Assembly: GCF_000720115.1 (NCBI RefSeq)
Contig: NZ_JOIR01000001.1
Location: 248,001-312,000 of the forward strand
DNA length: 64,000 nt
From: Streptomyces sp. NRRL F-2580
GTDB taxonomy: Bacteria > Actinomycetota > Actinomycetes > Streptomycetales > Streptomycetaceae
Direction of reading: 5' to 3'
Position numbers and translations under genes: made by a program. The notes beneath the pieces were generated by a model. It was not told the DNA's origin. It did no database searches and saw only the letters and a list, made by a program, of their open reading frames with translations. Positions 1-64,000 of this stretch are shown one piece after another. Every line of letters begins with the position of its first letter. Position 1 is the first letter of the stretch.

Positions 1-579
1 CACGTCCCCGCTGCGCGCCGCCGACATGAAGGTGTCCACCAGGCCCTGCCACTGCGCGGGGTCGGGCCGGAAGCGCGGCCGCGGGGCCTCCACGTGCCGG
101 GCCGCCCGCCGGTACAGCTGGCGGCAGTTGGCCTCGGAGAGGTCGAGCAGCCCGGCGATCTCCCGGTGTCCGTACGCGAAGGCCTCGCGCAGCACGTACA
201 CCGCCCGCTCCACCGGCGTGAGCTGCTCCATGAGCACCAGCAGGGCCATGGACACGCTGTCCCGCTGCTCCGCCGACTCCAGCGGGCCGAGCGTCCCGTC
301 CCCGGTGAGGACCGGCTCGGGCAGCCAGGGGCCGACGTACTCCTCGCGCCGGGCCCGCGCCGAGGTGAGCTGGTTGAGGCACAGGTTCGTGACGACCTTG
401 GCGAGCCAGGCCCCCGGGTGCCCGACGTCCCCGCGGTCCGCCGACGCCCAGCGCAGGTACGCGTCCTGAACGGTGTCCTCGGCCTCCGCGGCGGAGCCGA
501 GCATGCGGTAGGCGATGCCGAACATCCGGGGCCGGTGTTCCTCGAAGACCGCGTCGCTCGCGGTGACATGGGTGCTCAC
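1..579 (-). CDS. ECF RNA polymerase sigma factor, ECF41/SigJ-like (3' end outside window)
   Basis: The frame opens at a GTG and runs off the left edge after 193 codons, so only the N-terminal part is present. It shows sigma region 2 (FGIAYRMLGSAAEAEDTVQD, about residues 20-39) and region 4 with the ECF41 signature LTPVERAVYVLREAF followed by SEANCRQLYRRAARHV. In ECF41 proteins this is followed by a SnoaL-like C-terminal domain that tunes activity; the first residues of such a linker (WQGLVDTFMSAARSGDV) reach the edge. Such factors direct core RNA polymerase to a small regulon, often with a carboxymuconolactone decarboxylase or oxidoreductase as neighbour, but that neighbour is outside the window. 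The start is chosen because the preceding codons are not conserved-looking. Family assignment is firm; the regulon is unknown. Confidence 0.85.
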   Translation of the reverse strand, partial: MSTHVTASDAVFEEHRPRMFGIAYRMLGSAAEAEDTVQDAYLRWASADRGDVGHPGAWLAKVVTNLCLNQLTSARARREEYVGPWLPEPVLTGDGTLGPLESAEQRDSVSMALLVLMEQLTPVERAVYVLREAFAYGHREIAGLLDLSEANCRQLYRRAARHVEAPRPRFRPDPAQWQGLVDTFMSAARSGDV

Positions 580-600
580 CCGGACAGCCTAGGCACGGGC

Positions 601-634
601 GAGGACCCGGTGGCCGCCGGGCCACCGGGTCCTC
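601..634 (-). terminator. Terminator downstream of the chitinase gene
   Basis: A perfect 15-bp inverted repeat with a 4-base loop (arms 601-615 and 620-634) lies 24 bases past the chitinase stop. There is no T-run, which is usual in Streptomyces. It separates the chitinase transcript from the sigma-factor gene on the same strand. Confidence 0.75.
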
Positions 635-657
635 ACTCGCTCACGCGCGGATCAGGG

Positions 658-3009
658 TCAGCAGGCGCCCTGGTCCTTCCAGACACCCCATTCACCGGTG
701 GTGCCGGGCTCCTCGTTCTGCGTCCACCACTGTGCCTTCCAGGTGTGGCCCTTGTGCGAGACGACGTTGCCGCTGTTGTAGACCGTGCCCGCCACGTACG
801 CCGGGCCCGTGCAGGTCCCGCCCGTCGGCGCAGGGGTGGTGGGCGGCGTGGTCGGGGGAGTGGTGGGCGGGGTGGTCGGCGGCTGGGTGCCGCCCGGTTC
901 CGTCACCGTGGTGCCGCGCGCCAGGTCCCCGGCGAGGGCGTAGGTGGTGCCGGAGATGTTCACCGTCCAGTTGGAGGGCGTGGAGACCGGCAGGTAGTAG
1001 TTGAAGGCCAGGTCGACCGAGGCGCCCGGGGCCAGCGTCTGCCAGGCCGGCAGCTTCAGGGAGACCCGCTGGAAGTCGCCCTTCAGGCCGCCGACGTTGT
1101 TGCCGGTGTGACCGCTGCTGATCACCTTGGTACCGAAGCCCGACTGGTCGGAGGCGTTGTCCGGGGCCGAGGTCCCGTAGTCGAACTGGAACTCGGTGCC
1201 GCCGGGCAGCGTCGCGTTCGTGTTGTTGGTGATCTTGAGCTTCGGGGTGAGCGGGTAGTTGGAGTCGCCCAGCTTGAACTCGGTGAACTCCGTCTTGATG
1301 TTCACGGCCCGGGTGGGCAGGGCGGTGGTGGACTTCCTCGCGCCGTACGGCGAGGCCGACTTGAACTTCTGGTACATCGCGTCGGTGAGCGTGTCGCCCC
1401 CCTCGTACTGGCCCTTGGCCGCGTTGTACGCGTAGTCGCCGGCGAGCTCCCAGACCATCGTCCCGCCGATGCCCTTGTTCACCACGTAGTCGGCCTTGGC
1501 GGCCACCGACTGCTCGTCCTCCGTCGAGAGGAAGACCTTCTTCTGCGCGTTCCACAGCCACGGCGCCACCAGGGTGGAGTCGTACTTGCGGACGTAGGTG
1601 CCGGTCAGCGTGGTGTTGGCCGGGAAGCCGTACGTGGTGACGTAGTCGCCGACGACCCCCTTCTCCAGGTTCTTGGCGTGCCACATCGGGTTGGAGCCCG
1701 CCGGGGACTCGACCCCGTTGGTGTCCTTGTCGTGCCACAGGTTGTCGATGCCGACCGCGCCGTCACCGCATTTGGTCAGGCCCGCGCCGGCCGGGCAGGT
1801 GGTCGCGGGGGCCTTGCCCCACAGGCCGTCGGTGCCGCCCTGCACGTTCTTGAAGCCGCGGGTGTAGTAGGGCAGGCCGATGTTGATGCGGCCGCCCGGC
1901 ATCGAGCCGCGGAAGTAGTGGTACGCCCAGTCGGTGTTGAGGTAGCCGATGCCGCCGTACTGGGAGGTGGAGTACACGCCCGCGGCGGCCAGCTCGCCGT
2001 CCTTGCCGTCGTCGAAGAGCGAGGCGTTGGGGCCGACGTACTCGTTCCAGGCGCCGTGCAGGTCGTAGGACATGATGTTGACGTAGTCCAGGTACTTCTG
2101 CATCTGGAAGGTCTCCATGCCCCGCAGCAGGTAGCCGGAGGAGGGGGCTGCGACGGAGAGCAGGTAGTGCCTGCCGTCTGCGGCGCCCGCGCGGTCGAGC
2201 TTCTCGCGCAGGGACTTCATCAGGGCCGCGTAGCCCTGGACCAGGCCGGCGCGGCGGGCGTTGGACAGCTGCCAGTCGAGCGGGTTGCCCGCGTCCTTCA
2301 TCGTGGTCGGGTACTCGTAATCGATGTCGACGCCGTTGAACCCGTACGTGCGGACGAACTCGACGGAGGAGTCGGCGAAGGTGTCGATACCGGCCTGGTT
2401 CACCGAGCCGTCGGCGTTGGTGGCCATCGAGTAGAAGCCGCCGGAGGCGACGCGGTTGCCGTCGTCGCCGAAGTAGCCGCCGGTCTCCGCCCAGCCGCCG
2501 ACCGAGATCAGCGTCTTGACGTTCGGGTGCTGCTTCTTGAACTTGGTCAGCTGGTTGAAGTGGCCCTTGTAGGGGAGGGCCTGGTCCATCTCGGCGCCCG
2601 CGACGCCGGGCCAGGTCATCCCGGTGGCGGCGTTGTTCACGCCGTCCGAGCCGACGGAGATCTTGTTGTCGGCACCCACGTGGGCGAATGCGTAGTTCAG
2701 GTGGGTGACCTTGGACCACGGGATGTCGTGGGCGAGGTAGGCGGGGGTGCCGTCCTTGCCGGTGCGCCAGCCGGTGAAGTACCCGATGACGCGGCGCTGG
2801 TGGTCGGCGCCCATCTTCTCGCGGCCCTCGGAGTCGTAGACCGAGCAGTAGGGGACGTCGACGCCGGCCGTCTTGTACAGCCCGTCGGGGCGACAGCTCT
2901 CGTTGTCGGCGGCGTGCGAGACGCCCGCCGAGAGCCCGCCCACCAGCAGTCCGGCGATGGCGGCGCCGGATGCCAGGAGCATCGCTCTCGTACGTGTGGG
3001 GGACGGCAT
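658..3009 (-). CDS. Secreted GH18 chitinase with C-terminal CBM5/12 chitin-binding domain
   Basis: Hydrolyses beta-1,4 bonds of chitin outside the cell. The 783-residue product has a signal peptide (about residues 1-36, SAGVSHA cleavage region), a GH18 TIM barrel with the DxxDxDxE motif (GVDIDYEYP, catalytic Glu about 232), a beta-rich domain at about residues 590-695, a Thr-Pro linker ([12 protein letters not shown], about 706-725) and a CBM5/12 domain with paired aromatics ([10 protein letters not shown]). The ATG at 3009 follows AGGAGGCACC, a strong ribosome site, and starts a proper signal peptide; an in-frame codon at 3105 lies inside the promoter region and is rejected. The gene is monocistronic. 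Its upstream repeats predict control by chitin and N-acetylglucosamine. Domain order resembles large Streptomyces family 18 chitinases. Confidence 0.95.
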
Positions 3010-3138
3010 GGTGCCTCCTGGGGAGGGGAGGATGCGGGACGCAAGTGGACACAACGTGAAGCAACAGGGCTGGTGCGGAAGCGTGTTGGCCCGTGACGTG
3101 CGCACATCTGACGGGCTGTTCCCGAGAAGATGAAGGGA

Positions 3139-3180
3139 ACGTTAAGAGGACTAGACCACCCCGTCAATAGGTCTGGACCA
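3139..3180 (-). promoter_or_regulatory. Chitinase promoter with two 12-bp direct repeats
   Basis: Read on the minus strand, the repeats TGGTCCAGACCT (3180-3169) and TGGTCTAGTCCT (3158-3147) flank a -35 box TTGACG (3167-3162). A -10 box TAACGT (3144-3139) follows after a 17-base spacer. This is the classical arrangement of Streptomyces chitinase promoters, where the direct repeats mediate chitin induction and glucose repression. The repeats also resemble the DasR operator GGTCTAGACC. The layout is seen in the sequence; the regulator is inferred. Confidence 0.85.
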
Positions 3181-3342
3181 ACCCTGGGTCCACTTCGCCA
3201 GGTCCCGGCCGGGCGCCGGCTCCGGTCGCGGACGAGGCCCGACCGGCGTCACCCCCGGGTCACCCTCTGTGAGCCAGGCCACACCGCATCACCTGCATGG
3301 CGCCGGATCACCCGTGGCAGACTGGCTGGAGTACCAGTAGCA

Positions 3343-3469
3343 GCGCACTCCGGGGTCGGTGTAATTCCGAACCGGCGGTTATAGTCCGCGACCCGTCCGC
3401 AGCCAGCGGCCGGTTGACCAGGTGAGATTCCTGGACCGACGGTTAAAGTCCGGATGGGAGGCAGTGCGC
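3343..3469 (+). promoter_or_regulatory. FMN riboswitch (RFN element)
   Basis: The conserved RFN blocks are present in order: ACCGGCGGTTATAGTCCGCG, GTTGACCAGGTGAGATTCCT, GACCGACGGTTAAAGTCCGG and ATGGGAGGCAGTGCGC. The closing P1 helix pairs GCGCACT (3343-3349) with AGTGCGC (3463-3469). It lies 170 bases before ribD and should switch the whole rib operon off when FMN is abundant, in high-GC bacteria probably by sequestering translation or by termination in the 3470-3630 stretch. Confidence 0.97.
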
Positions 3470-3639
3470 GGCGGGCCAGTCACAGGTACGCCGCCGTCGG
3501 CGGTTCATCGGCATATCCCTGCGGACATGCCCGATCGGACCGTTTTCCGGCCTCGGCGTCCCCCCTGTGAGCTGGACCGCTTCATCTGTCGTATCCCGAC
3601 AGGCCCCGGAGTCCGTGCCCGATGAGGCAGGAGGACCCG

Positions 3640-4758
3640 GTGGCGACACACGCCGCGCACGCAGCACCCGCATCCGACGCGGGTACCCGTGCCATGCGCC
3701 GAGCCGTCGAGCTCGCCGCCCGCGGACTCGGCTCCACCAGCCCCAACCCCGTCGTCGGCTGCGTCATCACCGACGCCTGCGGCACCGTCGTGGGCGAGGG
3801 CTGGCACGAGCGGGCCGGCGGCCCGCACGCCGAGGTCAACGCCCTGCGCGCCGCGGGCGACGCGGCCCGCGGCGGCACCGCCTACGTCACCCTCGAACCC
3901 TGCAACCACACCGGCCGTACGGGACCCTGCGCCCGCGCCCTCGCCGAGGCCGGCATCGCCCGCGTGGTCTACGCCGTCTCCGACCCGAACCCGCAGGCCA
4001 GCGGTGGCGCGGCCACCCTGCGCGCCGCCGGGATCGACACCGAGGCCGGGTTCCTGGAAGCCGAGGCCGAGGCCGGCAACACCGCCTGGCTGACCTCCGT
4101 ACGGCTCGGCCGCCCCCACGTGACCTGGAAGTACGCCGCCACCCTCGACGGCCGCAGCGCCGCGGCCGACGGCACCAGCCGCTGGATCAGCTCCGCCGAG
4201 TCCCGCGCGGACGTCCACCGGCTGCGCGCCGAGGCCGACGCCGTCCTGGTGGGCGGCGGCACCCTGCGCGCCGACGACCCGCACCTCGCCGTGCGCGGCA
4301 TCGACGGAGCCACCCAGCCCCTGCGCGTGGCCCTCGACACCCACGCCGCGATCCTGCCGTCCGCCCGCGTCCTCGACGACTCCGCGCCCACGCTGCTGGT
4401 CGTCGCCGAGGACGCCGACACCCGCCACCTGCCCGGCGTCGACCTGCTCCGGCTGCCCCTGCACGACGGCCGGATCCCGATCCACCGGCTCCTGACGGAG
4501 CTCTACGCCCGCGGCGTGCGCTCCCTCCTCCTGGAGGGCGGCCCCACCCTGGCGGGCGCCTTCGCCGAGGGCGGGACCGTCGACCGGGTCGTCGGCTACC
4601 TCGCCCCGGCCCTGCTCGGCGCCGGCCCCGCCGCCTTCGGCGACGCGGGCATCACGAACATCTCCCAGGCCGTCCGCCTCGACATCACCGAGGCCGTCCG
4701 CGTGGGCCCCGACCTCCGCATCACCGCCATCCCCACCACCGCCCCGAAGGAGCACTGA
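3640..4758 (+). CDS. ribD: Bifunctional diaminohydroxyphosphoribosylaminopyrimidine deaminase / reductase
   Basis: Catalyses the second and third steps of riboflavin synthesis: deamination of the pyrimidine from GTP cyclohydrolase II, then NADPH-dependent reduction of the ribose. The N-terminal zinc deaminase domain has HAEVNAL (zinc His63, proton-shuttle Glu65) and PCNHTGRTGPC (Cys88, Cys97). The C-terminal reductase domain begins near HVTWKYAATLDG and has the LLLEGGPTLAGAF loop. I place the start at the GTG at 3640, six bases after GGAGG; an ATG at 3622 would put the ribosome site inside the gene. The product is then 372 residues, normal for RibD. It is the first gene of the operon under the FMN riboswitch, and its TGA is directly followed by the ribE start. 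Confidence 0.95.
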   Translation: MATHAAHAAPASDAGTRAMRRAVELAARGLGSTSPNPVVGCVITDACGTVVGEGWHERAGGPHAEVNALRAAGDAARGGTAYVTLEPCNHTGRTGPCARALAEAGIARVVYAVSDPNPQASGGAATLRAAGIDTEAGFLEAEAEAGNTAWLTSVRLGRPHVTWKYAATLDGRSAAADGTSRWISSAESRADVHRLRAEADAVLVGGGTLRADDPHLAVRGIDGATQPLRVALDTHAAILPSARVLDDSAPTLLVVAEDADTRHLPGVDLLRLPLHDGRIPIHRLLTELYARGVRSLLLEGGPTLAGAFAEGGTVDRVVGYLAPALLGAGPAAFGDAGITNISQAVRLDITEAVRVGPDLRITAIPTTAPKEH

Positions 4759-5388
4759 GTGTTCACCGGAATCGTCGAAGAACTGGGCGAGGTCACCGCC
4801 GTCGAGCAGCTCGAGGAGGCCTCCCGCTTCCGGCTGCGCGGCCCCCTCGTCACCGAGGGCGCCAAGCACGGGGACTCCATCGCCGTCAACGGCGTCTGCC
4901 TGACCGTCGTGGAGACCGCCGACGGCGAGTTCACCGCCGACGTCATGCAGGAGACCCTCAACCGCTCCAGCCTCGGCGCCCTGACCAAGGGCTCCCGGGT
5001 CAACCTGGAACGCCCGATGGCCCTCGGCGGCCGGCTCGGCGGCCACCTGGTCCAGGGGCACGTGGACGGCACCGGCGAGATCCTCTCCCGGACCCCCTCC
5101 GAGCACTGGGAGATCGTCAAGGTCGCCCTCCCGGAGAACCTGTCCCGCTACGTCGTCGAGAAGGGCTCCATCACCGTCGACGGCGTCAGCCTCACCGTGG
5201 TCGAGGCCGCCGCCGACTGGTTCACCATCAGCCTCATCCCCACCACCCTCGCCCTGACCACGCTCGGCACCAAGCAGGCCGGCGACCCGGTCAACCTGGA
5301 GGTCGACGTCCTCGCGAAGTACGTCGAGCGCCTCCTGGCCGCCGGCGTGGACCCGCTGCACGCGAATCCGACGGGAGACGCCCGGTGA
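4759..5388 (+). CDS. ribE: Riboflavin synthase, alpha chain
   Basis: Dismutates two 6,7-dimethyl-8-ribityllumazine molecules to riboflavin and the RibD product; it works with lumazine synthase. The 209-residue product starts with the hallmark [12 protein letters not shown] and contains two homologous beta-barrel halves, each with the lumazine-binding pattern (NGVCLTVVE about residue 51 and [10 protein letters not shown] about 146). The GTG start lies immediately after the ribD stop, and its own stop overlaps the next start as GTGA, so translation of the operon is probably coupled. It is also called ribC or ribB in older schemes. Confidence 0.96.
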
Positions 5389-6041
5389 CCGCCCTGACCT
5401 GGCTCAACGCCGAGGCCTTCACCGTCTTCGGGCAGAAGGTCATCTGGTCCGACATGATCGGCAACCTGATGGGCCTGGCCGCGCTCGCCCTCGGCTGGCG
5501 CCGCTCCATATGGACCTGGCCCGCCCAGCTCCTCTCCGGCCTGATCCTCATCGCCGCCTACGCCTCCGCCCACCTCACGGGCGGCGTCGGCAAGCAGCTC
5601 CTGGTCATCGGCGTGGCCGCGTGGGGCTGGCGCGCCTGGCAGCTCGGCCGGCAGCAGGCCCAGGACGGTTCCATCGCCGTGCGCACCGCCACCTGGAAGG
5701 AGCGCGGACTGCTCCTCGCCGGGGCGGCGCTCGGCACCCTCGCCGTCGGCGGCCTGTTCACGCTCTACCCGGACCTGTCGTGGAGCCCGTGGGCCGACGC
5801 GTACATCTTCGTCGGCACCATCGTCGCGATGGTCGCCCAGGCCCGCGGCCTCGTCGAGTTCTGGATCGCCTGGCTCCTCGTCGACCTGGTCGGCGTCCCC
5901 CTCGCCTTCAACGGCGGCCTGGCCTTCTCCGGCCTCGTCTACGTCGTGTACTTCGCCCTCGTCGTCTGGGGCGCCTACGACTGGTACCAGCGCTCGCGCA
6001 CCACCACCCCCGCCACGGCCCTGGAAGGAGCAACGGCATGA
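5385..6041 (+). CDS. PnuC-family membrane transporter, probably riboflavin uptake (PnuX-like)
   Basis: A 218-residue, strongly hydrophobic protein with about seven membrane segments and the Trp-rich pattern of the PnuC family ([46 protein letters not shown]). PnuC proteins carry nicotinamide riboside or other vitamins by facilitated diffusion; actinobacterial members under FMN riboswitches (PnuX of Corynebacterium) import riboflavin. Its place between ribE and ribBA under such a switch supports riboflavin or roseoflavin uptake. The GTG start overlaps the ribE stop by four bases and its TGA overlaps the ribBA ATG. Substrate is an inference from context; nicotinamide riboside remains possible. 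Confidence 0.88.
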
Positions 6042-7327
6042 CCACCCTCAAGCCCGTGCCCGAGATCCCCGAAGTTGCCTTCCTCCTCGACCCCGTCGAG
6101 CAGGCCGTCCGCGACATCGCGGCGGGCCGGCCGGTCGTCGTCGTCGACGACGAGGACCGGGAGAACGAGGGCGACCTCGTCATCGCCGCCGAGAAGGCCA
6201 CCCCGGAGATCATCGCCTTCATGATGAGCGAGTGCCGCGGCCTGATCTGCGCCCCCATGGAGGGCCCCGAGCTGGACCGGCTCGAACTCCCCCAGATGGT
6301 CCAGAACAACACCGAGTCGATGAAGACCGCCTTCACCGTCTCCGTCGACGCGAGCGCCGCCCACGGCGTCTCCACCGGCATCTCGGCCGCCGACCGCGCC
6401 ACCACCCTGCGCCTCCTCGCCGACGGGGTCTCCGGACCCGGCGACTTCGTCCGCCCCGGCCACATCTTCCCGCTGCGCGCCAAGCCCGGCGGCGTCCTGG
6501 TCCGCAACGGCCACACCGAGGCCGCCGTCGACCTGGCCCGCCTCGCGGGCCTGCGCCCGGCCGGTGCCATCGTGGAGATCGCCGGCGAGGACGGCGTCAT
6601 GCTGCGCCTGCCCGAGCTGATCCCCTTCGCCCGCAAGCACGGCCTGACGATCATCTCCATCGAGGACCTGATCGCCTACCGCCGCTCCGCCGAGCCCACC
6701 GTGCGCCGCGAGGCCGAGGTCAGCCTCCCGACCGCCTTCGGCGAGTTCACGGCCTACGGCTACCGCTCCACCGTCGACGGCGTCGAGCACGTCGCCCTCG
6801 TCCACGGCGAGATCGGCGACGGCAGCGACCTCTTGGTCCGCATGCACTCCGAATGCCTGACCGGCGACATCTTCGCCTCCCAGCGCTGCGACTGCGGCCC
6901 CCAGCTGCACGCCTCCATGGAGCGGATCAAGGCCGAGGGCCGCGGGGTCGTCGTCTACCTGCGCGGCCACGAGGGCCGCGGCATCGGACTGCTGTCCAAG
7001 CTGCGCGCGTACGAGCTCCAGGAGCGCGGCCGCGACACCCTCGACGCCAACCTGGAACTGGGCCTGCCCGCCGACGCCCGCGACTACGCCGCCGGCGCGC
7101 AGATCCTCGCCGACCTCGGCGCGCACACGGTCCGGCTGCTCACCAACAACCCCGACAAGTCCGCCGCCCTCGTCCGGCACGGCATCGAGGTCACCAGCCG
7201 GGAGGCCATGCCGGTCGAGGCCGGCGAGCACAATCTGCGGTACCTGCGCACCAAGCGGGACCGGATGGGCCACGACCTGCCCTGGCTGGACGGGGCCGTG
7301 ACCACGTCCGCCTGCGGCAACCAGTAA
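6038..7327 (+). CDS. ribBA: Fused 3,4-dihydroxy-2-butanone-4-phosphate synthase / GTP cyclohydrolase II
   Basis: Supplies both precursors of riboflavin: the four-carbon unit from ribulose 5-phosphate (N-terminal half) and the pyrimidine from GTP (C-terminal half). The DHBP domain shows [18 protein letters not shown] near residue 30. The cyclohydrolase domain has the zinc cysteines in [17 protein letters not shown] and the loop [12 protein letters not shown]. Length 429 residues fits the bifunctional enzyme. ATG at 6038 overlaps the transporter stop and is preceded by GGAAGGAG. All catalytic motifs are intact in both halves, so both activities are expected. Confidence 0.97.
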
Positions 7328-7377
7328 GCACGCACCACCACCGTACGTACATCCACGAACCACCGAGGAGCAGAGCT

Positions 7378-7863
7378 GTGAGCGGCAAGGGCGCACCCGA
7401 ACTGAGCGTGAAGAACTGCGGAGACCTCCGAGTCGCCGTGATCGCGGCCCAGTGGCACGAGAAGGTCATGGACGGACTGGTCGACGGTGCCCTGCGGGCC
7501 CTGCACGAGCTGGGCATCGACGAGCCCACCCTGCTCCGCGTCCCGGGCAGCTTCGAGCTGCCGGTCGTGGCGAAGGTGCTCGCCGGTCGCGGCTACGATG
7601 CCATCGTCGCCCTCGGCGTGGTCATCCGCGGCGGCACCCCGCACTTCGACTACGTCTGCCAGGGCGTCACCCAGGGCCTGGTGCAGGTGTCGATCGACAC
7701 CGGAGTCCCCGTCGGCTTCGGAGTACTGACCTGCGACAACGACGAGCAGGCGCTGGACCGCGCCGGGCTCGAGGGGTCGAACGAGGACAAGGGGCACGAA
7801 GCGGTCACCGCCGCCGTCTCCACCGCCATGACCCTGCGGACCGTCAGCGAACCCTGGCGCTAG
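7378..7863 (+). CDS. ribH: 6,7-dimethyl-8-ribityllumazine synthase
   Basis: Condenses the DHBP product with the RibD product to give lumazine, the substrate of RibE. The 161-residue protein has [14 protein letters not shown] and the catalytic-His segment [17 protein letters not shown], as in icosahedral lumazine synthases. GTG at 7378 follows GAGGAG at seven bases. It lies 50 bases after ribBA, with no terminator seen between them, so it is the last riboflavin gene of the operon; hisE and hisG follow on the same strand. Confidence 0.97.
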
Positions 7864-7921
7864 TCCAAGGAGTGAACCCCGGCACGGGGACACCCGGGTG
7901 AGCCCGTACCCTAAGGACATC

Positions 7922-8203
7922 ATGGCGAACAAACCCTCCAAGAGCTTCGAAGACCTCTTCACCGAGCTCCAGCTCAAGGCCGCCAACGGCGACCCCAGCA
8001 CCTCCCGTACCGCCGAGCTCGTCCACAAGGGCGTCCATGCCATCGGTAAGAAGGTCGTCGAGGAGGCCGCCGAGGTCTGGATGGCCGCCGAGTACGAGGG
8101 CAAGGAAGCCGCCGCCGAGGAGATCTCCCAGCTGCTCTACCACGTCCAGGTGATGATGGTGGCGCGCGGGATCTCCCTCGACGACGTCTACGCGCACCTC
8201 TGA
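7922..8203 (+). CDS. hisE: Phosphoribosyl-ATP pyrophosphatase
   Basis: Second step of histidine synthesis: hydrolysis of phosphoribosyl-ATP to phosphoribosyl-AMP. The 93-residue helical protein carries the MazG-like metal-binding segment [18 protein letters not shown] and [15 protein letters not shown]. The ATG at 7922 follows AAGGA; an in-frame GTG at 7898 would add eight unlikely residues. It is placed just before hisG, away from the main his operon, an arrangement common in actinobacteria. Confidence 0.95.
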
Positions 8204-8261
8204 GCTCCGGCCCGCACACCCACCCGTAAGCACGCACAACCCACGCATCAAAGGAAGCCCC

Positions 8262-9110
8262 ATGCTGCGCATCGCCGTCCCCAACAAGGGTTCTCTCTCC
8301 GGACCGGCGTCGGCGATGCTCCATGAGGCCGGCTACCGGATGCGCAAGGAGTCCAAGGAGCTCGTGGTCGTCGACCCCGAGAACGAGGTCGAGTTCTTCT
8401 ACCTCCGCCCCAAGGACATCGCGATCTACGTCTCCTCGGGCAAGCTCGACATCGGCATCACCGGCCGGGACCTGCTGCTCGACTCCGGCGCCAGCGCCGA
8501 GGAGATCCTGCCGCTGAACTTCGGCCGCTCCACCTTCCGCTACGCCACCACCCCCGGCATCGCGAAGGGCCCTGAGGACTTCAACGGGATGACGATCGCG
8601 ACCTCGTACGAGGGAATCGTCGCCAAGCACCTCGCCGAGAAGGGGATCGACGCCTCCGTCGTCCACCTCGACGGTGCGGTCGAGACCGCCATCCAGCTCG
8701 GCGTCGCCCAGATCATCGCGGACGTCGTCGAGACGGGCACCAGCCTGCGCAACGCGGGCCTGGAGGTCATCGGCGAGCCGATCCTCACCTCCGAGGCCGT
8801 CGTCATCCGCGGCAACGGCGCCGACGCCGACGACCCGCAGGTCCAGCAGTTCCTGCGCCGCCTCCAGGGCGTCCTGGTCGCCCGCAGCTACGTGATGATG
8901 GACTACGACTGCCGCGCCGAGCACCTGGAGCGCGCGGTCGCCCTCACCCCGGGCCTGGAGTCGCCCACCGTCTCCCCGCTGCACAACGAAGGCTGGGTCG
9001 CGGTCCGCGCCATGGTCCCGGCCAAGGAGGCTCAGCGGATCATGGACGACCTGTACGAGCTCGGCGCGCGCGCGATCCTCACCACGTCGATCCACGCCTG
9101 CCGGCTCTGA
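8262..9110 (+). CDS. hisG: ATP phosphoribosyltransferase, long form
   Basis: Commits ATP and PRPP to histidine synthesis. The 282-residue product is the long HisG type: a periplasmic-binding-like catalytic core beginning MLRIAVPNKGSLSG, with DIGITGRDLLLDSG and DVVETGTSLRNAGL, plus a C-terminal ACT-like regulatory domain (about residues 210-282, including SPTVSPLHNEGWVAVRAMV) that senses histidine, so no HisZ is needed. AAAGGAAG precedes the ATG. It is cotranscribed with hisE, 58 bases upstream. Confidence 0.96.
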   Translation: MLRIAVPNKGSLSGPASAMLHEAGYRMRKESKELVVVDPENEVEFFYLRPKDIAIYVSSGKLDIGITGRDLLLDSGASAEEILPLNFGRSTFRYATTPGIAKGPEDFNGMTIATSYEGIVAKHLAEKGIDASVVHLDGAVETAIQLGVAQIIADVVETGTSLRNAGLEVIGEPILTSEAVVIRGNGADADDPQVQQFLRRLQGVLVARSYVMMDYDCRAEHLERAVALTPGLESPTVSPLHNEGWVAVRAMVPAKEAQRIMDDLYELGARAILTTSIHACRL

Positions 9111-9154
9111 CCCGTCCCACCCGCACCACCACCGCAGAAGGCATCCGAACCACC

Positions 9155-9619
9155 ATGGCCGAGTCCGCCGCCCAGCCCCGCACGCCCGCCCTGCCGGTCA
9201 CCTTCCGGCCGAACCGGACCCGGGCCGTCCTGCTGGGCGTCGGGACCGCCATGTTCGTGACCATCGGATCGATCGCCTTCCTCCTGGAGAACCTCAGCAC
9301 GGGGGAGCGGATCAGCTTCCTCTTCACCGCCGTGCTGCTGAGCTCCGTCCTCGTCCTGCTCAGCCGCCCCAAGGTGGTCGCGGACGAGACCGGCGTCACC
9401 GTCGTCAACATCACCACCACCCGCCGCCTGGAGTGGGCGCAGATCCTGCGCGTCAACCTCCGCCCGGGCGACCCGTGGGTGTTCCTCGACCTCAACGACG
9501 GAACCAGCCTGCCCGTCCTCGGCATCCAGCCGGGCGTCGCCAAGCAGCGGGCGATCGGCGACGCCCGCGCCCTGCGCGCCCTCGCCGAGAGCCGCGGAAC
9601 GGGCGCGAACGACCACTGA
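9155..9619 (+). CDS. PH-domain-containing membrane protein, function unknown
   Basis: A 154-residue protein with two membrane helices (about residues 28-45 and 55-70) followed by a small bacterial PH-type beta domain (VVADETGVTVVNITTTRRLEWAQILRV, shown here only in part as VTVVNITTTRRLEWAQILRV). Such proteins are common in actinobacteria as single-copy membrane proteins and no reaction is established. It lies 45 bases after hisG on the same strand and is probably transcribed with it. I see no catalytic motif. A role at the membrane or as a scaffold is only a guess. Confidence 0.8.
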   Translation: MAESAAQPRTPALPVTFRPNRTRAVLLGVGTAMFVTIGSIAFLLENLSTGERISFLFTAVLLSSVLVLLSRPKVVADETGVTVVNITTTRRLEWAQILRVNLRPGDPWVFLDLNDGTSLPVLGIQPGVAKQRAIGDARALRALAESRGTGANDH

Positions 9620-9819
9620 GACCACAGATCCTCGTCGCTGCGTACCGTTGCGGCGGGGATCTCAATGACTACCCTGGTGGCGGGGCGCAGCTGTGCGCCC
9701 TCCCACCGGCCCCGGGACCCCGAGGCCCGTGGGCACCTGCGACTTGAGGAGTGACTCCCTCCAGCAATGGACGGATCGTCCGGTAGTACACGCGCCGCCC
9801 TCCCTCCGGAGGCGGCGGC
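9620..9819 (+). promoter_or_regulatory. Structured leader before the CNNM/CorC gene pair
   Basis: The 200-base gap holds a strong hairpin: GGGCGCA (9683-9689) pairs with TGCGCCC (9694-9700), extended outward by GGTGG/CCACC. GC-rich partial stems follow before the ribosome site GGAGGCGGC. No T-run is present and it does not match the M-box or Mn (yybP) riboswitch consensus as I know them. It may be the hisG-operon terminator, a cis-acting RNA for the downstream genes, or both. Confidence 0.4.
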
Positions 9820-11247
9820 ATGACCATTCCGCTACTCCTGCTCGCGGCGGCGTTCGCCCTGATCCTCGCCAACGGTTTCTTCGTGGCAGCCGAATTCGGC
9901 CTCGTCACCGTGGAGAGACCCGAGGCCGAGCGCGCCGCAGCCGACGGTGACCGCCGTGCCCGCACGGTGGTCAAAGCCCTGAGGGAGCTCTCCTTCCAGC
10001 TCTCGGGCACCCAGCTCGGCATCACCATCACCTCCCTCGTGGTCGGCATGCTCGCCGAGCCCGCCCTCGCCGCACTGCTGGCCGGGCCGATCGGCGCCAC
10101 CGGCCTGCCCGTGGGAGCCGTCCCCGGCGTCGCCGTCGTCATCGGCATGCTGCTCGCCTCCGCCGTCCAGATGGTCGTCGGCGAGCTCGTCCCGAAGAAC
10201 TGGGCGGTTTCCCGGCCGCTCCAGGTGGCCCGCTTCGTCGCCGGCCCCCAGAACGCCTTCTCCCGCGCCTTCCGGCCGGTCATCGCCGGCCTCAACGCCG
10301 TCGCCAACCGGCTCGTCCGGGCGCTCGGCGTGGAGCCGACCGAGGAGATGGCCTCCGCCCGGACCCCCGGCGAACTGGTCTCCCTGGTCCGCCATTCGGC
10401 CCAGGCCGGCGCCCTCGAACAGGACACCGCCGACCTCTTCGTACGGACCCTCTCGCTGGGCGAGCTCACGGCCCAGCACGTCATGACCCCCCGGGTGAAG
10501 GTCAGCGCCCTGATGCACACGGCCACCGCGGCCGACGTGCTCAACCTGACCCGCGCCACGGGCCTGTCCCGCTTCCCGGTCTACCGCGACCGCATCGACG
10601 AGGTCACCGGCGTGGTCCACCTCAAGGACGCCCTCGCCGTGCCCGAGGCCGAGCGCGACCGCACCACCGTGAGCCGGATCTGCGTCGCCCCGCTGCTGGT
10701 GCCCGGCTCCCTGCCGGTGCAGCCGCTGCTGGAACGGTTGCGCAGCGAACAGCCGATGGCCGTTGTCGTCGACGAGTACGGCGGCACCGCCGGCGTGGTC
10801 ACGCTGGAGGACATCGTCGAGGAACTCGTCGGCGAGGTCCGTGACGAGCACGACCTCGCCGAGGACGAGGGCCCCGAACTGGCCGCCGTACCGGCCGAGG
10901 ACGGCCGCCCCTCCTGGGAGGCCGACGGCAGCTGCCGGGTGCAGACCCTGCGCCGGATAGGCCTGGAGGTGCCCGAAGGCCCGTACGAGACCGTCGCGGG
11001 CCTCGTCGCGGACCTGCTCGGCCGGATCCCCGCCCCCGGGGACCGCGCCGACCTCCCCGGCTGGAAGCTGTCCGTCCGCCAGGTCGGCCGCAACCGCGCC
11101 GAGCGCGTGCGCCTGGTCCGGCTGACGGCGGTGCCCGCGGCCGGAACGTACCGGCCCGCCTCCGCCGCCGACGCCGCCCCGCTCCGCTCCGGCCGCCACG
11201 GCGGAGGCGTCCCGCAGCGGGCCGAGCTGGAAGGCGCCTCCCGATGA
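9820..11247 (+). CDS. CNNM/CorC-family membrane protein with CBS pair (HlyC/TlyC-type)
   Basis: A 475-residue protein with an N-terminal DUF21 transmembrane domain (about residues 1-190, ILANGFFVAAEFGLV and VGELVPKNWAVS), a CBS pair (about 205-330, VMTPRVKVSAL, VVVDEYGGTAGVVTLEDI) and a C-terminal CorC/HlyC transporter-associated domain (about 345-430, DGSCRVQTLRRIGLEVP). The family exports or regulates Mg2+ and other divalent cations; older names calling it a haemolysin are misleading. It overlaps the next gene by four bases (ATGA), so the two are translationally coupled. GGAGGCGGC precedes the ATG. Confidence 0.92.
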   Translation: MTIPLLLLAAAFALILANGFFVAAEFGLVTVERPEAERAAADGDRRARTVVKALRELSFQLSGTQLGITITSLVVGMLAEPALAALLAGPIGATGLPVGAVPGVAVVIGMLLASAVQMVVGELVPKNWAVSRPLQVARFVAGPQNAFSRAFRPVIAGLNAVANRLVRALGVEPTEEMASARTPGELVSLVRHSAQAGALEQDTADLFVRTLSLGELTAQHVMTPRVKVSALMHTATAADVLNLTRATGLSRFPVYRDRIDEVTGVVHLKDALAVPEAERDRTTVSRICVAPLLVPGSLPVQPLLERLRSEQPMAVVVDEYGGTAGVVTLEDIVEELVGEVRDEHDLAEDEGPELAAVPAEDGRPSWEADGSCRVQTLRRIGLEVPEGPYETVAGLVADLLGRIPAPGDRADLPGWKLSVRQVGRNRAERVRLVRLTAVPAAGTYRPASAADAAPLRSGRHGGGVPQRAELEGASR

Positions 11248-12317
11248 ACGCGCTCCAGCTCCTCTTCGCCCTGCTGCTGGTCCTCGCCAACGGTTTCTTC
11301 GTCGGCGCCGAGTTCGCCCTCGTCTCCGTACGGCGCAGCCAGATCGAGCCCCTCGCGGCCGAGTCCAAGCGGGCCCGCCAGGTGCTCCACGGCCTGGAGA
11401 ACCTGCCCCGCATGATGGCCGCCGCGCAGTTCGGCATCACCATCTGCTCCCTCACCCTCGGCGCGGTCGCCGAACCCACCGTGGCCAGGCTGCTGGAGCC
11501 CGTCTTCCACGCCGTCCACGTACCGCAGGGCCTGATCCACCCCCTCGGCTACGCCCTCGCGCTCGCCGCCGTGGTCTTCCTGCACCTGGTCATCGGCGAA
11601 ATGGTCCCCAAGAACCTCGCCATGGCCGCCCCCGAGAAGACCGCCCTGTGGTTCAGCCCCGGCCTGGTCGCCTTCGCCCGTCTGTGCGGGCCGGTCACGA
11701 CCGCGCTCGGCGCCTGCGCCAAGCTCGTCCTGAAGCTCTTCAACGTCGAACCCAAGGACGAGGTCGAGGCCGTCTACACCTCCGCCCAGCTGGGCCGGCT
11801 CCTCAAGGACTCCCGGCAGGCCGGGCTCCTGGAGCCGGTCGAGCAGGAGCGGCTGGAGGACGCCCTGGAACTGGGCAGCCGCCCCGTCAGCGACGTCCTC
11901 CTCGACCGGGACCGCCTGGTCACGGTCGGACCCGACGTGACCCCGCGCCAGATCGAGCAGCTGACCGTGCGCACCGGCTACTCGCGTTTCCCCGTCCGCG
12001 CCGCCAGCGGCGCCTTCATGGGCTACCTGCACGTCAAGGACGTGCTGGACCTGGAGGACCGGGAACGGGCCGTGCCCCAGCGGGTCTGGCGCCGGATGAC
12101 CACGCTGTGCGCCACCGTCCCGCTGGACGACGCCCTCAGCGTCATGCGCCGCGACGCCACCCACCTGGCGCAGGTCGCCGATCCCAGCGGCCGGGTCCTG
12201 GGCCTGGTCGCCCTGGAGGACGTCCTGGAAATGCTGGTGGGCGAGGTCCGCGACCCGGCCCACCGCGTCCCGGCCGGCCGGCCGGGACTCCGCCCGGAGG
12301 GGGCACTCACCGGCTGA
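11244..12317 (+). CDS. Second CNNM-family membrane protein, lacking the CorC C-terminal domain
   Basis: A 357-residue paralogue of the preceding protein: DUF21 membrane domain (LVLANGFFVGAEFALVSV, VIGEMVPKNLAM) and CBS pair (TGYSRFPVRAASG, GRVLGLVALEDVLEML). It ends about 15-20 residues after the second CBS motif, with no CorC_HlyC domain. Because it overlaps the longer paralogue by ATGA, a heteromeric pair is likely. A terminator hairpin follows seven bases after its stop. Cation specificity cannot be read from the sequence. Confidence 0.9.
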   Translation: MNALQLLFALLLVLANGFFVGAEFALVSVRRSQIEPLAAESKRARQVLHGLENLPRMMAAAQFGITICSLTLGAVAEPTVARLLEPVFHAVHVPQGLIHPLGYALALAAVVFLHLVIGEMVPKNLAMAAPEKTALWFSPGLVAFARLCGPVTTALGACAKLVLKLFNVEPKDEVEAVYTSAQLGRLLKDSRQAGLLEPVEQERLEDALELGSRPVSDVLLDRDRLVTVGPDVTPRQIEQLTVRTGYSRFPVRAASGAFMGYLHVKDVLDLEDRERAVPQRVWRRMTTLCATVPLDDALSVMRRDATHLAQVADPSGRVLGLVALEDVLEMLVGEVRDPAHRVPAGRPGLRPEGALTG

Positions 12318-12323
12318 CCCGTC

Positions 12324-12354
12324 GCCGAACCCGCCGTCCCGCGGCGGGTTCGGC
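12324..12354 (+). terminator. Terminator after the CNNM gene pair
   Basis: A perfect 13-bp inverted repeat (12324-12336 with 12342-12354) and a 5-base loop, directly after the stop codon. There is no T-run, as is usual in this genus. Confidence 0.75.
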
Positions 12355-12411
12355 CGGTTGGGCGCCCGGGTGCCGGGGCAATACTGACCGTACGCGGGAG
12401 GGGGCGGTCGG

Positions 12412-12819
12412 ATGTCCCGGGAGCACGGCGAGACGGCCGCCAGGATGGTGGCCCTGCTGAGCGAGGACCCGGACGTGGCCTCCCCGGTGGCGCGCCGGCT
12501 CCGCGCGCTGCTGCGCGACCGGTTGACGGAACAGGGCCTGGCCTTCCTGGCCGCCTTCGAGCGTGAGCCCTCCGTACCGGAAGCGGCCGACCGGCTCACG
12601 GCGGCGCTCCTCAACCTGACCGAGGCGGATCCGGCGTTCGCGGCGGAGGCCGACGCCCTGCTGCGGGGCGACCTCGGCAGCCCGGAGGACGCGGCCTGGG
12701 CCGCGCGCAACGGCGGACGTCTGCTCTCCGTCCTCTGGTTCGTGATCCCCCTGCTCGTCCTCTGGCTGGTCTTCAACGCCATCGCGGCCTTCTCCGGAGC
12801 ACCCCCGGAAATGCCGTAG
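12412..12819 (+). CDS. Small membrane-anchored protein, function unknown
   Basis: A 135-residue protein, helical and charged over residues 1-105, with one C-terminal membrane helix (SVLWFVIPLLVLWLVFNAIA, about 105-125). I do not recognise a family. It is preceded by GGGAGGGGGC at a normal spacing from the ATG, and the codon use is that of a Streptomyces gene. It stands alone between the CNNM terminator and the convergent AAA+ gene. A tail-anchored topology with the bulk in the cytoplasm is the simplest reading. Confidence 0.7.
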   Translation: MSREHGETAARMVALLSEDPDVASPVARRLRALLRDRLTEQGLAFLAAFEREPSVPEAADRLTAALLNLTEADPAFAAEADALLRGDLGSPEDAAWAARNGGRLLSVLWFVIPLLVLWLVFNAIAAFSGAPPEMP

Positions 12820-12896
12820 CGGAGGACGGCACCAGCCGCATCCAGCCCCGACAGGAAAGCGCCGTGGCCCGGCGGAGCCGTCACGGCCGGGCCGGC

Positions 12897-14816
12897 TCAC
12901 AGCGGCGGCGGCTCCGGCCGTTCCTGCGGCCCGCGGCCCGACAGGACCTCCCCGTACGCCTGCATCAGGTCCGGCAGCCGGAGCGTGGCGAGGTCGTCCC
13001 GCGACGGCTCACCCGCGAAGCCCGCCAGCCGCAGATCCCGGTACGCGCAGCTCTTCTCGTACAGCGTGCGCAGGAACCGCCCGTTGCCGAGCTCGTCGAT
13101 CCAGCCCTGCTCCACCACGTGCCCGCTGATGCTGCGCAGCTCCTCCAGCGCCTCCTCGTCCCAGTGGTCCCCGTTCGCGTCCGCCAGCACCCCGCCGATC
13201 GCGGTCAGCTCCAGCGGCCGGTAGCTGGGGAAGTCCACCCGGGTGGTGAACCGCGAGGACAGCCCCGGATTGGCCGCCAGCAGCCGGTCCATCCCGGCCG
13301 GATAGCCCGCCAGGATCACCACCAGGTGGTCCCGGTTGTCCTCGGCCCGCTTGAGCAGCACCTGCAGGGCCTCGTCGCCGTACGCGTCGCCCTTGCTGTA
13401 GCCCGAGTTGGACAGCGAGTACGCCTCGTCCACGAACAGCACCCCGCCGATCGCCGAATCGATCAGCTCGTTCGCCTTCACGGCGGTCTGCCCCAGGAAC
13501 TCGCCCACCAGATCCGCCCGCTGGGCCTCCACCAGATGGTCGCCGCCCAGCAGCCCCAGCGCGTAGAAGACCCGCCCCAGGATCCGCGCCACCGTCGTCT
13601 TGCCCGTCCCCGAAGGCCCCGAGAAGACGAAGTGGCGCTTCGGCGGCTGCACCGGCAGCCCCTGACCCGCCCGCAGCCGCGCCATGTGCAGCTGCGCCGA
13701 CAGCGCCTTCACCTGCCGTTTGACCGGCTCCAGGCCCACCATCCGCTCCAGCTCCGCGAGCGCCTCGGCGAGCGCCACCGGGTCGGACGGTCCGGCCGGC
13801 AACCCCTCGGGCGCGCCCTGCGGCGGGACGGGCACCTTGCGCCGCGCGCCCTCCACCCGGCCCGCCGGGGGCGTCGGCGGGGCCAGCGGGTCGGGCTCGG
13901 CCTGGCTGTCGGCCGCGATGTCCTGGACGGGCCCGCCGCCCAGCGCGACCGCCGCGAAGTCCCCGCCGACGGGCGAGGGGCCGTGCCCGGCGTAGGCCCC
14001 GTACCCGGCGTAGCCCGCCAGACCCGCCAGATCGGCCATGCCGTCGGTGTCGTCGCCGTCCTCGATGGCCGTCAGCCGGGCCGCGGTGTCCATGAACGAG
14101 GGATCCACCCGGTGCACCGCCCGGTACAGCGGCAGTGCCGCCGCACTGCGCCCGGTGCCCTCGTGCGCCCGCGCCAGCCAGTACCGCAGCTCCTTGCGCT
14201 GCGGCTGCTCGCTGCGACAGCGCATCAGCGCCGCCGACAGCATCGGCTCCGCCTGCCCGTACATCTCCAGCCGGACCCGGGCCATCCCGCCGAACAGGCC
14301 GGCCTCGATCCCCAGCAGCGGATCGTTCACCAGCGGCTCGGTGTGCCGGACCAACTGCTCCCAGTCCTTGACCAGATAGGCCCGGCAGGCGTGCAGGAAC
14401 CGCACCTGCGCGTCGGTGTCCACCGGCGGCAGTGCCGCGAGCGCCTGGTCCAGCTCGGGCACGTGGCGGCCGTCCAGCCAGTGCGAGGCGTGGGCGAGCA
14501 GCAGGTCGCGCCGGCTCTCCAGCACCGGCTGGACCCACCAGCCCAGCCAGTACCAGGAGTTCAGCGTCCTCCGGTGCCGGGCCCGTTGTTCGCCGAAGCG
14601 GTCCCGGTGCGCGTACATCCGGAGTAACGCGTTGCCGGTGTCGACCCGCAGCGCGTGCAGCCCCAGCCAGGCGTCGGCCATCGAGGGATCGAGTCGTACG
14701 GCCGCCCGGAACTCCTCCTCGGCCTGCGGATACGCGCCCATGGTGCAGGCGTCGACTCCGCGCAGCCAGGCGAGTTCGGCCGGGGCGTGCATGCTGCCCG
14801 GCGTGCCGAAATCCAT
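12897..14816 (-). CDS. AAA+ ATPase, EccA/CbbX/SpoVK-like, with N-terminal TPR-like region
   Basis: The 639-residue product has an N-terminal helical-repeat half (about 1-260, TPR-like: AYPQAEEEFRAAVRLDP), a Pro/Ala linker and a C-terminal AAA+ domain. The latter shows Walker A GPSGTGKTTVARIL (about residue 400), Walker B GGVLFVDEAYSL and sensor region VVILAGYPAGMDRLL with GLSSRF. This is the architecture of EccA of type VII secretion systems and of CbbX-like remodellers. No ESX genes are nearby, so substrate and role are open. The ATG at 14816 follows GGGGGA; a start at 14927 would add 37 residues with no ribosome site. The gene is monocistronic. Confidence 0.85.
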   Translation of the reverse strand: MDFGTPGSMHAPAELAWLRGVDACTMGAYPQAEEEFRAAVRLDPSMADAWLGLHALRVDTGNALLRMYAHRDRFGEQRARHRRTLNSWYWLGWWVQPVLESRRDLLLAHASHWLDGRHVPELDQALAALPPVDTDAQVRFLHACRAYLVKDWEQLVRHTEPLVNDPLLGIEAGLFGGMARVRLEMYGQAEPMLSAALMRCRSEQPQRKELRYWLARAHEGTGRSAAALPLYRAVHRVDPSFMDTAARLTAIEDGDDTDGMADLAGLAGYAGYGAYAGHGPSPVGGDFAAVALGGGPVQDIAADSQAEPDPLAPPTPPAGRVEGARRKVPVPPQGAPEGLPAGPSDPVALAEALAELERMVGLEPVKRQVKALSAQLHMARLRAGQGLPVQPPKRHFVFSGPSGTGKTTVARILGRVFYALGLLGGDHLVEAQRADLVGEFLGQTAVKANELIDSAIGGVLFVDEAYSLSNSGYSKGDAYGDEALQVLLKRAEDNRDHLVVILAGYPAGMDRLLAANPGLSSRFTTRVDFPSYRPLELTAIGGVLADANGDHWDEEALEELRSISGHVVEQGWIDELGNGRFLRTLYEKSCAYRDLRLAGFAGEPSRDDLATLRLPDLMQAYGEVLSGRGPQERPEPPPL

Positions 14817-15194
14817 CACGTCCCCCACAAGCCTGCCCCCGTGGTGCGCGGCAACCCCCGCTTCGAGCGCGCGAGTTGGCCATTGCGCCGATGAAATCAG
14901 GGCTGCATCGTACCTGCGGTTTCGCACCTTACGTAGGGCGCGACAGGCCGGGTTCGGGCGTGCGCCCCAAGAGCACCCGGTGACTCAGGGTGAAGAACCG
15001 GGGTCGATTCGCCGGGCGTGACGCCTGCGGGGAGGGGACGTGCGGGCAGAACGAAGCCCCCGATCACGGGGGAACAATCGGGGGCTTCGTGTCCGCGGCA
15101 GCCGGTAAAGGCGCGCATTGAGAACGTAAGGCCGGTGCGGGCCCCAGGTCAAGCAGGTCGGTGGAGGCCCGGCGGAGAGGATTTCCAGGCCCGC
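14817..15194 (-). other. Intergenic region between kinase and AAA+ genes
   Basis: No gene was found in these 378 bases. It contains the strong hairpin at 15051-15090 and, nearer 14820-14930, the presumed promoter of the AAA+ gene, whose boxes I could not define. I looked for a tRNA because such hairpins often follow tRNAs, and found none on either strand. Confidence 0.5.
15051..15090 (-). terminator. Strong bidirectional-looking terminator hairpin
   Basis: A perfect 14-bp inverted repeat (15051-15064 with 15077-15090, arm ACGAAGCCCCCGAT) and a 12-base loop. It lies 105 bases downstream of the kinase gene on the minus strand and is the likely end of that transcript. Confidence 0.75.
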
Positions 15195-15872
15195 TCAGGC
15201 CCGGGGGAGTTCGTCACCCTCGGTCACGGAAGCGGCGGTTCCCGCCGTCGCTCCGGTCCCGGAAGACCACTCGTATCCCGTACCACTCTGGCGTACCAGG
15301 GTGTCGGCGAAGGGGCGCGAAGGGTCACTGGAGAAGTGCGCGCGCTCCGCGCGCTCCCATCCGTCCCAGAAGTCGGAAAGTTCCCGCCCGTCCCGGTTTC
15401 GCCCCCGTATCCAGGACTGCGCACGCGGCGTCTCCATCCACAGCAGCCGCGCGAGGTGCGGGCGCAGCGCCCGCCGCCCGGCCCCGACCCCCTCGATCAG
15501 CAGCACCGGCGCCGGCTCCAGTACCCGTTCCGGCCCGAAGCGGCGCTCCACCCAGTCGTACGGGGCCCAGTGCGCGGGCCGTCCCGCGGCGAGCGGCTCC
15601 AGCACCTGCGCGCGCAGCCGCTCCTCCCAGCCGAACAGCTCCGCGTGGCTGGCCACGTCGTCCAGGTGCAGCACGGGCACAGCCGGCGTGGGGTGTGCCG
15701 GCCGGGGGCGCCCCAGCGTGGGCCGTCCCAGCGCTTCGGCGAGCCGCGCCGCGAAGGTGCTCTTGCCCGATCCGGCGTGCCCGTCGATCCCGATCAGGCG
15801 CACCGGGCCGAGGGAGGGCGGCAACGCGGCGAGCTCCCGTGCGAGTGACTCAAGTGACTGCTGTGGCTCCAC
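15195..15872 (-). CDS. Uridine-kinase-like P-loop protein
   Basis: A 225-residue nucleotide-binding protein with a Walker A loop IGIDGHAGSGKST (about residues 28-40), an acidic HLDDVASH segment where uridine kinases hold DDFY, and VLLIEGVGAGRR. Actinobacterial proteins of this kind are annotated uridine kinase, but the canonical substrate residues are only partly kept, so the phosphate acceptor is uncertain. GTG start at 15872. A WxRGRNRDGRELSDFWDGW segment near residue 170 is the conserved C-terminal feature. It is transcribed alone, divergent from the peptidase gene. Confidence 0.75.
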   Translation of the reverse strand: MEPQQSLESLARELAALPPSLGPVRLIGIDGHAGSGKSTFAARLAEALGRPTLGRPRPAHPTPAVPVLHLDDVASHAELFGWEERLRAQVLEPLAAGRPAHWAPYDWVERRFGPERVLEPAPVLLIEGVGAGRRALRPHLARLLWMETPRAQSWIRGRNRDGRELSDFWDGWERAERAHFSSDPSRPFADTLVRQSGTGYEWSSGTGATAGTAASVTEGDELPRA

Positions 15873-15983
15873 CCGACCAGCCTAGACAAGCCCGACACGA
15901 CCCCCGGCTTCGGCGTCCGGCCGCCGGGAACTGGAAGGGTGAAGCCACCGAAGCGCCGACCCACCCCCTGGGGGAACCTCGCG

Positions 15984-17351
15984 ATGACAGCATCCACGCC
16001 ACGCAGGGCCGTACTCGTCGCCGCACTCGCGGTCGCCACCGCGGCCACCGCCTCCGGTATCCCCGGCGGCAGCGCCTCGGCGGCCTCCCGGCCGACCCCG
16101 CGGGCAACGGGCCGCACCGTCGACAACCGCTTCTGGTACTCCCTCGCCCACTGGCAGGCCGGCACCCACCGGGGCACCACCGCCGTCGGCGGCGCCCGCC
16201 CCGGCCTGGAGATCGAGACCGCCGCCGGCCGCACCGAGTACGCCGACCCGCACACCGGGAGGAAGAGCGTCTGGGAGTACGCCACCTGGACCTCCCCGGT
16301 GCACCGCTCCACCGTGCCCGCCACCGAGGCGATCGCCTCCTGGAACGCCCGTACCCCGGCCGGCACCTGGATCCAGATCGAACTGCGCGGCACCTACACC
16401 GACGGCACCGCCACCCCCTGGTACGTGATGGGGCGCTGGGCCTCCGGCGACCGGGACATCCGCCGCACCTCCGTCGACGGCCAGACCGACGGGAAGTCCA
16501 CCGTCTGGACCGACACCCTCGCCGTCGACGCCCCGGCCGCGGCCGCCGGGCTGCGGATCAGGGACTGGCAGCTGCGTCTGACCCTGCACCGCAAGCCGGG
16601 CGCGGACCGCGGCCCCACCGTGTGGCTGGCGGGCGCCATGGCCTCCGACGTCCCGGACCGGTTCACCGTCCCCGCCTCCACTCCCTCCGGCCGTGCCCAC
16701 GAGCTGAAGGTCCCGCGCTACTCGCAGGAAACCCACGCCGGGCAGTACCCCGAGTACGACAACGGGGGCGAGGCCTGGTGCAGCCCCACCTCCTCGCAGA
16801 TGATCATCGAGTACTGGGGCGGCAAGGCCAGCGCCACCGCCCTGACCTGGGTGAACCCGAGGTACTCCGACCCGCAGATCTGCCACGCGGCCCGCTCCAC
16901 CTACGACGCCGCCTACAAGGGCTGCGGCAACTGGCCCTTCAACGCCGCCTACGCGGCCACCTACCGCGGGCTCGGCGGCGTCGTCACCCGGCTCACCTCC
17001 CTGACCGACCTGGAGATCCTGGTCGCGGTCGGCATCCCGGCCATCACCTCGCAGTCCTTCCGCCCGGAGGAGCTCACCGGCGCGGGCTACGGCACCGCGG
17101 GCCACCTGATGACCGTCATCGGCTTCACGGCCGCCGGGGACGTGATCGCCAACGACCCCAACTCGCCCGACAACCCGTCCGTCCGCCGCGTCTACAAGCG
17201 CGCCGAATGGGAGGCTATCTGGCTGCGCACCAAGCGCCACGGCACCTCCGGCAAGGTCGCCTCGGGCAGCGGAGGCATCTGCTACCTCTATGTGCCGGCG
17301 GCCCCGAGCGCGGCCCACACGGCGGCGCTGACGGCGGTCGGGGTGTTCTGA
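15984..17351 (+). CDS. Secreted C39-like cysteine peptidase family protein
   Basis: A 455-residue exported protein. It starts with a twin-Arg-containing signal peptide (TPRRAVLVAALAVATAATA), has an N-terminal beta-rich half (about 50-230) and a C-terminal papain-like fold of the peptidase C39 type. Candidate catalytic residues are Cys266 (GEAWCSPTSSQMIIEYW), His374 (GHLMTVIGF) and Asp391 (IANDPNSP). The ATG at 15984 follows GGGGGAAC; an upstream GTG at 15939 gives an atypical longer N-terminus. Streptomyces homologues are usually labelled peptidase C39 family protein; the substrate is unknown. No ABC exporter is adjacent, so it is not a bacteriocin-processing transporter. Confidence 0.85.
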   Translation: MTASTPRRAVLVAALAVATAATASGIPGGSASAASRPTPRATGRTVDNRFWYSLAHWQAGTHRGTTAVGGARPGLEIETAAGRTEYADPHTGRKSVWEYATWTSPVHRSTVPATEAIASWNARTPAGTWIQIELRGTYTDGTATPWYVMGRWASGDRDIRRTSVDGQTDGKSTVWTDTLAVDAPAAAAGLRIRDWQLRLTLHRKPGADRGPTVWLAGAMASDVPDRFTVPASTPSGRAHELKVPRYSQETHAGQYPEYDNGGEAWCSPTSSQMIIEYWGGKASATALTWVNPRYSDPQICHAARSTYDAAYKGCGNWPFNAAYAATYRGLGGVVTRLTSLTDLEILVAVGIPAITSQSFRPEELTGAGYGTAGHLMTVIGFTAAGDVIANDPNSPDNPSVRRVYKRAEWEAIWLRTKRHGTSGKVASGSGGICYLYVPAAPSAAHTAALTAVGVF

Positions 17352-17446
17352 GCGCGTTCTGGGCGAACTCGGCTGGTCCGGATGGCTTAACGGGCGGAAT
17401 ATGGGGATAAAAGCCATATAAGGCTTCTTGTAGGAGGCAGCCCGCC

Positions 17447-17881
17447 ATGACCACTCATCCCAGCAGCATCGAGCACCACCCGGACCTGGCCGAGATGCGC
17501 ACTCGGTTCGAACGGGTGACCAGCACCCCTGCCGCGCAGGCCGTTGAGGCACTGGCCTTGATCACGGGCCTGTACCTGGCGGCTTCGCCGTGGATAGCCG
17601 GGTTCAGCGTCCTGACCCCGCTGGCCGTCAACAACCTGATCACCGGCCTGGCGTTCTGCCTGTGCATGGGTGGTCTGGGATCCGCTTACGAACGCACCCA
17701 CGCGATGGCCTGGACGGCCGTTGCGCTCGGCGCGTGGACGATCATCGCCCCGTGGGTCATCGCCGGAGAGATGGACACGACCCGTACGGTGGTCAACAAC
17801 GTGATCACCGGAGTCGTCGCCCTCTGCCTCGGCCTCGCGATGGCGGCCATGGCGGGCCGCAACCGCGACACCCGCATCTGA
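17447..17881 (+). CDS. SPW-repeat membrane protein
   Basis: A 144-residue protein with four membrane helices in two repeats, each with the Ser/Ala-Pro-Trp motif (LAASPWIAGF and IIAPWVIAGE) followed by NNLITG or NNVITG. This is the SPW repeat family, of unknown function, in the membrane. TAGGAGGCAG gives a good ribosome site. A short hairpin (AAGCC/GGCTT, 17411-17426) precedes it. The internal duplication is clear, each half being about 50 residues. Confidence 0.88.
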   Translation: MTTHPSSIEHHPDLAEMRTRFERVTSTPAAQAVEALALITGLYLAASPWIAGFSVLTPLAVNNLITGLAFCLCMGGLGSAYERTHAMAWTAVALGAWTIIAPWVIAGEMDTTRTVVNNVITGVVALCLGLAMAAMAGRNRDTRI

Positions 17882-18735
17882 CCAGGCCGGCCAGGCCGCC
17901 GGGCCCCCGCCGCTCCCGAATCCGGGGCGTGGTGGGGGCCCGGTGGTGTGACGGGCGCTACCACGTGACCATCGTCATCTACCGCGAAGGGCGCGAACGC
18001 TGGCACATTGGACATCATGACTGCCGACAGCGCCACCCCGACCGCCCCCGCCCTGGACCTCGTCCGCACCGGAGGCCCCAAGGACGACTCCTCGTGGCTG
18101 GAGCACGTCCTCGGCTGGACCCTCGTGGTCGTCGTCGCCATGTTCGTCACCCAGGTCGGCTGGCTGTAACCGGCTCCTCGCGGGGGGTCGGCCGGGGGAG
18201 CGGGCAGCCCCTCGGGGCTGAAGGTCACGCAGGGCAGCCCCTCGATGCAGCCGCTGAACCGCGTCAGGTACAAGGTGACGTCGCCGCGCAGGTCGAGGGA
18301 GTCGGCGGCGAGCCCGTACTCGCTCCCGCCGTCCCGGGTGCGCAGCCGGTCGTCGCGCAGCGAAGCCGCCCGCATCCGCAGCACCAGTACCTTGAGCGGC
18401 CCGTCCACCGTGGGCACCTCGGCCGTACCCGCGAGCGCGAAGCCCTGCGGTGCGAAGAACGAGGCGGTGACCGTCGGGGGACCAGCGGTCCGCCCCAGAA
18501 CGGCCGGGTCCGGCGCGAGGCGCGCAGCCGCCGCCGGGGTCACGGCTCCGGCGGCGGCCGCGCCGCACGACTGGAAGCACTTCCCGCCGTCCAGGCTGAC
18601 GTCTAGCTGCATGCCCTTGAGCCTGAAGTTGCCGCCGGTCGCGGACCAGGCGTGCGACTTCACGCCGACCACCTCGATGGTCCCGGCCTGGAGGCCGTCC
18701 GGTGCGCAGGGGAAGTGCTGCCATACTTCGGGCAC
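17686..18735 (-). CDS. Doubtful or degenerate hypothetical protein, antisense to two genes in its 3' half
   Basis: The frame from the GTG at 18735 has good Streptomyces codon bias down to about 18175 (segments such as NFRLKGMQLDVSLDGGKCFQ and DLRGDVTLYLTRFSGCIEG), which looks like a real beta-rich protein of about 190 residues with paired cysteines. Beyond that it runs antisense through the small gene at 18017-18169 and into the SPW gene before a stop at 17686, with no further gene-like character. No signal peptide precedes the start. It may be a gene that has lost its proper ends, or carry a frameshift near 18175. The product is unrecognised. Confidence 0.35.
   Translation of the reverse strand: MPEVWQHFPCAPDGLQAGTIEVVGVKSHAWSATGGNFRLKGMQLDVSLDGGKCFQSCGAAAAGAVTPAAAARLAPDPAVLGRTAGPPTVTASFFAPQGFALAGTAEVPTVDGPLKVLVLRMRAASLRDDRLRTRDGGSEYGLAADSLDLRGDVTLYLTRFSGCIEGLPCVTFSPEGLPAPPADPPRGAGYSQPTWVTNMATTTTRVQPRTCSSHEESSLGPPVRTRSRAGAVGVALSAVMMSNVPAFAPFAVDDDGHVVAPVTPPGPHHAPDSGAAGARRPGRPGQMRVSRLRPAMAAIARPRQRATTPVITLLTTVRVVSISPAMTHGAMIVHAPSATAVQAIAWVRS
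18017..18169 (+). CDS. Small single-pass membrane protein (50 aa)
   Basis: A 50-residue frame with an acidic, proline-rich N-terminus, the segment GGPKDDSSWLEHVLGW and a C-terminal membrane helix (TLVVVVAMFVTQVGWL). The hydrophobic block with a charged lead is typical of conserved Streptomyces small membrane proteins. The ATG at 18017 has only a weak ribosome site, so it may be a short-leader transcript. It is too short for default gene finders. Function unknown. Confidence 0.6.
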   Translation: MTADSATPTAPALDLVRTGGPKDDSSWLEHVLGWTLVVVVAMFVTQVGWL

Positions 18736-18764
18736 GTTGTGGCAGTTCGAGGCTAGGGCTGAAT

Positions 18765-19535
18765 TTGAATAATAGTCAACAGCGCGGTACGACCGAGCGT
18801 TCGCAGGTTCGCCGGGCCGAACTCATGGGAATCGGACGTAAGTTGTTCGCCGACACCTCCTACGACGCACTCTCCATGGACGACATCGCCAAGCACGCGG
18901 GCGTCGCCAAGGGCTTGATCTACTACTACTTCAAGAGCAAGCGCGGCTACTACCTCGCCATCGTCGAGGAGTCGGTCGCCGAGCTCGTTGCCCGCGCCGG
19001 TGGCGAGACGGATCTCCCTAACGCGGAGCGCGTCCGCCGCACCGTCGACGGATACCTGCACTACGCCGAGCACCACCGGGCGGCCTACCGCACCATCGTC
19101 ACCGGCGGCGTCGGCTCCGACGCCGAGGTGCTCGCCATCCGCGACGCCGTCCGGGAGGAGCTGGTCGCCACCATCGCCGAAGGCGCGTACGGGCACCGCT
19201 CCCTCCCGCCGGTCGCCCGGCTCGCCCTCGTCGGCTGGCTCTCCGCCGTGGAAGGGATCACCCTGGAGTGGATCAGCGGGCTTGGCGGGGCTGGTGGGGG
19301 TGATGGACTCGGTGGGGGTGGTGGGTCCGGTGGGTCCGGTGGGGCTGGTGGGTCCGCCGCGTCCGCCGTCTCGGAACCGCCCGATCGTGCCGAGCTCGGG
19401 GCCCTGCTGGTGCGCCAGCTGCGCGCGACGCTGACGGTGATCGAGGAGTTCGTCCCGGAGTGTCCGGCACCTCCCCTTACCGAAGGACCGTTCGGTCAGC
19501 GTGATGATCTTGCCCCGGTGACGGGAAGCTCCTGA
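18765..19535 (+). CDS. TetR-family transcriptional regulator with Gly-rich insertion
   Basis: The N-terminal helix-turn-helix is clear: YDALSMDDIAKHAGVAKGLI followed by YYYFKSKRGYYLAIVEE. The C-terminal ligand-binding domain (about residues 75-256) is interrupted near residues 172-205 by a Gly/Ser-rich stretch (GLGGAGGGDGLGGGGGSGG and more) encoded by degenerate GGTGGG repeats. I prefer the TTG at 18765; a GTG at 18702 is in frame but would add 21 unlike residues. It lies 147 bases upstream of, and in line with, an acyl-CoA dehydrogenase, so it probably controls fatty-acid or short-chain acyl-CoA degradation. The ligand is likely an acyl-CoA, by analogy only. Confidence 0.85.
   Translation: MNNSQQRGTTERSQVRRAELMGIGRKLFADTSYDALSMDDIAKHAGVAKGLIYYYFKSKRGYYLAIVEESVAELVARAGGETDLPNAERVRRTVDGYLHYAEHHRAAYRTIVTGGVGSDAEVLAIRDAVREELVATIAEGAYGHRSLPPVARLALVGWLSAVEGITLEWISGLGGAGGGDGLGGGGGSGGSGGAGGSAASAVSEPPDRAELGALLVRQLRATLTVIEEFVPECPAPPLTEGPFGQRDDLAPVTGSS
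19479..19496 (+). promoter_or_regulatory. Possible TetR operator in the 3' end of the regulator gene
   Basis: ACCGAA (19479-19484) and TTCGGT (19491-19496) form an inverted repeat with a 6-base centre, which also contains GACCG-TT-CGGTC. TetR operators often look like this. It lies about 190 bases before the acyl-CoA dehydrogenase start but inside the coding region, so it could be chance. Confidence 0.25.
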
Positions 19536-19682
19536 TCGGGCATACTCAAGCCGCCGCAGCCGCTGAACAGCCCATTCCGTGATCCGGGAGGGCACCATCG
19601 GCTGTGAGAGCACCGAGACCCGGCGTCGCGTCCCACACCTCACGCGTCGCCGCCGTGCCCGACCAGGGAGGAGAGCGCCGCC

Positions 19683-20855
19683 ATGACAGACCGCGCCCCG
19701 CAGCCGGTGGACCGTCAGCTGCCCACCGAGGAGTCCCGCGACCTCCTCGCCCTCGTACGCGAGATCGCCCAGCGGGAGATCCGCCCCAGGGCTGCCGAGG
19801 AAGAGGACTCGGGGAGGTTCCCCCGCGAGGTCTTCACCCTGCTGTCCGAGGCGGGCCTGCTCGGCCTCCCGTACCCCGGCGAGCACGGCGGCGGCGAGCA
19901 GCCGTACGAGGTGTACCTCCAGGTCCTGGAGGAGCTGGCCGCGGCCCGCCTGACCGTCGGCCTCGGCGTCAGTGTGCACTCCCTGGCCTGCCACGGCCTC
20001 GCCGGCTACGGCACCAAGGAGCAGCAGGGCGCGCACCTGCCCGCGATGCTCGGCGGCGGCCTGCTGGGCGCCTACTGCCTCTCCGAGCCGGCCGCCGGCT
20101 CCGACGCCGCCTCGCTCGCCACCAAGGCGGTGCGCGACGGCGATGAGTGGGTCATCACCGGTACCAAGGCCTGGATCACCCACGGTGGGGTCGCCGACTT
20201 CTACACCGTCCTGGCGCGGACGGGCGCCGAGGGCCCCAAGGGCATCACCGCCTTCCTGGTCCCCGGGGACGCGGAGGGCCTCACGGCGGCCGTGCCCGAG
20301 AAGAAGATGGGCATGAAGGGCTCGCCCACCGCCCAGCTGCACTTCGACGGCGTACGGGTGCCGGACGCGCGCCGCATCGGCGAGGAGGGGCAGGGCTTCA
20401 CCATCGCCCTGGCCGCACTGGACGCGGGACGCCTCGGCATCGCCGCCTGCGCGATCGGCGTGGCCCAGGCCGCCCTGGACGAGGCGCTCGCGTACGCCCT
20501 GGACCGCAAGCAGTTCGGGCACCCGATCGCCGACTTCCAGGGGCTGCGCTTCATGCTGGCCGACATGGCCACCAAGATCGAGGCGGGCCGGGCGCTGTAC
20601 CTCGCGGCGGCGCGGCTGCGGGACACGGGCAAGCCGTTCTCGCGCCAGGCGGCGATGGCCAAGCTGTTCTGCACGGACGCGGCGATGGCCGTCACCACGG
20701 ACGCCGTGCAGGTCCTCGGCGGCTACGGGTACACCGCGGACTTCCCCGTCGAGCGACTGATGCGCGAGGCGAAGGTGCTCCAGATCGTGGAGGGCACCAA
20801 CCAGATCCAGCGCATGGTCATCGCCCGTCACCTGGCGGGGCCGGAGACCCGCTGA
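19683..20855 (+). CDS. Acyl-CoA dehydrogenase
   Basis: FAD enzyme that makes the alpha,beta double bond of acyl-CoA, passing electrons to ETF. The 390-residue protein has the family order: N-terminal helices, the FAD/substrate segment AYCLSEPAAGSDAASLAT, WITHGGVADFYTVLART, RKQFGHPIADFQGLRF and the C-terminal QVLGGYGYTADFPVERLMRE. VEGTNQIQRMVIARHL contains the Glu at the position of the catalytic base. GGGAGGAGAGC precedes the ATG. Length and motifs are those of short/medium-chain or branched-chain enzymes; chain length cannot be decided. It is probably under the TetR regulator just upstream. Confidence 0.93.
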   Translation: MTDRAPQPVDRQLPTEESRDLLALVREIAQREIRPRAAEEEDSGRFPREVFTLLSEAGLLGLPYPGEHGGGEQPYEVYLQVLEELAAARLTVGLGVSVHSLACHGLAGYGTKEQQGAHLPAMLGGGLLGAYCLSEPAAGSDAASLATKAVRDGDEWVITGTKAWITHGGVADFYTVLARTGAEGPKGITAFLVPGDAEGLTAAVPEKKMGMKGSPTAQLHFDGVRVPDARRIGEEGQGFTIALAALDAGRLGIAACAIGVAQAALDEALAYALDRKQFGHPIADFQGLRFMLADMATKIEAGRALYLAAARLRDTGKPFSRQAAMAKLFCTDAAMAVTTDAVQVLGGYGYTADFPVERLMREAKVLQIVEGTNQIQRMVIARHLAGPETR

Positions 20856-20905
20856 CGGGAGCCCTGGGGGCGAGGGCCGGGGCCGGGGGCCGGGGTCGCG
20901 GTGGG

Positions 20906-21196
20906 CTAGTACAGCCCGCTGCTGGTCGTCGGCCAGACCGGGGAGGACGTGAGCCGGGACCACTCCGGGTCGCGCCGTCCGGGCAGCGTGCGGCCGGCAT
21001 CGGCCCACCGGGCCAGCAGATCGCGGTAGATCGGCGGGTCCGGCGTCTGCTGTTGTGGCTCGCGGTGGTCGCGGTGGTCGCGGTGGTCGCGGTGGTCGCG
21101 GGGGTCGCGCTGGTCCCGCTGCTGCTGAACCGATTCTTCGAAACCCGGCGGCGTCGGCCGACGCCTTCGGCCGGTTGAAGCCTGAAGCATGGTCAT
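20906..21196 (-). CDS. Small hypothetical protein with Asp-His-Arg repeats
   Basis: A 96-residue, highly charged protein. It has a basic N-terminus (TGRRRRPTPPGFEESVQQQ), a tract of HRD tripeptides (RDQRDPRDHRDHRDHRDHRE, about residues 30-46) and a C-terminal domain with PPIYRDLLARWADAGRTLPG and WSRLTSS that looks folded and conserved. The repeat tract is encoded by a 9-bp tandem repeat. ATG at 21196 or 21190. I do not recognise a family. The neighbouring acyl-CoA dehydrogenase gene is convergent and ends 50 bases away. Confidence 0.65.
   Translation of the reverse strand: MTMLQASTGRRRRPTPPGFEESVQQQRDQRDPRDHRDHRDHRDHREPQQQTPDPPIYRDLLARWADAGRTLPGRRDPEWSRLTSSPVWPTTSSGLY
21061..21114. repeat. 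9-bp tandem repeat inside the DHR protein gene
   Basis: Four exact copies of CGCGGTGGT (21061-21096) are followed by two variants, CGCGGGGGT and CGCGCTGGT. On the minus strand the units encode Asp-His-Arg. Copy number is a likely source of strain variation. Confidence 0.9.
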
Positions 21197-21577
21197 GCAC
21201 GGCCAACGCGGGAGCGGAGGGCCGGGTAATCGCCCCCGGGGTGCGGGTATCCGTTCGAGCCGTCCCCGGGGGCGGTGGTGGGCTTCGGGGGCGGGCTTCA
21301 GGGGCGGGCTCCGGGGGCGGGCTCCGGGGCAGGTGGGGGTTTCCCGTCGGTCCCATCGTCCTTCCGTGTCGGGCCGGTCCCTCAAGGGCGCTCCTTCGTC
21401 GCGTCGCTTCGCGATGGCCTTCGGCCACCCTTGACCGACCGACCCGCCACGGAAACACGAAGACAGCCGGGAAACCCCCAGAAGGACGGGCCGGGTCCCT
21501 TCTTTCAGGGGCGGCCCCGTCGGTGAGTTCCGGGCGAGGGTCCCGGTGCGCACTACATCGCTACGTGCTCCCCACAC

Positions 21578-21775
21578 GTCTCAGCGTCTGCCAGCCGTCT
21601 TGGGCTGGGCATAGGCCGCGATCAATCGCTACGCGCTTCGCTGGTCTCAGCGTCTGCCGACCGTCTTGGGTCGGACATGGGCCGCCACCGATCACTACGG
21701 GCTCCCCGCGTCTCAGCGGCTGTCGCCCGTCCTGGGCTGGGCACAGGCCGTCGCCCAATCCAGCCTCGCCGGCGT
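21578..21775. repeat. Three degenerate 66-bp tandem repeats
   Basis: Units begin with GTCTCAGCG at 21578, 21644 and 21710, each followed by a CTGCC-like segment, GTCTTGGG or GTCCTGGG, a GGCCG core and ATC-CTACG. Spacing is exactly 66 bases in both steps. Divergence of 15-25 percent by eye suggests an old array. Confidence 0.75.
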
Positions 21776-21813
21776 TTGAGGCGCGGGGGTCCGGGGGCGG
21801 CGCCCCCCGGCAG
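21756..21813. repeat. Dispersed Streptomyces intergenic repeat, copy A
   Basis: Contains AATCCAGCCTCGCCGGCGTT and TGAGGCGCGGGGGTCC followed by a GGGGGCGGCGCCCCCC palindrome. The same core, CCAGCC-CCGGCGTTTGAG, recurs twice in inverted orientation at 43752-43898. It is a half element without its partner arm. Confidence 0.75.
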
Positions 21814-21945
21814 CGGAGCCCGCAGGCTGTCCACGGGCCGGTCAGAGATCACGGCGCGGAGCCCGCAGGCTGTCCACGGGCCGGTCATGGCTCAGGGCGC
21901 GGAGCCGCAGGCTGTCCACGGGCCGGTCAGAGATCACGGCGTGGT
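21813..21945. repeat. Three 42-43-bp tandem repeats
   Basis: The core GCAGGCTGTCCACGGGCCGG occurs at 21822, 21865 and 21907, each followed by TCAGAGATCACGG or TCATGGCTCAGGG and preceded by CGGAGCC. Identity is nearly complete between copies, so this array is younger than the 66-bp array beside it. Confidence 0.9.
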
Positions 21946-22054
21946 GTGCCGGTGTGTCAGAGCGTGCCAGAAGGGTGGTCCCCGGCGGGGTTTCTGACGT
22001 ACCGTCATATCCGCCTGAGCCGCCCCCCGAAGCCCGCCGTCCAGGAGGTCCGCC

Positions 22055-23188
22055 ATGTCCGTCGACCGGCCCGTCGCCCTCGACGAGTACCCCATCCACC
22101 AGGCCCCCTTGTCGATGAAGCACCTCGTCAGCGGCGACCGCAACGCCTACGACCGCTGCATCTTCCACGTCTTCGACCACGCGGGCCGCGCCGTCCTCAT
22201 CCTCGGGCTCGGCGTCTACCCCAACGCCGGGGTCATCGACGCCTACGCCACCCTCCGCATCGGCGACGAGCTCCTCGCCGTCCGGGCCTCCGACGCCCTC
22301 ACCGACGATCGGATGAGTCTGTCCGTGGGGCCCCTGTCCATCACCGTCGACGTTCCGCTCAAGCGGCTCACGCTCCGCTGCACGGCGGACCCGGAAGATC
22401 CGGACGGGCTCTCGTACGACGTCACCTGGACCGCGGAGTTCCCCGCCGTCTGGGAACCCCACCACATCCAGCGGCGCGGCGACCGCCTCATGCTCGAGGG
22501 GCGCCGCTTCGTCCAGGCCGGCGGCGTGAGCGGGGTCATCCGGGCGAAGGGGGAGGAGTTCGTCCTCACGCCGGGGGAGTGGACCGGTACCCGTGACCGG
22601 AGTTGGGGGGTGCGGCCGATCCCCGGTGAGGAGGGTGGCCGCGCCGGCGATGAGCACCGGCCCGAGGGGTTTCACTGGCTCTGGATACCGGTCCGCTTCG
22701 AGGACCGGTTCGTGATGGTCATCGCCCAGGAGGACGCCGACGGGCACCGCACCCTCAACGAAGCCGTGCAGGTCTTCCCCGAGGGCAGCGGCCGCCATGA
22801 CGTCCAGCTCGGCTGGCCGCACACCGAGATCGGATACCGGCCGGGCAGTCGGCACCCCGAGAGGGCGGTCGTCCACCTCAGCGATCCGTCCCGCAAGCCC
22901 CTCGAACTCGGTGTGGAGATCCTCAACAGTTCGCCGCTGGCCGTCGGCGCCGGCTACCCGCCCGCCGGCGACTGGCAGCACGGCACCTGGCAGGGCCGCG
23001 GCTGGACCGACCGCCGGGTCTACGACCTGTCCGACCCCGCGGCCCACCCGATGGCCGCCTTCGGGGTCACCGACCACTCGGCCCGCTTCACCCTCGACGG
23101 GCAGACCGGGCACGGCATCTTCGAGCACGGCAGCTTCGGGCGCCACGACCCGAGCGGTTTCGCCGACTACTCCTCCGTCGCCCAGTAG
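22055..23188 (+). CDS. Conserved hypothetical protein, beta-rich, paired with a phosphotransferase
   Basis: A 377-residue soluble protein without signal or membrane segments. It is rich in beta strands with conserved Trp/His/Arg (GFHWLWIPVRFEDRFVMV, RSWGVRPIP, HGIFEHGSFGRHDPSGF), resembling the AttH/lipocalin-like DUF7064/7065 group found next to ACAD10-type phosphotransferases in actinobacteria. It lies 14 bases before such a gene, so the two form an operon. The reaction is unknown; a role with hydroxy-acids or hydrophobic ligands is inferred only. CCAGGAGGTCC precedes the ATG at 22055. Confidence 0.8.
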   Translation: MSVDRPVALDEYPIHQAPLSMKHLVSGDRNAYDRCIFHVFDHAGRAVLILGLGVYPNAGVIDAYATLRIGDELLAVRASDALTDDRMSLSVGPLSITVDVPLKRLTLRCTADPEDPDGLSYDVTWTAEFPAVWEPHHIQRRGDRLMLEGRRFVQAGGVSGVIRAKGEEFVLTPGEWTGTRDRSWGVRPIPGEEGGRAGDEHRPEGFHWLWIPVRFEDRFVMVIAQEDADGHRTLNEAVQVFPEGSGRHDVQLGWPHTEIGYRPGSRHPERAVVHLSDPSRKPLELGVEILNSSPLAVGAGYPPAGDWQHGTWQGRGWTDRRVYDLSDPAAHPMAAFGVTDHSARFTLDGQTGHGIFEHGSFGRHDPSGFADYSSVAQ

Positions 23189-23202
23189 AAAGGGGACCGA
23201 CC

Positions 23203-24294
23203 ATGGCCGACGCACCACGTCCGCGTACCTCCACCCGGGAGCCCGAGGAGCTCGGGCGGCGCCTCGCCGCCTGGCTGGACGCCAGGCTCCCCGGCGCGAA
23301 GGTCACCGGCGTCTCCGTCCCCGGGTCCAACGGGATGTCCAGCGAGACCCTGCTGTTCGACGTAGAGCACCCCGACACCCCCCTGCGTGCCTGCGCGTTG
23401 AGGCTCGCCGCCGACCCGGCCGCCTACACCGTCTTCCCGACGTACGACATGCCGCGCCAGCACCGGGTGATGCGTCTGGTCGCCGAGCACACGGACCTGC
23501 CCGTCCCGCGGGTGCAGTGGCTGGAGGAGGACCCGGGGCCGCTGGGGGCGCCGTTCTTCGTGATGGCCCGCGCCGAGGGCCGCGTCCCGCCCGATGTGAT
23601 GCCTTACACCTACGAGGGCAACTGGCTGCACGCCGCCACCGATGCCGAGCGCGCCGCGCTGCAGGAGGCGACCATCTCGCTGCTGGCCCGCCTGCACGAC
23701 CAGTTCCCGGCCAAGGAGGCCGAGTTCCTCCTCCCCGAAGGCGAGGGCACCCCCCTGCGGCGGCACGTGGACGCCCAACGCGCGTACTACGCCTGGGTGG
23801 TGGCCGGACTCGCCCCCTCCCCGCTCATCGAGCGGGCGTTCGCCCGCCTGGAGGAGCTGTGGCCGGCGGACGAGGGCCCCGCGGTCCTCAACTGGGGCGA
23901 CGCCCGCATCGGCAACGTCATCTACGACGGCTTCACGCCGGTGGCCGTACTGGACTGGGAGATGGCCGCCTACGCGCCCCGCGAGGTGGACCTGGGCTGG
24001 AGCGTCTACCTCCACCGCTTCTTCCAGGACCTGACGGTGAGCTTCGGACAGCCCGGCCTGCCGGACTTCCTGCGCCGCGCGGACCTGGAGCGCCGGTACA
24101 CCGAACTCACCGGGCACACCCCGCGGGACATGGAGTTCCACACTCTCTACGCCGCCCTGCGGCACGCCATCGTGATGCTGCGCATCGCCTACCGGCAGGC
24201 GCACTTCGGGGAGGTCGAGATCCCGGCGGACCCGGACAGCCTGATCCTGCACCACGCCAGCCTGGCCGCCATGGTGCAGGGAACGTACTGGTAG
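23203..24294 (+). CDS. Phosphotransferase family protein (APH/ACAD10-like kinase)
   Basis: A 363-residue protein with the aminoglycoside-phosphotransferase fold: GSNGMSSETLLFDV as the glycine-rich strand, LNWGDARIGNVIYDG as Brenner's loop (catalytic Asp kept, the usual His-Gly-Asp being Trp-Gly-Asp) and AVLDWEMAAYAPREVDLGW as the metal-binding loop. ACAD10-like members phosphorylate hydroxyacyl-CoA or related alcohols rather than antibiotics. Its operon partner upstream is a beta-rich hypothetical. AAAGGGGACC precedes the ATG. Resistance function is unlikely given the context. Confidence 0.85.
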   Translation: MADAPRPRTSTREPEELGRRLAAWLDARLPGAKVTGVSVPGSNGMSSETLLFDVEHPDTPLRACALRLAADPAAYTVFPTYDMPRQHRVMRLVAEHTDLPVPRVQWLEEDPGPLGAPFFVMARAEGRVPPDVMPYTYEGNWLHAATDAERAALQEATISLLARLHDQFPAKEAEFLLPEGEGTPLRRHVDAQRAYYAWVVAGLAPSPLIERAFARLEELWPADEGPAVLNWGDARIGNVIYDGFTPVAVLDWEMAAYAPREVDLGWSVYLHRFFQDLTVSFGQPGLPDFLRRADLERRYTELTGHTPRDMEFHTLYAALRHAIVMLRIAYRQAHFGEVEIPADPDSLILHHASLAAMVQGTYW

Positions 24295-24319
24295 GGACGC
24301 CGGGACGCCCGGGCGGTCG

Positions 24320-24796
24320 TCAGGCCGCCTGGGCGTGCTGCTGCCGCGTCTGCGCCTGCGGGCGGGGGAGCACCGGGCTCACCACGCGGACCGGACGCGA
24401 GCCCGGGCCACCCACGTGCGAGAAGGGCTGCGTCCGCCAGTCCAGGCCCTGGGGCAGGGTCGTCGACAGGACGACGGCACCGGGGGCCTCCACCGGCTGG
24501 ATCATGCCGACGCTGGGCAGCGCGTCCGTGGCCGGCCGCCCGGTGCCCGCGCACACCGTGAGTCCGAAGGGGTTCCACGGGGTCAGGCAGAGCGCGTGCT
24601 GAGGCAGGTACTCCTCGTCCGCGACGAGGGCGATCGACTGGCCGCAGTCGGGGCAGATCGCGTGGTGGATCTCGAATCCGTCGAGGTCGTCGGGGTATTC
24701 GGCGTATTCGGCGTCCACCGAGTACGTGCCGTCCCCGGAATCGAGCGGTTCGAGGGGCTCCGGTTCGGTGCGACCGGCGCGCTTGGTGTTCAGCAT
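24320..24796 (-). CDS. Hypothetical protein with a lone CPDCG motif
   Basis: A 158-residue acidic protein (YAEYPDDLDGFEIHHAICPDC shows a Cys-x2-Cys motif with HH nearby) and no membrane segment. The rest is proline/valine-rich with no recognised fold. The ATG at 24796 follows GGGGGAG at seven bases; longer frames to 24886 are rejected because they lack a ribosome site. The C-terminus ends in a Gln/Ala tail. It stands alone, convergent with the phosphotransferase gene. A zinc site is possible but would need a second pair of ligands. Confidence 0.7.
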   Translation of the reverse strand: MLNTKRAGRTEPEPLEPLDSGDGTYSVDAEYAEYPDDLDGFEIHHAICPDCGQSIALVADEEYLPQHALCLTPWNPFGLTVCAGTGRPATDALPSVGMIQPVEAPGAVVLSTTLPQGLDWRTQPFSHVGGPGSRPVRVVSPVLPRPQAQTRQQHAQAA

Positions 24797-25004
24797 GGAT
24801 GTACTCCCCCTTGGGTGGGCCGGGCGGGCAGGTTCTGCGGCCTCGGCCACAGCAAGCAATTCCCGTCGAGCGTCACGAGTAACCACAACAGACCGGCCGG
24901 GGCCTGCATACCCCTGTGGCCTTCGTCACATGCCTGGCGCAGATGCCTCCAGTGGGCGGACACCACTGGGCCTGGAGTGCCCTTGGGCCTTAAGTTGAGC
25001 GGCT

Positions 25005-25454
25005 ATGAGCGCAATGGAGGAGCTGGACCGCCAGATCGTGGATCTGCTCGTACGGGACGGGCGGATGAGCTACACGGATCTGGGCAAGGCCACGGGACTG
25101 TCCACGTCGGCAGTCCATCAGCGAGTACGCCGTCTGGAACAGCGAGGGGTGATCCGCGGGTACGCGGCGGTCGTCGACCCGGAGGCCGTCGGCCTGCCGC
25201 TGACGGCGTTCATCTCGGTCAAGCCCTTCGACCCGAGTGCCCCGGACGACATCGCGGACCGGCTGGCCGGGGTCCCCGAGATCGAGGCCTGCCACAGCGT
25301 CGCCGGCGACGAGAACTACATCCTCAAGGTGCGCGTCGCCACCCCCCTGGAGCTCGAGGACCTCTTGGGCCGCCTGCGCGCCCTCGCCCACGTCTCGACG
25401 CGTACGACGGTCGTCCTCTCGACCCCCTACGAGGCCCGCCCGCCCCGCGTGTAG
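25005..25454 (+). CDS. Lrp/AsnC-family transcriptional regulator
   Basis: A 149-residue regulator: N-terminal winged helix-turn-helix (LDRQIVDLLVRDGRMSYTDL, GKATGLSTSAVHQRVRRLEQ RGVIRGY) and a C-terminal RAM/ACT domain (GDENYILKVRVATPLELEDL). Such proteins sense amino acids as dimers or octamers. It lies 57 bases before an amidohydrolase gene on the same strand and may be cotranscribed with it. The ATG at 25005 is near the presumed promoter with little ribosome site, so the transcript could be nearly leaderless; an ATG at 25014 is the alternative start. Confidence 0.92.
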   Translation: MSAMEELDRQIVDLLVRDGRMSYTDLGKATGLSTSAVHQRVRRLEQRGVIRGYAAVVDPEAVGLPLTAFISVKPFDPSAPDDIADRLAGVPEIEACHSVAGDENYILKVRVATPLELEDLLGRLRALAHVSTRTTVVLSTPYEARPPRV

Positions 25455-25511
25455 GCCCTGCGGGGGACCCGGCGTTCGGACGGGGCGGGGCGACGCGGGA
25501 CACTGGTCGGC

Positions 25512-27140
25512 ATGACTGACCGCACCGCCCTCTCCGCCGACGCCGCCGGAGCACCGACCAGGACCGTCCTCCTCCGCGGGGGCGAGGTCCACAGCCCCGC
25601 CGACCCCTTCGCCACCGCGATGGTCGTCGAGCGCGGCCACATCGCCTGGGTCGGTTCCGAGGGGGCGGCCGACGCCTTCGCGCAGGGCGTGGACGAGGTC
25701 GTCGACCTCGGCGGCGCGCTCGTCACGCCCGCCTTCACCGACGCCCACGTCCACACCACCTCCGCGGGTCTGGCCCTCACCGGGCTGGACCTCAGCGGAG
25801 CGCGCTCCCTGACGGCCGCGCTGGACCTGGTACGCGCGTACGCCGCGAGCCGTCCGGCCGACCGGGTGCTCCTCGGGCACGGCTGGGACGCCGCCCGCTG
25901 GCCCGAGCGCCGGGCGCCGCGCCGGGCCGAGCTCGACGAGGCCGCGGGCGGCCGCCCGCTCTACCTGAGCCGCATCGACGTGCACTCGGCCGTGGTCACC
26001 ACGGCCCTGCTCGACCTCGTCCCGGGCGTGCGGCCCGCCGGCGACCAGCCGCTGACCGCCGACGACCACCACGCCGTACGGCGGGCGGCCCTGGCCGCCG
26101 TCACCCCGGCCCAGCGCGCCGAGGCCCAGCGGGCCGCCCTCGACCAGGCCGCCTCCCTCGGCATCGGCTCCCTGCACGAGTGCGGCGGGCCCGACATCTC
26201 CTCCGCCGAGGACTTCACCGGCCTGCTCGCCCTGGCCGCCGAGCGGCCCGGCCCGCGCGTCTTCGGGTACTGGGCCGACCGGGACCTGGAGCTGGCCAGG
26301 GCGCTCGGGGCCGTCGGGGCCGCCGGCGACCTCTTCGTCGACGGCGCCCTCGGCTCACACACCGCCTGCCTGCACGCCCCGTACGCCGACGCCGCGCACA
26401 CCGGTACGGAGTACCTGGACGCGGTCGCGGTCGCCGAGCACGTGACGGCCTGTACCGAGGAGGGCCTCCAGGCCGGTTTCCACGCCATCGGGGACGCCGC
26501 GATCACCGCCGTGGTCGAGGGCGTCCGGGCGGCCGCCGAGAAGGTCGGCCTGGCCCGGGTGCGCGCCGCCCGGCACCGGGTGGAGCACGCCGAGATGATG
26601 ACCCCCGCCGCCATCGCCGCCTTCGCGGAGCTGGGGCTCACCGCCTCGGTGCAGCCCGCCTTCGACGCGGCCTGGGGCGGCGAGGACGGGATGTACGCCG
26701 ACCGGCTCGGAGCCGAGCGCGCCCGCACCCTCAACCCGTACGCGGCCATGCTCAAGGCCGGTGTCCCGCTGGCCTTCGGCTCGGACGCGCCGGTCACCCC
26801 GCTCGACCCGTGGGGCACGGTCCGCGCGGCCGCCTTCCACCGGACCCCCGGGCACCGCGTCTCCGTACGGGCCGCCTTCACCGCCCACACCAGGGGCGGC
26901 TGGCGGGCGCTGGGCCGCGACGACGCGGGGATCCTCGTACCGGGCGCCCCGGCCGACTACGCGGTCTGGCAGACCGGCGAACTGGTGGTCCAGGCCCCCG
27001 ACGACCGGGTCGCCCGCTGGTCCACCGACCCCCGTTCCGGCACCCCCGGACTGCCCGATCTGACCCCCGGATCCGAACTGCCGGTGTGCCTCGCCACCGT
27101 CGTCGGCGGGCGGGAGGTCTTCGTACGCCCACAGGGGTGA
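25512..27140 (+). CDS. Amidohydrolase family protein, YtcJ-like
   Basis: A 542-residue metal-dependent hydrolase of the YtcJ/exoenzyme-regulatory type. The metal site residues are visible: DAHVHTTSAG (first His pair), FHAIGDAAITAVVEG, RHRVEHAEMM and FGSDAPVTPLDPW. DGALGSHTACL is another family hallmark. N- and C-terminal segments form the small beta sandwich (VLLRGGEVHSP at the start, APADYAVWQTGELV near the end). The substrate is unknown; relatives cleave amide, carbamate or formyl groups. The regulator gene just upstream suggests induction by an amino-acid-like compound. Confidence 0.9.
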   Translation: MTDRTALSADAAGAPTRTVLLRGGEVHSPADPFATAMVVERGHIAWVGSEGAADAFAQGVDEVVDLGGALVTPAFTDAHVHTTSAGLALTGLDLSGARSLTAALDLVRAYAASRPADRVLLGHGWDAARWPERRAPRRAELDEAAGGRPLYLSRIDVHSAVVTTALLDLVPGVRPAGDQPLTADDHHAVRRAALAAVTPAQRAEAQRAALDQAASLGIGSLHECGGPDISSAEDFTGLLALAAERPGPRVFGYWADRDLELARALGAVGAAGDLFVDGALGSHTACLHAPYADAAHTGTEYLDAVAVAEHVTACTEEGLQAGFHAIGDAAITAVVEGVRAAAEKVGLARVRAARHRVEHAEMMTPAAIAAFAELGLTASVQPAFDAAWGGEDGMYADRLGAERARTLNPYAAMLKAGVPLAFGSDAPVTPLDPWGTVRAAAFHRTPGHRVSVRAAFTAHTRGGWRALGRDDAGILVPGAPADYAVWQTGELVVQAPDDRVARWSTDPRSGTPGLPDLTPGSELPVCLATVVGGREVFVRPQG

Positions 27141-27469
27141 TCCGTTGTGCCTCGGTTCGGTACCGGCGGTCGGACCCGGATAGGTTCGGCCGGGTCCACC
27201 ACAGGACGTCCGTGCCGGACGGATCCGTCTGCTCAGCGCGCCCGCGCCTCGGGGGCGAGGGGAGGTTCCGCCGGTGGGGGCACCCCCAGTGGTAGTTGGG
27301 GGAGGGTGGCCCCGGGTCGGGGCCCGGCGGTCCAGTAGACAACGGTCACGGCGGCCCGCAGCCAGCGGGCGTCTGACCGGCCCGAAGGACCGCGGGCCCC
27401 GATCACTGTTCTAAAGTCATCCTCTGCGACCAGACGTACAGGACGTGCAAGAGCACAAAAGGGGACTCA
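27141..27469. other. Intergenic region with a dispersed GC-rich repeat
   Basis: No gene in 329 bases. At about 27275-27306 lies a palindromic GGGGGCACCCCCAGTGGTAG followed by TTGGGGGAG; the reverse complement of the same module occurs at about 43842-43873. The last 60 bases (27400-27469) should carry the promoter of the mannosyltransferase gene, but I cannot define its boxes safely. Confidence 0.55.
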
Positions 27470-28243
27470 GTGAGCGACGGCGGACAGCGGACCTACGGGC
27501 CGCTCGGTACGGCCTTGGTGATCATTCCGACCTACAACGAGGCGGAGAACATCGGGCTGATCGTCGGCCGCGTCCGCGCGGCGGTGCCCGAGGCCCACAT
27601 CCTGGTCGCCGACGACAACAGCCCCGACGGCACCGGCAAGCTCGCCGACGAGCTCGCGGTCGGCGACGACCACGTGCACGTGCTGCACCGCAAGGGCAAG
27701 GAGGGGCTCGGCGCGGCCTACCTGGCGGGCTTCCTCTGGGCCTTGGACGCCGGCTACGGAGTGATCGTCGAGATGGACGCCGACGGTTCCCACCAGCCGG
27801 AGGAACTGCCCCGCCTGCTCACCGCGCTGGCCGGCGCCGACCTGGTCCTCGGCTCCCGCTGGGTGGCGGGCGGCCGCGTCGTCAACTGGCCCAAGAGCCG
27901 GGAGATCCTCTCGCGCGGCGGTTCGACGTACTCGCGGCTGATGCTGAACGTCCCGATCCGCGACGTGACCGGCGGCTACCGCGCCTTCCGCCGCGAGACC
28001 CTGGAGGGCCTGGGCCTGGACGAGGTGGCCTCCGCGGGCTACTGCTTCCAGGTCGACCTGGCCCGCAGGGCGGTGCAGAAGGGCTTCCGCGTGGTGGAGG
28101 TGCCCATCACGTTCGTCGAGCGGGAGTTCGGCGACAGCAAGATGAGCAAGGACATCGTGGTCGAGGCCCTGTGGCGGGTCACCCAGTGGGGCCTGAAGGC
28201 CCAGGCGGCCAGACTGCTGGGCAAGGACGGCGACAAGCAGTGA
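27470..28243 (+). CDS. ppm: Polyprenol-phosphate mannose synthase (GT2, Ppm1/DPM1-like)
   Basis: Transfers mannose from GDP-mannose to a polyprenol phosphate at the membrane, making the donor for protein O-mannosylation and lipoglycans. The 257-residue GT2 enzyme shows VIIPTYNEAENIGLIVGRVR, ADDNSPDGTGKLAD, the metal motif EMDADGSHQPEELPRL, LGSRWVAGGRVVNWPKSRE and VTGGYRAFRRETL. It is the soluble DPM1 type without C-terminal membrane domains. The GTG at 27470 follows AAAAGGGG. In S. coelicolor the orthologue is needed for phage phiC31 infection through glycosylation. FxsA follows on the same strand. Confidence 0.94.
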   Translation: MSDGGQRTYGPLGTALVIIPTYNEAENIGLIVGRVRAAVPEAHILVADDNSPDGTGKLADELAVGDDHVHVLHRKGKEGLGAAYLAGFLWALDAGYGVIVEMDADGSHQPEELPRLLTALAGADLVLGSRWVAGGRVVNWPKSREILSRGGSTYSRLMLNVPIRDVTGGYRAFRRETLEGLGLDEVASAGYCFQVDLARRAVQKGFRVVEVPITFVEREFGDSKMSKDIVVEALWRVTQWGLKAQAARLLGKDGDKQ

Positions 28244-28311
28244 CCCCCTAAGGGATGTCCGGTACCTCCGGCTGAGGCCGCTTTTACGCGGCCCCAGGCA
28301 CACTGGGTGGC

Positions 28312-28884
28312 ATGACGACCGGCATTTCCACGGCCCCCCGGCGGCGTTCGCCCGCCCGAACCTTCCTCCCTCTGGCCATCACGGCCTGGCTGATCCTGGA
28401 GATCTGGCTGCTCACCGTGGTCGCGGACGTGGCCGGCGGGCTCGCCGTGGCCGCGCTGCTGGCGGGTGGCATCGTCCTGGGCGCGCTGGTCATCAAGCGC
28501 GCCGGGCGGCGCGCCTTCAAGAACCTGTCGGACACCTTCCAGCAGGCCCAGCAGGGGCGGCAGCCCGCCCCGCAGGAGCCCGGCCGGGGCAACGGCCTCA
28601 CCATGCTGGCGGGCCTGCTCCTGATGATGCCGGGGCTGCTCTCCGACGTGGCGGGCCTGTTCCTCCTGCTCCCGCCCGTCCGGGCCTGGATCGGCCGCCG
28701 CGCGGCCCGCTCGCTGGAGCGCAAGATGGCCTCGGCCCCGGCCGGGAGTTTCGGCGACGCCTTCCAGCAGGCCCGCATCCACTACCCCGACGGCAAGGTC
28801 GTGCAGGGCGAGGTCGTCCGCGAGGACCGGCCCGAGGGGCCGGCCGGCCCGGACACGGGCCACCGCCCGCCCCTGGCGCCGTAG
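28312..28884 (+). CDS. fxsA: FxsA-family membrane protein
   Basis: A 190-residue protein with three to four membrane segments: LPLAITAWLILEIWLLTVVA, AVAALLAGGIVLGALVI and LTMLAGLLLMMPGLLSDVAG. The last contains the hallmark of FxsA proteins, which cause loss of phage F exclusion in E. coli when overexpressed. A charged cytoplasmic tail follows. The physiological role is unknown. It probably shares a transcript with the mannosyltransferase gene and is closed by the perfect hairpin at 28912-28956. Confidence 0.9.
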   Translation: MTTGISTAPRRRSPARTFLPLAITAWLILEIWLLTVVADVAGGLAVAALLAGGIVLGALVIKRAGRRAFKNLSDTFQQAQQGRQPAPQEPGRGNGLTMLAGLLLMMPGLLSDVAGLFLLLPPVRAWIGRRAARSLERKMASAPAGSFGDAFQQARIHYPDGKVVQGEVVREDRPEGPAGPDTGHRPPLAP

Positions 28885-28911
28885 CGCGCAGGAGAGCAGG
28901 AGAGCAGGAGA

Positions 28912-28956
28912 AAGCCGAGGGGCCCCGCCACACTGTGTGGCGGGGCCCCTCGGCTT
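28912..28956. terminator. Bidirectional terminator between fxsA and rbpA
   Basis: A perfect 21-bp inverted repeat (28912-28932 with 28936-28956) with a 3-base loop, placed between two convergent genes. On the plus strand the stem ends in CTTGTGT, on the minus strand in CTTTCTC. Confidence 0.9.
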
Positions 28957-28973
28957 GTGTATCCGTCCGGCTG

Positions 28974-29348
28974 TCAGGCGGACTTGCGGCTGTCCCGCGG
29001 ATGCACGGCAATGTTCATGGCGCCGGAACGCAGGACTGCAAGCCTTTCGGCCAGCACTTCCTCCAGCTCCTCGCGGGTGCGTCGCTCCATGAGCATGTCC
29101 CAGTGCGTTCGCGCAGGCTTGCCCTTCTTCTCTTCGGGCCCGTCCCCGTCCACCAGGAGTGCCATGGCGCCGCACGCCTTGCACTCCCACTCCGGCGGAA
29201 TTTCTGCCTCAACCGAGAACGGCATCTCAAATCGATGTCCGTTCTGGCATGCGTACTCCACCGCCTGGCGCGGGGCCAGATCGATGCCGCGGTCCGTCTC
29301 GTAGCTGGTAACCACGAGGCGCGTACCGCGGAGAGCTCGCTCACTCAT
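28974..29348 (-). CDS. rbpA: RNA polymerase-binding protein RbpA
   Basis: Essential or near-essential actinobacterial factor that binds RNA polymerase and the principal sigma factors (HrdB), stabilising open complexes; it also raises basal rifampicin tolerance. The 124-residue protein starts MSERALRGTRLVVTSYETDR, has the core domain with CQNGHRF and WECKACG cysteines and the basic linker plus sigma-interacting C-terminal helix (THWDMLMERRTREELEEVLA). The ATG at 29348 gives the established length; an upstream ATG at 29378 is rejected. A SigR-type promoter lies about 63-90 bases upstream. Confidence 0.97.
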   Translation of the reverse strand: MSERALRGTRLVVTSYETDRGIDLAPRQAVEYACQNGHRFEMPFSVEAEIPPEWECKACGAMALLVDGDGPEEKKGKPARTHWDMLMERRTREELEEVLAERLAVLRSGAMNIAVHPRDSRKSA

Positions 29349-29410
29349 GAATCGTGCCTCCCGGGCTTTGTCGCCCACAGGACAGGTGTCGCTGTCGTCG
29401 TCATCCGGTC

Positions 29411-29437
29411 AACGTCCGGTCGGCGGTATAGATTCCC
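29411..29437 (-). promoter_or_regulatory. SigR-type promoter of rbpA
   Basis: On the minus strand GGGAAT (29437-29432) and GTT (29413-29411) are separated by exactly 18 bases, the consensus of the disulfide-stress sigma factor SigR. rbpA is a known SigR target in S. coelicolor, so the match is very probably functional. The start codon is 62 bases downstream. Confidence 0.85.
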
Positions 29438-29662
29438 GCTCCGGGTCGTGCGTCGCCCGTCGTGCCGCCCCTTGTTGTACCCACCAATGCCCGTTTTGTC
29501 ACATCTGGCAGCAGATGTCACCCAACGTCCACGCTTCTCGAGCGCGCAGTAACGGTCCGCCTGGCAGGCCAAAGGCGTACACTACCGGCCCTTTGCTTCA
29601 ACGTCTAAATTCGTTCGGAATTCGTTCGCGGATCCGGGCCGGGCGCAGTCGCGGACCCGCTC

Positions 29663-31063
29663 TCAGATCCGCTCCGGTACAGGATTGCCTGCCGCTTCCA
29701 CCGCGCGCCGCACCGGCACTCTGGCCAGGAGCACGAATCCCAGTGCGAAGAAGACCACCAGCGAGATGATCGCGTCCCGGTAGCTCCCCGTGAGCTGGTA
29801 GGTCAGGCCGAAGACGAGCGGCCCCACCCAGCTCAGCCCGCGGTCGCTCATCTCGTACGCCGAGAAGTACTCGGCCTCCTTGCCGGCCGGCACCAGGTGC
29901 GAGAAGAGCGAGCGCGACAGCGCCTGGCTGCCGCCCAGCACCAGCCCGATCATCGCGGCGAGCGCGAAGAACCACACCGGGGTCCGGGCCGGCAGGAAGT
30001 ATCCGACCGCGAGCGTCACGCCCCACGCGGCCAGCGAGCCCAGGATCGTCCGCTTGGCGCCGTAGATCCGCGCGAGGCGGCCCATCCCCAGCGCCCCGCC
30101 CACCGCCAGGACCTGCACCAGCAGCACCGCCCCGATGAGCGTGGACTGCTCCAGCTCCAGCTCCTCCGATCCGTAGATGGAAGCCTGGGAGATCACCGTC
30201 TGCACGCCGTCGTTGTAGATCAGGTACGCCAGCAGGAACGACAGCGTCAGCGGGTAGCGCCGCATGTCCTTGAGGGTGGCGACGAGCTGCTTCCAGCCGC
30301 TGACCGCCGGCCCGGCCCCCGGCTCCCGGACCACGGCCCGGTCCCGCAGCCGGCGCAGCGGGATCAGGGCGAAGGCACCCCACCACAGGCCTGAGGAGGC
30401 CAGGCAGATCCGTACCGCCATGCCCTCGGTGAGCCCGAAGGAGTCGTGGCCCATGTAGAGCACCAGGTTCAGCACGAGCATCACGGAGCCCGCCGTGTAG
30501 CCGAAGGCCCAGCCCCGCGACGAGACGGTGTCCCGCTCGTCCGGCGTGGAGATCTGCGGCAGGTAGGCGTTGTAGAGCACCATCGAGACGGACAGCGAGG
30601 CGTTCGCCACGATGAGCAGCAGCCCGCCCAGCAGGTAGCGCTCACCGCCCAGGAAGAACATCCCCGTCGTCGCCGCGGCGCCCGTGTACGCGGCCACCGC
30701 CAGCAACGGCTTCTTGCGCCCGGTCCGGTCCGCCGCGGCGCCCACCAGCGGCATGAGCAGCACGGCCAGGATCACCGAGGCCGACACCGAGTAGGCGAAG
30801 AAGGAACCGGCCCGCACCGGGATGCCCAGCGGGTGCACGAAACCCTCGGCGTCCGCGGCGGCCTTGGCCACCGAGGTCAGGTACGGCCCGAGGAACACGG
30901 TGAGCACGCTCGCCGAGTACACCGACACGGCGAAGTCGTAGAAGTACCAGCCGCGCTGCTCGCGCTTGCGCGCGGCCGCGACCGCCGTGGCCGATCTGCC
31001 GTCCTCGGCTCCCGGTTCCGCTGGTTCCGCTTCCTCGGCGGTCCTGCTGTCTTCCGCGCTCAC
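29663..31063 (-). CDS. MFS transporter, UMF1/Atg22-like
   Basis: A 466-residue membrane protein with about twelve helices. It begins with an acidic cytoplasmic head, then EQRGWYFYDFAVSVYSASVL, a signature of the UMF1/vacuole-effluxer MFS branch, followed by PLVGAAADRTGRKKPLL (the loop 2-3 motif) and GGSQALSRSLFSHLVPAGKE. Such proteins efflux amino acids or unknown solutes. The GTG at 31063 follows GAGGGGGAC. The longer frame that extends to 32575 overlaps other genes and is spurious. It lies 68 bases from the phosphodiesterase gene upstream on the same strand. Confidence 0.9.
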   Translation of the reverse strand: MSAEDSRTAEEAEPAEPGAEDGRSATAVAAARKREQRGWYFYDFAVSVYSASVLTVFLGPYLTSVAKAAADAEGFVHPLGIPVRAGSFFAYSVSASVILAVLLMPLVGAAADRTGRKKPLLAVAAYTGAAATTGMFFLGGERYLLGGLLLIVANASLSVSMVLYNAYLPQISTPDERDTVSSRGWAFGYTAGSVMLVLNLVLYMGHDSFGLTEGMAVRICLASSGLWWGAFALIPLRRLRDRAVVREPGAGPAVSGWKQLVATLKDMRRYPLTLSFLLAYLIYNDGVQTVISQASIYGSEELELEQSTLIGAVLLVQVLAVGGALGMGRLARIYGAKRTILGSLAAWGVTLAVGYFLPARTPVWFFALAAMIGLVLGGSQALSRSLFSHLVPAGKEAEYFSAYEMSDRGLSWVGPLVFGLTYQLTGSYRDAIISLVVFFALGFVLLARVPVRRAVEAAGNPVPERI

Positions 31064-31131
31064 CTGGTGTCCCCCTCGCTGGTCCCCGTACCGCAGCGGC
31101 CATCGGGCCCGCGCGGCGGCCGAAGGGCGTG

Positions 31132-31902
31132 TCAGGCCCAGGCTCCGCGCCGGTCCAGCACCGTGCGCAAGATGTCGATCCGGTCGGTCATGATGCCATC
31201 GACTCCCAGGTCGAGGAGAGCCTCCATGCGTTCCGGTTCGTTCACGGTCCACACGTGGACCTGCAGACCCCGCTCGTGCGCGGTCCGCACGAAGCGCCGG
31301 TCGACCACGCGGATGCCCGCCTGGGTCTCCGGCACCTGGGCCGCCACCGCGCCCACGCGCAGCGCCGCCGGGATCGCGTACGAGCGCAGCCGCAGGCCCA
31401 GGACCCCGCGTACGCCGTACGAGCTCGCCAGCCGGGGGCCGGCGATCCGCTGGGCGCGGGCCACCCGGCTCTCGGAGAAGGAGCCCACGCAGACCCGGTC
31501 CCAGATCCCGGTCCGCGCGATCAGGTTGACCAGCGGGTGCAGGGCCGACTCGGCCTTGATGTCGATGTTCCAGCGGGCGTCCGGGAACTCCTCCAGCAGC
31601 TCCTCGAAGAGCGGCAGGGGCTCGGTGCCCGCCACGCGCACCTCGCGGACCTGCTTCCAGGGCAGCTCGGCGATCCGGCCCCGGCCGTCGGTGACCCGGT
31701 CCAGCGTGGAGTCGTGGAAGGCGACGAGTTTCCCGTCGGCCGTGGCGTGCACATCGGTCTCGAAGTACCGGTAGCCCGCTTCGGCCGCCCGGCGGAAGGC
31801 GGCGGCGGTGTTCTCCAGCCCGTCCGCGGCGCCTCCCCGGTGTGCGAAGGGGATCGGAGCCGGGTGGTCCAGATACGGATGGCGAAGGCGTACGTGCGTC
31901 AC
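31132..31902 (-). CDS. Glycerophosphodiester phosphodiesterase
   Basis: Cleaves glycerophosphodiesters to glycerol 3-phosphate and an alcohol. The 256-residue TIM barrel has the catalytic motifs FAHRGGAADGLENT, YFETDVHATADGKLVAFHD and WTVNEPERMEALLDLGVDG, and the C-terminal IMTDRIDIL. No signal peptide is present, so it is cytoplasmic. GTG start at 31902. The MFS gene follows in the same direction and may be cotranscribed. Substrate range within the family is not decidable. Confidence 0.93.
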   Translation of the reverse strand: MTHVRLRHPYLDHPAPIPFAHRGGAADGLENTAAAFRRAAEAGYRYFETDVHATADGKLVAFHDSTLDRVTDGRGRIAELPWKQVREVRVAGTEPLPLFEELLEEFPDARWNIDIKAESALHPLVNLIARTGIWDRVCVGSFSESRVARAQRIAGPRLASSYGVRGVLGLRLRSYAIPAALRVGAVAAQVPETQAGIRVVDRRFVRTAHERGLQVHVWTVNEPERMEALLDLGVDGIMTDRIDILRTVLDRRGAWA

Positions 31903-32117
31903 GGCGGCAGTATCCCCCGTGGCGTGAGGGGACGGGGGTCCGCGAGGTGAACGGCGGACACGGCGGAGGCCGCTCCGGCGCCCCTCTGGTGCCCCGGTGC
32001 GGCGCCCCCTGGTGCAAGTGGACTGGGGCGTGACAGTCTGGGCCCGCAGACATCAATCCAATCCCGGCCTCCGGCGCCCGCCGTCGAGGCCAATCCGACG
32101 AAGGTGGACCGGACGCA

Positions 32118-33620
32118 ATGGCCGAATGGACCTCGGCGGTCGGCGCCGCCCAGCTCGCCCGTCTCATCACCTCGCAGCAGGAGCGTCCCGCGGTCCCCGG
32201 CGCCCGCAAACTGCCCGCGTACCGCACCCTCGCCGACGCGATCCGCCTCCTCGTCCTCGAAGGCCGCGTCCCGGTCGCCGCCAGGCTCCCCGCCGAGCGG
32301 GAGCTGGCCGTCTCCCTCTCCCTCAGCCGCACCACCGTCGCCGCCGCGTACGAGGCCCTGCGCGGGGAGGGGTTCCTGGAGTCCCGCCGGGGTGCCGGCA
32401 GCTGGACCGCCGTCCCGGCCGGGAACCCGCTGCCCGCGCGCGGCCTGGAACCGCTGCCGCCCGAGTCCCTCGGCTCGATGATCGACCTCGGCTGCGCCGC
32501 CCTCCCCGCCCCGGAGCCCTGGCTCACCAAGGCCGTCCAGGGTGCACTGGAGGAGCTGCCCCCGTACGCACACACGCACGGCGACTACCCGGCCGGCCTG
32601 CCCGCGCTGCGCCGGATGCTCGCCGACCGCTACACCGAGCAGGGCATCCCCACCATGCCCGAGCAGATCATGGTCACCACCGGCGCGATGGGCGCGATCG
32701 ACGCCATCTGCAGCCTCTTCGCCGGGCGCGGGGAGCGGATCGCCGTCGAGTCGCCGTCCTACGCCAACATCCTCCAGCTCATGCGCGCCGCCGGGGTGCG
32801 CCTGGTCCCCGTCGCCATGGCGGACGGGCTGGCCGGCTGGGACATGGACGTCTGGCGGCAGGTGCTGCGCGACTCGGCCCCCCGCCTCGCCTACGTCGTG
32901 GCCGACTTCCACAACCCGACCGGAGCCCTGGCCTCCGACGAGCAGCGCCGCGCCATGGTGGCGGCCGCCCGCTCGGCCGGCACCGTCCTCGTCGCCGACG
33001 AGACCATGCTGGAACTCCAGCTGGACCCGGAACTGGAGATGCCCCGCCCGGTCTGCTCCTTCGACCCCGGCGGCAGCACGGTCATCACCGTGGGCTCCGC
33101 CAGCAAGGCCTTCTGGGCGGGCATGCGGATCGGCTGGGTCCGCGCCGCCCCCGACGTGATCCGCAGCCTGGTCGCCGCCCGCGCCTACGCCGACCTGGGC
33201 ACGCCCGTGCTGGAGCAGCTCGCGGTGAACTGGCTGATGCGCACCGGGGGCTGGCGGGAGGCCGTCGGGATCCGCCGCGACCAGGCCCGGGAGAACCGTG
33301 ACGCGCTGGTCGCGGCGGTCCGCCGGGAGCTGCCGGACTGGGAGTTCGAGGTTCCGCGGGGCGGCCTCACGCTGTGGGCCCGCGCGGGTGGACTGTCCGG
33401 GTCCCGGCTGGCCGAGGTGGGGGAGCGGGTCGGCGTACGGGTCCCCTCGGGGCCGCGGTTCGGCGTGGACGGGGCCTTCGAGGGCTATGTCCGGCTGCCG
33501 TTCACCGTGGGCGGGCCGGTGGCCGTTGAGGCCGCCTCCCGGCTCGCGGCGGCGGCCCGGCTGGTCGGCACGGGCGCGGGCAGCAGCGGCGCGGAGCCGC
33601 CGCGCACGTTCGTGGCGTAA
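32118..33620 (+). CDS. MocR/PdxR-type regulator (GntR HTH fused to aminotransferase)
   Basis: A 500-residue fusion. Residues 1-115 hold a GntR winged helix (LPAERELAVSLSLSRTTVAA, YEALRGEGFLESRRGAGSW). Residues 140-480 are a class I aminotransferase domain with DFHNPTGALAS and the PLP lysine in TVGSASKAFWAGMRIGWVR. MocR proteins use PLP or amino-acid-PLP adducts as effector, usually without net transamination. It is divergent from the phosphodiesterase gene (215 bases between starts), which is a candidate target, as none of the neighbours is a PLP synthase. ATG at 32118. Confidence 0.92.
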   Translation: MAEWTSAVGAAQLARLITSQQERPAVPGARKLPAYRTLADAIRLLVLEGRVPVAARLPAERELAVSLSLSRTTVAAAYEALRGEGFLESRRGAGSWTAVPAGNPLPARGLEPLPPESLGSMIDLGCAALPAPEPWLTKAVQGALEELPPYAHTHGDYPAGLPALRRMLADRYTEQGIPTMPEQIMVTTGAMGAIDAICSLFAGRGERIAVESPSYANILQLMRAAGVRLVPVAMADGLAGWDMDVWRQVLRDSAPRLAYVVADFHNPTGALASDEQRRAMVAAARSAGTVLVADETMLELQLDPELEMPRPVCSFDPGGSTVITVGSASKAFWAGMRIGWVRAAPDVIRSLVAARAYADLGTPVLEQLAVNWLMRTGGWREAVGIRRDQARENRDALVAAVRRELPDWEFEVPRGGLTLWARAGGLSGSRLAEVGERVGVRVPSGPRFGVDGAFEGYVRLPFTVGGPVAVEAASRLAAAARLVGTGAGSSGAEPPRTFVA

Positions 33621-33779
33621 CCCGCCGACCCCGCTGCCCGCTGGTCGGGACGGGGCCGGGTGTGTGCCGGGGCACCCCCGCAGGGCGCCGAACGCGACCA
33701 CCCCTCACGCTCCGACCCCTCGCCACGTTCGGCCTCCGAGGAGATGCCCCGGCGCGCGCCCGGGCCCGTCGCGACCGGC

Positions 33780-35411
33780 CTACGGAGCCTCGGCCGGCAC
33801 CTCCGGGATCCCCGGGGCGCCCAGAGCCGAGCCCTGCGCCGGCGGGTGCCCCTGGAGCGGCTTGTCCAGCGCGCTGTGATCCCGCCCGCCGCCCCCGCCG
33901 GGCGCGAGCCGACCCGGCAGCAGCTCCAGCACGGCCTGGCGGTACGCCGGGTGCGTGGCCTCGTCGTACGGGTCCGGGGTGGCGGGCACCTGCAGCCGGT
34001 ACACGGGACCCGCGCCGAGCCGGGCGTAGCCGCGGCCGGGCGGCACCTGGGCCGTCGGGGTGGTGTGCGGCGGCAGCCCCAGCACGTCGGCGATCTGCTG
34101 GATCCCGGCGGGCCCGAGGACGATCCGGGCGCGGGTGTGCTGCCAGACGGAGTCGTGCAGCAGTTCCAGGTGGTCGAAGTGCTCGGCCACCACCACCGTG
34201 ACGTGCGCGGGCCGCCCGTGCCGCAGCGGCACCTGCAGTTGGGCCAGCGGGTCGGGGCCCCCTTCGGCGACCGCGAGGTGGGCCAGCACGCTCGGCTGGT
34301 CCAGCAGGATCCACAGCGGGCGCCGGGTGTCCTCGGGCGCCGGCCGGCCGGACTCCCGGGCCCGGTGGGTGGCGATGAGCCGCCGCTCGGTCTCCTGCGC
34401 GGCCCACTCCAGGGTGGCCAGCGCCCCGGTCGGCCCGCATTCCACGGCGAGGACGCCGGCGCGGCCCGAGAGGCAGGCGTACTCGCCGCTGCCGCCGCCG
34501 TCGACGATCAGCACGTCGCCGCCGTGCCGCAGGGCCTGCAGGGCGACGGAGCGGATCAGGGTGGAGGTGCCGCTGCCGGGCTGGCCGACGGCCAGCAGGT
34601 GGGGCTCGGTGGAGCGGGGCCCGGTGCGCCAGATCACCGGCGGCACGTCGCGGGGCTCGTCGCCCTCCAGGACGGGCAGGGTGCGCTGCACGCCGCCCGC
34701 GTCGGTGAAGCCGAGCACGGTCTCACCGGGGGAGGTGACGAACGGCTGGGCGGCGATGCCCGTCGGCAGCGCCGCCAGCACGCTCAGGTCGAGCTGGTTG
34801 CCCTCCTCGTCCCAGTCGAAGAGATACTCCCGACCGCGCCCGGACTTGGCGTGCAGCAGTGCCTCGATCCGGGCCCGTGAGGCGGCCTCGCCATCGGTGA
34901 AGTAGGCCGGGTAGCGGATGTGGAGCCGGGTGATGCGGCCCGCCTCGTCGAACTCGTAGCCGCTGAAGGCCTTGTCCCAGTCCCCGCCGTGGGCGAAGAG
35001 GGGGTTCGGGTCCTCCGGGATGGAGAAGTACGGCACGAGGGCTTCGTAGAGGGAGCCGAGCCGTTCGGTCTCGGCATCGCTGGGCCCGGTCTTCACCTGG
35101 TTGCGGTCGCGCCCCTGCCAGGCCGCGGCCGCCATGAGGGTGATCAGGGCGAGGAGCGGACCGTAGGGGACGAGCGCGACCACGAGGACGCAGGCGGCTC
35201 CCAGGAACAGCGCGGGACCACGCTTGTCCTTGGGAGTCTCCGACCATCTGCGCCGCCCGGCCGAGGCCAGGACGCGCAGGCCGCGTCCGATGGTGAGGAG
35301 CGGATGGAGGACGTCCGTGGCGGTGTCGGCGGCCGTGCGAGCGAAGTCGCGGCCCCGGGACAGCGACGCGGTGCCGCTGCTGAGGATGCGGGGAAGTGGG
35401 CGCCGGGCCAC
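33780..35411 (-). CDS. sffA: SpoIIIE/FtsK-like septal protein SffA with altered Walker A
   Basis: A 543-residue protein with two N-terminal membrane helices (GPALFLGAACVLVVALVPYG and following, about residues 68-105) and a C-terminal FtsK/SpoIIIE-like ATPase domain. Walker A reads VGQPGSGTSTLIRS with Thr282 where Lys is expected; Walker B is RPLWILLDQPS. In S. coelicolor SffA is placed at sporulation septa by SmeA and helps chromosome segregation into spores. The GTG at 35411 follows AGGAGACG. It lies 69 bases after smeA on the same strand. Assignment rests on the smeA neighbour and the membrane-plus-FtsK layout. Confidence 0.88.
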   Translation of the reverse strand: MARRPLPRILSSGTASLSRGRDFARTAADTATDVLHPLLTIGRGLRVLASAGRRRWSETPKDKRGPALFLGAACVLVVALVPYGPLLALITLMAAAAWQGRDRNQVKTGPSDAETERLGSLYEALVPYFSIPEDPNPLFAHGGDWDKAFSGYEFDEAGRITRLHIRYPAYFTDGEAASRARIEALLHAKSGRGREYLFDWDEEGNQLDLSVLAALPTGIAAQPFVTSPGETVLGFTDAGGVQRTLPVLEGDEPRDVPPVIWRTGPRSTEPHLLAVGQPGSGTSTLIRSVALQALRHGGDVLIVDGGGSGEYACLSGRAGVLAVECGPTGALATLEWAAQETERRLIATHRARESGRPAPEDTRRPLWILLDQPSVLAHLAVAEGGPDPLAQLQVPLRHGRPAHVTVVVAEHFDHLELLHDSVWQHTRARIVLGPAGIQQIADVLGLPPHTTPTAQVPPGRGYARLGAGPVYRLQVPATPDPYDEATHPAYRQAVLELLPGRLAPGGGGGRDHSALDKPLQGHPPAQGSALGAPGIPEVPAEAP

Positions 35412-35480
35412 GGGCGTCTCCTGGAGTTGTGGGTGTGACGGTGCTTCGGGTGTTGCTGGTGGCGCTGCGCGACGGCCGGG

Positions 35481-35675
35481 TTAGAGCTTGATCCCGCCGA
35501 GCAGGCTCGCGAGGCTCGCCGTGCTCGCCGTGATGCTCGGGGCGATTGCGGAGCCGGCGAGGAAGAAACCGAAGAGCGAGCAGACGAACGCGTGCGACAG
35601 CTTCATCCCGTCCTTCTTGAAGAAGAGGAAGCAGATGATGCCGAGCAGGACCACGCCTGAGATGGACAGGACCAT
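35481..35675 (-). CDS. smeA: Small membrane protein SmeA
   Basis: A 64-residue protein with two membrane helices (VLSISGVVLLGIICFLFF and FVCSLFGFFLAGSAIAP) joined by the basic hairpin KKDGMKLSHA. It matches SmeA of Streptomyces, which targets SffA to sporulation septa and is made in aerial hyphae. The ATG at 35675 is preceded by CAGGAG; longer in-frame starts to 35783 are rejected. First gene of the smeA-sffA operon, developmental control being known for S. coelicolor but not visible here. Confidence 0.93.
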   Translation of the reverse strand: MVLSISGVVLLGIICFLFFKKDGMKLSHAFVCSLFGFFLAGSAIAPSITASTASLASLLGGIKL

Positions 35676-35993
35676 GAGGAGTTCTCCTGGTTGGTGGGGG
35701 ACAGTCACCATCAGTTCTTCCAGGCTCACAGGAAGTATCAATGCGACAAAAGGTGCATACGGGTGAATCTGTGAGTTTTTCACTTGACCGGCTCAGCCCG
35801 GCTGGCGCGTCCGGCGCACCGGGGGTCGAGGGTGATCCTTGCCTCGGCCCGACCCGGACATGTGCAGGCCAGGGCGCTACTCTGGCGATTCACCCGTACG
35901 GACGCAGTGCCGTGCACCCCCCTGCCCGCCCGTCCTGGGGACGGGGCTGCGGGGCGGACCATGTCAGCAACGAGTGAAAGGCGGTAACGAACG
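35676..35993. other. Divergent intergenic region smeA / ankyrin gene
   Basis: These 318 bases hold the upstream regions of both genes. It is noticeably AT-richer at 35730-35785 than the surroundings, probably the smeA promoter zone. Short reading frames here lack codon bias. I see no defined operator. Confidence 0.5.
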
Positions 35994-36416
35994 ATGAGCG
36001 AGCACGCCGCGGAAGGCGCCGGTTCCCAGGACGTCCCCGACGAGGACGTCATCGAACTGGCCACCAAGATCTTCGACCTCGCCCGTCAGGGTGAGACCGA
36101 GACGCTCGCCGCCTACCTCGACGCCGGGGTCCCGGCGAACCTCACCAACGACCGCGGCGACACCCTCGTCATGCTCGCCGCCTACCACGGCCACGCCGAC
36201 GCCGTGTCGGCCCTGCTGGCCCGCGGCGCCGAGGCCGACCGCGCCAACGACCGCGGCCAGACCCCGCTCGCGGGGGCCGTCTTCAAGGGTGAGGAGGCCG
36301 TGATCCGCGCCCTGCTCGCCGGCGGAGCCGATCCGACCGCCGGAACCCCCTCCGCCGTGGACACGGCGCGCATGTTCGCCAAGGCCGACCTGCTGGAACT
36401 TTTCGGAGCCGAGTAG
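35994..36416 (+). CDS. Ankyrin-repeat protein
   Basis: A 140-residue soluble protein composed of an acidic N-terminal helix and about three to four ankyrin repeats (DRGDTLVMLAAYHGHADAVS, ALLARGAEADRANDRGQTPL, EEAVIRALLAGGADPTAGTP). These form a protein-binding surface; the partner is unknown. Short ankyrin proteins of this size are common in Streptomyces. The ATG at 35994 lies 318 bases from smeA, divergent. No enzymatic domain. Confidence 0.92.
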   Translation: MSEHAAEGAGSQDVPDEDVIELATKIFDLARQGETETLAAYLDAGVPANLTNDRGDTLVMLAAYHGHADAVSALLARGAEADRANDRGQTPLAGAVFKGEEAVIRALLAGGADPTAGTPSAVDTARMFAKADLLELFGAE

Positions 36417-36556
36417 TCCGCTTTTGCCTCGGATCTGGCCGGGCCCGGCCGGTTCCCGACCTCACGGAATGGTCACGGCGGCCGTAAATGTGGTCGCGGT
36501 GCACAAACCGGCTGGGCCATCATGGCGTCGGATTCGATTCGCGAGCACGGGGGGCG

Positions 36557-36602
36557 GGCCGGAGCGGGTAGGACACGAAGGGTGTCCCTGCCCGACCCGG
36601 CC
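36557..36602 (+). promoter_or_regulatory. Long imperfect hairpin before the leader peptide
   Basis: GGCC-CGGG-GGACAC (36557-36576) pairs in three blocks with GTGTCC-CCCG-GGCC (36582-36602). It lies 38 bases before the small frame at 36640 and may be the ankyrin-gene terminator or part of a regulated leader. Confidence 0.5.
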
Positions 36603-36639
36603 ACCATGGTCACGAAGAACTGACGAGAGTGAGAAGGCA

Positions 36640-36702
36640 ATGGTCTACATCGAGCGGAACATGACGGCGGACGTCCTCACATGCTGTTACGCGGCCCTGT
36701 GA
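36640..36702 (+). CDS. Possible 20-residue leader peptide with Cys-Cys
   Basis: A short frame starting ATG at 36640 after GAGAAGG, product MVYIERNMTADVLTCCYAAL, stop at 36702, 46 bases before the HEAT-repeat gene. The ribosome site is good, the codons are ordinary, and the double Cys near the end resembles cysteine-sensing leader peptides of mycobacteria, though those carry longer Cys runs. It could also be a translated spacer with no function. Confidence 0.45.
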   Translation: MVYIERNMTADVLTCCYAAL

Positions 36703-36748
36703 ATCCCGATTCCCGGTTGCGTCCCCAGCTTGATTTGAGGCCATTCCC

Positions 36749-38146
36749 ATGTTCGAACCAGTCATAGCACCGAGCGGTACCCTGCTCGGGCTCCTCCAGC
36801 GCGGCCGCGGCGACGGCACGCTGCACGCACTCGCGGCACCCAGGGCGGAGGCCCTCGAGGCCCTCAACCAGTGCGTGCTCCGCGACCCGCGCCAGGACTG
36901 GCAGGTCGAGAACCGCTCCTTGTACTACGCCCGGCTCTACCTGGACCTCAACGGTCCCCTGGGCGAGATCGAGCACCACCTCTTCAGCGCCGACGACCTC
37001 GTCGACGAAGAGGACCACCGGACCGGCCTCGCCCTGTCCGTCCTGGGCCACCTGGCCTCGTACGGCCGCGACGACGCGCTCATGCTGCTGCGCCGGTACG
37101 CCGCCTCCGGGGCGAACTGGGCCTGGGCCCTCGACGAACTCGCCCTGCGCGACGACGACGAAGGCCTGCGGTCCCTGGCCGCCCCCGTCCTCGCCAGGTT
37201 CCCCGCCACGGCCGAGGGCGAGGCGCGGCTGGCCGCCGCCGTCCGCGACGCCTACGAGCCCCGGCCGTGGCGCCTGTGGGAGGAGACCCCGCAGCACGGC
37301 GAGCGCCTGCGCGCCGCCCGTCAGCAGGGCTCATTCGACCGCTGGCAGCGCCAGCTGACCCCCAGCGGCCCCCGGCCCGGCTGGGGAGTCCAGGCCGTCT
37401 TCGACTGGGCCGCCGACGGCCTGCGCCGCGGCATGCCGCTGCACGTGCCCGCCGCGCGCTGCCTGGCCGCGGTCGCCGCACCCGAGGACCGCTCCGCGAT
37501 CCTCGCGGCCGCCGCCGGCGCCTCGGGCGAGGCCGCCCGCGCCACGGCCCTGCACCACCTGGTCCTCGCCGAGCCGGAGAACCCCGCCGTGCTGGACCTC
37601 ATCGAGGCCGCCGCCGACGAACCCGCCGTGGCGGCCTACGAGCGCATGTGCGGCCCCGAGGCCGTCGAACGGGCCCGGCGCTGGATCCACCGCCCCGACG
37701 CCCTGGGCGCGGCAGCCGCGGCCACCCTGGCCGCCCGCGGCGGAGCCGAGGACGCGGAACTGGTCCTCGGAGCCCTGCGCTCCACGGTCCGCGGCGCGGG
37801 CCCCGACACCCGGCACCTCTACCCCCTCGTGGACGGCGCCGGCCGCCTCGCCATCGGCTGCGCCGCCCCCGTGCTGCGCCACATCTACCGCGAGACGGCC
37901 TCGTCCCACCTGCGCGGCCGGGCCGCGCGGGCCCTCGCCAGCACCGACCCCTCCTTCGCGGCGGGCTTCGCCGTCGAATGCCTCTGGGACTGCGAGGAGA
38001 CCACCCGCGAGGTGGCGGCCCACCACGCCGAGACCGCCGACGCCCGGGTCGCACCCCGGCTGCGCCGCCTGGCGACGGACCCGGCCGAGGAAGAGGACGT
38101 CCAGTCGGCCGTCCGCAGCCGGATCGCCCCGGAGTCGGCCGTGTAG
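36749..38146 (+). CDS. HEAT-repeat protein, function unknown
   Basis: A 465-residue all-helical protein with repeated 30-40-residue HEAT/PBS-lyase-like units (ALSVLGHLASYGRDDALMLL, LRGRAARALASTDPSFAAGF, REVAAHHAETADARVAPRLR). The N-terminal 60 residues (MFEPVIAPSGTLLGLLQRGR) are a conserved lead. It has no membrane segment or enzyme motif; HEAT proteins bind other proteins. It follows the small leader frame. A terminator hairpin lies just after its stop. Conserved in Streptomyces as a single-copy gene to my knowledge, role unknown. Confidence 0.82.
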   Translation: MFEPVIAPSGTLLGLLQRGRGDGTLHALAAPRAEALEALNQCVLRDPRQDWQVENRSLYYARLYLDLNGPLGEIEHHLFSADDLVDEEDHRTGLALSVLGHLASYGRDDALMLLRRYAASGANWAWALDELALRDDDEGLRSLAAPVLARFPATAEGEARLAAAVRDAYEPRPWRLWEETPQHGERLRAARQQGSFDRWQRQLTPSGPRPGWGVQAVFDWAADGLRRGMPLHVPAARCLAAVAAPEDRSAILAAAAGASGEAARATALHHLVLAEPENPAVLDLIEAAADEPAVAAYERMCGPEAVERARRWIHRPDALGAAAAATLAARGGAEDAELVLGALRSTVRGAGPDTRHLYPLVDGAGRLAIGCAAPVLRHIYRETASSHLRGRAARALASTDPSFAAGFAVECLWDCEETTREVAAHHAETADARVAPRLRRLATDPAEEEDVQSAVRSRIAPESAV

Positions 38147-38162
38147 CGGGTCGCGGAAGCGC

Positions 38163-38195
38163 GGACGCCCCGGCCTGAGGAAGGCCGGGGCGTCC
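38163..38195. terminator. Terminator between HEAT gene and convergent gene
   Basis: A perfect 13-bp inverted repeat (38163-38175 with 38183-38195, arm GGACGCCCCGGCC) with a 7-base loop, between two convergent genes; can serve both. Confidence 0.85.
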
Positions 38196-38217
38196 GGGGT
38201 TCATCGCGAAGAGGCCG

Positions 38218-39216
38218 TCACCGGCCCGGCGAGAAGTCGATCTCGCAGGGGGTGACCTTCGACGTCTCCTTCACGCCGTACCCGACCTTCGCGGAGGGGC
38301 TCGACGGCCCCGCCGGCTTGGTGAGCACGAGGGTGTACCCCGGAGGGACCGTCTTCGAATTGATCCGCAACCGAGGCGTCGTCCCGACGGACACCTCGGC
38401 CTCGTGGTCGGCCTGCGGGCCCCGGTAGCCGCCCCCCACGTGCGTGCACTCCGACGCGGGCTTCTTCTCGATCACCGCGACGCTGACCCCCTGGGCCTGA
38501 AGGCTCTGAACCAGTGCGGCCAGCCCCTCAGGCGCGGGAACGTCGACCTCGATGGTCTTGCCGGGGTCCTTCGGAGGCTCGGAGCGCGCCTTCAGCGCTT
38601 CTTCCAGGCCCTCGGAGTAGTCGATCGAGCAGGACGGGACCTTGGCCGTCTCGACCACGCCGAAGCCGATCCCCTGCTCACCCAGCGGGTAGTAGTCAGC
38701 CCACGGGAACATCAGCGTGTAGCCCGGGGGGACCGTCTTCGCGTTGACCTTGAGGACGAAGCCGTCATCGCTGTGCTGCAGGATCTCGGCCTCGCGGTCG
38801 GCCTGCGGACCGCGGCCACCGCCACCGAGCTCGGAGCACTGGGACCGCGGCCGCTTCGGGACCAACGCGACCTGGACCCCCAGCTCCTTCAGCCGGTCCA
38901 CGAGGGCCGGGACCTGGTGCTGCTCGGGCAGCTTGAACCGGAGCGACCCGTCCGGATCCCTCTTGATCTCCGGCGCGCTCGTGGCCGTAGGGCTCGGCGA
39001 ACCGGTGGGCGCGTCCGAGGGCAGCGAGCCGTTGCGGGTGCTGCCCGGCAGGGCCATGACCGCGAGTACGACGGCGGTGGCGACGCCCACCCCGAGCGGG
39101 ATGCCGTAGCGGCGGGCGAAGTTGCGGGCGGGGGCCGGGGCCGGGGCCTCCTCCGGGAGGCGGGCCAGCAGCGCCGCCTTGAGCCGGTCCTCGAACCCGC
39201 TGGGCCTGGTGCTCAT
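38218..39216 (-). CDS. Sigma-factor-associated membrane protein with duplicated extracellular domain
   Basis: A 332-residue protein: cytoplasmic N-terminus (FEDRLKAALLARLPEEAP), one membrane helix (IPLGVGVATAVVLAVMALPG, about 39-58), a Ser/Pro/Thr linker, and two copies of a roughly 110-residue domain (about 88-205 and 215-332). Both copies share GVxVAxIxKxPxSxC, GGGxRGPQADxEAE, KTVPPGYTL and a C-terminal Cys-x-Ile-Asp. It overlaps the ECF sigma gene by ATGA, the arrangement of an anti-sigma partner, but no zinc anti-sigma motif is seen. Extracellular sensing is inferred. Confidence 0.75.
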   Translation of the reverse strand: MSTRPSGFEDRLKAALLARLPEEAPAPAPARNFARRYGIPLGVGVATAVVLAVMALPGSTRNGSLPSDAPTGSPSPTATSAPEIKRDPDGSLRFKLPEQHQVPALVDRLKELGVQVALVPKRPRSQCSELGGGGRGPQADREAEILQHSDDGFVLKVNAKTVPPGYTLMFPWADYYPLGEQGIGFGVVETAKVPSCSIDYSEGLEEALKARSEPPKDPGKTIEVDVPAPEGLAALVQSLQAQGVSVAVIEKKPASECTHVGGGYRGPQADHEAEVSVGTTPRLRINSKTVPPGYTLVLTKPAGPSSPSAKVGYGVKETSKVTPCEIDFSPGR

Positions 39217-39791
39217 CGGGCTGCCTCCAACTGCGGTTCGGTGACGGTGGCGCGCCCGGTCCCGCGCAGCGCGCGGCGGGCCCGGTGGAGGCGGACGCGG
39301 ACGGTCGCCTGGGTGATGCCGAGGGCCTGGGCGGCCTCGGCCGGGGTGAGCTGGTCGACGACCACGAGGTCGAGGGCCGCGCGCAGCGGCTCGGAAAGAG
39401 CGGCGTGACGTTCCGCCAGGGACCTGAAGGCCCGCTGGGCGTCGATCCGTTCCTCCAGGGCCGCGACGTCCCCGTCCTCCAGGAGACGGCGGCCGCTCAG
39501 CCGCGCCAGGGCGCCGCTCTCCCGGGCGAGCCCGCGGGCGTGGCCCGACAGGACGTTGCGGGCTATCCCGAACAACCAGGCGATCGGCGCTCCCCTGTTG
39601 GGCCGATAGCCGGAGGTCGAGCCCATCGCCGCGAGGAAGATGTCCGCCGTCAGGTCCGCCGCCAGGTGCGGGTCGGCGACCCGGCGGGTGACGAATCCGA
39701 GCACGGCGTCGATGTGCTCCTCGTAGAACGCGCCGAATCCCTCGTGCGTGGTGAGATCCGGTGGCCCGGTCTTCTGTCCTGGGCTTCGCAC
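39213..39791 (-). CDS. ECF-type RNA polymerase sigma factor
   Basis: A 192-residue sigma factor: region 2 (FGAFYEEHIDAVLGFVTRRV, DLTADIFLAAMGS, PIAWLFGIARNVLSGHARG) and region 4 (LSEPLRAALDLVVVDQLTPA, EAAQALGITQATVRVRLHRA). The GTG at 39791 is preceded by GGGAGGAAC; a codon at 39833 would read through the ribosome site. Its stop overlaps the start of the membrane partner (ATGA). It directs an unknown regulon, probably including this operon. The neighbouring pxpC gene is on the same strand upstream, 74 bases away. Confidence 0.92.
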   Translation of the reverse strand: MRSPGQKTGPPDLTTHEGFGAFYEEHIDAVLGFVTRRVADPHLAADLTADIFLAAMGSTSGYRPNRGAPIAWLFGIARNVLSGHARGLARESGALARLSGRRLLEDGDVAALEERIDAQRAFRSLAERHAALSEPLRAALDLVVVDQLTPAEAAQALGITQATVRVRLHRARRALRGTGRATVTEPQLEAAR

Positions 39792-39864
39792 CCTGGTTCC
39801 TCCCCTGCGGCGGGGGCCGGTCGGCCCCCTCACTCCGTACTTGGCCGCAGCCCCCGAAAACGTT

Positions 39865-40731
39865 TCACCGGGACCGGAGGAACCGCACCGGAGTCCCCGG
39901 CCGGGCCTGCGCCGCCGCGTCCAGGGCCGGGCCCGCCGGGACCACGCCGACCACCGGGTAGCCGCCCGTCACCGGGTGGTCGGCCAGGAACACCACCGGC
40001 AGGCCGTCCGGCGGGACCTGGACCGCGCCCAGCACCATGCCCTCGCTCGGCAGTTCCCCGGGCCGGGCGCGGACCAGCGCCGGGCCCGCCTCCGTGCGCA
40101 GGCCGATGCGGTTGGACCTCGCCGACACCCGGAACTCCGCCCGCCACAGCCCGGCCAGCGAATCCGGCGCGAACCAGTCCGCGCGCGGCCCCAAGCGGAG
40201 CGGCAGCAGCAGTTCCGCGGGCGGCCCGGGCAGGCCGCAGACGTCCGCCCCGGGCACCGGATCCGGCCCGGCCGGGCCCACCGGCAGCCGCATCCCGGCC
40301 GACAGGACGGCCGGCCCCAACCCCGACAGCAGGTCCGCCGAGCGACTGCCGAGGACCGGCGGGACGGCCAGGCCTCCCCGTACCGCGACGTAGCTGCGCA
40401 GCCCCGACTCCGCCGGGCCCACCTCCAGTTCCGCCCCGGCCGGCAGCAGGACCGCCGCTCCCCAGGCCGCCGGGCGACCTGAGATCCGTACGGAACAGGG
40501 TGCGCCCGTGACCGCCACGACCGTCGAGGAGAGCGCCCGCAGCCCCGTCCCGTCCAGGGTCGTCTCCAGCGCCGCCGCGTCCGGCGCGTTGCCCAGGAGG
40601 CGGTTGGCCAGCGCGTGCGCCGCCGTGTCCAGAGCGCCCGAGCGGGGGACGCCCAGGTGTGCGTACCCGGGGCGCCCCCGGTCCTGGACCGTGGTCAGCG
40701 CGCCCGGCCGCACCACCAGCAGTTCAGTCAT
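39865..40731 (-). CDS. pxpC: 5-oxoprolinase subunit C (biotin-dependent carboxyltransferase family)
   Basis: Subunit of the prokaryotic ATP-dependent 5-oxoprolinase PxpABC, which opens the damaged metabolite 5-oxoproline to glutamate. The 288-residue protein (KipA/UreA-CT family) starts MTELLVVRPGALTTVQDRGR and shows GVPRSGALDTAAHALANRLL, LETTLDGTGL and FLADHPVTGGYPV. The ATG at 40731 overlaps the end of pxpB by eight bases. Third gene of the operon in the usual order A-B-C. The name allophanate hydrolase is a legacy label, as no amidase domain is present. Confidence 0.93.
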   Translation of the reverse strand: MTELLVVRPGALTTVQDRGRPGYAHLGVPRSGALDTAAHALANRLLGNAPDAAALETTLDGTGLRALSSTVVAVTGAPCSVRISGRPAAWGAAVLLPAGAELEVGPAESGLRSYVAVRGGLAVPPVLGSRSADLLSGLGPAVLSAGMRLPVGPAGPDPVPGADVCGLPGPPAELLLPLRLGPRADWFAPDSLAGLWRAEFRVSARSNRIGLRTEAGPALVRARPGELPSEGMVLGAVQVPPDGLPVVFLADHPVTGGYPVVGVVPAGPALDAAAQARPGTPVRFLRSR

Positions 40732-41344
40732 GGCCCGCCTCCGTGAACCGCACCCGGACGCCGGGCGCGAACAGCGCCGCGGGCTCCCGCTCCGGGTCCC
40801 ACAGCACCGCGTCCGTGGAGCCGATCAGCTGCCAGCCGCCGGGGGAGGAGCGCGGGTACACCCCCGCGTACTCGCCGGCCAGCGCCAGCGAGCCCGCCGG
40901 GACGGCCGTCCGGGGCGTGTCCCGGCGCGGCAGGTGGAAGCGCTCCGGGAGCCCCGTCAGGTAGCCGAAGCCGGGGGCGAACCCGCAGAAGGCCACCCGG
41001 AAGCCGGTGCCGCCCACGATCCCCGGCACCTCCCGCGGGGACACCCCCCACCGCCGGGCCACCTCCGCCAGGTCCGGGCCGTCGTACCGCACCGGGACGG
41101 TGACCAGCGGCCCCTCCGCCTCCGCGAGCGCCGGCACCTCCCACCGGGCGATCCGGGCACCCAGCGCGGCCGGGTCCCGCACCCCGTCCAGCAGTACCGT
41201 CCGCGCGGCCGGCACGAGGTCCCGTACGGGCCCCAGCTCGCCCGCGTCCCGGCGGCGCAGCAGCTCGGCGTGGAGCGCGGCCACCTCCGCCGCCGAGTCC
41301 AGTTCGATCAACAGCGCCCCGCCGCCCACCACGAGCGGCCTCAC
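40724..41344 (-). CDS. pxpB: 5-oxoprolinase subunit B (KipI family)
   Basis: A 206-residue KipI/carboxyltransferase-domain protein: PVRYDGPDLAEVARRWGVSP, FCGFAPGFGYLTGLPERFHL, PRTAVPAGSLALAGEYAGVY and GGWQLIGSTD are the family hallmarks. It works with PxpA and PxpC in ATP-dependent ring opening of 5-oxoproline. The GTG at 41344 overlaps the pxpA stop by four bases (GTGA) and the gene overlaps pxpC by eight bases, so translation is coupled throughout. Because of the GTG start and overlaps it can be missed by start prediction. Confidence 0.93.
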   Translation of the reverse strand: MRPLVVGGGALLIELDSAAEVAALHAELLRRRDAGELGPVRDLVPAARTVLLDGVRDPAALGARIARWEVPALAEAEGPLVTVPVRYDGPDLAEVARRWGVSPREVPGIVGGTGFRVAFCGFAPGFGYLTGLPERFHLPRRDTPRTAVPAGSLALAGEYAGVYPRSSPGGWQLIGSTDAVLWDPEREPAALFAPGVRVRFTEAGHD

Positions 41345-42135
41345 GCGAAGGCCTCCACGCGGACCCCGGCCGCGCCCAGCGCCTCCCGGACCCGCCGCGC
41401 GAGCACGGCCGCCCCCGGGGTGTCCCCGTGCAGGCACAGTGAACGCGCGGCCACCCGGACCGACGAGCCGTCGGCAGCCACCACCGTCCGCACGGCGGCC
41501 ATCCGCACGGCCCGCGCCACGACCGCGTCCGGGTCGTGCAGCACCGCTCCCGGCTCGGTGCGCGGAACCAGCGTCCCTGCGGGCGTGTAGGCGCGGTCGG
41601 CGAAGGCCTCCGGTACGGCGGCCAGCCCGGCCTCGCCGGCGGCGGCGAGCAGGAGCGACCCGGGCAGTCCCAGTACGGGCAGGCCCCCGGTGGCACCGGA
41701 CCCGGCGGCCAGCCGGACGCCCGCGACCACGGCCGCGGCCTGGTCCCCGTCGTGCACGGTCCGGTTGTAGAGCGCGCCGTGCGGTTTCACGTACGACACC
41801 CGGGAGCCGGCCGCCCGCGCGAACACCTCCAGCGCGCCGATCTGGTAAGCCACCTCGTCCGCCAGCTCGGCGGCCGGGACGTCCATCGCGCGCCGTCCGA
41901 AGCCGGCGAGGTCGCGGTAGGAGACCTGCGCGCCGATCCGTACGCCCCGCTCGGCGGCCAGTTCGCAGACGCGGCGCATGATGGACGGGTCGCCGGCGTG
42001 GAAACCGCAGGCCACGTTGGCGCTCGTGACGACGGACAGCAGGGCCTCGTCGTCGGTGAGCGTCCAGCGTCCGAATCCCTCGCCGAGGTCGGCGTTGAGG
42101 TCGACCACCGCAGAGGATGCGATCATGGAATCCAT
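41341..42135 (-). CDS. pxpA: 5-oxoprolinase subunit A (LamB/YcsF family)
   Basis: A 264-residue LamB/YcsF protein with VVDLNADLGEGFGRWTLTDD, SANVACGFHAGDPSIMRRVC, VSYVKPHGALYNRTVHDGDQ and CLHGDTPGAAVLARRVREAL, all family hallmarks. First gene of pxpABC. The start is uncertain: ATG at 42135 or 42126; neither has a strong ribosome site, and the longer frame to 42216 runs into the divergent promoter region. The divergent SMC-cassette gene begins 100 bases away. Confidence 0.93.
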   Translation of the reverse strand: MDSMIASSAVVDLNADLGEGFGRWTLTDDEALLSVVTSANVACGFHAGDPSIMRRVCELAAERGVRIGAQVSYRDLAGFGRRAMDVPAAELADEVAYQIGALEVFARAAGSRVSYVKPHGALYNRTVHDGDQAAAVVAGVRLAAGSGATGGLPVLGLPGSLLLAAAGEAGLAAVPEAFADRAYTPAGTLVPRTEPGAVLHDPDAVVARAVRMAAVRTVVAADGSSVRVAARSLCLHGDTPGAAVLARRVREALGAAGVRVEAFA

Positions 42136-42235
42136 GCGCTGAGCGTAGAGCAGACGTCCCACGGTTCGGCCGGGGACGATCCGGCCGAACCATGCCGTTT
42201 GGGATGTTGTCAGCAACAGCGCCTAGTCTTTGTCC

Positions 42236-43741
42236 GTGACTCTCCCAGCCCCGGCGAAGACCCTCCCGTCCCCGGCGCCGGGCCCGGCCGCCGACGAGGG
42301 CCTGGCCCGGCGGCTGCGCGCCCTCGCCTGCACCGCTCCGCTGCACGACCTCGACGTACGCAAGGCCAATCTGGCGGGCGAGTACGGGATCTACGCGATG
42401 GCGGAGGTCGCGCTGGCCGCGATCGACCTCGTCACGCTCAACATGGACTTCGATACGGGCGCCGACCACGAGCAGATAGTAGCCAGGCTGCTGCCGCGCG
42501 TCGCGGCCCAGGCCCCCTCCCGCCCGGCGGCCGAGCACGAGCGGGTGGCCCGCTGGGTGCTGGAGAACCTGATCAACGTCGGCAGCGTCGACCGCGGCTT
42601 CCGCGCGATCTACGGCACCTTCGGCCCGGACGGCGTCTACGTCCGCCGTGACTACGACTTCAAGCTGATCGAAGAGGTCCCCGGCTACGGCGGCGCCGTC
42701 TACCTGCGCACCACCGACGAGGCCGTCAACGTCCTGGTCGGAGCCCTCGACACCGACGTCACCAGCGCCCAGATCGCCGCCGAGGTCAAGCTGGAGGTGC
42801 TGATCAGCCGCGGGCGGCTGGCGGACGCCCAGCTCGCCGCCGAGCAGGCCCGCTACCGGACCGTCCAGTACGCCGAGACCCTGCGCCGCACCCTGGACGC
42901 GACCCGGCGCAACGTACGGGCGGTGGACTGGCTGCAGGCCGTGCCCGACATGATCGCCGAGGCCCTCGACCACGTCGCCGACCGCTACCGCCACGAGAAC
43001 GCGATCCTGACCAACATCCGCAAGGCGCGCGACGAGGCCGAGGAGCCGGAGAACAAGCGCCGCGCCGCCGAGCTCGTCGACATCGTCAAGGACTGCATCC
43101 GCCGCCACACCCAGCTCCAGTCCCGGCTGCTGGACGCGGGCCCGCTGTTCCGTGCCGAGCAGGACCGCCAGGCCTTCGCCGCCCCGGCGCCGCGCTCCGG
43201 CATCGACCTGTACGGCCAGCTCGTGGCCCCGATCCTGCCGCTGCCCCTGGAGCAGGCGAGCCGGGTGACCGCCGCCTTCTTCGCCTCCGGCGCGGGGCTG
43301 CGCACACCCGTCTCGGTGCGGGTGACCGACCTGGTCGAGATCCTGCTCACCCCGCCCGTGGAGCGCGAGCACCTCGGCGCGGAGATGCCGGAGCCGGACC
43401 TCATCGCCACCCCGGACGACAGCCGCTTCAGCGAGGAGCAGCTCGCCGCCGCGAAGGAGCTCCTGGACCTCCCGCACGACGCACCGCGACGGCTGTCCGG
43501 GCTCCTCGCGCAGGCCCGCCGCAGCGATCCCGACCTGCCGTACCTGGTGGCCCTGCTGGCCGTCCACGCGGCGAGCCCGGCCGTGGGCACGGCGTACCGG
43601 CAGGGGGAGGAGCGGCTGCTCTTCGCGGTGGACGACGGCACGCAGCTCGACGACCCCGAGTTCGGCGGCGCCGACCTCATCGTCGGCACCGCCCTCCTCG
43701 ACGCCGCCGGCATGGCCGCGGACCGCGCGGAGGCGTCGTGA
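42236..43741 (+). CDS. MukF/JetA-like subunit of a condensin-type complex
   Basis: A 501-residue soluble protein: an N-terminal winged-helix-like segment (RKANLAGEYGIYAMAEVALA, about 40-65), a helical middle with long helices (ARYRTVQYAETLRRTLDATR, about 200-230) and a C-terminal domain with winged-helix character. Kleisin-like proteins of bacterial condensins (MukF, MksF, JetA) have this layout, and it starts a cassette with a small wHTH protein and a 1581-residue SMC-like ATPase. A -10-like TAGTCT at 42224-42229 places the transcript start at or near the GTG at 42236, so it may be leaderless; a TTG at 42230 is the other option. The assignment to MukF is structural inference. Confidence 0.7.
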   Translation: MTLPAPAKTLPSPAPGPAADEGLARRLRALACTAPLHDLDVRKANLAGEYGIYAMAEVALAAIDLVTLNMDFDTGADHEQIVARLLPRVAAQAPSRPAAEHERVARWVLENLINVGSVDRGFRAIYGTFGPDGVYVRRDYDFKLIEEVPGYGGAVYLRTTDEAVNVLVGALDTDVTSAQIAAEVKLEVLISRGRLADAQLAAEQARYRTVQYAETLRRTLDATRRNVRAVDWLQAVPDMIAEALDHVADRYRHENAILTNIRKARDEAEEPENKRRAAELVDIVKDCIRRHTQLQSRLLDAGPLFRAEQDRQAFAAPAPRSGIDLYGQLVAPILPLPLEQASRVTAAFFASGAGLRTPVSVRVTDLVEILLTPPVEREHLGAEMPEPDLIATPDDSRFSEEQLAAAKELLDLPHDAPRRLSGLLAQARRSDPDLPYLVALLAVHAASPAVGTAYRQGEERLLFAVDDGTQLDDPEFGGADLIVGTALLDAAGMAADRAEAS

Positions 43742-43751
43742 CCGCCGTCGC

Positions 43752-43898
43752 ATATCCAGCCCCTCCGGCGTTTGAGGAGCGGGGTCTGGGGCGGAGCCCC
43801 AGGAATCCCGGCTCCGCCGGGCACCGGGCTCTGCCCCGACCCTCCCCCAGCTACCGCTGGGAGGTGCCCCCTGCTCAAACGCCGGCGAGGCTGAATAT
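43752..43898. repeat. Inverted-repeat intergenic element between cassette genes
   Basis: Arms ATATCCAGCCCCTCCGGCGT-TTGAG (43752-43776) and its near-perfect reverse complement (43874-43898) flank about 97 bases with further hairpins (GGGGC-GCCCC, CCCAGC-GCTGGG). Related half elements occur at 21756-21813 and about 27275. It resembles a non-autonomous miniature element or a spread intergenic repeat; no terminal target duplication is evident. Confidence 0.8.
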
Positions 43899-44057
43899 GG
43901 CGGGTCGCCCGGCGCTCGCGTGGGCGTCGGGCCGGGCCCGCCTCGGGGCGCGGGGGCCTGCCCCCGCCGGACAGAACCCGGCCGCCGCCGAAGCCGCCGG
44001 CACCGCCCGTACACCCCATACCGCCCGAACCACCCGCACTGCCGAGGAGACCCACCC

Positions 44058-44957
44058 GTGAGCGACCACCACGCCGAGCACCCCGCGTGGAGCGAGCCCG
44101 CGGCTCCCGCCACCCCCGTCGCGGCCGCGAGCCCGGCGGTGACCCCCGCCGACGCCGCCGACGCGGCCCGGCTCGTCGCCTTCGGGCTGCAGCCCAAGCT
44201 GCTCCCCGCCCGTGACGCCGAGTACGCCGAGCTGCTGCGCCGCTACCGCGAGGAGCCCGCCTTCGGCCGCCTCGCCGACGCCGTCGCCACCGGCCTCGGC
44301 CTCGTCGTCCTGGAGGTCTCCCCGCGCGCCGGCATGGCCGTGGCAGCCGGCGAGGACTCCGTCTTCGCCGTCCGGATGGGCGACTACGCCCGCCGCACCG
44401 CCGCCGACTCCGCCGACCGGTTCCTGCACGGCCTGGCCCACCTCGCCGTCGCCGCCCTCGCCTTCCCCCGCCCGGAGGACCTCGCCGACGACGGCTACAT
44501 CGGCCGCATCACCGTCAACGGCGTCGACTCCTTCGTCCGGCAGACCTGCCGCCGCCTGGAGGAGTGCGCCGAGGAGATCGGCGAGAACACCGACCCGGCC
44601 TCCGACGCCCCCGGCCTGGAGGCCGCCTGGCGCGTCTACTCCCGCCGCAGCGCGACGGGTGCCACCAAGGACGCCCGCCGCCTCGCCGGCTCCACCACCG
44701 GCATCGTCGGCAAGGCCGCCGCCTTCCTCACCGACTCCGGTTTCCTCCAGCGCACCGGCGACGAGTCCGGCGGCACCTACCGCACCACCCCGCGCTATCA
44801 GCTCCAGGTCCGCGACATGGCGGGCAGCGCGGCCATGGCCGAACTCCTGGAACTCGGCGTGGTCCCCGTCAGCGACGGCTCCGCCACCCTCCTGCCGCCG
44901 CCCGAGGGCGACGACCTGGACCTGGCCGCCGATGCCGGGCTCCCCTTCCACGCCTGA
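44058..44957 (+). CDS. MukE/JetB-like subunit of a condensin-type complex
   Basis: A 299-residue acidic protein. After a disordered 40-residue head it has winged-helix-like domains (LARDAEYAELLRRYREEPAF region near 55, RFLHGLAHLAVAALAFPRPE, KAAAFLTDSGFLQRT-GDES about 225-245). MukE-type proteins bind the kleisin and regulate the SMC head. GTG at 44058 follows GAGGAG. It lies 316 bases after the MukF-like gene because of the inserted repeat, and 54 bases before the SMC gene. Recognition is by position, size and fold-like features; sequence similarity to MukE is not obvious by eye. Confidence 0.65.
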   Translation: MSDHHAEHPAWSEPAAPATPVAAASPAVTPADAADAARLVAFGLQPKLLPARDAEYAELLRRYREEPAFGRLADAVATGLGLVVLEVSPRAGMAVAAGEDSVFAVRMGDYARRTAADSADRFLHGLAHLAVAALAFPRPEDLADDGYIGRITVNGVDSFVRQTCRRLEECAEEIGENTDPASDAPGLEAAWRVYSRRSATGATKDARRLAGSTTGIVGKAAAFLTDSGFLQRTGDESGGTYRTTPRYQLQVRDMAGSAAMAELLELGVVPVSDGSATLLPPPEGDDLDLAADAGLPFHA

Positions 44958-45011
44958 GCCACCCGTCCTCCGTACGCCCTGAGCCACCAGACACCACGAG
45001 AGTCCGCCGCC

Positions 45012-48000
45012 ATGTACGAGCTGTCCCGGATCCGCCTCTACTCCATCGGGCCCGCCGGTGCGCGCTACGCCGACACCGTGCTCGACCTGCGCGGAGTCGG
45101 CGAGCCGGTGCCCCACCCGGCGCCGGCCCAGGCGGAGTTCTTCGAGGACGAGCCCACCGGTCCGCCGCGCCGCCCCGCGCCCGCCGGCGTGCTCTTCCTG
45201 GAGAACGGGGGCGGCAAGTCCGTCCTCCTCAAGCTGATCTTCTCGGTGATGCTCCCCGGTCACCGCAACACCCTCGGCGGCGCGAGCTCCGGCGTCCTGC
45301 GCAAGTTCCTGCTCGCCGACGACTGCGGCCACGTCGCCCTGGAGTGGCAGCACACCCAGACCGGCGAGTGCGTGGTCGTGGGCAAGGTCAGCGAATGGCG
45401 CGGCCGCCAGGTCTCCAACGACCCGCGCAAGTTCGCCGAGGCCTGGTACTCCTTCCGCCCCGGCCCCGGTCTGAGCCTCGACAGCCTGCCCGTCGCCGAG
45501 GCCACCGCCGTGCGCCCGCCCGTCGAGGGCGCCTCCGGCGCCCAGGGCCGCCGCCGCACGATGAAGGGCTTCCGCGACGCGCTCACGGAGGCCGGCAAGG
45601 CGTACCCGCACCTCGAGGTGTACTTCGAGGAGATCCACGACCGCTGGAACGAGCACCTCACCGAGCTCGGCCTCGACCCCGAACTCTTCCGCTACCAGCG
45701 CGAGATGAACGCCGACGAGGGCGAGGCGGCCGGCCTCTTCGCGGTGAAGAAGGACTCCGACTTCACCGACCTCCTGCTGCGCGCCGTCACCGACACCCGT
45801 GACACCGACGGCCTCGCCGACCTCGTCCACGGGTTCGGCAACAAGCTGGGCCGCCGCGCCGAGCTCATGGCCGAACGCGACTTCACCGCCGGCTCGGTGG
45901 ACCTGCTCACCAAGATCGTCGAGGCCGCGGGGGCCCGCTCCCGGCTGCGCGACGTCCACGCGGGCGCGGAACGCCGTACGCGCACCCTCGCCCGGCGGCT
46001 GTCCGCCCGCGCCGCCGAGGAACGCGGCCGCGCCGCCGACCTCGCCCAGCGGGTCACCGCCGCCGCCCACCAGGTCACCGCCGCCGACTCCGCCCGGGCC
46101 CGCAGCGCCGCCGTCTCCGCCGAACTCGCCTACCGGCACGCCTCGCTGGCCCTGACCGTCGCCGACAAGGCCGCCGCCGCCCAGCGCCGAGAGCTCCTCG
46201 AAGCCCGCACCCTGCACTCCGCGTGGCAGGCCGCCGAGATCGTGCTGCGCCACCGCGCCGCCGCCGACCGCTCCGCCCGCGTCGCCGCCGCGATCCTGGA
46301 GGCCGAGCGGGACGCCGCCCCCGCGCTCGCCGCGCGCGCCACGGCTGCCGCCGACCTCGTACGGGCCCTGCACACGGCCGCCGAACAAGGCGAGCGGGCC
46401 GCCGACGAGGAGGAGGAGCGCTCCGCCGAGCTCCATTCCGTCGGCGAGAGCGCCCACCGCGATGCCACCGCCGCCGCCACGGCCGCCCAGCGGGCCCGCA
46501 GCGAGGCCGAACACCTCCGCTCGCGCCTCGCCGAGGTCCAGCAGGAGACCGCCGAGGCGGTCCGGGCCGGCTGGCTCGACGACTCCGCCCCCGACGCCGA
46601 CCCGGCGCGCGCGGCCCTCGCCGCCACCGACGCCGAGAAGACCGCGGTGGCCGCCTGGGACGAGGCCCGGGACGCCGCCCGCGCCGCCGCCGAAGCCGCC
46701 CGCGAGGCCGCCGCCGCGGAGTCCCGCGCCGAACTCACCGCCGCCCGCGCGGCGGACGCCGCCGAGGCGGCCGAGGCCGCGCACGACGCCGAATACCGTG
46801 CGGCGGCCTCCCTCGCCGCCTCCCCCCGCCTGGCCGAACTCCTCGGTCTGCCCTCGGTTCCTGCCTCCTTCCTTCCCCACCCGCGCACGCAGAGCGGCGC
46901 CTCCGGCCCCTACGCGGGATCCGCCGCCCAGGCTGCCCAGGCCGCGTCGGCCGAGGTGGCGCACGGCTCCGGCGGGCACGGTCCGGCCCAGGCCGGGCCC
47001 GCCGGCCGCCCCGAAACCGCCGGAGGCGGCGGCCTCACCGTCGCCGACCTCGACCGGAACGCCGACGACCTGCGCACCCTGCTCACCGACGGGGTCGCCG
47101 CGGCCGAACGCCAGCTGTTCGAGCTGCGCACCGCCGCCGCCGACGACTCCCGCATCCTCGGCGCGCTCGGCGACGGCGGCCTGCTGCCGCCCGGCCCCGA
47201 CGTCCTCGCCACCGTCGAGTACCTCGGCGAGCACGGCATCCCGGCCCTCCCCGGCTGGCGCTACCTCGCCCAGTCCGTGGACCCCGCCGACCACGCCGCC
47301 GTCCTCGCGGCCCGCCCCGAACTCGTCGACGGCGTCGTCATCACCGACCCCGACACCCACAGCCGGGCCCGCGAGGTCCTCTCCTGCGCCGCCCTGCTGC
47401 CCCGCTCCACCGTCGCCGTCGGCACCGCGGCCGCCCTGCTGGCGCCCGTACCGCCCGCGGCCGACTCCGACACCGCCGTGTTCCTCGTACCGCCGAACCC
47501 GGCCATGCACGACGAGCACGCCGCCGACGAGGAGCGCCAAGCGCTGCGCACGCGGGCCGGCGCCCGCGACACCGAGATCCGCGAGCTCGCCGCCCGCCTC
47601 TCCGGCGACCGCGAACTCGCCGCCCGCCTCGCCTCCTGGCGCACCGGTTGCCCGCCCGGCCGCCTCACCGAACTCGCGGAACAGGCCGCGGCCGCCCGCG
47701 CGTTCGCTGAGGAGACCGACGCCGAGCTCGCGCAGGCCCGTACCGTACGCGCCGAGGCCGACGAGGCCGCCGCCGACGCCGCCCGCGTCCGCGAGGAGCG
47801 CCAGGACACCGCCCAGCGCGCCCGCCGCGTCGCCGACGCCCTCGCAGGCCTCGCCTACCGCCTGCGCGAGCGGGCCGGCTGGCAGGCCAGGCTCCGCGAA
47901 CTCGCCGACGAGGCCGCCGAGTCCGAGGCCCGCGCCGAGATCTGCCTGGACCGCGCCCGCGCCGCCGACGAGGACCGCCGTGCCGCCCAGCGCGCCGCCG

Positions 48001-49757
48001 ACGACGCCCGCCGCACCGCCCGCGCCCTGCGCGCCGAGCGAGCCGAGATCGCCGGCGCCCCCGACCAGCTGCCCGACGCGGACGGGGACGGCCCGCGCGC
48101 GCCCCTCCCGGACCTCCGCGAGGCCTACCGCGCCGCCTCCCAGCTCTACGAGAAGGTGGGCGTCGGCGCCGACCTGCGCGCCGAACAGGCCCGCGCCGAG
48201 AGCGACGAGAGCGCCGCCCTCGCCGAACTCGACCGCCTCACCAACAAGGTCCGCACCCGCGCCGCCCAGCTCCTCGAAGGCACCGACGGCGCCGACGGCC
48301 CCTCCCGGCAGGCCGCCGCCGCCCGCGCCGAGTCCCTCGTGCAGATGCTGGAGACCCGCGCGTCCACGGCCAGCGAACAGCTCGGCCGGCTGCGCGGCGA
48401 GGCCGAGCGGCACGCCCCCGCCGAGGGCGAGGCGCACACCGAACTGCCCGAGGAACTGGTCCCCGGGAACGTCGAACAGGCCCAGGCCCTGCTCCGTACG
48501 GCCACCGCCCAGCTCGCCGCCCACACCGCGGCCGTGGAGAGCGCCCGCGCCGCCCACGCGGACCTGCTGCGCGACCACCGCACCGCCGAGGACGGCGCCG
48601 GCGGCTTCGACGAGACCGCCGCCCTGCTGCGCGACCTCCTGCGCGACCACACGCACGCCGAGGACGAGCAGGAGCCGGCGCCCCACCCGGGCACCCTGGA
48701 GGAGGCCCGCCAGTCGGCCACCGAGGCCCGCCGCTCCCTGCGCAGCTGCGCGGCCGACCTCTCGGCCGCCGAGGCCGCGGTGCGCGAGGCGAGCGACATC
48801 CTGGTCCGGCACGCCAATTCCACCCGCTACGAACAGGTACGCACCCCCGCGCGCCAGCAGATCCGGGAACTGCCCGCCGCCGCCCTGCCCGAGCACGCGG
48901 CGGCCTGGGCGGCGGCCTTCGCCCCCCGGCTGCGCGTCCTCACCGACGAGCTGGCGCAGCTGGAGCGCAACCGCGACAGCATCGTCGACCGCCTGCGCGG
49001 CCTCGTCGAGTCCGCCCTGGCCACGCTCCGCTCCGCGCAGCGCCTCTCCCAGCTCCCCGAGGGCCTGGGCGAATGGTCGGGCCAGGAGTTCCTGCGGATC
49101 CGCTTCGAGGAGCCGGACCAGGCCACGCTCACGGAACGGCTCGGCGAGGTCATCGACGAGGCCACCCGCGCGGCCGTGAAGAAGAACAGCACGGCCTCCT
49201 TCGGCGAGGGCCGCCGCGACGGCATGTCCCTGCTGCTGCGGGGCGTCCAGGCAGCGCTCGAACCCAAGGGCATCTCCGTGGAGATCCTCAAGCCGGACGC
49301 GGTGCTGCGCGCCGAACGCGTCCCCGTCGGCCAGATGGGAGACGTGTTCTCCGGCGGGCAGCTGCTGACCGCCGCGATCGCCCTCTACTGCACGATGGCG
49401 GCGCTGCGCAGCAACGACCGGGGCCGCGACAAGCACCGGCACGCGGGCACGCTGTTCCTCGACAACCCGATCGGCCGCGCGAACGCCACGTACCTGCTGG
49501 AGCTCCAGCGGGCCGTCTCCGACGCGCTCGGCGTCCAACTGCTCTACACGACGGGTCTGTTCGACACCACGGCGCTCGCCGAGTTCCCGTTGGTGATCCG
49601 GCTGCGCAACGACGCGGACCTGCGGGCGGGTCTGAAGTACATCAGCGTCGAGGAACACCTCCGTCCGGGCCTGCCGCAGCAGTCCCCGGAGGAGGAGACC
49701 ATCCACGGCGAGATCACGGCCACCCGCATGTTCCGCCGCAGCGGCGCCCCTTCCTGA
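45012..49757 (+). CDS. SMC/MukB/JetC-like ATPase, 1581 residues
   Basis: Large SMC-type protein: N-terminal ATPase half with Walker A ENGGGKSVLLKLIF (Lys69), two long Ala/Arg/Glu-rich coiled coils (about 300-640 and 830-1330), a globular hinge-like domain (about 675-830, LGEHGIPALPGWRYLAQSVD) and a C-terminal half with signature FSGGQLLTAAIALY (1446-1459) and Walker B TLFLDNPIGRAN (Asp1484, Asn1485). It should pair its heads, bind the MukF/MukE-like partners and embrace DNA. The Walker B Glu is replaced by Asn. The coding bias is extreme Ala/Arg GCC/CGC. Its antisense frame of 2109 codons is a shadow. No JetD/MksG gene follows. Confidence 0.88.
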   Translation: MYELSRIRLYSIGPAGARYADTVLDLRGVGEPVPHPAPAQAEFFEDEPTGPPRRPAPAGVLFLENGGGKSVLLKLIFSVMLPGHRNTLGGASSGVLRKFLLADDCGHVALEWQHTQTGECVVVGKVSEWRGRQVSNDPRKFAEAWYSFRPGPGLSLDSLPVAEATAVRPPVEGASGAQGRRRTMKGFRDALTEAGKAYPHLEVYFEEIHDRWNEHLTELGLDPELFRYQREMNADEGEAAGLFAVKKDSDFTDLLLRAVTDTRDTDGLADLVHGFGNKLGRRAELMAERDFTAGSVDLLTKIVEAAGARSRLRDVHAGAERRTRTLARRLSARAAEERGRAADLAQRVTAAAHQVTAADSARARSAAVSAELAYRHASLALTVADKAAAAQRRELLEARTLHSAWQAAEIVLRHRAAADRSARVAAAILEAERDAAPALAARATAAADLVRALHTAAEQGERAADEEEERSAELHSVGESAHRDATAAATAAQRARSEAEHLRSRLAEVQQETAEAVRAGWLDDSAPDADPARAALAATDAEKTAVAAWDEARDAARAAAEAAREAAAAESRAELTAARAADAAEAAEAAHDAEYRAAASLAASPRLAELLGLPSVPASFLPHPRTQSGASGPYAGSAAQAAQAASAEVAHGSGGHGPAQAGPAGRPETAGGGGLTVADLDRNADDLRTLLTDGVAAAERQLFELRTAAADDSRILGALGDGGLLPPGPDVLATVEYLGEHGIPALPGWRYLAQSVDPADHAAVLAARPELVDGVVITDPDTHSRAREVLSCAALLPRSTVAVGTAAALLAPVPPAADSDTAVFLVPPNPAMHDEHAADEERQALRTRAGARDTEIRELAARLSGDRELAARLASWRTGCPPGRLTELAEQAAAARAFAEETDAELAQARTVRAEADEAAADAARVREERQDTAQRARRVADALAGLAYRLRERAGWQARLRELADEAAESEARAEICLDRARAADEDRRAAQRAADDARRTARALRAERAEIAGAPDQLPDADGDGPRAPLPDLREAYRAASQLYEKVGVGADLRAEQARAESDESAALAELDRLTNKVRTRAAQLLEGTDGADGPSRQAAAARAESLVQMLETRASTASEQLGRLRGEAERHAPAEGEAHTELPEELVPGNVEQAQALLRTATAQLAAHTAAVESARAAHADLLRDHRTAEDGAGGFDETAALLRDLLRDHTHAEDEQEPAPHPGTLEEARQSATEARRSLRSCAADLSAAEAAVREASDILVRHANSTRYEQVRTPARQQIRELPAAALPEHAAAWAAAFAPRLRVLTDELAQLERNRDSIVDRLRGLVESALATLRSAQRLSQLPEGLGEWSGQEFLRIRFEEPDQATLTERLGEVIDEATRAAVKKNSTASFGEGRRDGMSLLLRGVQAALEPKGISVEILKPDAVLRAERVPVGQMGDVFSGGQLLTAAIALYCTMAALRSNDRGRDKHRHAGTLFLDNPIGRANATYLLELQRAVSDALGVQLLYTTGLFDTTALAEFPLVIRLRNDADLRAGLKYISVEEHLRPGLPQQSPEEETIHGEITATRMFRRSGAPS

Positions 49758-49819
49758 CGCACGGCAGGTGACGCCGGCCCCGCCCTGCCCGCCGCAGGCG
49801 AGTGGCGGCAGGTCGGGCG

Positions 49820-50269
49820 TCAGCGCGTGACGTACGGCCCGGAGGCGGCCAGGTGGCCGTCCTCGCGGGGTATTCGGCCCGGGGCGGCCTCGCGCGCCCT
49901 GCGGGCCGCCCTGTGGGCCTCGCGGCGGCGCCGGCGCGCGGTGCTGCTCGGCTCCGAGAGGACCCCGTACCGCTGGTTCCACGTCTGCCGGGTGATCCAC
50001 ACGTCCAGCACGCCCCACGTGGCCACGATCGTCCCCGCGATCGCGCAGAGCGCCATCGGCAGGGCCAGCCAGGACCCGGTCAGGGTCAGGAAGAACGTGA
50101 TCGTCGCCTGGGTCAGGGTCACCGCCACGATCACCACCGCCCGCACCGCGGAGGTCCGCACCGGATCGGGCATCCGGAGCCGGCGGGCCGGCTCCTCCAC
50201 CCACAGCCCCTGTCCCGCCACCCCTGCGTACGCGCCCGAACCCGCCCCGCCGGCCTCGTCATTCCACAT
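49820..50269 (-). CDS. Two-helix membrane protein, function unknown
   Basis: A 149-residue protein with a Gly-rich N-terminus, two membrane helices (VVIVAVTLTQATITFFLTLT and ALPMALCAIAGTIVATWGVL, about 50-95) and a basic C-terminal tail (RRRRREAHRAARRAREAAPG). ATG at 50269 preceded by GGGAGCG; the longer frame to 50287 adds six residues without a better site. It is convergent with the SMC gene (62 bases between stops). No family recognised; the arginine-rich tail suggests contact with nucleic acid or lipid head groups. Confidence 0.72.
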   Translation of the reverse strand: MWNDEAGGAGSGAYAGVAGQGLWVEEPARRLRMPDPVRTSAVRAVVIVAVTLTQATITFFLTLTGSWLALPMALCAIAGTIVATWGVLDVWITRQTWNQRYGVLSEPSSTARRRRREAHRAARRAREAAPGRIPREDGHLAASGPYVTR

Positions 50270-50656
50270 GGTCCGCTCCCTCCCCACGCCGCGGTCCGCC
50301 TTGTCTACTCACCACGTCTACCCCCGACGCGGCTCTCGAACTGACAGACGTCCGACGGCGCCGGGAGATTCCCGGATCGTGGAAATCTCCACGGCCCCGC
50401 GATGATCGCGGAACGAACAATTCCAGCCATCCATCAGGTTGCGGGAATTGACGCCCCACCAAGTGTCATCTGCCACATATCGGGCCGCGGTTGACCGGAA
50501 GTGTCGGACAACTGGTGATCTTCGTACAGGGGTCGGGCCGAAAACGTCCGGACACGCCTTCGAACCTGCTCCAGAGCAGTAGTAGGCTCACGCCGTTTAA
50601 ATGACGGAACACCGACCCCCGGTAACGGGGTTGACCTGGGGGAGGCTGGGGAGGCC
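50270..50656. other. Divergent intergenic region before cvnA
   Basis: The 387 bases contain no gene. They hold a possible cvnA promoter (50559-50588) and a small hairpin ACCCC-CGGTAAC-GGGGT at about 50611-50627 close to the ribosome site. The interval 50430-50560 is AT-richer than average. Confidence 0.5.
50559..50588 (+). promoter_or_regulatory. Possible cvnA promoter
   Basis: TTCGAA (50559-50564) and TAGGCT (50583-50588) with an 18-base spacer, 68 bases before the cvnA start. The -10 box fits HrdB-type promoters; the -35 is weak. Confidence 0.35.
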
Positions 50657-53479
50657 ATGCGCTTTCGCGGGAAGTCCATCCGCCGGAAGATCGTGGCGTT
50701 GCTCCTTGTGCCGCTCGTCTCCCTGACCGCGCTCTGGGGCTTCGCCACGGTCATCACCGGCCGTGAAGCGATCCAACTGTTCGACGTGGCCTACGTCATC
50801 GACAAGGTCGGCTACCCGATCGAGGACGTGGCCCGCGTCATCCAGAAGGAACGGCGCCAGACCCTCGTCGTCCTCGGCGACCCCCGGGCCGCCACCGCCA
50901 CGGCCGAACTCACCAGGCGTCGCGCCGAGACCGACGAGGCCGTCGAGGCGATCAGCGTCAGCGCCCGCGACCCCAAGGTCATCGACGAGCTGAGCTCGCA
51001 GAGCGCCCAGCGCCTGCGCTCGATCGTCTCGGCCTTCCAGGGCATCGGCTCCATGCGCCGCTCCGTCGACCAGAACGCCCTGGACCCCACCCAGGCCCTG
51101 GAGCTGTACAACCGGCTCGTCGACCCCTGCTACGACTTCCTCATGAACCTCCACGGCCTCGACAACGTCGAGGTCGACAAGGAAGGCCGCGCCCTCGTCG
51201 GCATCAGCCGCGCCCGCGAACTCCTCTCCCGCGAGGACGCCGTCGTCGCCTCCGCCCTCGCCGCGCGCAACGTCACCGCACCCGACGTGCGCCACGTCTC
51301 CGACTTCGCCGCCAACCGCACGCTGCTCTACGAGTTCAACCTCGTGACCCTCCCCGCCGACGACCGGGAGCGGTTCGAGCGGTACTGGAACGACCCCGAG
51401 ACCAAGCCCCTGCGCGACGCCGAGGAGCGCTTCATAGCCGGCGGCGCGGTCAACAAGCCGCGCAGCGTCACCGTCGCCCAGTGGGACGAGGCCTCGGCCA
51501 AGGTCCTGGACGACCTGGCGGCCATGAACACCGCCGCCGGTGACCGCTACCAGGAGCGCATCGAGCCCGTCGCCAGGGACGTCATGGTCCAGGCCGCCGC
51601 GGCCGGCATCCTCGGCTTCCTCGCCCTGATCGTGTCCCTGATCCTCTCCGTACGCATCGGCCGCGACCTGGTCCGCGACCTGTCCCGGCTGCGCAAGGAG
51701 GCCCACGAGGCCTCCGGCGTCCGGCTGCCCAGCGTGATGCGCCGCCTCGCCGCCGGCGAGCCGGTGGACGTGGAGACCGAGGCGCCCCACCTCGAATACG
51801 AGAAGGACGAGGTCGGCCAGGTCGGCCAGGCCCTCAACACCCTCCAGCGCGCCGCCGTCGAGGCCGCCGTCAAGCAGGCCGACCTGCGCCGCGGCGTCTC
51901 CGAGGTGTTCGTCAACCTGGCCCGCCGCAACCAGGTGCTGCTCCACCGCCAGCTGACGCTCCTCGACACCATGGAACGCCGCACCGAGGACACCGAGGAG
52001 CTCGCCGACCTCTTCCGCCTCGACCACATGACCACCCGCATGCGCCGCCACGCCGAGGGCCTGGTGATCCTCTCCGGCGCCGCGCCCTCCCGCCAGTGGC
52101 GCAAGCCCGTCCAGCTGATGGACGTCGTACGGGCGGCCGTCGCCGAGGTCGAGGACTACGAGCGCATCGAGGTGCGCCGGCTCACCCGCCTGGGCATCGT
52201 CGGTCCCGCCGTCGCCGACATCACCCACCTCATCGCCGAACTCCTTGAGAACGCCACGGTGTTCTCACCGCCGCACACCGCGGTCCAAGTGCACGGCGAG
52301 CGCGTGGCGAACGGTTTCACCCTGGAGATCCACGACCGCGGCCTCGGCATGACACCGGAGGCGCTGCTCGACGCGAACCTCCGGCTCGCCGAGACCCCCG
52401 AGTTCGAACTCTCCGACACCGACCGCCTCGGCCTGTTCGTCGTCAGCCGCCTCGCCCAGCGCCACAGCGTCAAGGTCGTCCTCCAGCCCAGCCCGTACGG
52501 GGGTACCACCGCTGTGGTCTTCCTCCCCGTGGCACTGCTCACCGAGGCCCCCGAGACCAATGGCAACGGCGTGCGCCTCGACGGCCCCCGCGCGGCCGCC
52601 AAGTCCGTACGGGCCGGCGGGCCCACGCCGGTTGGCCGGACCCCGTCCGAGCGGCCCGTGCCGGTCGCGGTGGAGCGCGCCGCTTCCGGCCGCCCGCTGC
52701 CCGTCGCCGAACTGCGCGGCCCGGTCGAGCTGGAGGCCCCGCTCGTGGGCCGCGGCCTGGACGGTCTGGACCCGCTGGACGGCCTCGACGACCCCGCCGC
52801 GCTGGACGACACCGCGGCCGGGATCGCGGGCCGCCCCGCCGCCGGCCGCCCCGTCATGGCCACCCTCGACGACGAGACGCCGCCGAACGGCACCCCCCGC
52901 AGCGCCCTGCTGGGCCTGCGCCCGGCCGAGCGGCCGCACACGGACCGGCACACCGAACGCAACGGCGCCCGCAAGGGCGACCGCGACCGCGAATCGCTCG
53001 CTCCCACCGGCCCCGTCCGGCTGGAGACCCAGCGCGTGGAGGCCTCGCGATCCGACGGCCCCCGCCCCGCGGGAGCCGTACCGCTGCCGCGCCGCCGCCC
53101 CACGCCGACCCTGGTGGCCGAGCACGGCCGCCGGGTGGAGCGTCCGGTGTCGGTGGTGCCGCAGCCCACCCCCGCCTCCGCGGCCGGATCCGGTGACACG
53201 GACCCCGCACCCGGCCCGGGCACCGGCGGGCTTCCCCGCCGGGTCCGCCAGGCCAGCCTGGCACCCCAGCTCAAGAAGTCCCCGTCCGCCGCACCCGCCG
53301 AAGCCGCCACTGACCAGGGGGCCGACCGCGACGCGGAAGACGTACGTACGCGCATGTCCGCACTCCAGCGTGGCTGGACGGCGGGCCGCAACCAGCACGC
53401 ACCGCAGCAGTCCGAGACCGAGGCAGGCACCTCCGCCGCCGGCGGTCCCGGATACGAGAACGAAGGGGACGGTCGATGA
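50657..53479 (+). CDS. cvnA: Conservon protein CvnA: membrane sensor with NIT, HAMP and kinase-like ATPase domains
   Basis: A 940-residue sensor: first membrane helix (IVALLLVPLVSLTALWGFAT, about 11-31), extracellular nitrate/nitric-oxide-sensing-type domain (about 50-310), second membrane helix (AAAAGILGFLALIVSLILSV), HAMP linker, a coiled-coil with NLARRNQVLLHRQLTLLDTM, and a HATPase_c domain (IAELLENATVFSPPHT as N box, DRGLGMTPEALLDAN as G1 box). The last 300 residues are Pro/Arg/Ala-rich and disordered. CvnA with CvnB-D forms a membrane-bound signalling complex resembling a eukaryotic G-protein system. It lacks a paired response regulator. ATG at 50657 after GGGGAGG; its stop overlaps cvnB by ATGA. 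Confidence 0.93.
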   Translation: MRFRGKSIRRKIVALLLVPLVSLTALWGFATVITGREAIQLFDVAYVIDKVGYPIEDVARVIQKERRQTLVVLGDPRAATATAELTRRRAETDEAVEAISVSARDPKVIDELSSQSAQRLRSIVSAFQGIGSMRRSVDQNALDPTQALELYNRLVDPCYDFLMNLHGLDNVEVDKEGRALVGISRARELLSREDAVVASALAARNVTAPDVRHVSDFAANRTLLYEFNLVTLPADDRERFERYWNDPETKPLRDAEERFIAGGAVNKPRSVTVAQWDEASAKVLDDLAAMNTAAGDRYQERIEPVARDVMVQAAAAGILGFLALIVSLILSVRIGRDLVRDLSRLRKEAHEASGVRLPSVMRRLAAGEPVDVETEAPHLEYEKDEVGQVGQALNTLQRAAVEAAVKQADLRRGVSEVFVNLARRNQVLLHRQLTLLDTMERRTEDTEELADLFRLDHMTTRMRRHAEGLVILSGAAPSRQWRKPVQLMDVVRAAVAEVEDYERIEVRRLTRLGIVGPAVADITHLIAELLENATVFSPPHTAVQVHGERVANGFTLEIHDRGLGMTPEALLDANLRLAETPEFELSDTDRLGLFVVSRLAQRHSVKVVLQPSPYGGTTAVVFLPVALLTEAPETNGNGVRLDGPRAAAKSVRAGGPTPVGRTPSERPVPVAVERAASGRPLPVAELRGPVELEAPLVGRGLDGLDPLDGLDDPAALDDTAAGIAGRPAAGRPVMATLDDETPPNGTPRSALLGLRPAERPHTDRHTERNGARKGDRDRESLAPTGPVRLETQRVEASRSDGPRPAGAVPLPRRRPTPTLVAEHGRRVERPVSVVPQPTPASAAGSGDTDPAPGPGTGGLPRRVRQASLAPQLKKSPSAAPAEAATDQGADRDAEDVRTRMSALQRGWTAGRNQHAPQQSETEAGTSAAGGPGYENEGDGR

Positions 53480-53913
53480 CCGCACCGCAGACCGGCAACG
53501 ACACCAGGGGCCGCGGCTCCGGCCCGCTCAACTGGCTCCTCGACGAGCTCGTCGACCGGGTCGGCTCCATCCGCAAGGCGGTGGTCCTCTCCGGCGACGG
53601 CCTGCCCACCGGCAGCTCCAAGGACCTGACCCGTGAGGACAGCGAGCACCTGGCGGCCGTGGCCTCCGGTTTCCACAGCCTGGCCAAGGGCGTGGGCCGG
53701 CACTTCGACTCCGGCCGGGTCCGCCAGACCGTGGTCGAACTCGACGAGGCCTTCCTCTTCGTCATGGCCGCGGGCGACGGCAGCTGCCTGGCCGTGCTGG
53801 CCGACGCCGACTCCGACGTCGGGCAGGTCGCGTACGAGATGACGCTGATGGTCAAGCGAGTGGGCGACCACCTGGCGACCGCCCCGCGCACCGGGCTGCC
53901 AGCCGGAGGGTGA
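53476..53913 (+). CDS. cvnB: Conservon protein CvnB: roadblock/LC7 domain
   Basis: A 145-residue roadblock/LC7 protein (LNWLLDELVDRVGSIRKAVV, LSGDGLPTGSSKDLTREDSE, FLFVMAAGDGSCLAVLADAD). In the Cvn system it is a small regulator that interacts with the CvnD GTPase, as MglB does with MglA. It overlaps cvnA by four bases and is followed ten bases later by cvnC. Length and motif order are standard. Confidence 0.95.
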   Translation: MTAPQTGNDTRGRGSGPLNWLLDELVDRVGSIRKAVVLSGDGLPTGSSKDLTREDSEHLAAVASGFHSLAKGVGRHFDSGRVRQTVVELDEAFLFVMAAGDGSCLAVLADADSDVGQVAYEMTLMVKRVGDHLATAPRTGLPAGG

Positions 53914-53923
53914 GTCGTACGGC

Positions 53924-54394
53924 ATGAGCGATTCAGGCCAGGACCACTCCACCGACACAGACACCGACATCGCCGCCGGCTTCGGCTTCCCCGTCGACCC
54001 GTCGGCCGACGGCGCCGACCACGCGCACTGGTTCGACGACGACGCGGGTCCCGTCGTACGCCCGTACGCCATGACCCGCGGCCGGACCAGCCACGCGGGT
54101 CAGCACCGCCTTGACCTGATCGCGCTCGTCGTCGCCGAAGCGGCGGCCGACGATCCGGTCTGGGACATGACCCTCTCCCCGGAACACGCCCACATCCTCG
54201 GGCTGTGCCGGGGCCGACCTCAGTCGGTCGCCGAACTCGCGGCCGACCTCGACCTCGCGGTCGGGGTCGTACGCGTCCTGATCGGCGACCTGGTCGACGA
54301 GGAACTGGTCCACGTGACCAGGCCGGTACCACCGGCCGAACTGCCCGATGAATCCATTCTGCGTGAGGTGATCGATGGCCTTCGGGCGCTTTAG
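53924..54394 (+). CDS. cvnC: Conservon protein CvnC: DUF742
   Basis: A 156-residue protein with an acidic head and the DUF742 domain (VVRPYAMTRGRTSHAGQHRL, DLIALVVAEAA, ILGLCRGRPQSVAELAADLD, LAVGVVRVLIGDLVDEELVH), a winged-helix-like fold ending in RPVPPAELPDESILREVIDG. It belongs to the Cvn complex between CvnB and CvnD. The gene overlaps cvnD by 20 bases. Confidence 0.95.
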   Translation: MSDSGQDHSTDTDTDIAAGFGFPVDPSADGADHAHWFDDDAGPVVRPYAMTRGRTSHAGQHRLDLIALVVAEAAADDPVWDMTLSPEHAHILGLCRGRPQSVAELAADLDLAVGVVRVLIGDLVDEELVHVTRPVPPAELPDESILREVIDGLRAL

Positions 54395-55001
54395 CCGCAC
54401 CGGTGCCATGCACGCGGTGTCGCCGGTCGAACCGCTGACCTTGAAGATCCTGGTCGCGGGCGGCTTCGGGGTGGGCAAGACCACCCTGGTCAGTGCGGTC
54501 AGCGAGATCAGACCGCTGCGCACCGAGGAACGGCTCTCCGAGCCGGGCGTCGGTGTCGACGACACCGGGGGAGTGGAGGGCAAGAGCACCACCACCGTGG
54601 CCATGGACTTCGGGCGCATCACGCTCCGCGAGGACCTGGTGCTGTACCTGTTCGGCACGCCCGGGCAGGACCGCTTCTGGTTCCTGTGGGACGAGCTGGC
54701 CCAGGGCGCGCTCGGCGCCGTGGTCCTCGCCGACACCCGCCGCCTCGCCGACTGCTTCGCGGCCGTCGACTACTTCGAGCGGCGCGGGATCCCGTTCGTG
54801 GTCGCGGTCAACTGCTTCGACGGCGCCGACCGGCACCCCGTGGTGACCGTACGGACGGCACTCGACCTCGACCCCGGGGTACCGGTGCTGCTGTGCGACG
54901 CACGCGACCGGGAGTCCGTGAAGGACGTACTGGTGGGGGTCGTGGAACACGCGATGTCCCTGGCGCGCGAGCGGCGCCGGAGCCTCTCGGCAGGGGCCTG
55001 A
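54375..55001 (+). CDS. cvnD: Conservon protein CvnD: small Ras/MglA-like GTPase
   Basis: A 208-residue GTP-binding protein with P loop GGFGVGKTTLVSAVSEI (Lys35), switch region with SKSTTTVAMDFG-like sequence (KSTTTVAMDFGRITL), G3 motif FGTPGQDRFWFLWDE and a guanine-binding segment VVAVNCFDGADRHP. It is the output GTPase of the conservon, expected to switch with CvnB and CvnA at the membrane. Start ATG at 54375 lies inside cvnC (20-base overlap). No cvnE or P450 gene follows, unlike some conservons. Confidence 0.95.
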   Translation: MAFGRFSRTGAMHAVSPVEPLTLKILVAGGFGVGKTTLVSAVSEIRPLRTEERLSEPGVGVDDTGGVEGKSTTTVAMDFGRITLREDLVLYLFGTPGQDRFWFLWDELAQGALGAVVLADTRRLADCFAAVDYFERRGIPFVVAVNCFDGADRHPVVTVRTALDLDPGVPVLLCDARDRESVKDVLVGVVEHAMSLARERRRSLSAGA

Positions 55002-55017
55002 CGGGCGGCCCGTACGA

Positions 55018-55035
55018 GGGCCCCCGCGGGGGCCC
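55018..55035 (+). terminator. Probable terminator after the cvn operon
   Basis: A perfect 18-base palindrome GGGCCCCCGCGGGGGCCC within repeated GTACGAGGGCCC units (55011-55070). It begins 17 bases after cvnD. Without a T-run its strength is uncertain. Confidence 0.5.
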
Positions 55036-55220
55036 GTACGAGGGCCCGCGAGCGGTGCCCGTACGACGGGCCCGACATGGAGGCGACCCGTACCCCCGCC
55101 GACTGGGGTACGGGCCGCAGCTCTCACGGGGGGTTCGGGGTCCCGGTCGCGGCGCGGGACCGTGGAGCGAGTGTGAACCTGCCGCAGGGGGCCGTCAAGC
55201 GTTCGGACAACACGAGCTGT

Positions 55221-56414
55221 TCAGCGCACGGCGACGACGGCCGACCCGTGCCCGAACAGCCCCTGATTGGCCGTGATCCCGGCCCGTGCCCCCGGCACCT
55301 GCCGGTCCCCGGCCGTCCCGCGCAACTGCCACGTCAGCTCGCACACCTGCGCGATGGCCTGTGCCGGCACCGCCTCCCCGAAGGAGGCCAGTCCGCCACT
55401 GGTGTTGACCGGGATCCGGCCGCCCAGCGCGGTCGCCCCCTCCCGGACGAGCTTCGCCCCCTCGCCCTGCGCGCACAGCCCGATGTCCTCGTACCACTCC
55501 AGTTCGAGGGCGGTGGACAGGTCGTACACCTCGGCGAGCGACAGCTCGCCCGGCCCGAGCCCCGCCTCCTCGTACGCGGCACGCGCGATCGAGGACCGGA
55601 AGGAGCCGGCCGCCGGATCCACGGCCACCACCGAGTCGGTGGCGATGTCCGGCAGGTCCAGCACCGTCCGCGGATAGGTGGGCGTCACTGTGGACACCGC
55701 CCGGATCCGCACCGGATCGGCCACCCCGCGCGAGCGCGCGAACTCCATGCTGCTCAACACCAGCGCCGCACCCCCGTCGGAGGTGGCGCAGATGTCGAGC
55801 AGCCGGAGCGGATCGGCGACCACCGCCGAGGCCGCGACCTCCTCGGCGCTCACGCCCTTGCGGTAGCGGGCGTACGGGTTGAGTGCCCCGGCCGCCGCGT
55901 TCTTCACCTTGACCAGGGCGAAGTCCTCCGGGGTGTCCCCGTGGACGGCCATCCGGCGCCGGGCGTACAGCGCGAAGTACGCGGGGTTGGTGGCGCCCAG
56001 CACGCGGAACCGCAGCCAGTCCGGATCGTCCGGCCGGTCGCCGCCCGCCGGCGCGAAGAACCCCTTGGGCGCCGCGTCCGCACCCACCACGAGGACCACG
56101 TCGGCCAGGCCCGCCAGGATCTGCGCACGGGCCGCGCCGATCGCCTGCGCCCCGGAGGCGCAGGCCGCGTACACGCTGGTCACCCGGGCGCCCTGCCAGC
56201 CCAGCGCCTGCGCGAAGGTCGCACCGGCCACGTAGCCCGGATATCCGGAGCGCACGGTGTCGGCGCCGACGATCGACTGCACGTCCGTCCAGTCCAGTCC
56301 GGCGTCCGCGAGCGCCGCCCGCGCGGCGGTCCGGCCGTATTCGACGAAGCTGCGGCCCCATTTCCCCCAGGGGTGCATGCCGGCGCCGAGGACGGCGATG
56401 TCGGCGACGCTCAT
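55221..56414 (-). CDS. Thiolase-like lipid-transfer/acetyl-CoA acetyltransferase family protein
   Basis: A 397-residue thiolase-superfamily protein of the SCP2-thiolase/Ltp type. The reactive Cys lies in SVYAACASGAQAIGAARAQI; the C-terminal SGGLASFGEAVPAQAIAQVC and ITANQGLFGHGSAVVAVR carry the second-half motifs. It pairs with an OB-fold/zinc-ribbon protein (DUF35) with which it overlaps by ATGA. Such pairs act in side-chain shortening of steroids or in polyketide-like steps (aldolase-type). The substrate is unknown. Starts ATG at 56414. Confidence 0.88.
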   Translation of the reverse strand: MSVADIAVLGAGMHPWGKWGRSFVEYGRTAARAALADAGLDWTDVQSIVGADTVRSGYPGYVAGATFAQALGWQGARVTSVYAACASGAQAIGAARAQILAGLADVVLVVGADAAPKGFFAPAGGDRPDDPDWLRFRVLGATNPAYFALYARRRMAVHGDTPEDFALVKVKNAAAGALNPYARYRKGVSAEEVAASAVVADPLRLLDICATSDGGAALVLSSMEFARSRGVADPVRIRAVSTVTPTYPRTVLDLPDIATDSVVAVDPAAGSFRSSIARAAYEEAGLGPGELSLAEVYDLSTALELEWYEDIGLCAQGEGAKLVREGATALGGRIPVNTSGGLASFGEAVPAQAIAQVCELTWQLRGTAGDRQVPGARAGITANQGLFGHGSAVVAVR

Positions 56415-56866
56415 GCCGTCCCTCCCACCGGCTTGAACCGCCAGGTGGTCCAGACGGTGCCGGCGTCCTCGTTCAGTACGCCGCCCACCACCTCGACCTC
56501 CGCCCCGACCGCCAGATCGGCGACCCCCACCCCGGGCACCGCCTGCCCCAGCACGACCATCCCCTCGGCCTCCAGCTCCACCGCGACCAGCGTGTACGGC
56601 TCCCAGGGCGCGTCCGGGTCGGACACGTAGGGCGCCGGCGGCCGGTAGCGACCGTCGGTGTAGGACCAGACCCGGCCCCGCGGGGACAGCGGCACCTCGA
56701 TGAGCTCACCGCCGCCCGGGCAGTGCGGATTGCGGCAGTACGCGTCCTCGCGCGGGAAGAACACCGCGGTGCAGGCCGAGCACCGGGTGCCGAGCAGCCG
56801 GAAGCCGCCGTCCGGACCGTCCTCGGTGAACCACCCGTCCACGACGGGTGTGCGTGTGCGTGCCAA
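56411..56866 (-). CDS. Zinc-ribbon/OB-fold protein (DUF35), thiolase partner
   Basis: A 151-residue protein with a rubredoxin-like zinc ribbon (LLGTRCSACTAVFFPREDAY, CRNPHC) and an OB-fold (GRVWSYTDGRYRPPAPYV, AVELEAEGMVVLGQAVPG, VLNEDAGTVWTTWRFKPVG). DUF35 proteins bind acyl-CoA and channel it to the adjacent thiolase or aldolase. I take the TTG at 56866, preceded by GGGAGGG, as start because longer frames up to 57031 have no ribosome site. The gene overlaps the thiolase gene by four bases. Confidence 0.85.
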   Translation of the reverse strand: MARTRTPVVDGWFTEDGPDGGFRLLGTRCSACTAVFFPREDAYCRNPHCPGGGELIEVPLSPRGRVWSYTDGRYRPPAPYVSDPDAPWEPYTLVAVELEAEGMVVLGQAVPGVGVADLAVGAEVEVVGGVLNEDAGTVWTTWRFKPVGGTA

Positions 56867-56898
56867 GATCCCTCCCAAGCCAGATGTCTGACGGATCG

Positions 56899-57267
56899 TC
56901 AGAAGTCTGTCACGGGCGGACACCCCTGGCACGGGTTCTCGGCGAGCCACTTCCGGGCGATCTCGCCCAGCTCCGCGTCCCGCCCGGCCAGCATCATCCG
57001 GATCATCTGAGCGTCCCCGCGCAGCGACCATCCCGGATTGCCGAAGGTGGCCGGGTTGTTCCCCTCGATCAGGAAGTGCGCCGGCCAGGCGGTCCCGTAC
57101 CCGATCAGGGGGAGCGCGGCGAGGTAGCGCTTGCGGCCGCGCGCCAGCCCGTAGGCGGTCACGGCCAGACCGGTGAGCGTGCCGGTGAGGTGGATCCAGC
57201 GGGTGGCGGCCCGGGAGTGCATCGCGACGTAGTACGGCCAGAATTCCTCGTACGAGCTGAAAGTCAT
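56899..57267 (-). CDS. DUF962/Mpo1-like membrane protein
   Basis: A 122-residue protein with two to three membrane segments. It starts with a YEEFWPYYVAMHSRAATRWI segment followed by HLTGTLTGLAV, the DUF962 hallmark with conserved His, and contains GTAWPAHFLIEGNNPATFGN. Yeast Mpo1 is a 2-hydroxy-fatty-acid dioxygenase; in bacteria the activity is unproven. It stands just upstream of the DUF35-thiolase pair on the same strand (33 bases), so the three may act on the same acyl compound. ATG at 57267. Confidence 0.87.
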   Translation of the reverse strand: MTFSSYEEFWPYYVAMHSRAATRWIHLTGTLTGLAVTAYGLARGRKRYLAALPLIGYGTAWPAHFLIEGNNPATFGNPGWSLRGDAQMIRMMLAGRDAELGEIARKWLAENPCQGCPPVTDF

Positions 57268-57280
57268 GCGGGCACGGTAC

Positions 57281-57985
57281 TCAGGGCCGCACGGCGGCGA
57301 CAGAGACGGGGAAATCGAAATACGTGTCCGGATAAGCCTCCGGCTTGTACGTGAAGTGCCACCACTCCTCGGGAAGGTTCACGAACCCCTGCTCGGCCAG
57401 CGCCCCCTTCAGCAACTGCCGGTTGGCACGGGCGGCGCCCGTGATCCGCGGGTCGTCGGTGTGCGAGAGCGGATCGAAGAAGTCGAAGGCCGTCCCCATG
57501 CCGACCTCCCGGCCCGAGAGTTCCTCCAGGGTCACGTCGAGGGTGCTCCCGCGGCTGTGCCCGGACCGCTCCGCGATGTACCCCTCCGGAATCAGCCGGC
57601 TCCGCTCCACGTGCGGGTAGAACTCCGCCTTCCGTGCCAGGTCCTCCGGGCCGTCCGCCTTCCGCGCCCACCGCACGAACCGGTCCACCGCCCGCTGCGG
57701 CCGGTAGCAGTCGTACACCCGTAGCGCGTAGCCGCGCCGCAGCAGCCCCCGCTGCGCGCGCCGCAGCGCCTCGGCGGCGGGCCGGGCCAGCAGGCACACC
57801 GGCTCCTCGTACCCGTCCACCACCCCGCCGGTGAAATTCCGCGCACCGGCGTACCGCATGTCCTGCCGGACACTCGGATCGACCTCGCGCAGCGCCACGA
57901 ACCCGGGGCCGGAACCGGACCCGGGTTCGGAGGGCGCCGCCGCCCCGCCGGCCAGCACCGCGAGCACACCCACAACAGCCGTCAT
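57281..57985 (-). CDS. Secreted D-alanyl-D-alanine dipeptidase, VanX-like
   Basis: A 234-residue zinc peptidase of the M15D/VanX family. The zinc and catalytic residues are visible: SGHSRGSTLDVTLEELSG (His, Asp) and LPEEWWHFTYKPEAYPD (Glu, His). A short N-terminal hydrophobic stretch (TAVVGVLAVLAGGAAA) suggests export, unlike cytosolic VanX. It probably recycles D-Ala-D-Ala outside the cell rather than giving vancomycin resistance, as no vanHA genes are near. ATG at 57985 follows AAGGGG; starts at 57991, 58003 and 58024 are in frame. Confidence 0.88.
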   Translation of the reverse strand: MTAVVGVLAVLAGGAAAPSEPGSGSGPGFVALREVDPSVRQDMRYAGARNFTGGVVDGYEEPVCLLARPAAEALRRAQRGLLRRGYALRVYDCYRPQRAVDRFVRWARKADGPEDLARKAEFYPHVERSRLIPEGYIAERSGHSRGSTLDVTLEELSGREVGMGTAFDFFDPLSHTDDPRITGAARANRQLLKGALAEQGFVNLPEEWWHFTYKPEAYPDTYFDFPVSVAAVRP

Positions 57986-58014
57986 CCGCATACCCCTTGG
58001 CATACCATCGCCGG

Positions 58015-58524
58015 ATGCCGGCACAGCTGAAGGACTCGCACTGCTCCACCTGCGGAGCGCCGTACTCCACCCCCGCGTGGCCCCGCACCTGCACCGCCTG
58101 CGGGGCGACCGCCTACCGCAACCCGCTCCCGGTGGCGGTCACCCTCCTGCCCGTCGAGGATGCTGACGGCACCGGCCTCGTGGTCATCACCCGCACCATC
58201 GAACCGGCTCTCGGCGGCATCGCCCTGCCCGGCGGCTTCATCGACTTCGGCGAGGACTGGCGCGACGCGGTCGTCCGCGAACTCCGCGAGGAGACCGGCA
58301 TCGCGGCCCCCGCCTCCGAGGTCACCCTGGCCGACGCCCTGAGTTCCCCGGCGGGCCACCTCCTCCTCTTCGGCCTCCTCCCGCCCCGCCCCGCCGCCGA
58401 CCTCCCCGCCTCGAAGCCGACGGACGAGACCACGGGCTGGCACGTCCTCCGCGCCCCGTCCCCGCTGGCCTTCCCCCTCCACACCGAGGCGGCGAACGCC
58501 TGGTTCGCGGGCAAGTACGTCTGA
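58015..58524 (+). CDS. NUDIX hydrolase with N-terminal zinc ribbon
   Basis: A 169-residue protein: zinc ribbon with CSTCG and CTACG (residues 10-31) and a NUDIX box GGFIDFGEDWRDAVVRELRE ETGI with the Glu residues intact. Zinc-ribbon NUDIX enzymes hydrolyse NADH or other dinucleotides. It is divergent from the VanX-like gene, with starts only 29 bases apart, so the promoter overlap must be tight. The ATG at 58015 is close to the promoter; the transcript may be nearly leaderless. A perfect terminator follows. Confidence 0.9.
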   Translation: MPAQLKDSHCSTCGAPYSTPAWPRTCTACGATAYRNPLPVAVTLLPVEDADGTGLVVITRTIEPALGGIALPGGFIDFGEDWRDAVVRELREETGIAAPASEVTLADALSSPAGHLLLFGLLPPRPAADLPASKPTDETTGWHVLRAPSPLAFPLHTEAANAWFAGKYV

Positions 58525-58557
58525 GCCCGATGCCCGGAGCCCGATGCCCGAGGCCCT

Positions 58558-58602
58558 GAGCCCGATGCCCGAAAGCCGGTCCGGCTTTCGGGCATCGGGC
58601 TC
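58558..58602. terminator. Terminator between the NUDIX and SRPBCC genes
   Basis: A perfect 20-bp inverted repeat (58558-58577 with 58583-58602) with a 5-base loop. Its left arm GAGCCCGATGCCCG also occurs twice as direct repeats just before, at 58523-58550. It separates two convergent genes. Confidence 0.85.
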
Positions 58603-58627
58603 GGGCGGCCCCGCAACGGTGGCGGCG

Positions 58628-59065
58628 TCAGTGCCAGTTGCCGATCTGCACGTCGCGCGGGTGCGGCGCGCCGGAGCCCGTCTCCAGCAGGGCCTTCAGG
58701 CTCATCAGGAAGATCGCCCACTTGGTGCTGCAGTGGTTCATGAACTCGACGGGTTCGCGCCAGCCCGCGTGCGCGAACAGGAGGATCGTCCACTCGCCGT
58801 CCTGGGTCAGCTCGAAGCTGACCGTGGTCCCGACCCACTCGGCCGGACCGTCGACCACCTCCCACAGCACCCGTGCGTTCGGCCGCAGGTCGAGCACCTT
58901 CATGTCGAAGCCGCCGAGGTCGCCGAACCGGAACTCCAGGGCGCCGTCGCCGGTGCCGCTCGTGTCGGTCGTCCACCACGCGGCCAGACCCTCGACCGTG
59001 GTGAGCGCCTCGTAGACCTTCTCCGGGGTCGCGGTGATGCCTACCCGGTGCAGGATGTCCACCAT
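58628..59065 (-). CDS. SRPBCC/AHSA1-type START-fold protein
   Basis: A 145-residue protein of the AHSA1/Aha1-like SRPBCC family (RVGITATPEKVYEALTTVEG, LAAWWTTDTSG, VLWEVVDGPAEWVGTTVSFE). These cup-shaped proteins bind small hydrophobic ligands. It is the third gene after an SRPBCC and an ArsR gene on the same strand (24 bases), thus under the same promoter and operators. The ligand and role are unknown. Confidence 0.88.
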   Translation of the reverse strand: MVDILHRVGITATPEKVYEALTTVEGLAAWWTTDTSGTGDGALEFRFGDLGGFDMKVLDLRPNARVLWEVVDGPAEWVGTTVSFELTQDGEWTILLFAHAGWREPVEFMNHCSTKWAIFLMSLKALLETGSGAPHPRDVQIGNWH

Positions 59066-59089
59066 CTCGCTCTCCTCACTTCCTCCGTG

Positions 59090-59434
59090 TCACTTCTCTG
59101 CGTCCTTGGCCCGTTGGATCGCCTCGGCGAGGCTCTTGACGCGCCGCAGGCGGGCGTCCCAGATCTCGCCGACCGAGTTCAGCTGCGCCACGGCCCGGGC
59201 CAGCTGGGCCTCGTCCACCTGGTAGCGCTTCTCCCGTCCCGCCGACGCGGACCGTACGAGTCCCACCCGGTCGAGCACGGCCAGGTGCTTGGTCACGGCC
59301 TGCCGGGTCACCGGCAGGTGCGCGCTGAGCGTCGTCGCGGTCCCCTGGCCGTCGGCCAGCAGGAGGTCGATCATGCGGCGCCGGGTCGGGTCGCCTATCG
59401 CGGACCAGAGGTCGTCGTCGACGGCGGTGCTCAT
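59090..59434 (-). CDS. ArsR-family transcriptional repressor (SRPBCC-associated)
   Basis: A 114-residue winged-helix protein: LWSAIGDPTRRRMIDLLLAD, TATTLSAHLPVTRQAVTKHL and AVLDRVGLVRSASAGREKRY are the ArsR/SmtB-type HTH. No metal-binding ELCVCDL motif is present, so it is not a metal sensor; members of this group accompany SRPBCC ligand-binding proteins. ATG at 59434 overlaps the end of the preceding SRPBCC gene (ATGA). It very probably binds the paired GCAACC-N3-GGTTGC operators upstream. Confidence 0.9.
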   Translation of the reverse strand: MSTAVDDDLWSAIGDPTRRRMIDLLLADGQGTATTLSAHLPVTRQAVTKHLAVLDRVGLVRSASAGREKRYQVDEAQLARAVAQLNSVGEIWDARLRRVKSLAEAIQRAKDAEK

Positions 59435-59904
59435 CGCGTTGCCGCCAGCCGGTCGGCGGTCGCGACCAGGCGCGGCAGGTAGAAGTCCCAGCCCTGCCGG
59501 TGGTCGTCGTAGTGGGCTTCGAGCACGGCTGCCTCCCAGCCCCGCTCGCGGAAGCCGCTCTCGCGGAAGCGGACCGTGGTTCCCGTCCCCGCGGGGGCGA
59601 GCTCGAAGGTCACCAGCAGCGAGTTGCCCGGACCCGCCGCCTCCGTCTCCGTCTCGTCGTAGGTCCACCGGAACGAGAACATCCGTGGCGGGTCGGCCTC
59701 GACGACCGTGAACGGCGCGGACTGGCGCCGTCCGGTGTCCTGATCCGTCCACGTGAGACGGGCCGTCGCGCCTGCGGCCGGCTCGAACGCGGTGGTCTCG
59801 GCGCTCCACCAGTCCCGGATGTGCTCGGGGCTGCTGAGCACCTCGAACACCACCTCGGGCGAGGCGTCGATGTGCAGCTCGCGCTCGATGCTCCCGTGCT
59901 CCAT
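59431..59904 (-). CDS. SRPBCC-family protein, first gene of the ArsR operon
   Basis: A 157-residue AHSA1-like protein (MEHGSIERELHIDASPEVVF, EVLSSPEHIRDWWSAETTAF, FRESGFRERGWEAAVLEAHY). The ATG at 59904 follows GAGGGAG; a longer frame to 59970 would run through an operator. Its stop overlaps the arsR start. It is distinct in sequence from the other SRPBCC protein of the operon, so the two are not a recent duplication. Confidence 0.9.
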   Translation of the reverse strand: MEHGSIERELHIDASPEVVFEVLSSPEHIRDWWSAETTAFEPAAGATARLTWTDQDTGRRQSAPFTVVEADPPRMFSFRWTYDETETEAAGPGNSLLVTFELAPAGTGTTVRFRESGFRERGWEAAVLEAHYDDHRQGWDFYLPRLVATADRLAATR

Positions 59905-59921
59905 GGCCGTCTCCCTCTTTC

Positions 59922-59936
59922 GCAACCTTCGGTTGC
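59922..59936 (-). promoter_or_regulatory. Operator site 1 (GCAACC-N3-GGTTGC)
   Basis: A perfect 6-bp inverted repeat with 3-base centre, 18 bases upstream of the SRPBCC start. Together with site 2 it is centred 45 bases away, about four helical turns, and should place the ArsR-type repressor over the promoter. Confidence 0.8.
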
Positions 59937-59966
59937 ATATAAAGCTAGTCCACCGCCGACCAATAT

Positions 59967-59981
59967 GCAACCGATGGTTGC
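59967..59981 (-). promoter_or_regulatory. Operator site 2 (GCAACC-N3-GGTTGC)
   Basis: The second exact copy of the palindrome, upstream of site 1. The stretch between the two sites (59937-59966) includes TATAAAGCTAG, likely the -10 region on the minus strand. Confidence 0.8.
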
Positions 59982-60038
59982 GTATCGGTCGGCGGCGACT
60001 TCGACGCCCCGGGCCGTACGGCTACCGGTTCCGTGCGC

Positions 60039-62681
60039 CTACAGGCCCCGTACGGTGACCCCCTCCACCCGGTTCCCCGCCTCGTCCTCCACCACCACCG
60101 CATCCCCCGCCCACCGCACGGTGTACCGCTCGACCACGCCCGCCTCGAACCCCGGCCCCGGGTCCCGGATCACCACCCCACCACCCGTACGCCCCCGCGC
60201 CGGCGCCCAGGCCTCCAAGGCCACCCCGTCACCGTCACCGTCACCCCCCGCGGAGCGGACCGGCAGCAGGGACCCCGCCCGGGCCAGCACCGGGATCCGC
60301 CCCTGCGGGGCGTCCAGCAGGATCTGCCCCGGGCCCTCGTACGCCGCCCCGGTGGCGGTGTCGTACCACCGGCCCCGTGGCAGCCGTACCGCCCGCCGGT
60401 CCGCCCCGCACTCCAGCACCGGGGCGACCAGCAGCGCGTCACCCAGCAGGAACGCGTCCTCGCAGTCCCGCAGCCGCCGGTCCTCCGTCGCCCCCCACCA
60501 CAGCGGCCGTACGTACGGGGCACCCGTCCGCCGCGCCAGGTGCGCCAGCGTCACGAAGTACGGCCGCAGCCGCTCCCGCTCCGCCATCACCTCCGCCGCC
60601 TGCCGCTCCACCTCGGGCCCGAACGCCCACGGCTCCCGCCGCCCCGCCCAGATCGCCGAGTGGGTGCGGAACAGCGGCAGGTACGCACCCAGTTGCAGCC
60701 ACCGCACGTACAACTCGGGCGACGGCGAACCGCCGAAGCCGCCCACGTCCGGGCCCGAGTACGGCACCCCGCACAAGCCGAGCCCCAACACCAGTGCCAA
60801 CGAGGACCGCAGCCCCTCCCAGCTGGATTCCACATCGCCCGACCAGGTGCCCCCGTACCGCTGCATGCCCGCCCAGCCCGACCGGGAGAACAGGAAGGGC
60901 CGCTCGGCCGGCCGCAGCCGCACCAGCCCCTCCCACCCCGCCCGCGCCATCCCCAGCGCGTACACGTTGTGCCCCTCGCGGTGGTCGCCGCCGGCCCCGT
61001 CCATCGCGTGCCGCGCCGACCGCGGCAGCGTGGCGTCCCCGAACGGCGCGAACGACACCGGCTCGTTCATGTCGTGCCAGAAACCGGCGAAGCCCCGCGC
61101 GAGCCGTTCCTCGTACAGGCCGCCCCACCACTCCCGTACCGCCGGATCCGTGAAGTCCGGGTACGCGCACTCGCCCGGCCACACCTCACCGCGCACCTCC
61201 GCGCCCCGCGCGTCCCGCACGAAGGCGCCCTCCGCCCCCACTGCGAGCCCCGACGCGTGCACCGCGTCCCCCGTCTTCACCGCCGGATCCACGATCGAGA
61301 CCAGCCGCACCCCCTGATCCCGCAACTCCCGCGCCAACCCGGGCAGATCGGGGAAGGCCTCCTCGTCCACCGTGAACACCCGGTGCCCGTCGTAGTGGTC
61401 GATGTCCAGGTGTACGGCCGACAGTGCGAGCCCGCGCGACGCGTACGCCTCGACCACCCGCCGTACCTCCGCCCCGCTCCCGAAGCCCCACCGCGCGTGC
61501 TGGTACCCCAGCGCCCACTCCGGCGGCACCGCGGCCGCGCCCGTCAGCCCCGACCAGCCCTGCAGCACCCGCGCCGGCGTCCCCACCAGCACCCAGCACC
61601 GCAGCGGCCCGCCCTCCATGCGCAGTTCGCTCGACCCGGGTCGGTCCGCGCCCGAGCCCGCGCCCTCCTCGCCCTCCCGCAGCACCACCCGCCCGTCCCA
61701 GGAGTTGTCGTGGAACACCAGGTGCGTGCCCGCGTCCGCGACCACCATCTGCACCGGCATCGTGAGGTACAGCGGATCGGTGCCCGGCCCGAAGCCCCCC
61801 TTCGGGTCGGTGTTCCACAGCCGGTACGCCCCGTCCCGCAGCCGCGGCCCCGCGGCCCGCCCGCCCAGCCCGAAGAACCGCGCGTCGGCCGCCACCTCAC
61901 TGCGCTGCACCCACCGCCCCCCACCAGCACCCACCGCGCCGGGCCCGGCCCCGCTCTCCCCAGAGCCCGCCCCCGCCCCGCCGACCCCGCTCCCGCGGCC
62001 GCCGGACGCCCTCCCCAGGCCACGGGAAGCCGTACCGGATCCCACCCAGCTCTCACCGGTTTCCGGCACCTGCCCGCGGGAGAACGCCCCGGCCCCGCCG
62101 GAGCCGGTCCCGCTTTCACCAGAGGACGACCCCGGCCCGCCGGCCCCGTCCGCATCCCCCGCCGGGTGCGTCCCGCCCGAGCCGGATCCGGCCCCCACCG
62201 CGGCCTCCCCGGCGAGGGGAACCGTCTCCCACCACCGCGGCGGCGCCTCCCGCCGCAGCACCGTCCCGCCCGGGGTGCGCACCTCCACCGCCCCGTGCCG
62301 GGACACCGCCACCGTCGCCCGCTCCGACACCACCCGCCAGCCGCCCCCGGTGTCCGGCTCCAGCACCGCACGCGGATCCGGCTCCGGCCCGTCGCCCACC
62401 ACCGCGTACGAGGGCGTCGGCCCGGCCCCGTCCCAGCCCCAGAACACCGCGCCGCCCACCGTGACCCGTACCAGCAGCTCCGAGCGCGCGAACCGCAGCA
62501 CACCCCCGCCCGGGCGGGGCTCCGTACCGGTCAGCAGCCCCGGCACGCGCGCCCGCTCCGCGCCCCGGCGCGGGAGCCCCACCGCGTCCGCGCGCCGGTG
62601 GCGCCACGCCGCGCGCCAGGCGCGCCGCCCGCGCTCCGAACCGATGTCCTTCACCGCACGCACCAGATCACGACCGTCCAT
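60039..62681 (-). CDS. Glycoside hydrolase family 31 (alpha-glucosidase-like) with Gly/Ser-rich insert
   Basis: An 880-residue GH31 enzyme. The catalytic nucleophile Asp lies in FWHDMNEPVSFAPFGD (about 537) and the acid/base Asp in WSGDVESSWEGLRSSLALVL (about 615); HLDIDHYDGHRVFTVDEEAF is the barrel strand and GADRRAVRLPRGRWYD begins the proximal beta domain. It cleaves terminal alpha-glucosides or xylosides. No signal peptide, so cytoplasmic. A Gly/Ser-rich insert of about 110 residues (about 165-275) interrupts the N-terminal domain. ATG at 62681; a GTG at 62690 is possible. It stands alone, 134 bases from the divergent ArsR operon side. Confidence 0.9.
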   Translation of the reverse strand: MDGRDLVRAVKDIGSERGRRAWRAAWRHRRADAVGLPRRGAERARVPGLLTGTEPRPGGGVLRFARSELLVRVTVGGAVFWGWDGAGPTPSYAVVGDGPEPDPRAVLEPDTGGGWRVVSERATVAVSRHGAVEVRTPGGTVLRREAPPRWWETVPLAGEAAVGAGSGSGGTHPAGDADGAGGPGSSSGESGTGSGGAGAFSRGQVPETGESWVGSGTASRGLGRASGGRGSGVGGAGAGSGESGAGPGAVGAGGGRWVQRSEVAADARFFGLGGRAAGPRLRDGAYRLWNTDPKGGFGPGTDPLYLTMPVQMVVADAGTHLVFHDNSWDGRVVLREGEEGAGSGADRPGSSELRMEGGPLRCWVLVGTPARVLQGWSGLTGAAAVPPEWALGYQHARWGFGSGAEVRRVVEAYASRGLALSAVHLDIDHYDGHRVFTVDEEAFPDLPGLARELRDQGVRLVSIVDPAVKTGDAVHASGLAVGAEGAFVRDARGAEVRGEVWPGECAYPDFTDPAVREWWGGLYEERLARGFAGFWHDMNEPVSFAPFGDATLPRSARHAMDGAGGDHREGHNVYALGMARAGWEGLVRLRPAERPFLFSRSGWAGMQRYGGTWSGDVESSWEGLRSSLALVLGLGLCGVPYSGPDVGGFGGSPSPELYVRWLQLGAYLPLFRTHSAIWAGRREPWAFGPEVERQAAEVMAERERLRPYFVTLAHLARRTGAPYVRPLWWGATEDRRLRDCEDAFLLGDALLVAPVLECGADRRAVRLPRGRWYDTATGAAYEGPGQILLDAPQGRIPVLARAGSLLPVRSAGGDGDGDGVALEAWAPARGRTGGGVVIRDPGPGFEAGVVERYTVRWAGDAVVVEDEAGNRVEGVTVRGL

Positions 62682-62925
62682 GGAGATCACCCTGCCACCG
62701 GCGCCCGGCCGAAGGGGCTGCGTTCAACTGTCGTTCACCCGCCGGGCGACCGCCCGCGACCAGCGGCGGCCCACATACCGCAGACCCCGTGAGCGGCGAT
62801 GACGACTCTGGTGCGGATGTCGATCACATGGCATCGTCCCTGTGAGCCGTTGCGCGGACACCCACCGGGCGATGGCACCGTACGCACACGAAGCGCGAGC
62901 CGCAGACTTGACCGGGAGCCGACCC

Positions 62926-64000
62926 ATGACCTCAGCCACGCAGCCGGAACCCCTCTGGGCGCCGGGCCCCGACCGGATCGCCGCGGCCCGCATCACCGCC
63001 TTCCAGGCCTGGGCCGCGACCCGCTTCGGAGCCCCCGCCGACGGCGGCTACCCCGCCCTGCACCGCTGGTCCGTCGACGAGCTCGACACCTTCTGGCAGG
63101 CCGTCGCCGAATGGTTCGACGTCCGCTTCACCACCCCGTACGAGTCCGTCCTCGCCGACCGCTCCATGCCCGGCGCCCGCTGGTTCACCGGAGCCACCCT
63201 CAACTACGCCGAGCACGCCCTGCGCGCCGCCGAGGACCCGGCCCGCGCCGACGATCCGGCGCTGCTGTACGTGGACGAGACCCACGAGGTCACCCCGGTC
63301 ACCTGGGCCGGGCTCCGCCGCCAGGTCGGCTCGCTCGCCGCCGAACTGCGCGCCCTCGGCGTACGCCCCGGTGACCGCGTCAGCGGCTACCTCCCCAACA
63401 TCCCCGAGGCCACCGTCGCCCTCCTCGCCACCGCCGCCGTCGGCGGCGTCTGGACCTCCTGCGCCCCCGACTTCGGCGCCCGCAGCGTCCTCGACCGCTT
63501 CCAGCAGGTCGAGCCGGTCGTCCTGTTCACCGTCGACGGCTACCGCTACGGCGGCAAGGAGCACGACCGCCGCGACACCGTCGCCGAACTCCGCGCCGAG
63601 CTCCCCTCCCTGCGCGCCGTCGTCCACATCCCGCTCCTCGGCACGCCCGCCCCCGACGGCGCCCTCGACTGGCCCGCCCTCACCGCCGCGGACACGAAGC
63701 CCGTCTTCGAGGCGGTCCCCTTCGACCACCCCCTCTGGGTCCTCTACTCCTCCGGTACGACGGGCCTGCCCAAGGCCATCGTCCAGTCCCAGGGCGGCAT
63801 CCTCCTCGAACACCTCAAGCAGCTCGGCCTGCACTGCGACCTCGGGCCGGAGGACCGGTTCTTCTGGTACACCTCCACCGGCTGGATGATGTGGAACTTC
63901 CTCGTCTCCGGACTGCTCACCGGTACGACGGTCGTCCTCTACGACGGCAGCCCCGGCTACCCCGACACGGGCGCCCAGTGGCGCATCGCCGAGCGGACGA
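62926..64000 (+). CDS. Acetoacetyl-CoA synthetase (3' end outside window)
   Basis: Activates acetoacetate with ATP and CoA in the cytoplasm. The visible 358 residues show the family N-terminus (WAPGPDRIAAARITAFQAWA, GARWFTGATLNYAEHALRAA) and the AMP-binding loop LWVLYSSGTTGLPKAIVQSQ, then FFWYTSTGWMMWNFLVSGLL, which distinguishes the acetoacetyl-CoA from acetyl-CoA ligases. ATG at 62926 follows GGGAGCC. The right edge cuts the gene about half-way. Confidence 0.93.
   Translation, partial: MTSATQPEPLWAPGPDRIAAARITAFQAWAATRFGAPADGGYPALHRWSVDELDTFWQAVAEWFDVRFTTPYESVLADRSMPGARWFTGATLNYAEHALRAAEDPARADDPALLYVDETHEVTPVTWAGLRRQVGSLAAELRALGVRPGDRVSGYLPNIPEATVALLATAAVGGVWTSCAPDFGARSVLDRFQQVEPVVLFTVDGYRYGGKEHDRRDTVAELRAELPSLRAVVHIPLLGTPAPDGALDWPALTAADTKPVFEAVPFDHPLWVLYSSGTTGLPKAIVQSQGGILLEHLKQLGLHCDLGPEDRFFWYTSTGWMMWNFLVSGLLTGTTVVLYDGSPGYPDTGAQWRIAERT

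Follow-up and report, generated by a model that had tools for sequence, protein, structure and literature searches.

The window, as the whole 64,000-nucleotide stretch of DNA analyzed is called here, carries a cassette of three genes, A, B, and C, which an earlier note had read as a kleisin-like gene, a small winged-helix gene, and an SMC ATPase gene; all three lie on one strand at the coordinates which that note gave. Gene A (42236..43741, forward strand) starts with GTG at 42236 and encodes a 501-residue, MukF-like kleisin, JetA3. A TTG at 42230 is a possible alternative start. A spacer of 316 bp (43742..44057), containing a repeat that recurs at 21764, separates gene A from gene B (44058..44957, forward strand), whose GTG start is preceded by GAGGAG (seen by eye) and whose 299-residue product is a probable KITE, or tandem winged-helix, protein of the JetB/MukE-like kind, with a conserved tail of the Streptomycetaceae type, DAGLPFH. 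Gene C (45012..49757, forward strand) starts with ATG and encodes a 1581-residue SMC-type ATPase, JetC3, with Walker A (GGGKS), signature (FSGGQ), and Walker B (LFLDNP) motifs that are kept in its relatives. An Rfam scan of 41500-50800 gave no match.

Might these be chance reading frames? They are not, since gene A matches the PADLOC family JetA3 (PDLC00567) with 620 bits, gene C matches JetC3 (PDLC00588) with 1392 bits, and orthologues of the core cassette in other Streptomyces are about 78 to 97% identical. On these matches, A and C classify as members of the type III Wadjet family, and the threefold reading of the earlier note stands, with A and C placed by their PADLOC families and B as a probable KITE.

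Upstream lie carboxyltransferase genes and a LamB/YcsF (pxpA-like) gene (41341..42144, reverse strand; PF03746), the latter running divergently from gene A. Downstream, and outside the operon, the next gene (49820..50287, reverse strand) is convergent and encodes a small membrane protein with two hydrophobic stretches by eye, just as the note had described it; genes for a NIT histidine kinase, Roadblock, DUF742, and ATP_bind_1 proteins also lie on this side. The LamB/YcsF gene shares the stretch at 18 of 24 core loci and the membrane protein gene at 16 (window counted in both). These neighbors are housekeeping or regulatory genes, in agreement with the housekeeping context proposed earlier.

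Kinship with Wadjet, MukBEF, and Smc-ScpAB

The note had grouped the cassette with MukBEF, MksBEF, and Wadjet complexes. Of these, type III Wadjet, rather than MukBEF or MksBEF in the strict sense, supplies the closest named relatives. A, B, and C match no MukB, MukE, or MukF model of Pfam or NCBIfam at an E value of 1 or below. With type III Wadjet the cassette shares the A-B-C gene order and the PADLOC families of its kleisin and SMC, and its A is 30 to 52% identical (best segment) to the kleisins of Streptomyces copies that carry JetD. It differs in lacking jetD and in being a fixed core locus with neighbors of its own. Gene B has no family match in PADLOC, Pfam, or NCBIfam, and neither do two scanned B proteins from JetD-bearing operons; B proteins of such operons are 30 to 52% identical to that of the window.

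Like enterobacterial MukBEF, the cassette is a kleisin/KITE/SMC trio without a nuclease, whereas it belongs to another lineage and coexists with Smc-ScpAB. It is distinct from the latter, as the note had supposed. Both are of the condensin class and occur in the same genome, but the loci are unrelated, ScpA being encoded on another contig (C37), and A, B, and C match no Smc or Scp model of Pfam or NCBIfam at an E value of 1 or below. MksBEF of Pseudomonas aeruginosa, which presumably reflects a separate nuclease loss in another subfamily, differs in that the cassette described here extends through almost the whole family and one of its relatives acquired a nuclease again.

In Foldseek searches with predicted structures, MukF entries took ranks 1 to 5 for the model of A and a MukE-MukF entry took ranks 1 to 3 for that of B, with no E value under 0.001 in either case and with MukE and MukF chains told apart by titles and lengths. 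The kleisin model itself is weak (pLDDT 65, pTM 0.35). In VIA scoring, the top rows for A were MukF entries at 13.9, followed by CorA at 12.4, and B gave 7.9, with LmrR at 8.1, values that the tool itself classes as common; for B, entries of MukE and of JetB matched the fold with modest scores. The putative folds, MukF-like for A and MukE-like for B, have some support, although not proof. PDB searches with profiles of the three proteins and of the C-terminal end of C found no SMC-complex head or kleisin. These profiles and the single sequences of A and C retrieved coiled-coil or chance matches, one of them to a coiled-coil part of Smc (5xg2, E value of 0.056).

A core locus and its missing nuclease

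Wadjet systems owe their cutting to a fourth protein, JetD, and the note had reported none in the operon. The window's locus is indeed without JetD by either PF09983 or a JetD3 profile, with no jetD gene in or near the operon. What about the rest of the genome? PF09983 (JetD_C) matches nowhere in the assembly (156 contigs, 100% estimated completeness), and the JetD3 profile finds a single protein, missed by PF09983, on another contig (C42), in fourth position within a separate, diverged operon (L074) whose kleisin is about 30% identical to A. The profile, built from relatives, could miss JetD proteins that have diverged strongly, and in the PDB it reaches MksG (8b7f) only at an E value of 0.021; by it or PF09983, JetD is missing from 127 of 150 Streptomyces genomes and from 124 of the 147 that have JetA3. 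The remaining 23 of the 150 have a match in one search or the other, and 12, including the source genome, have a strong JetD3. A jetD gene just outside the operon in relatives would have changed the picture, and in none of these 23 genomes does JetD share a contig with the core kleisin gene at a distance of 20 kb or less. Judging from nine Streptomyces operons that were read, the JetD-bearing copies are separate, diverged, and accessory.

The cassette itself is anything but accessory. Across Streptomyces, JetA3 occurs in 147 of 150 genomes and JetC3 likewise in 147, with one or the other in 149. JetA3 is present in 100 of 101 genomes of Streptomycetaceae, and in 99 of the 101, representing 16 of 17 genera, at least one JetA3 is not beside a JetD3; the genus g125 (one genome) has only the JetD-bearing type, and one genome (G454) is without the cassette. 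The cassette is a core locus almost throughout Streptomycetaceae, and the earlier suggestion that it is specific to Streptomyces was too narrow, all the more as related JetD-less cassettes occur outside the family, in Frankiaceae, Amycolatopsis, Prauserella, and Haloechinothrix. Its occurrence in Frankiaceae is patchy (19 of 35 genomes have JetA3) and G454 lacks it, so that it is not indispensable everywhere. At least one of the window's neighbors lies in the same stretch at 22 of 24 core loci (window counted) versus none of 11 JetD-bearing loci, and the core forms a clade with a support of 100 (SH-aLRT, quick tree). Walker B and signature are intact in all 24 core SMCs and Walker A is recognizable in 22; in the remaining two, the ORF call is broken. 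With dN/dS at 0.060 to 0.195 (21 estimates from 7 core pairs), the sequences speak for purifying selection on the core cassette.

One relative has gone in the opposite direction. In Amycolatopsis rifamycinica, a foreign jetD has been inserted into the SMC gene C at its 3′ end, the tail that C normally carries now follows immediately after jetD, and GC3 is 0.80 for jetD versus 0.94 for C. Retention of an ancestral jetD was rejected in favor of insertion on account of the displaced tail and the GC3 difference; in 11 Amycolatopsis relatives, the next gene lies directly behind C. The insertion marks the JetD nuclease as what appears to be a removable module. Even with A. rifamycinica left aside, the tree calls for at least three changes of JetD state.

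A probable second condensin and its competitors

The cassette is probably a type III Wadjet motor minus its cutter, now inherited vertically as a second condensin beside Smc-ScpAB. An ancestral JetABCD system would have lost its JetD nuclease, and the JetD-less remainder, passed down vertically, would have become a fixed core locus in nearly all Streptomycetaceae. The kleisin, the KITE protein, and the SMC ATPase would form a MukBEF-like complex that loads on DNA, extrudes or bridges loops with ATP, and helps to compact or segregate the linear chromosome. Of these steps, loop extrusion by ABC is inferred from the family, and the distribution and the missing cutter suggest a chromosomal rather than an anti-plasmid action. 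Passages of one study (PMC8410768) describe the phenotypes of smc deletion in S. venezuelae as mild, which would fit redundancy with the cassette but does not demonstrate it.

Could the cassette instead be a defense system that does not cut? By extruding loops, ABC would then recognize plasmids or integrating elements and would block them, silence them, or lower their copy number, a reading that is rather unlikely but has points in its favor: the nearest relatives of the cassette are type III Wadjet proteins, and passages of published work describe JetABC as a shape and size sensor (PMC10586767) and an effect of the Corynebacterium glutamicum Mks system on plasmid copy number (PMC10123090). 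According to the same passages, however, plasmid suppression in Bacillus subtilis required all four subunits, and C. glutamicum mksG mutants resemble mksB mutants (PMC10586767, PMC10123090). The near-universal syntenic retention, in contrast to the accessory JetD-bearing copies, also counts against this reading, as do the small circular plasmids, such as pIJ101, that occur in Streptomyces at a high copy number.

The earlier note had offered a defense system with its effector elsewhere, and borrowing of a nuclease, either JetD in trans or an unrelated enzyme, now looks improbable. The source genome does hold a JetD3 elsewhere, and the jetD added to a JetD-less cassette in A. rifamycinica suggests that the motor may still accept one, but the former is part of its own diverged operon and most JetA3-positive Streptomyces, as mentioned, have no detected JetD at all. 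Nor was an alternative effector found next door: among the largest neighbor clusters, at most 40 of them, none is common to the JetD-less loci of Streptomyces, Frankia, and Pseudonocardiaceae (clusters of stop-to-stop frames of both strands, many of them spurious). A decaying remnant of an old defense island might explain both the missing JetD and the gaps at many core loci where JetD-bearing operons overlap, yet it can hardly be reconciled with intact motifs, dN/dS values of 0.06 to 0.2, and the fact that 149 of 150 genomes have A or C.

The second-condensin reading can be carried further, to a tentative though quite conceivable picture of JetD as a plug-in part in Actinomycetota. Motors would have been disarmed more than once, one of them becoming fixed as the second core condensin of nearly all Streptomycetaceae, and that of A. 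rifamycinica would have been re-armed with a foreign jetD; the Streptomyces version would organize the linear chromosome and may explain the tolerance of smc loss, with DAGLPFH as a docking site for a partner that replaces JetD. One motor with its nuclease, without it, and with it regained would then form a natural series that bears on how chromosome-organizing and DNA-destroying SMC complexes interconvert.

New here are the core status of the cassette, the absence of JetD from most genomes, the separate JetD-bearing copies, the relatives outside the family, and the insertion in A. rifamycinica. In the open-licence literature searched, mostly by titles and the beginnings of abstracts, no report was found of a Streptomyces core complex that is MukBEF-like or of the Wadjet type without JetD. 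The S. coelicolor genes would, by our guess, lie near SCO1631-SCO1634, for which a literature search gave nothing. If the reading is right, Streptomyces, a model for linear chromosomes and sporulation, possesses a second condensin of core status, one that goes unmentioned in the available passages of published Hi-C and smc/hupS deletion work. The phenotype of the smc hupS double mutant, called “rather mild” in such a passage (PMC8410768), would become directly testable through the deletion of three genes.

Candidate marks of nuclease loss

In most SMC ATPases, the Asp of Walker B is followed by a catalytic Glu. Gene C has Asn in this place (LDNP), a candidate mark of the nuclease-less version that was rejected, as all 11 JetD-bearing SMCs compared share it. 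With Asn replacing the usual Glu in JetD-bearing relatives too, ATP hydrolysis is putative for the family as a whole. By eye, no N-terminal motif of B, comparable to the docking motif of type I JetB, separates JetD-bearing from JetD-less proteins. A and B are usually gapped at core loci, in contrast to type III Wadjet, and the spacer measures −4 to 730 bp at core loci other than the window's; a wider gap is an unreliable mark of JetD loss, because A and B still overlap briefly at most JetD-less Amycolatopsis loci and at seven or more of the core loci in Streptomyces. Intact SMCs measure 1516 to 1623 residues in the JetD-less core versus 1478 to 1582 in JetD-bearing copies.

The nuclease gene and its operon

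The three genes under study encode a kleisin, JetA3 (gene A, 42236-43741), a probable KITE protein (gene B, 44058-44957), and an SMC ATPase, JetC3 (gene C, 45012-49757). The cassette is best read as a type III Wadjet motor that lacks the nuclease JetD and has turned core. Does the genome carry a JetD elsewhere? A profile search with the Pfam family JetD_C (PF09983) found no match anywhere in it. Many type III JetD proteins escape PF09983, and the JetD-bearing second copies (separate, diverged operons) of Streptomyces and Frankia relatives were therefore used to build a JetD3 profile from 11 JetD proteins. All 11 share invariant Glu-Asn and Asp-x-Asp residues, taken as the TOPRIM motif, and PADLOC assigned 4/4 JetD proteins checked, three of them belonging to profile rows, to JetD3. 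With this profile, a single JetD3 was found (G000:C42:29758-30795). It is the fourth gene of a diverged type III Wadjet operon (L074:2717-10686, on contig C42) in which all four genes are present; its JetD goes undetected by JetD_C, and its proteins share best-segment identities of 30% (A), 34% (B), and 39% (C) with those of the window. The earlier note's description of the cassette as nuclease-less is confirmed, and the JetD-like gene sought elsewhere in the genome exists, inside a separate operon.

Across 150 Streptomyces genomes, PF09983 matches 18 and the JetD3 profile 14 (12 strongly), with nine common to both and a union of 23. Neither finds a JetD in the other 127, which include 124 of the 147 JetA3-positive genomes. 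All 12 genomes with a strong JetD3 have at least two JetA3 matches; the remaining genomes with a second JetA3 match, G128 and G141, have merely short fragments. In nine Streptomyces operons examined, jetD follows C of the second copy (a broken ORF in locus L020), and in G022, G090, and G094 the coordinates are consistent with such an arrangement. None of the 23 JetD-matching genomes, some with fragmented assemblies, places a JetD match closer than 20 kb to the core kleisin gene on a shared contig. JetD is accessory and part of the second copy. Among 35 Frankiaceae genomes, JetD3 matches six, two of them partially; one of these two, G313, has its own JetD-less cassette, L080 (the same locus as L116, from Candidatus Frankia meridionalis). 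In G090, each end of the linear chromosome carries JetA3, JetC3, and JetD3 matches (G090:C1:8873-16700 and 9222617-9230261), probably in terminal inverted repeats.

Distribution and setting of the core cassette

JetA3 is matched in 147/150 Streptomyces genomes (146/147 among the good ones), and JetC3 likewise in 147/150. Of the three genomes lacking JetA3, fragmented G050 and G073 still have JetC3; the one genome with no match to either is G079, which is 78% complete. In the Streptomycetaceae sample, JetA3 is found in 100/101 genomes, with at least one copy not adjoining JetD3 in 99/101, representing 16/17 genera. The core cassette seems to be missing from G454, the sole sampled genome of genus g125, which has one weak JetA3, adjoining JetD3 (G454:C101:2438-10066), and no other. 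In a class-wide sample, JetA3 is matched in 43/296 genomes and 5/114 genera, namely, Streptomyces and four genera of Frankiaceae. In a separate sample of that family, 19/35 genomes match. In the single-contig Streptomyces genome G012, the JetA3 and JetC3 matches (G012:C1:5735607 and G012:C1:6929967) are separated by 1.2 Mb, which looks like the outcome of a rearrangement that split the cassette.

The core cassette holds a fixed position and evolves under selection, as synteny and substitution rates show. Among the 24 core loci examined, counting the window and leaving out L099 as the wrong region, 18 have the pxpA-like gene (upstream of A) and 16 the small membrane protein gene (downstream of C) within the same stretch, and 22 retain at least one neighbor gene of the window; these neighbors are absent near 11/11 JetD-bearing loci and 15/15 JetD-less Frankia loci. 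dN/dS is 0.060-0.195 in the core (seven pairs, three genes), 0.016-0.091 in JetD-less Amycolatopsis (two pairs), 0.13-0.34 in JetD-less Frankia (one pair), and 0.13-0.30 in JetD-bearing loci (two pairs). Within JetD-bearing operons, most neighboring genes share a few bases. The A-B spacing of core loci ranges from -4 to 730 bp, and B and C are 11 to 124 bp apart where C is intact; at least seven core loci, like most JetD-less Amycolatopsis loci, keep a short overlap between A and B. The window's A-B spacer contains an intergenic repeat (43760-43784) with a second copy at 21764-21788 (3 mismatches), a match not obtained in 100 shuffles. Downstream, at 50657-54998, lies a NIT histidine kinase, Roadblock, DUF742, and ATP_bind_1 gene set that we take to be conservon-like.

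Probable loss and one gain of the nuclease

Of 80 named loci collected with a Frankia kleisin as the query, 67 have a C ORF that runs to its stop codon, with no less than 1.2 kb of sequence beyond it. Four carry jetD (L132, L143, L146, and L186) and 63 do not, the latter including 41 from Amycolatopsis, 7 from Streptomyces, 6 Frankia-type, and 5 from Prauserella. The earlier interpretation is partly supported: it holds for the missing nuclease and fails for restriction to Streptomyces. In a quick A+B tree of 109 rows (near-copies removed and core rows thinned), 24 Streptomycetaceae rows form one clade and 19 Frankiaceae rows a separate one, each with SH-aLRT 100. With contig-cut rows excluded (98 rows, 15 JetD-bearing), JetD state requires a minimum of four changes, or three if L186 is omitted; how many losses occurred, and in what sequence, is uncertain, given several open forks deep in the tree and the meeting of long branches.

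L186, from Amycolatopsis rifamycinica, has jetD (15671-16753) between C and a gene that follows C directly in 11 near relatives. The customary C tail, DSAEDEQPA, is displaced to immediately behind jetD, and the present tail is different. DNA homology with A. iheyensis ends at 15671 and restarts at 16756, and GC3 is 0.80 in jetD versus 0.94 in C. This is a natural re-arming event: a disarmed cassette gained a nuclease when jetD was inserted into C at its 3' end.

Proposed function and protein features

What might a motor without its cutter do? JetABC and MukBEF are described as dimeric, ATP-driven loop extruders, with JetD a cutter triggered on small circles (PMC10586767). ABC without JetD would, by analogy, keep loop extrusion and not cut, and it probably acts on the chromosome as a second condensin beside Smc-ScpAB. 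That role is the best explanation because the motor is near-universal, syntenic, and found alongside Smc-ScpAB. In Streptomyces venezuelae, chromosome arms no longer align once smc is lost, yet the phenotype is described as "rather mild" even when hupS is deleted as well, and anucleate spores were formed by none of the mutants (PMC8410768). A second condensin would fit these observations. In passages of Streptomyces Hi-C and smc papers, the complex named as the condensin of this genus is Smc-ScpAB (PMC8410849, PMC8410768, PMC13121528). The available part of a DefenseFinder survey reports Wadjet enrichment in Actinobacteria and, in Streptomyces, towards chromosome ends, and does not single out the window-type locus (PMC10482375). 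Our search of open-licence papers found none on a JetD-less Wadjet-type or MukBEF-like core complex in Streptomyces.

The Walker B motif of C is LFLDNP (residues 1481-1486; window 49452-49469). Where Glu usually follows the Walker B Asp, every JetC3 protein examined, armed or disarmed, has Asn. B ends in a conserved tail, DAGLPFH (44931-44954), preceded by a variable acidic linker. Among the 120 best homologues the tail reads GLPFH in 119 and ALPFH in 1, and LPF is present in 33/33 core loci; no tail of this type was seen in the aligned B rows of Frankia, Amycolatopsis, or JetD-bearing loci. It is a possible docking peptide. At about residues 600-680, mid-SMC, C has a low-complexity insert that is poorly conserved in Streptomyces and mostly missing from other aligned JetC3 proteins.
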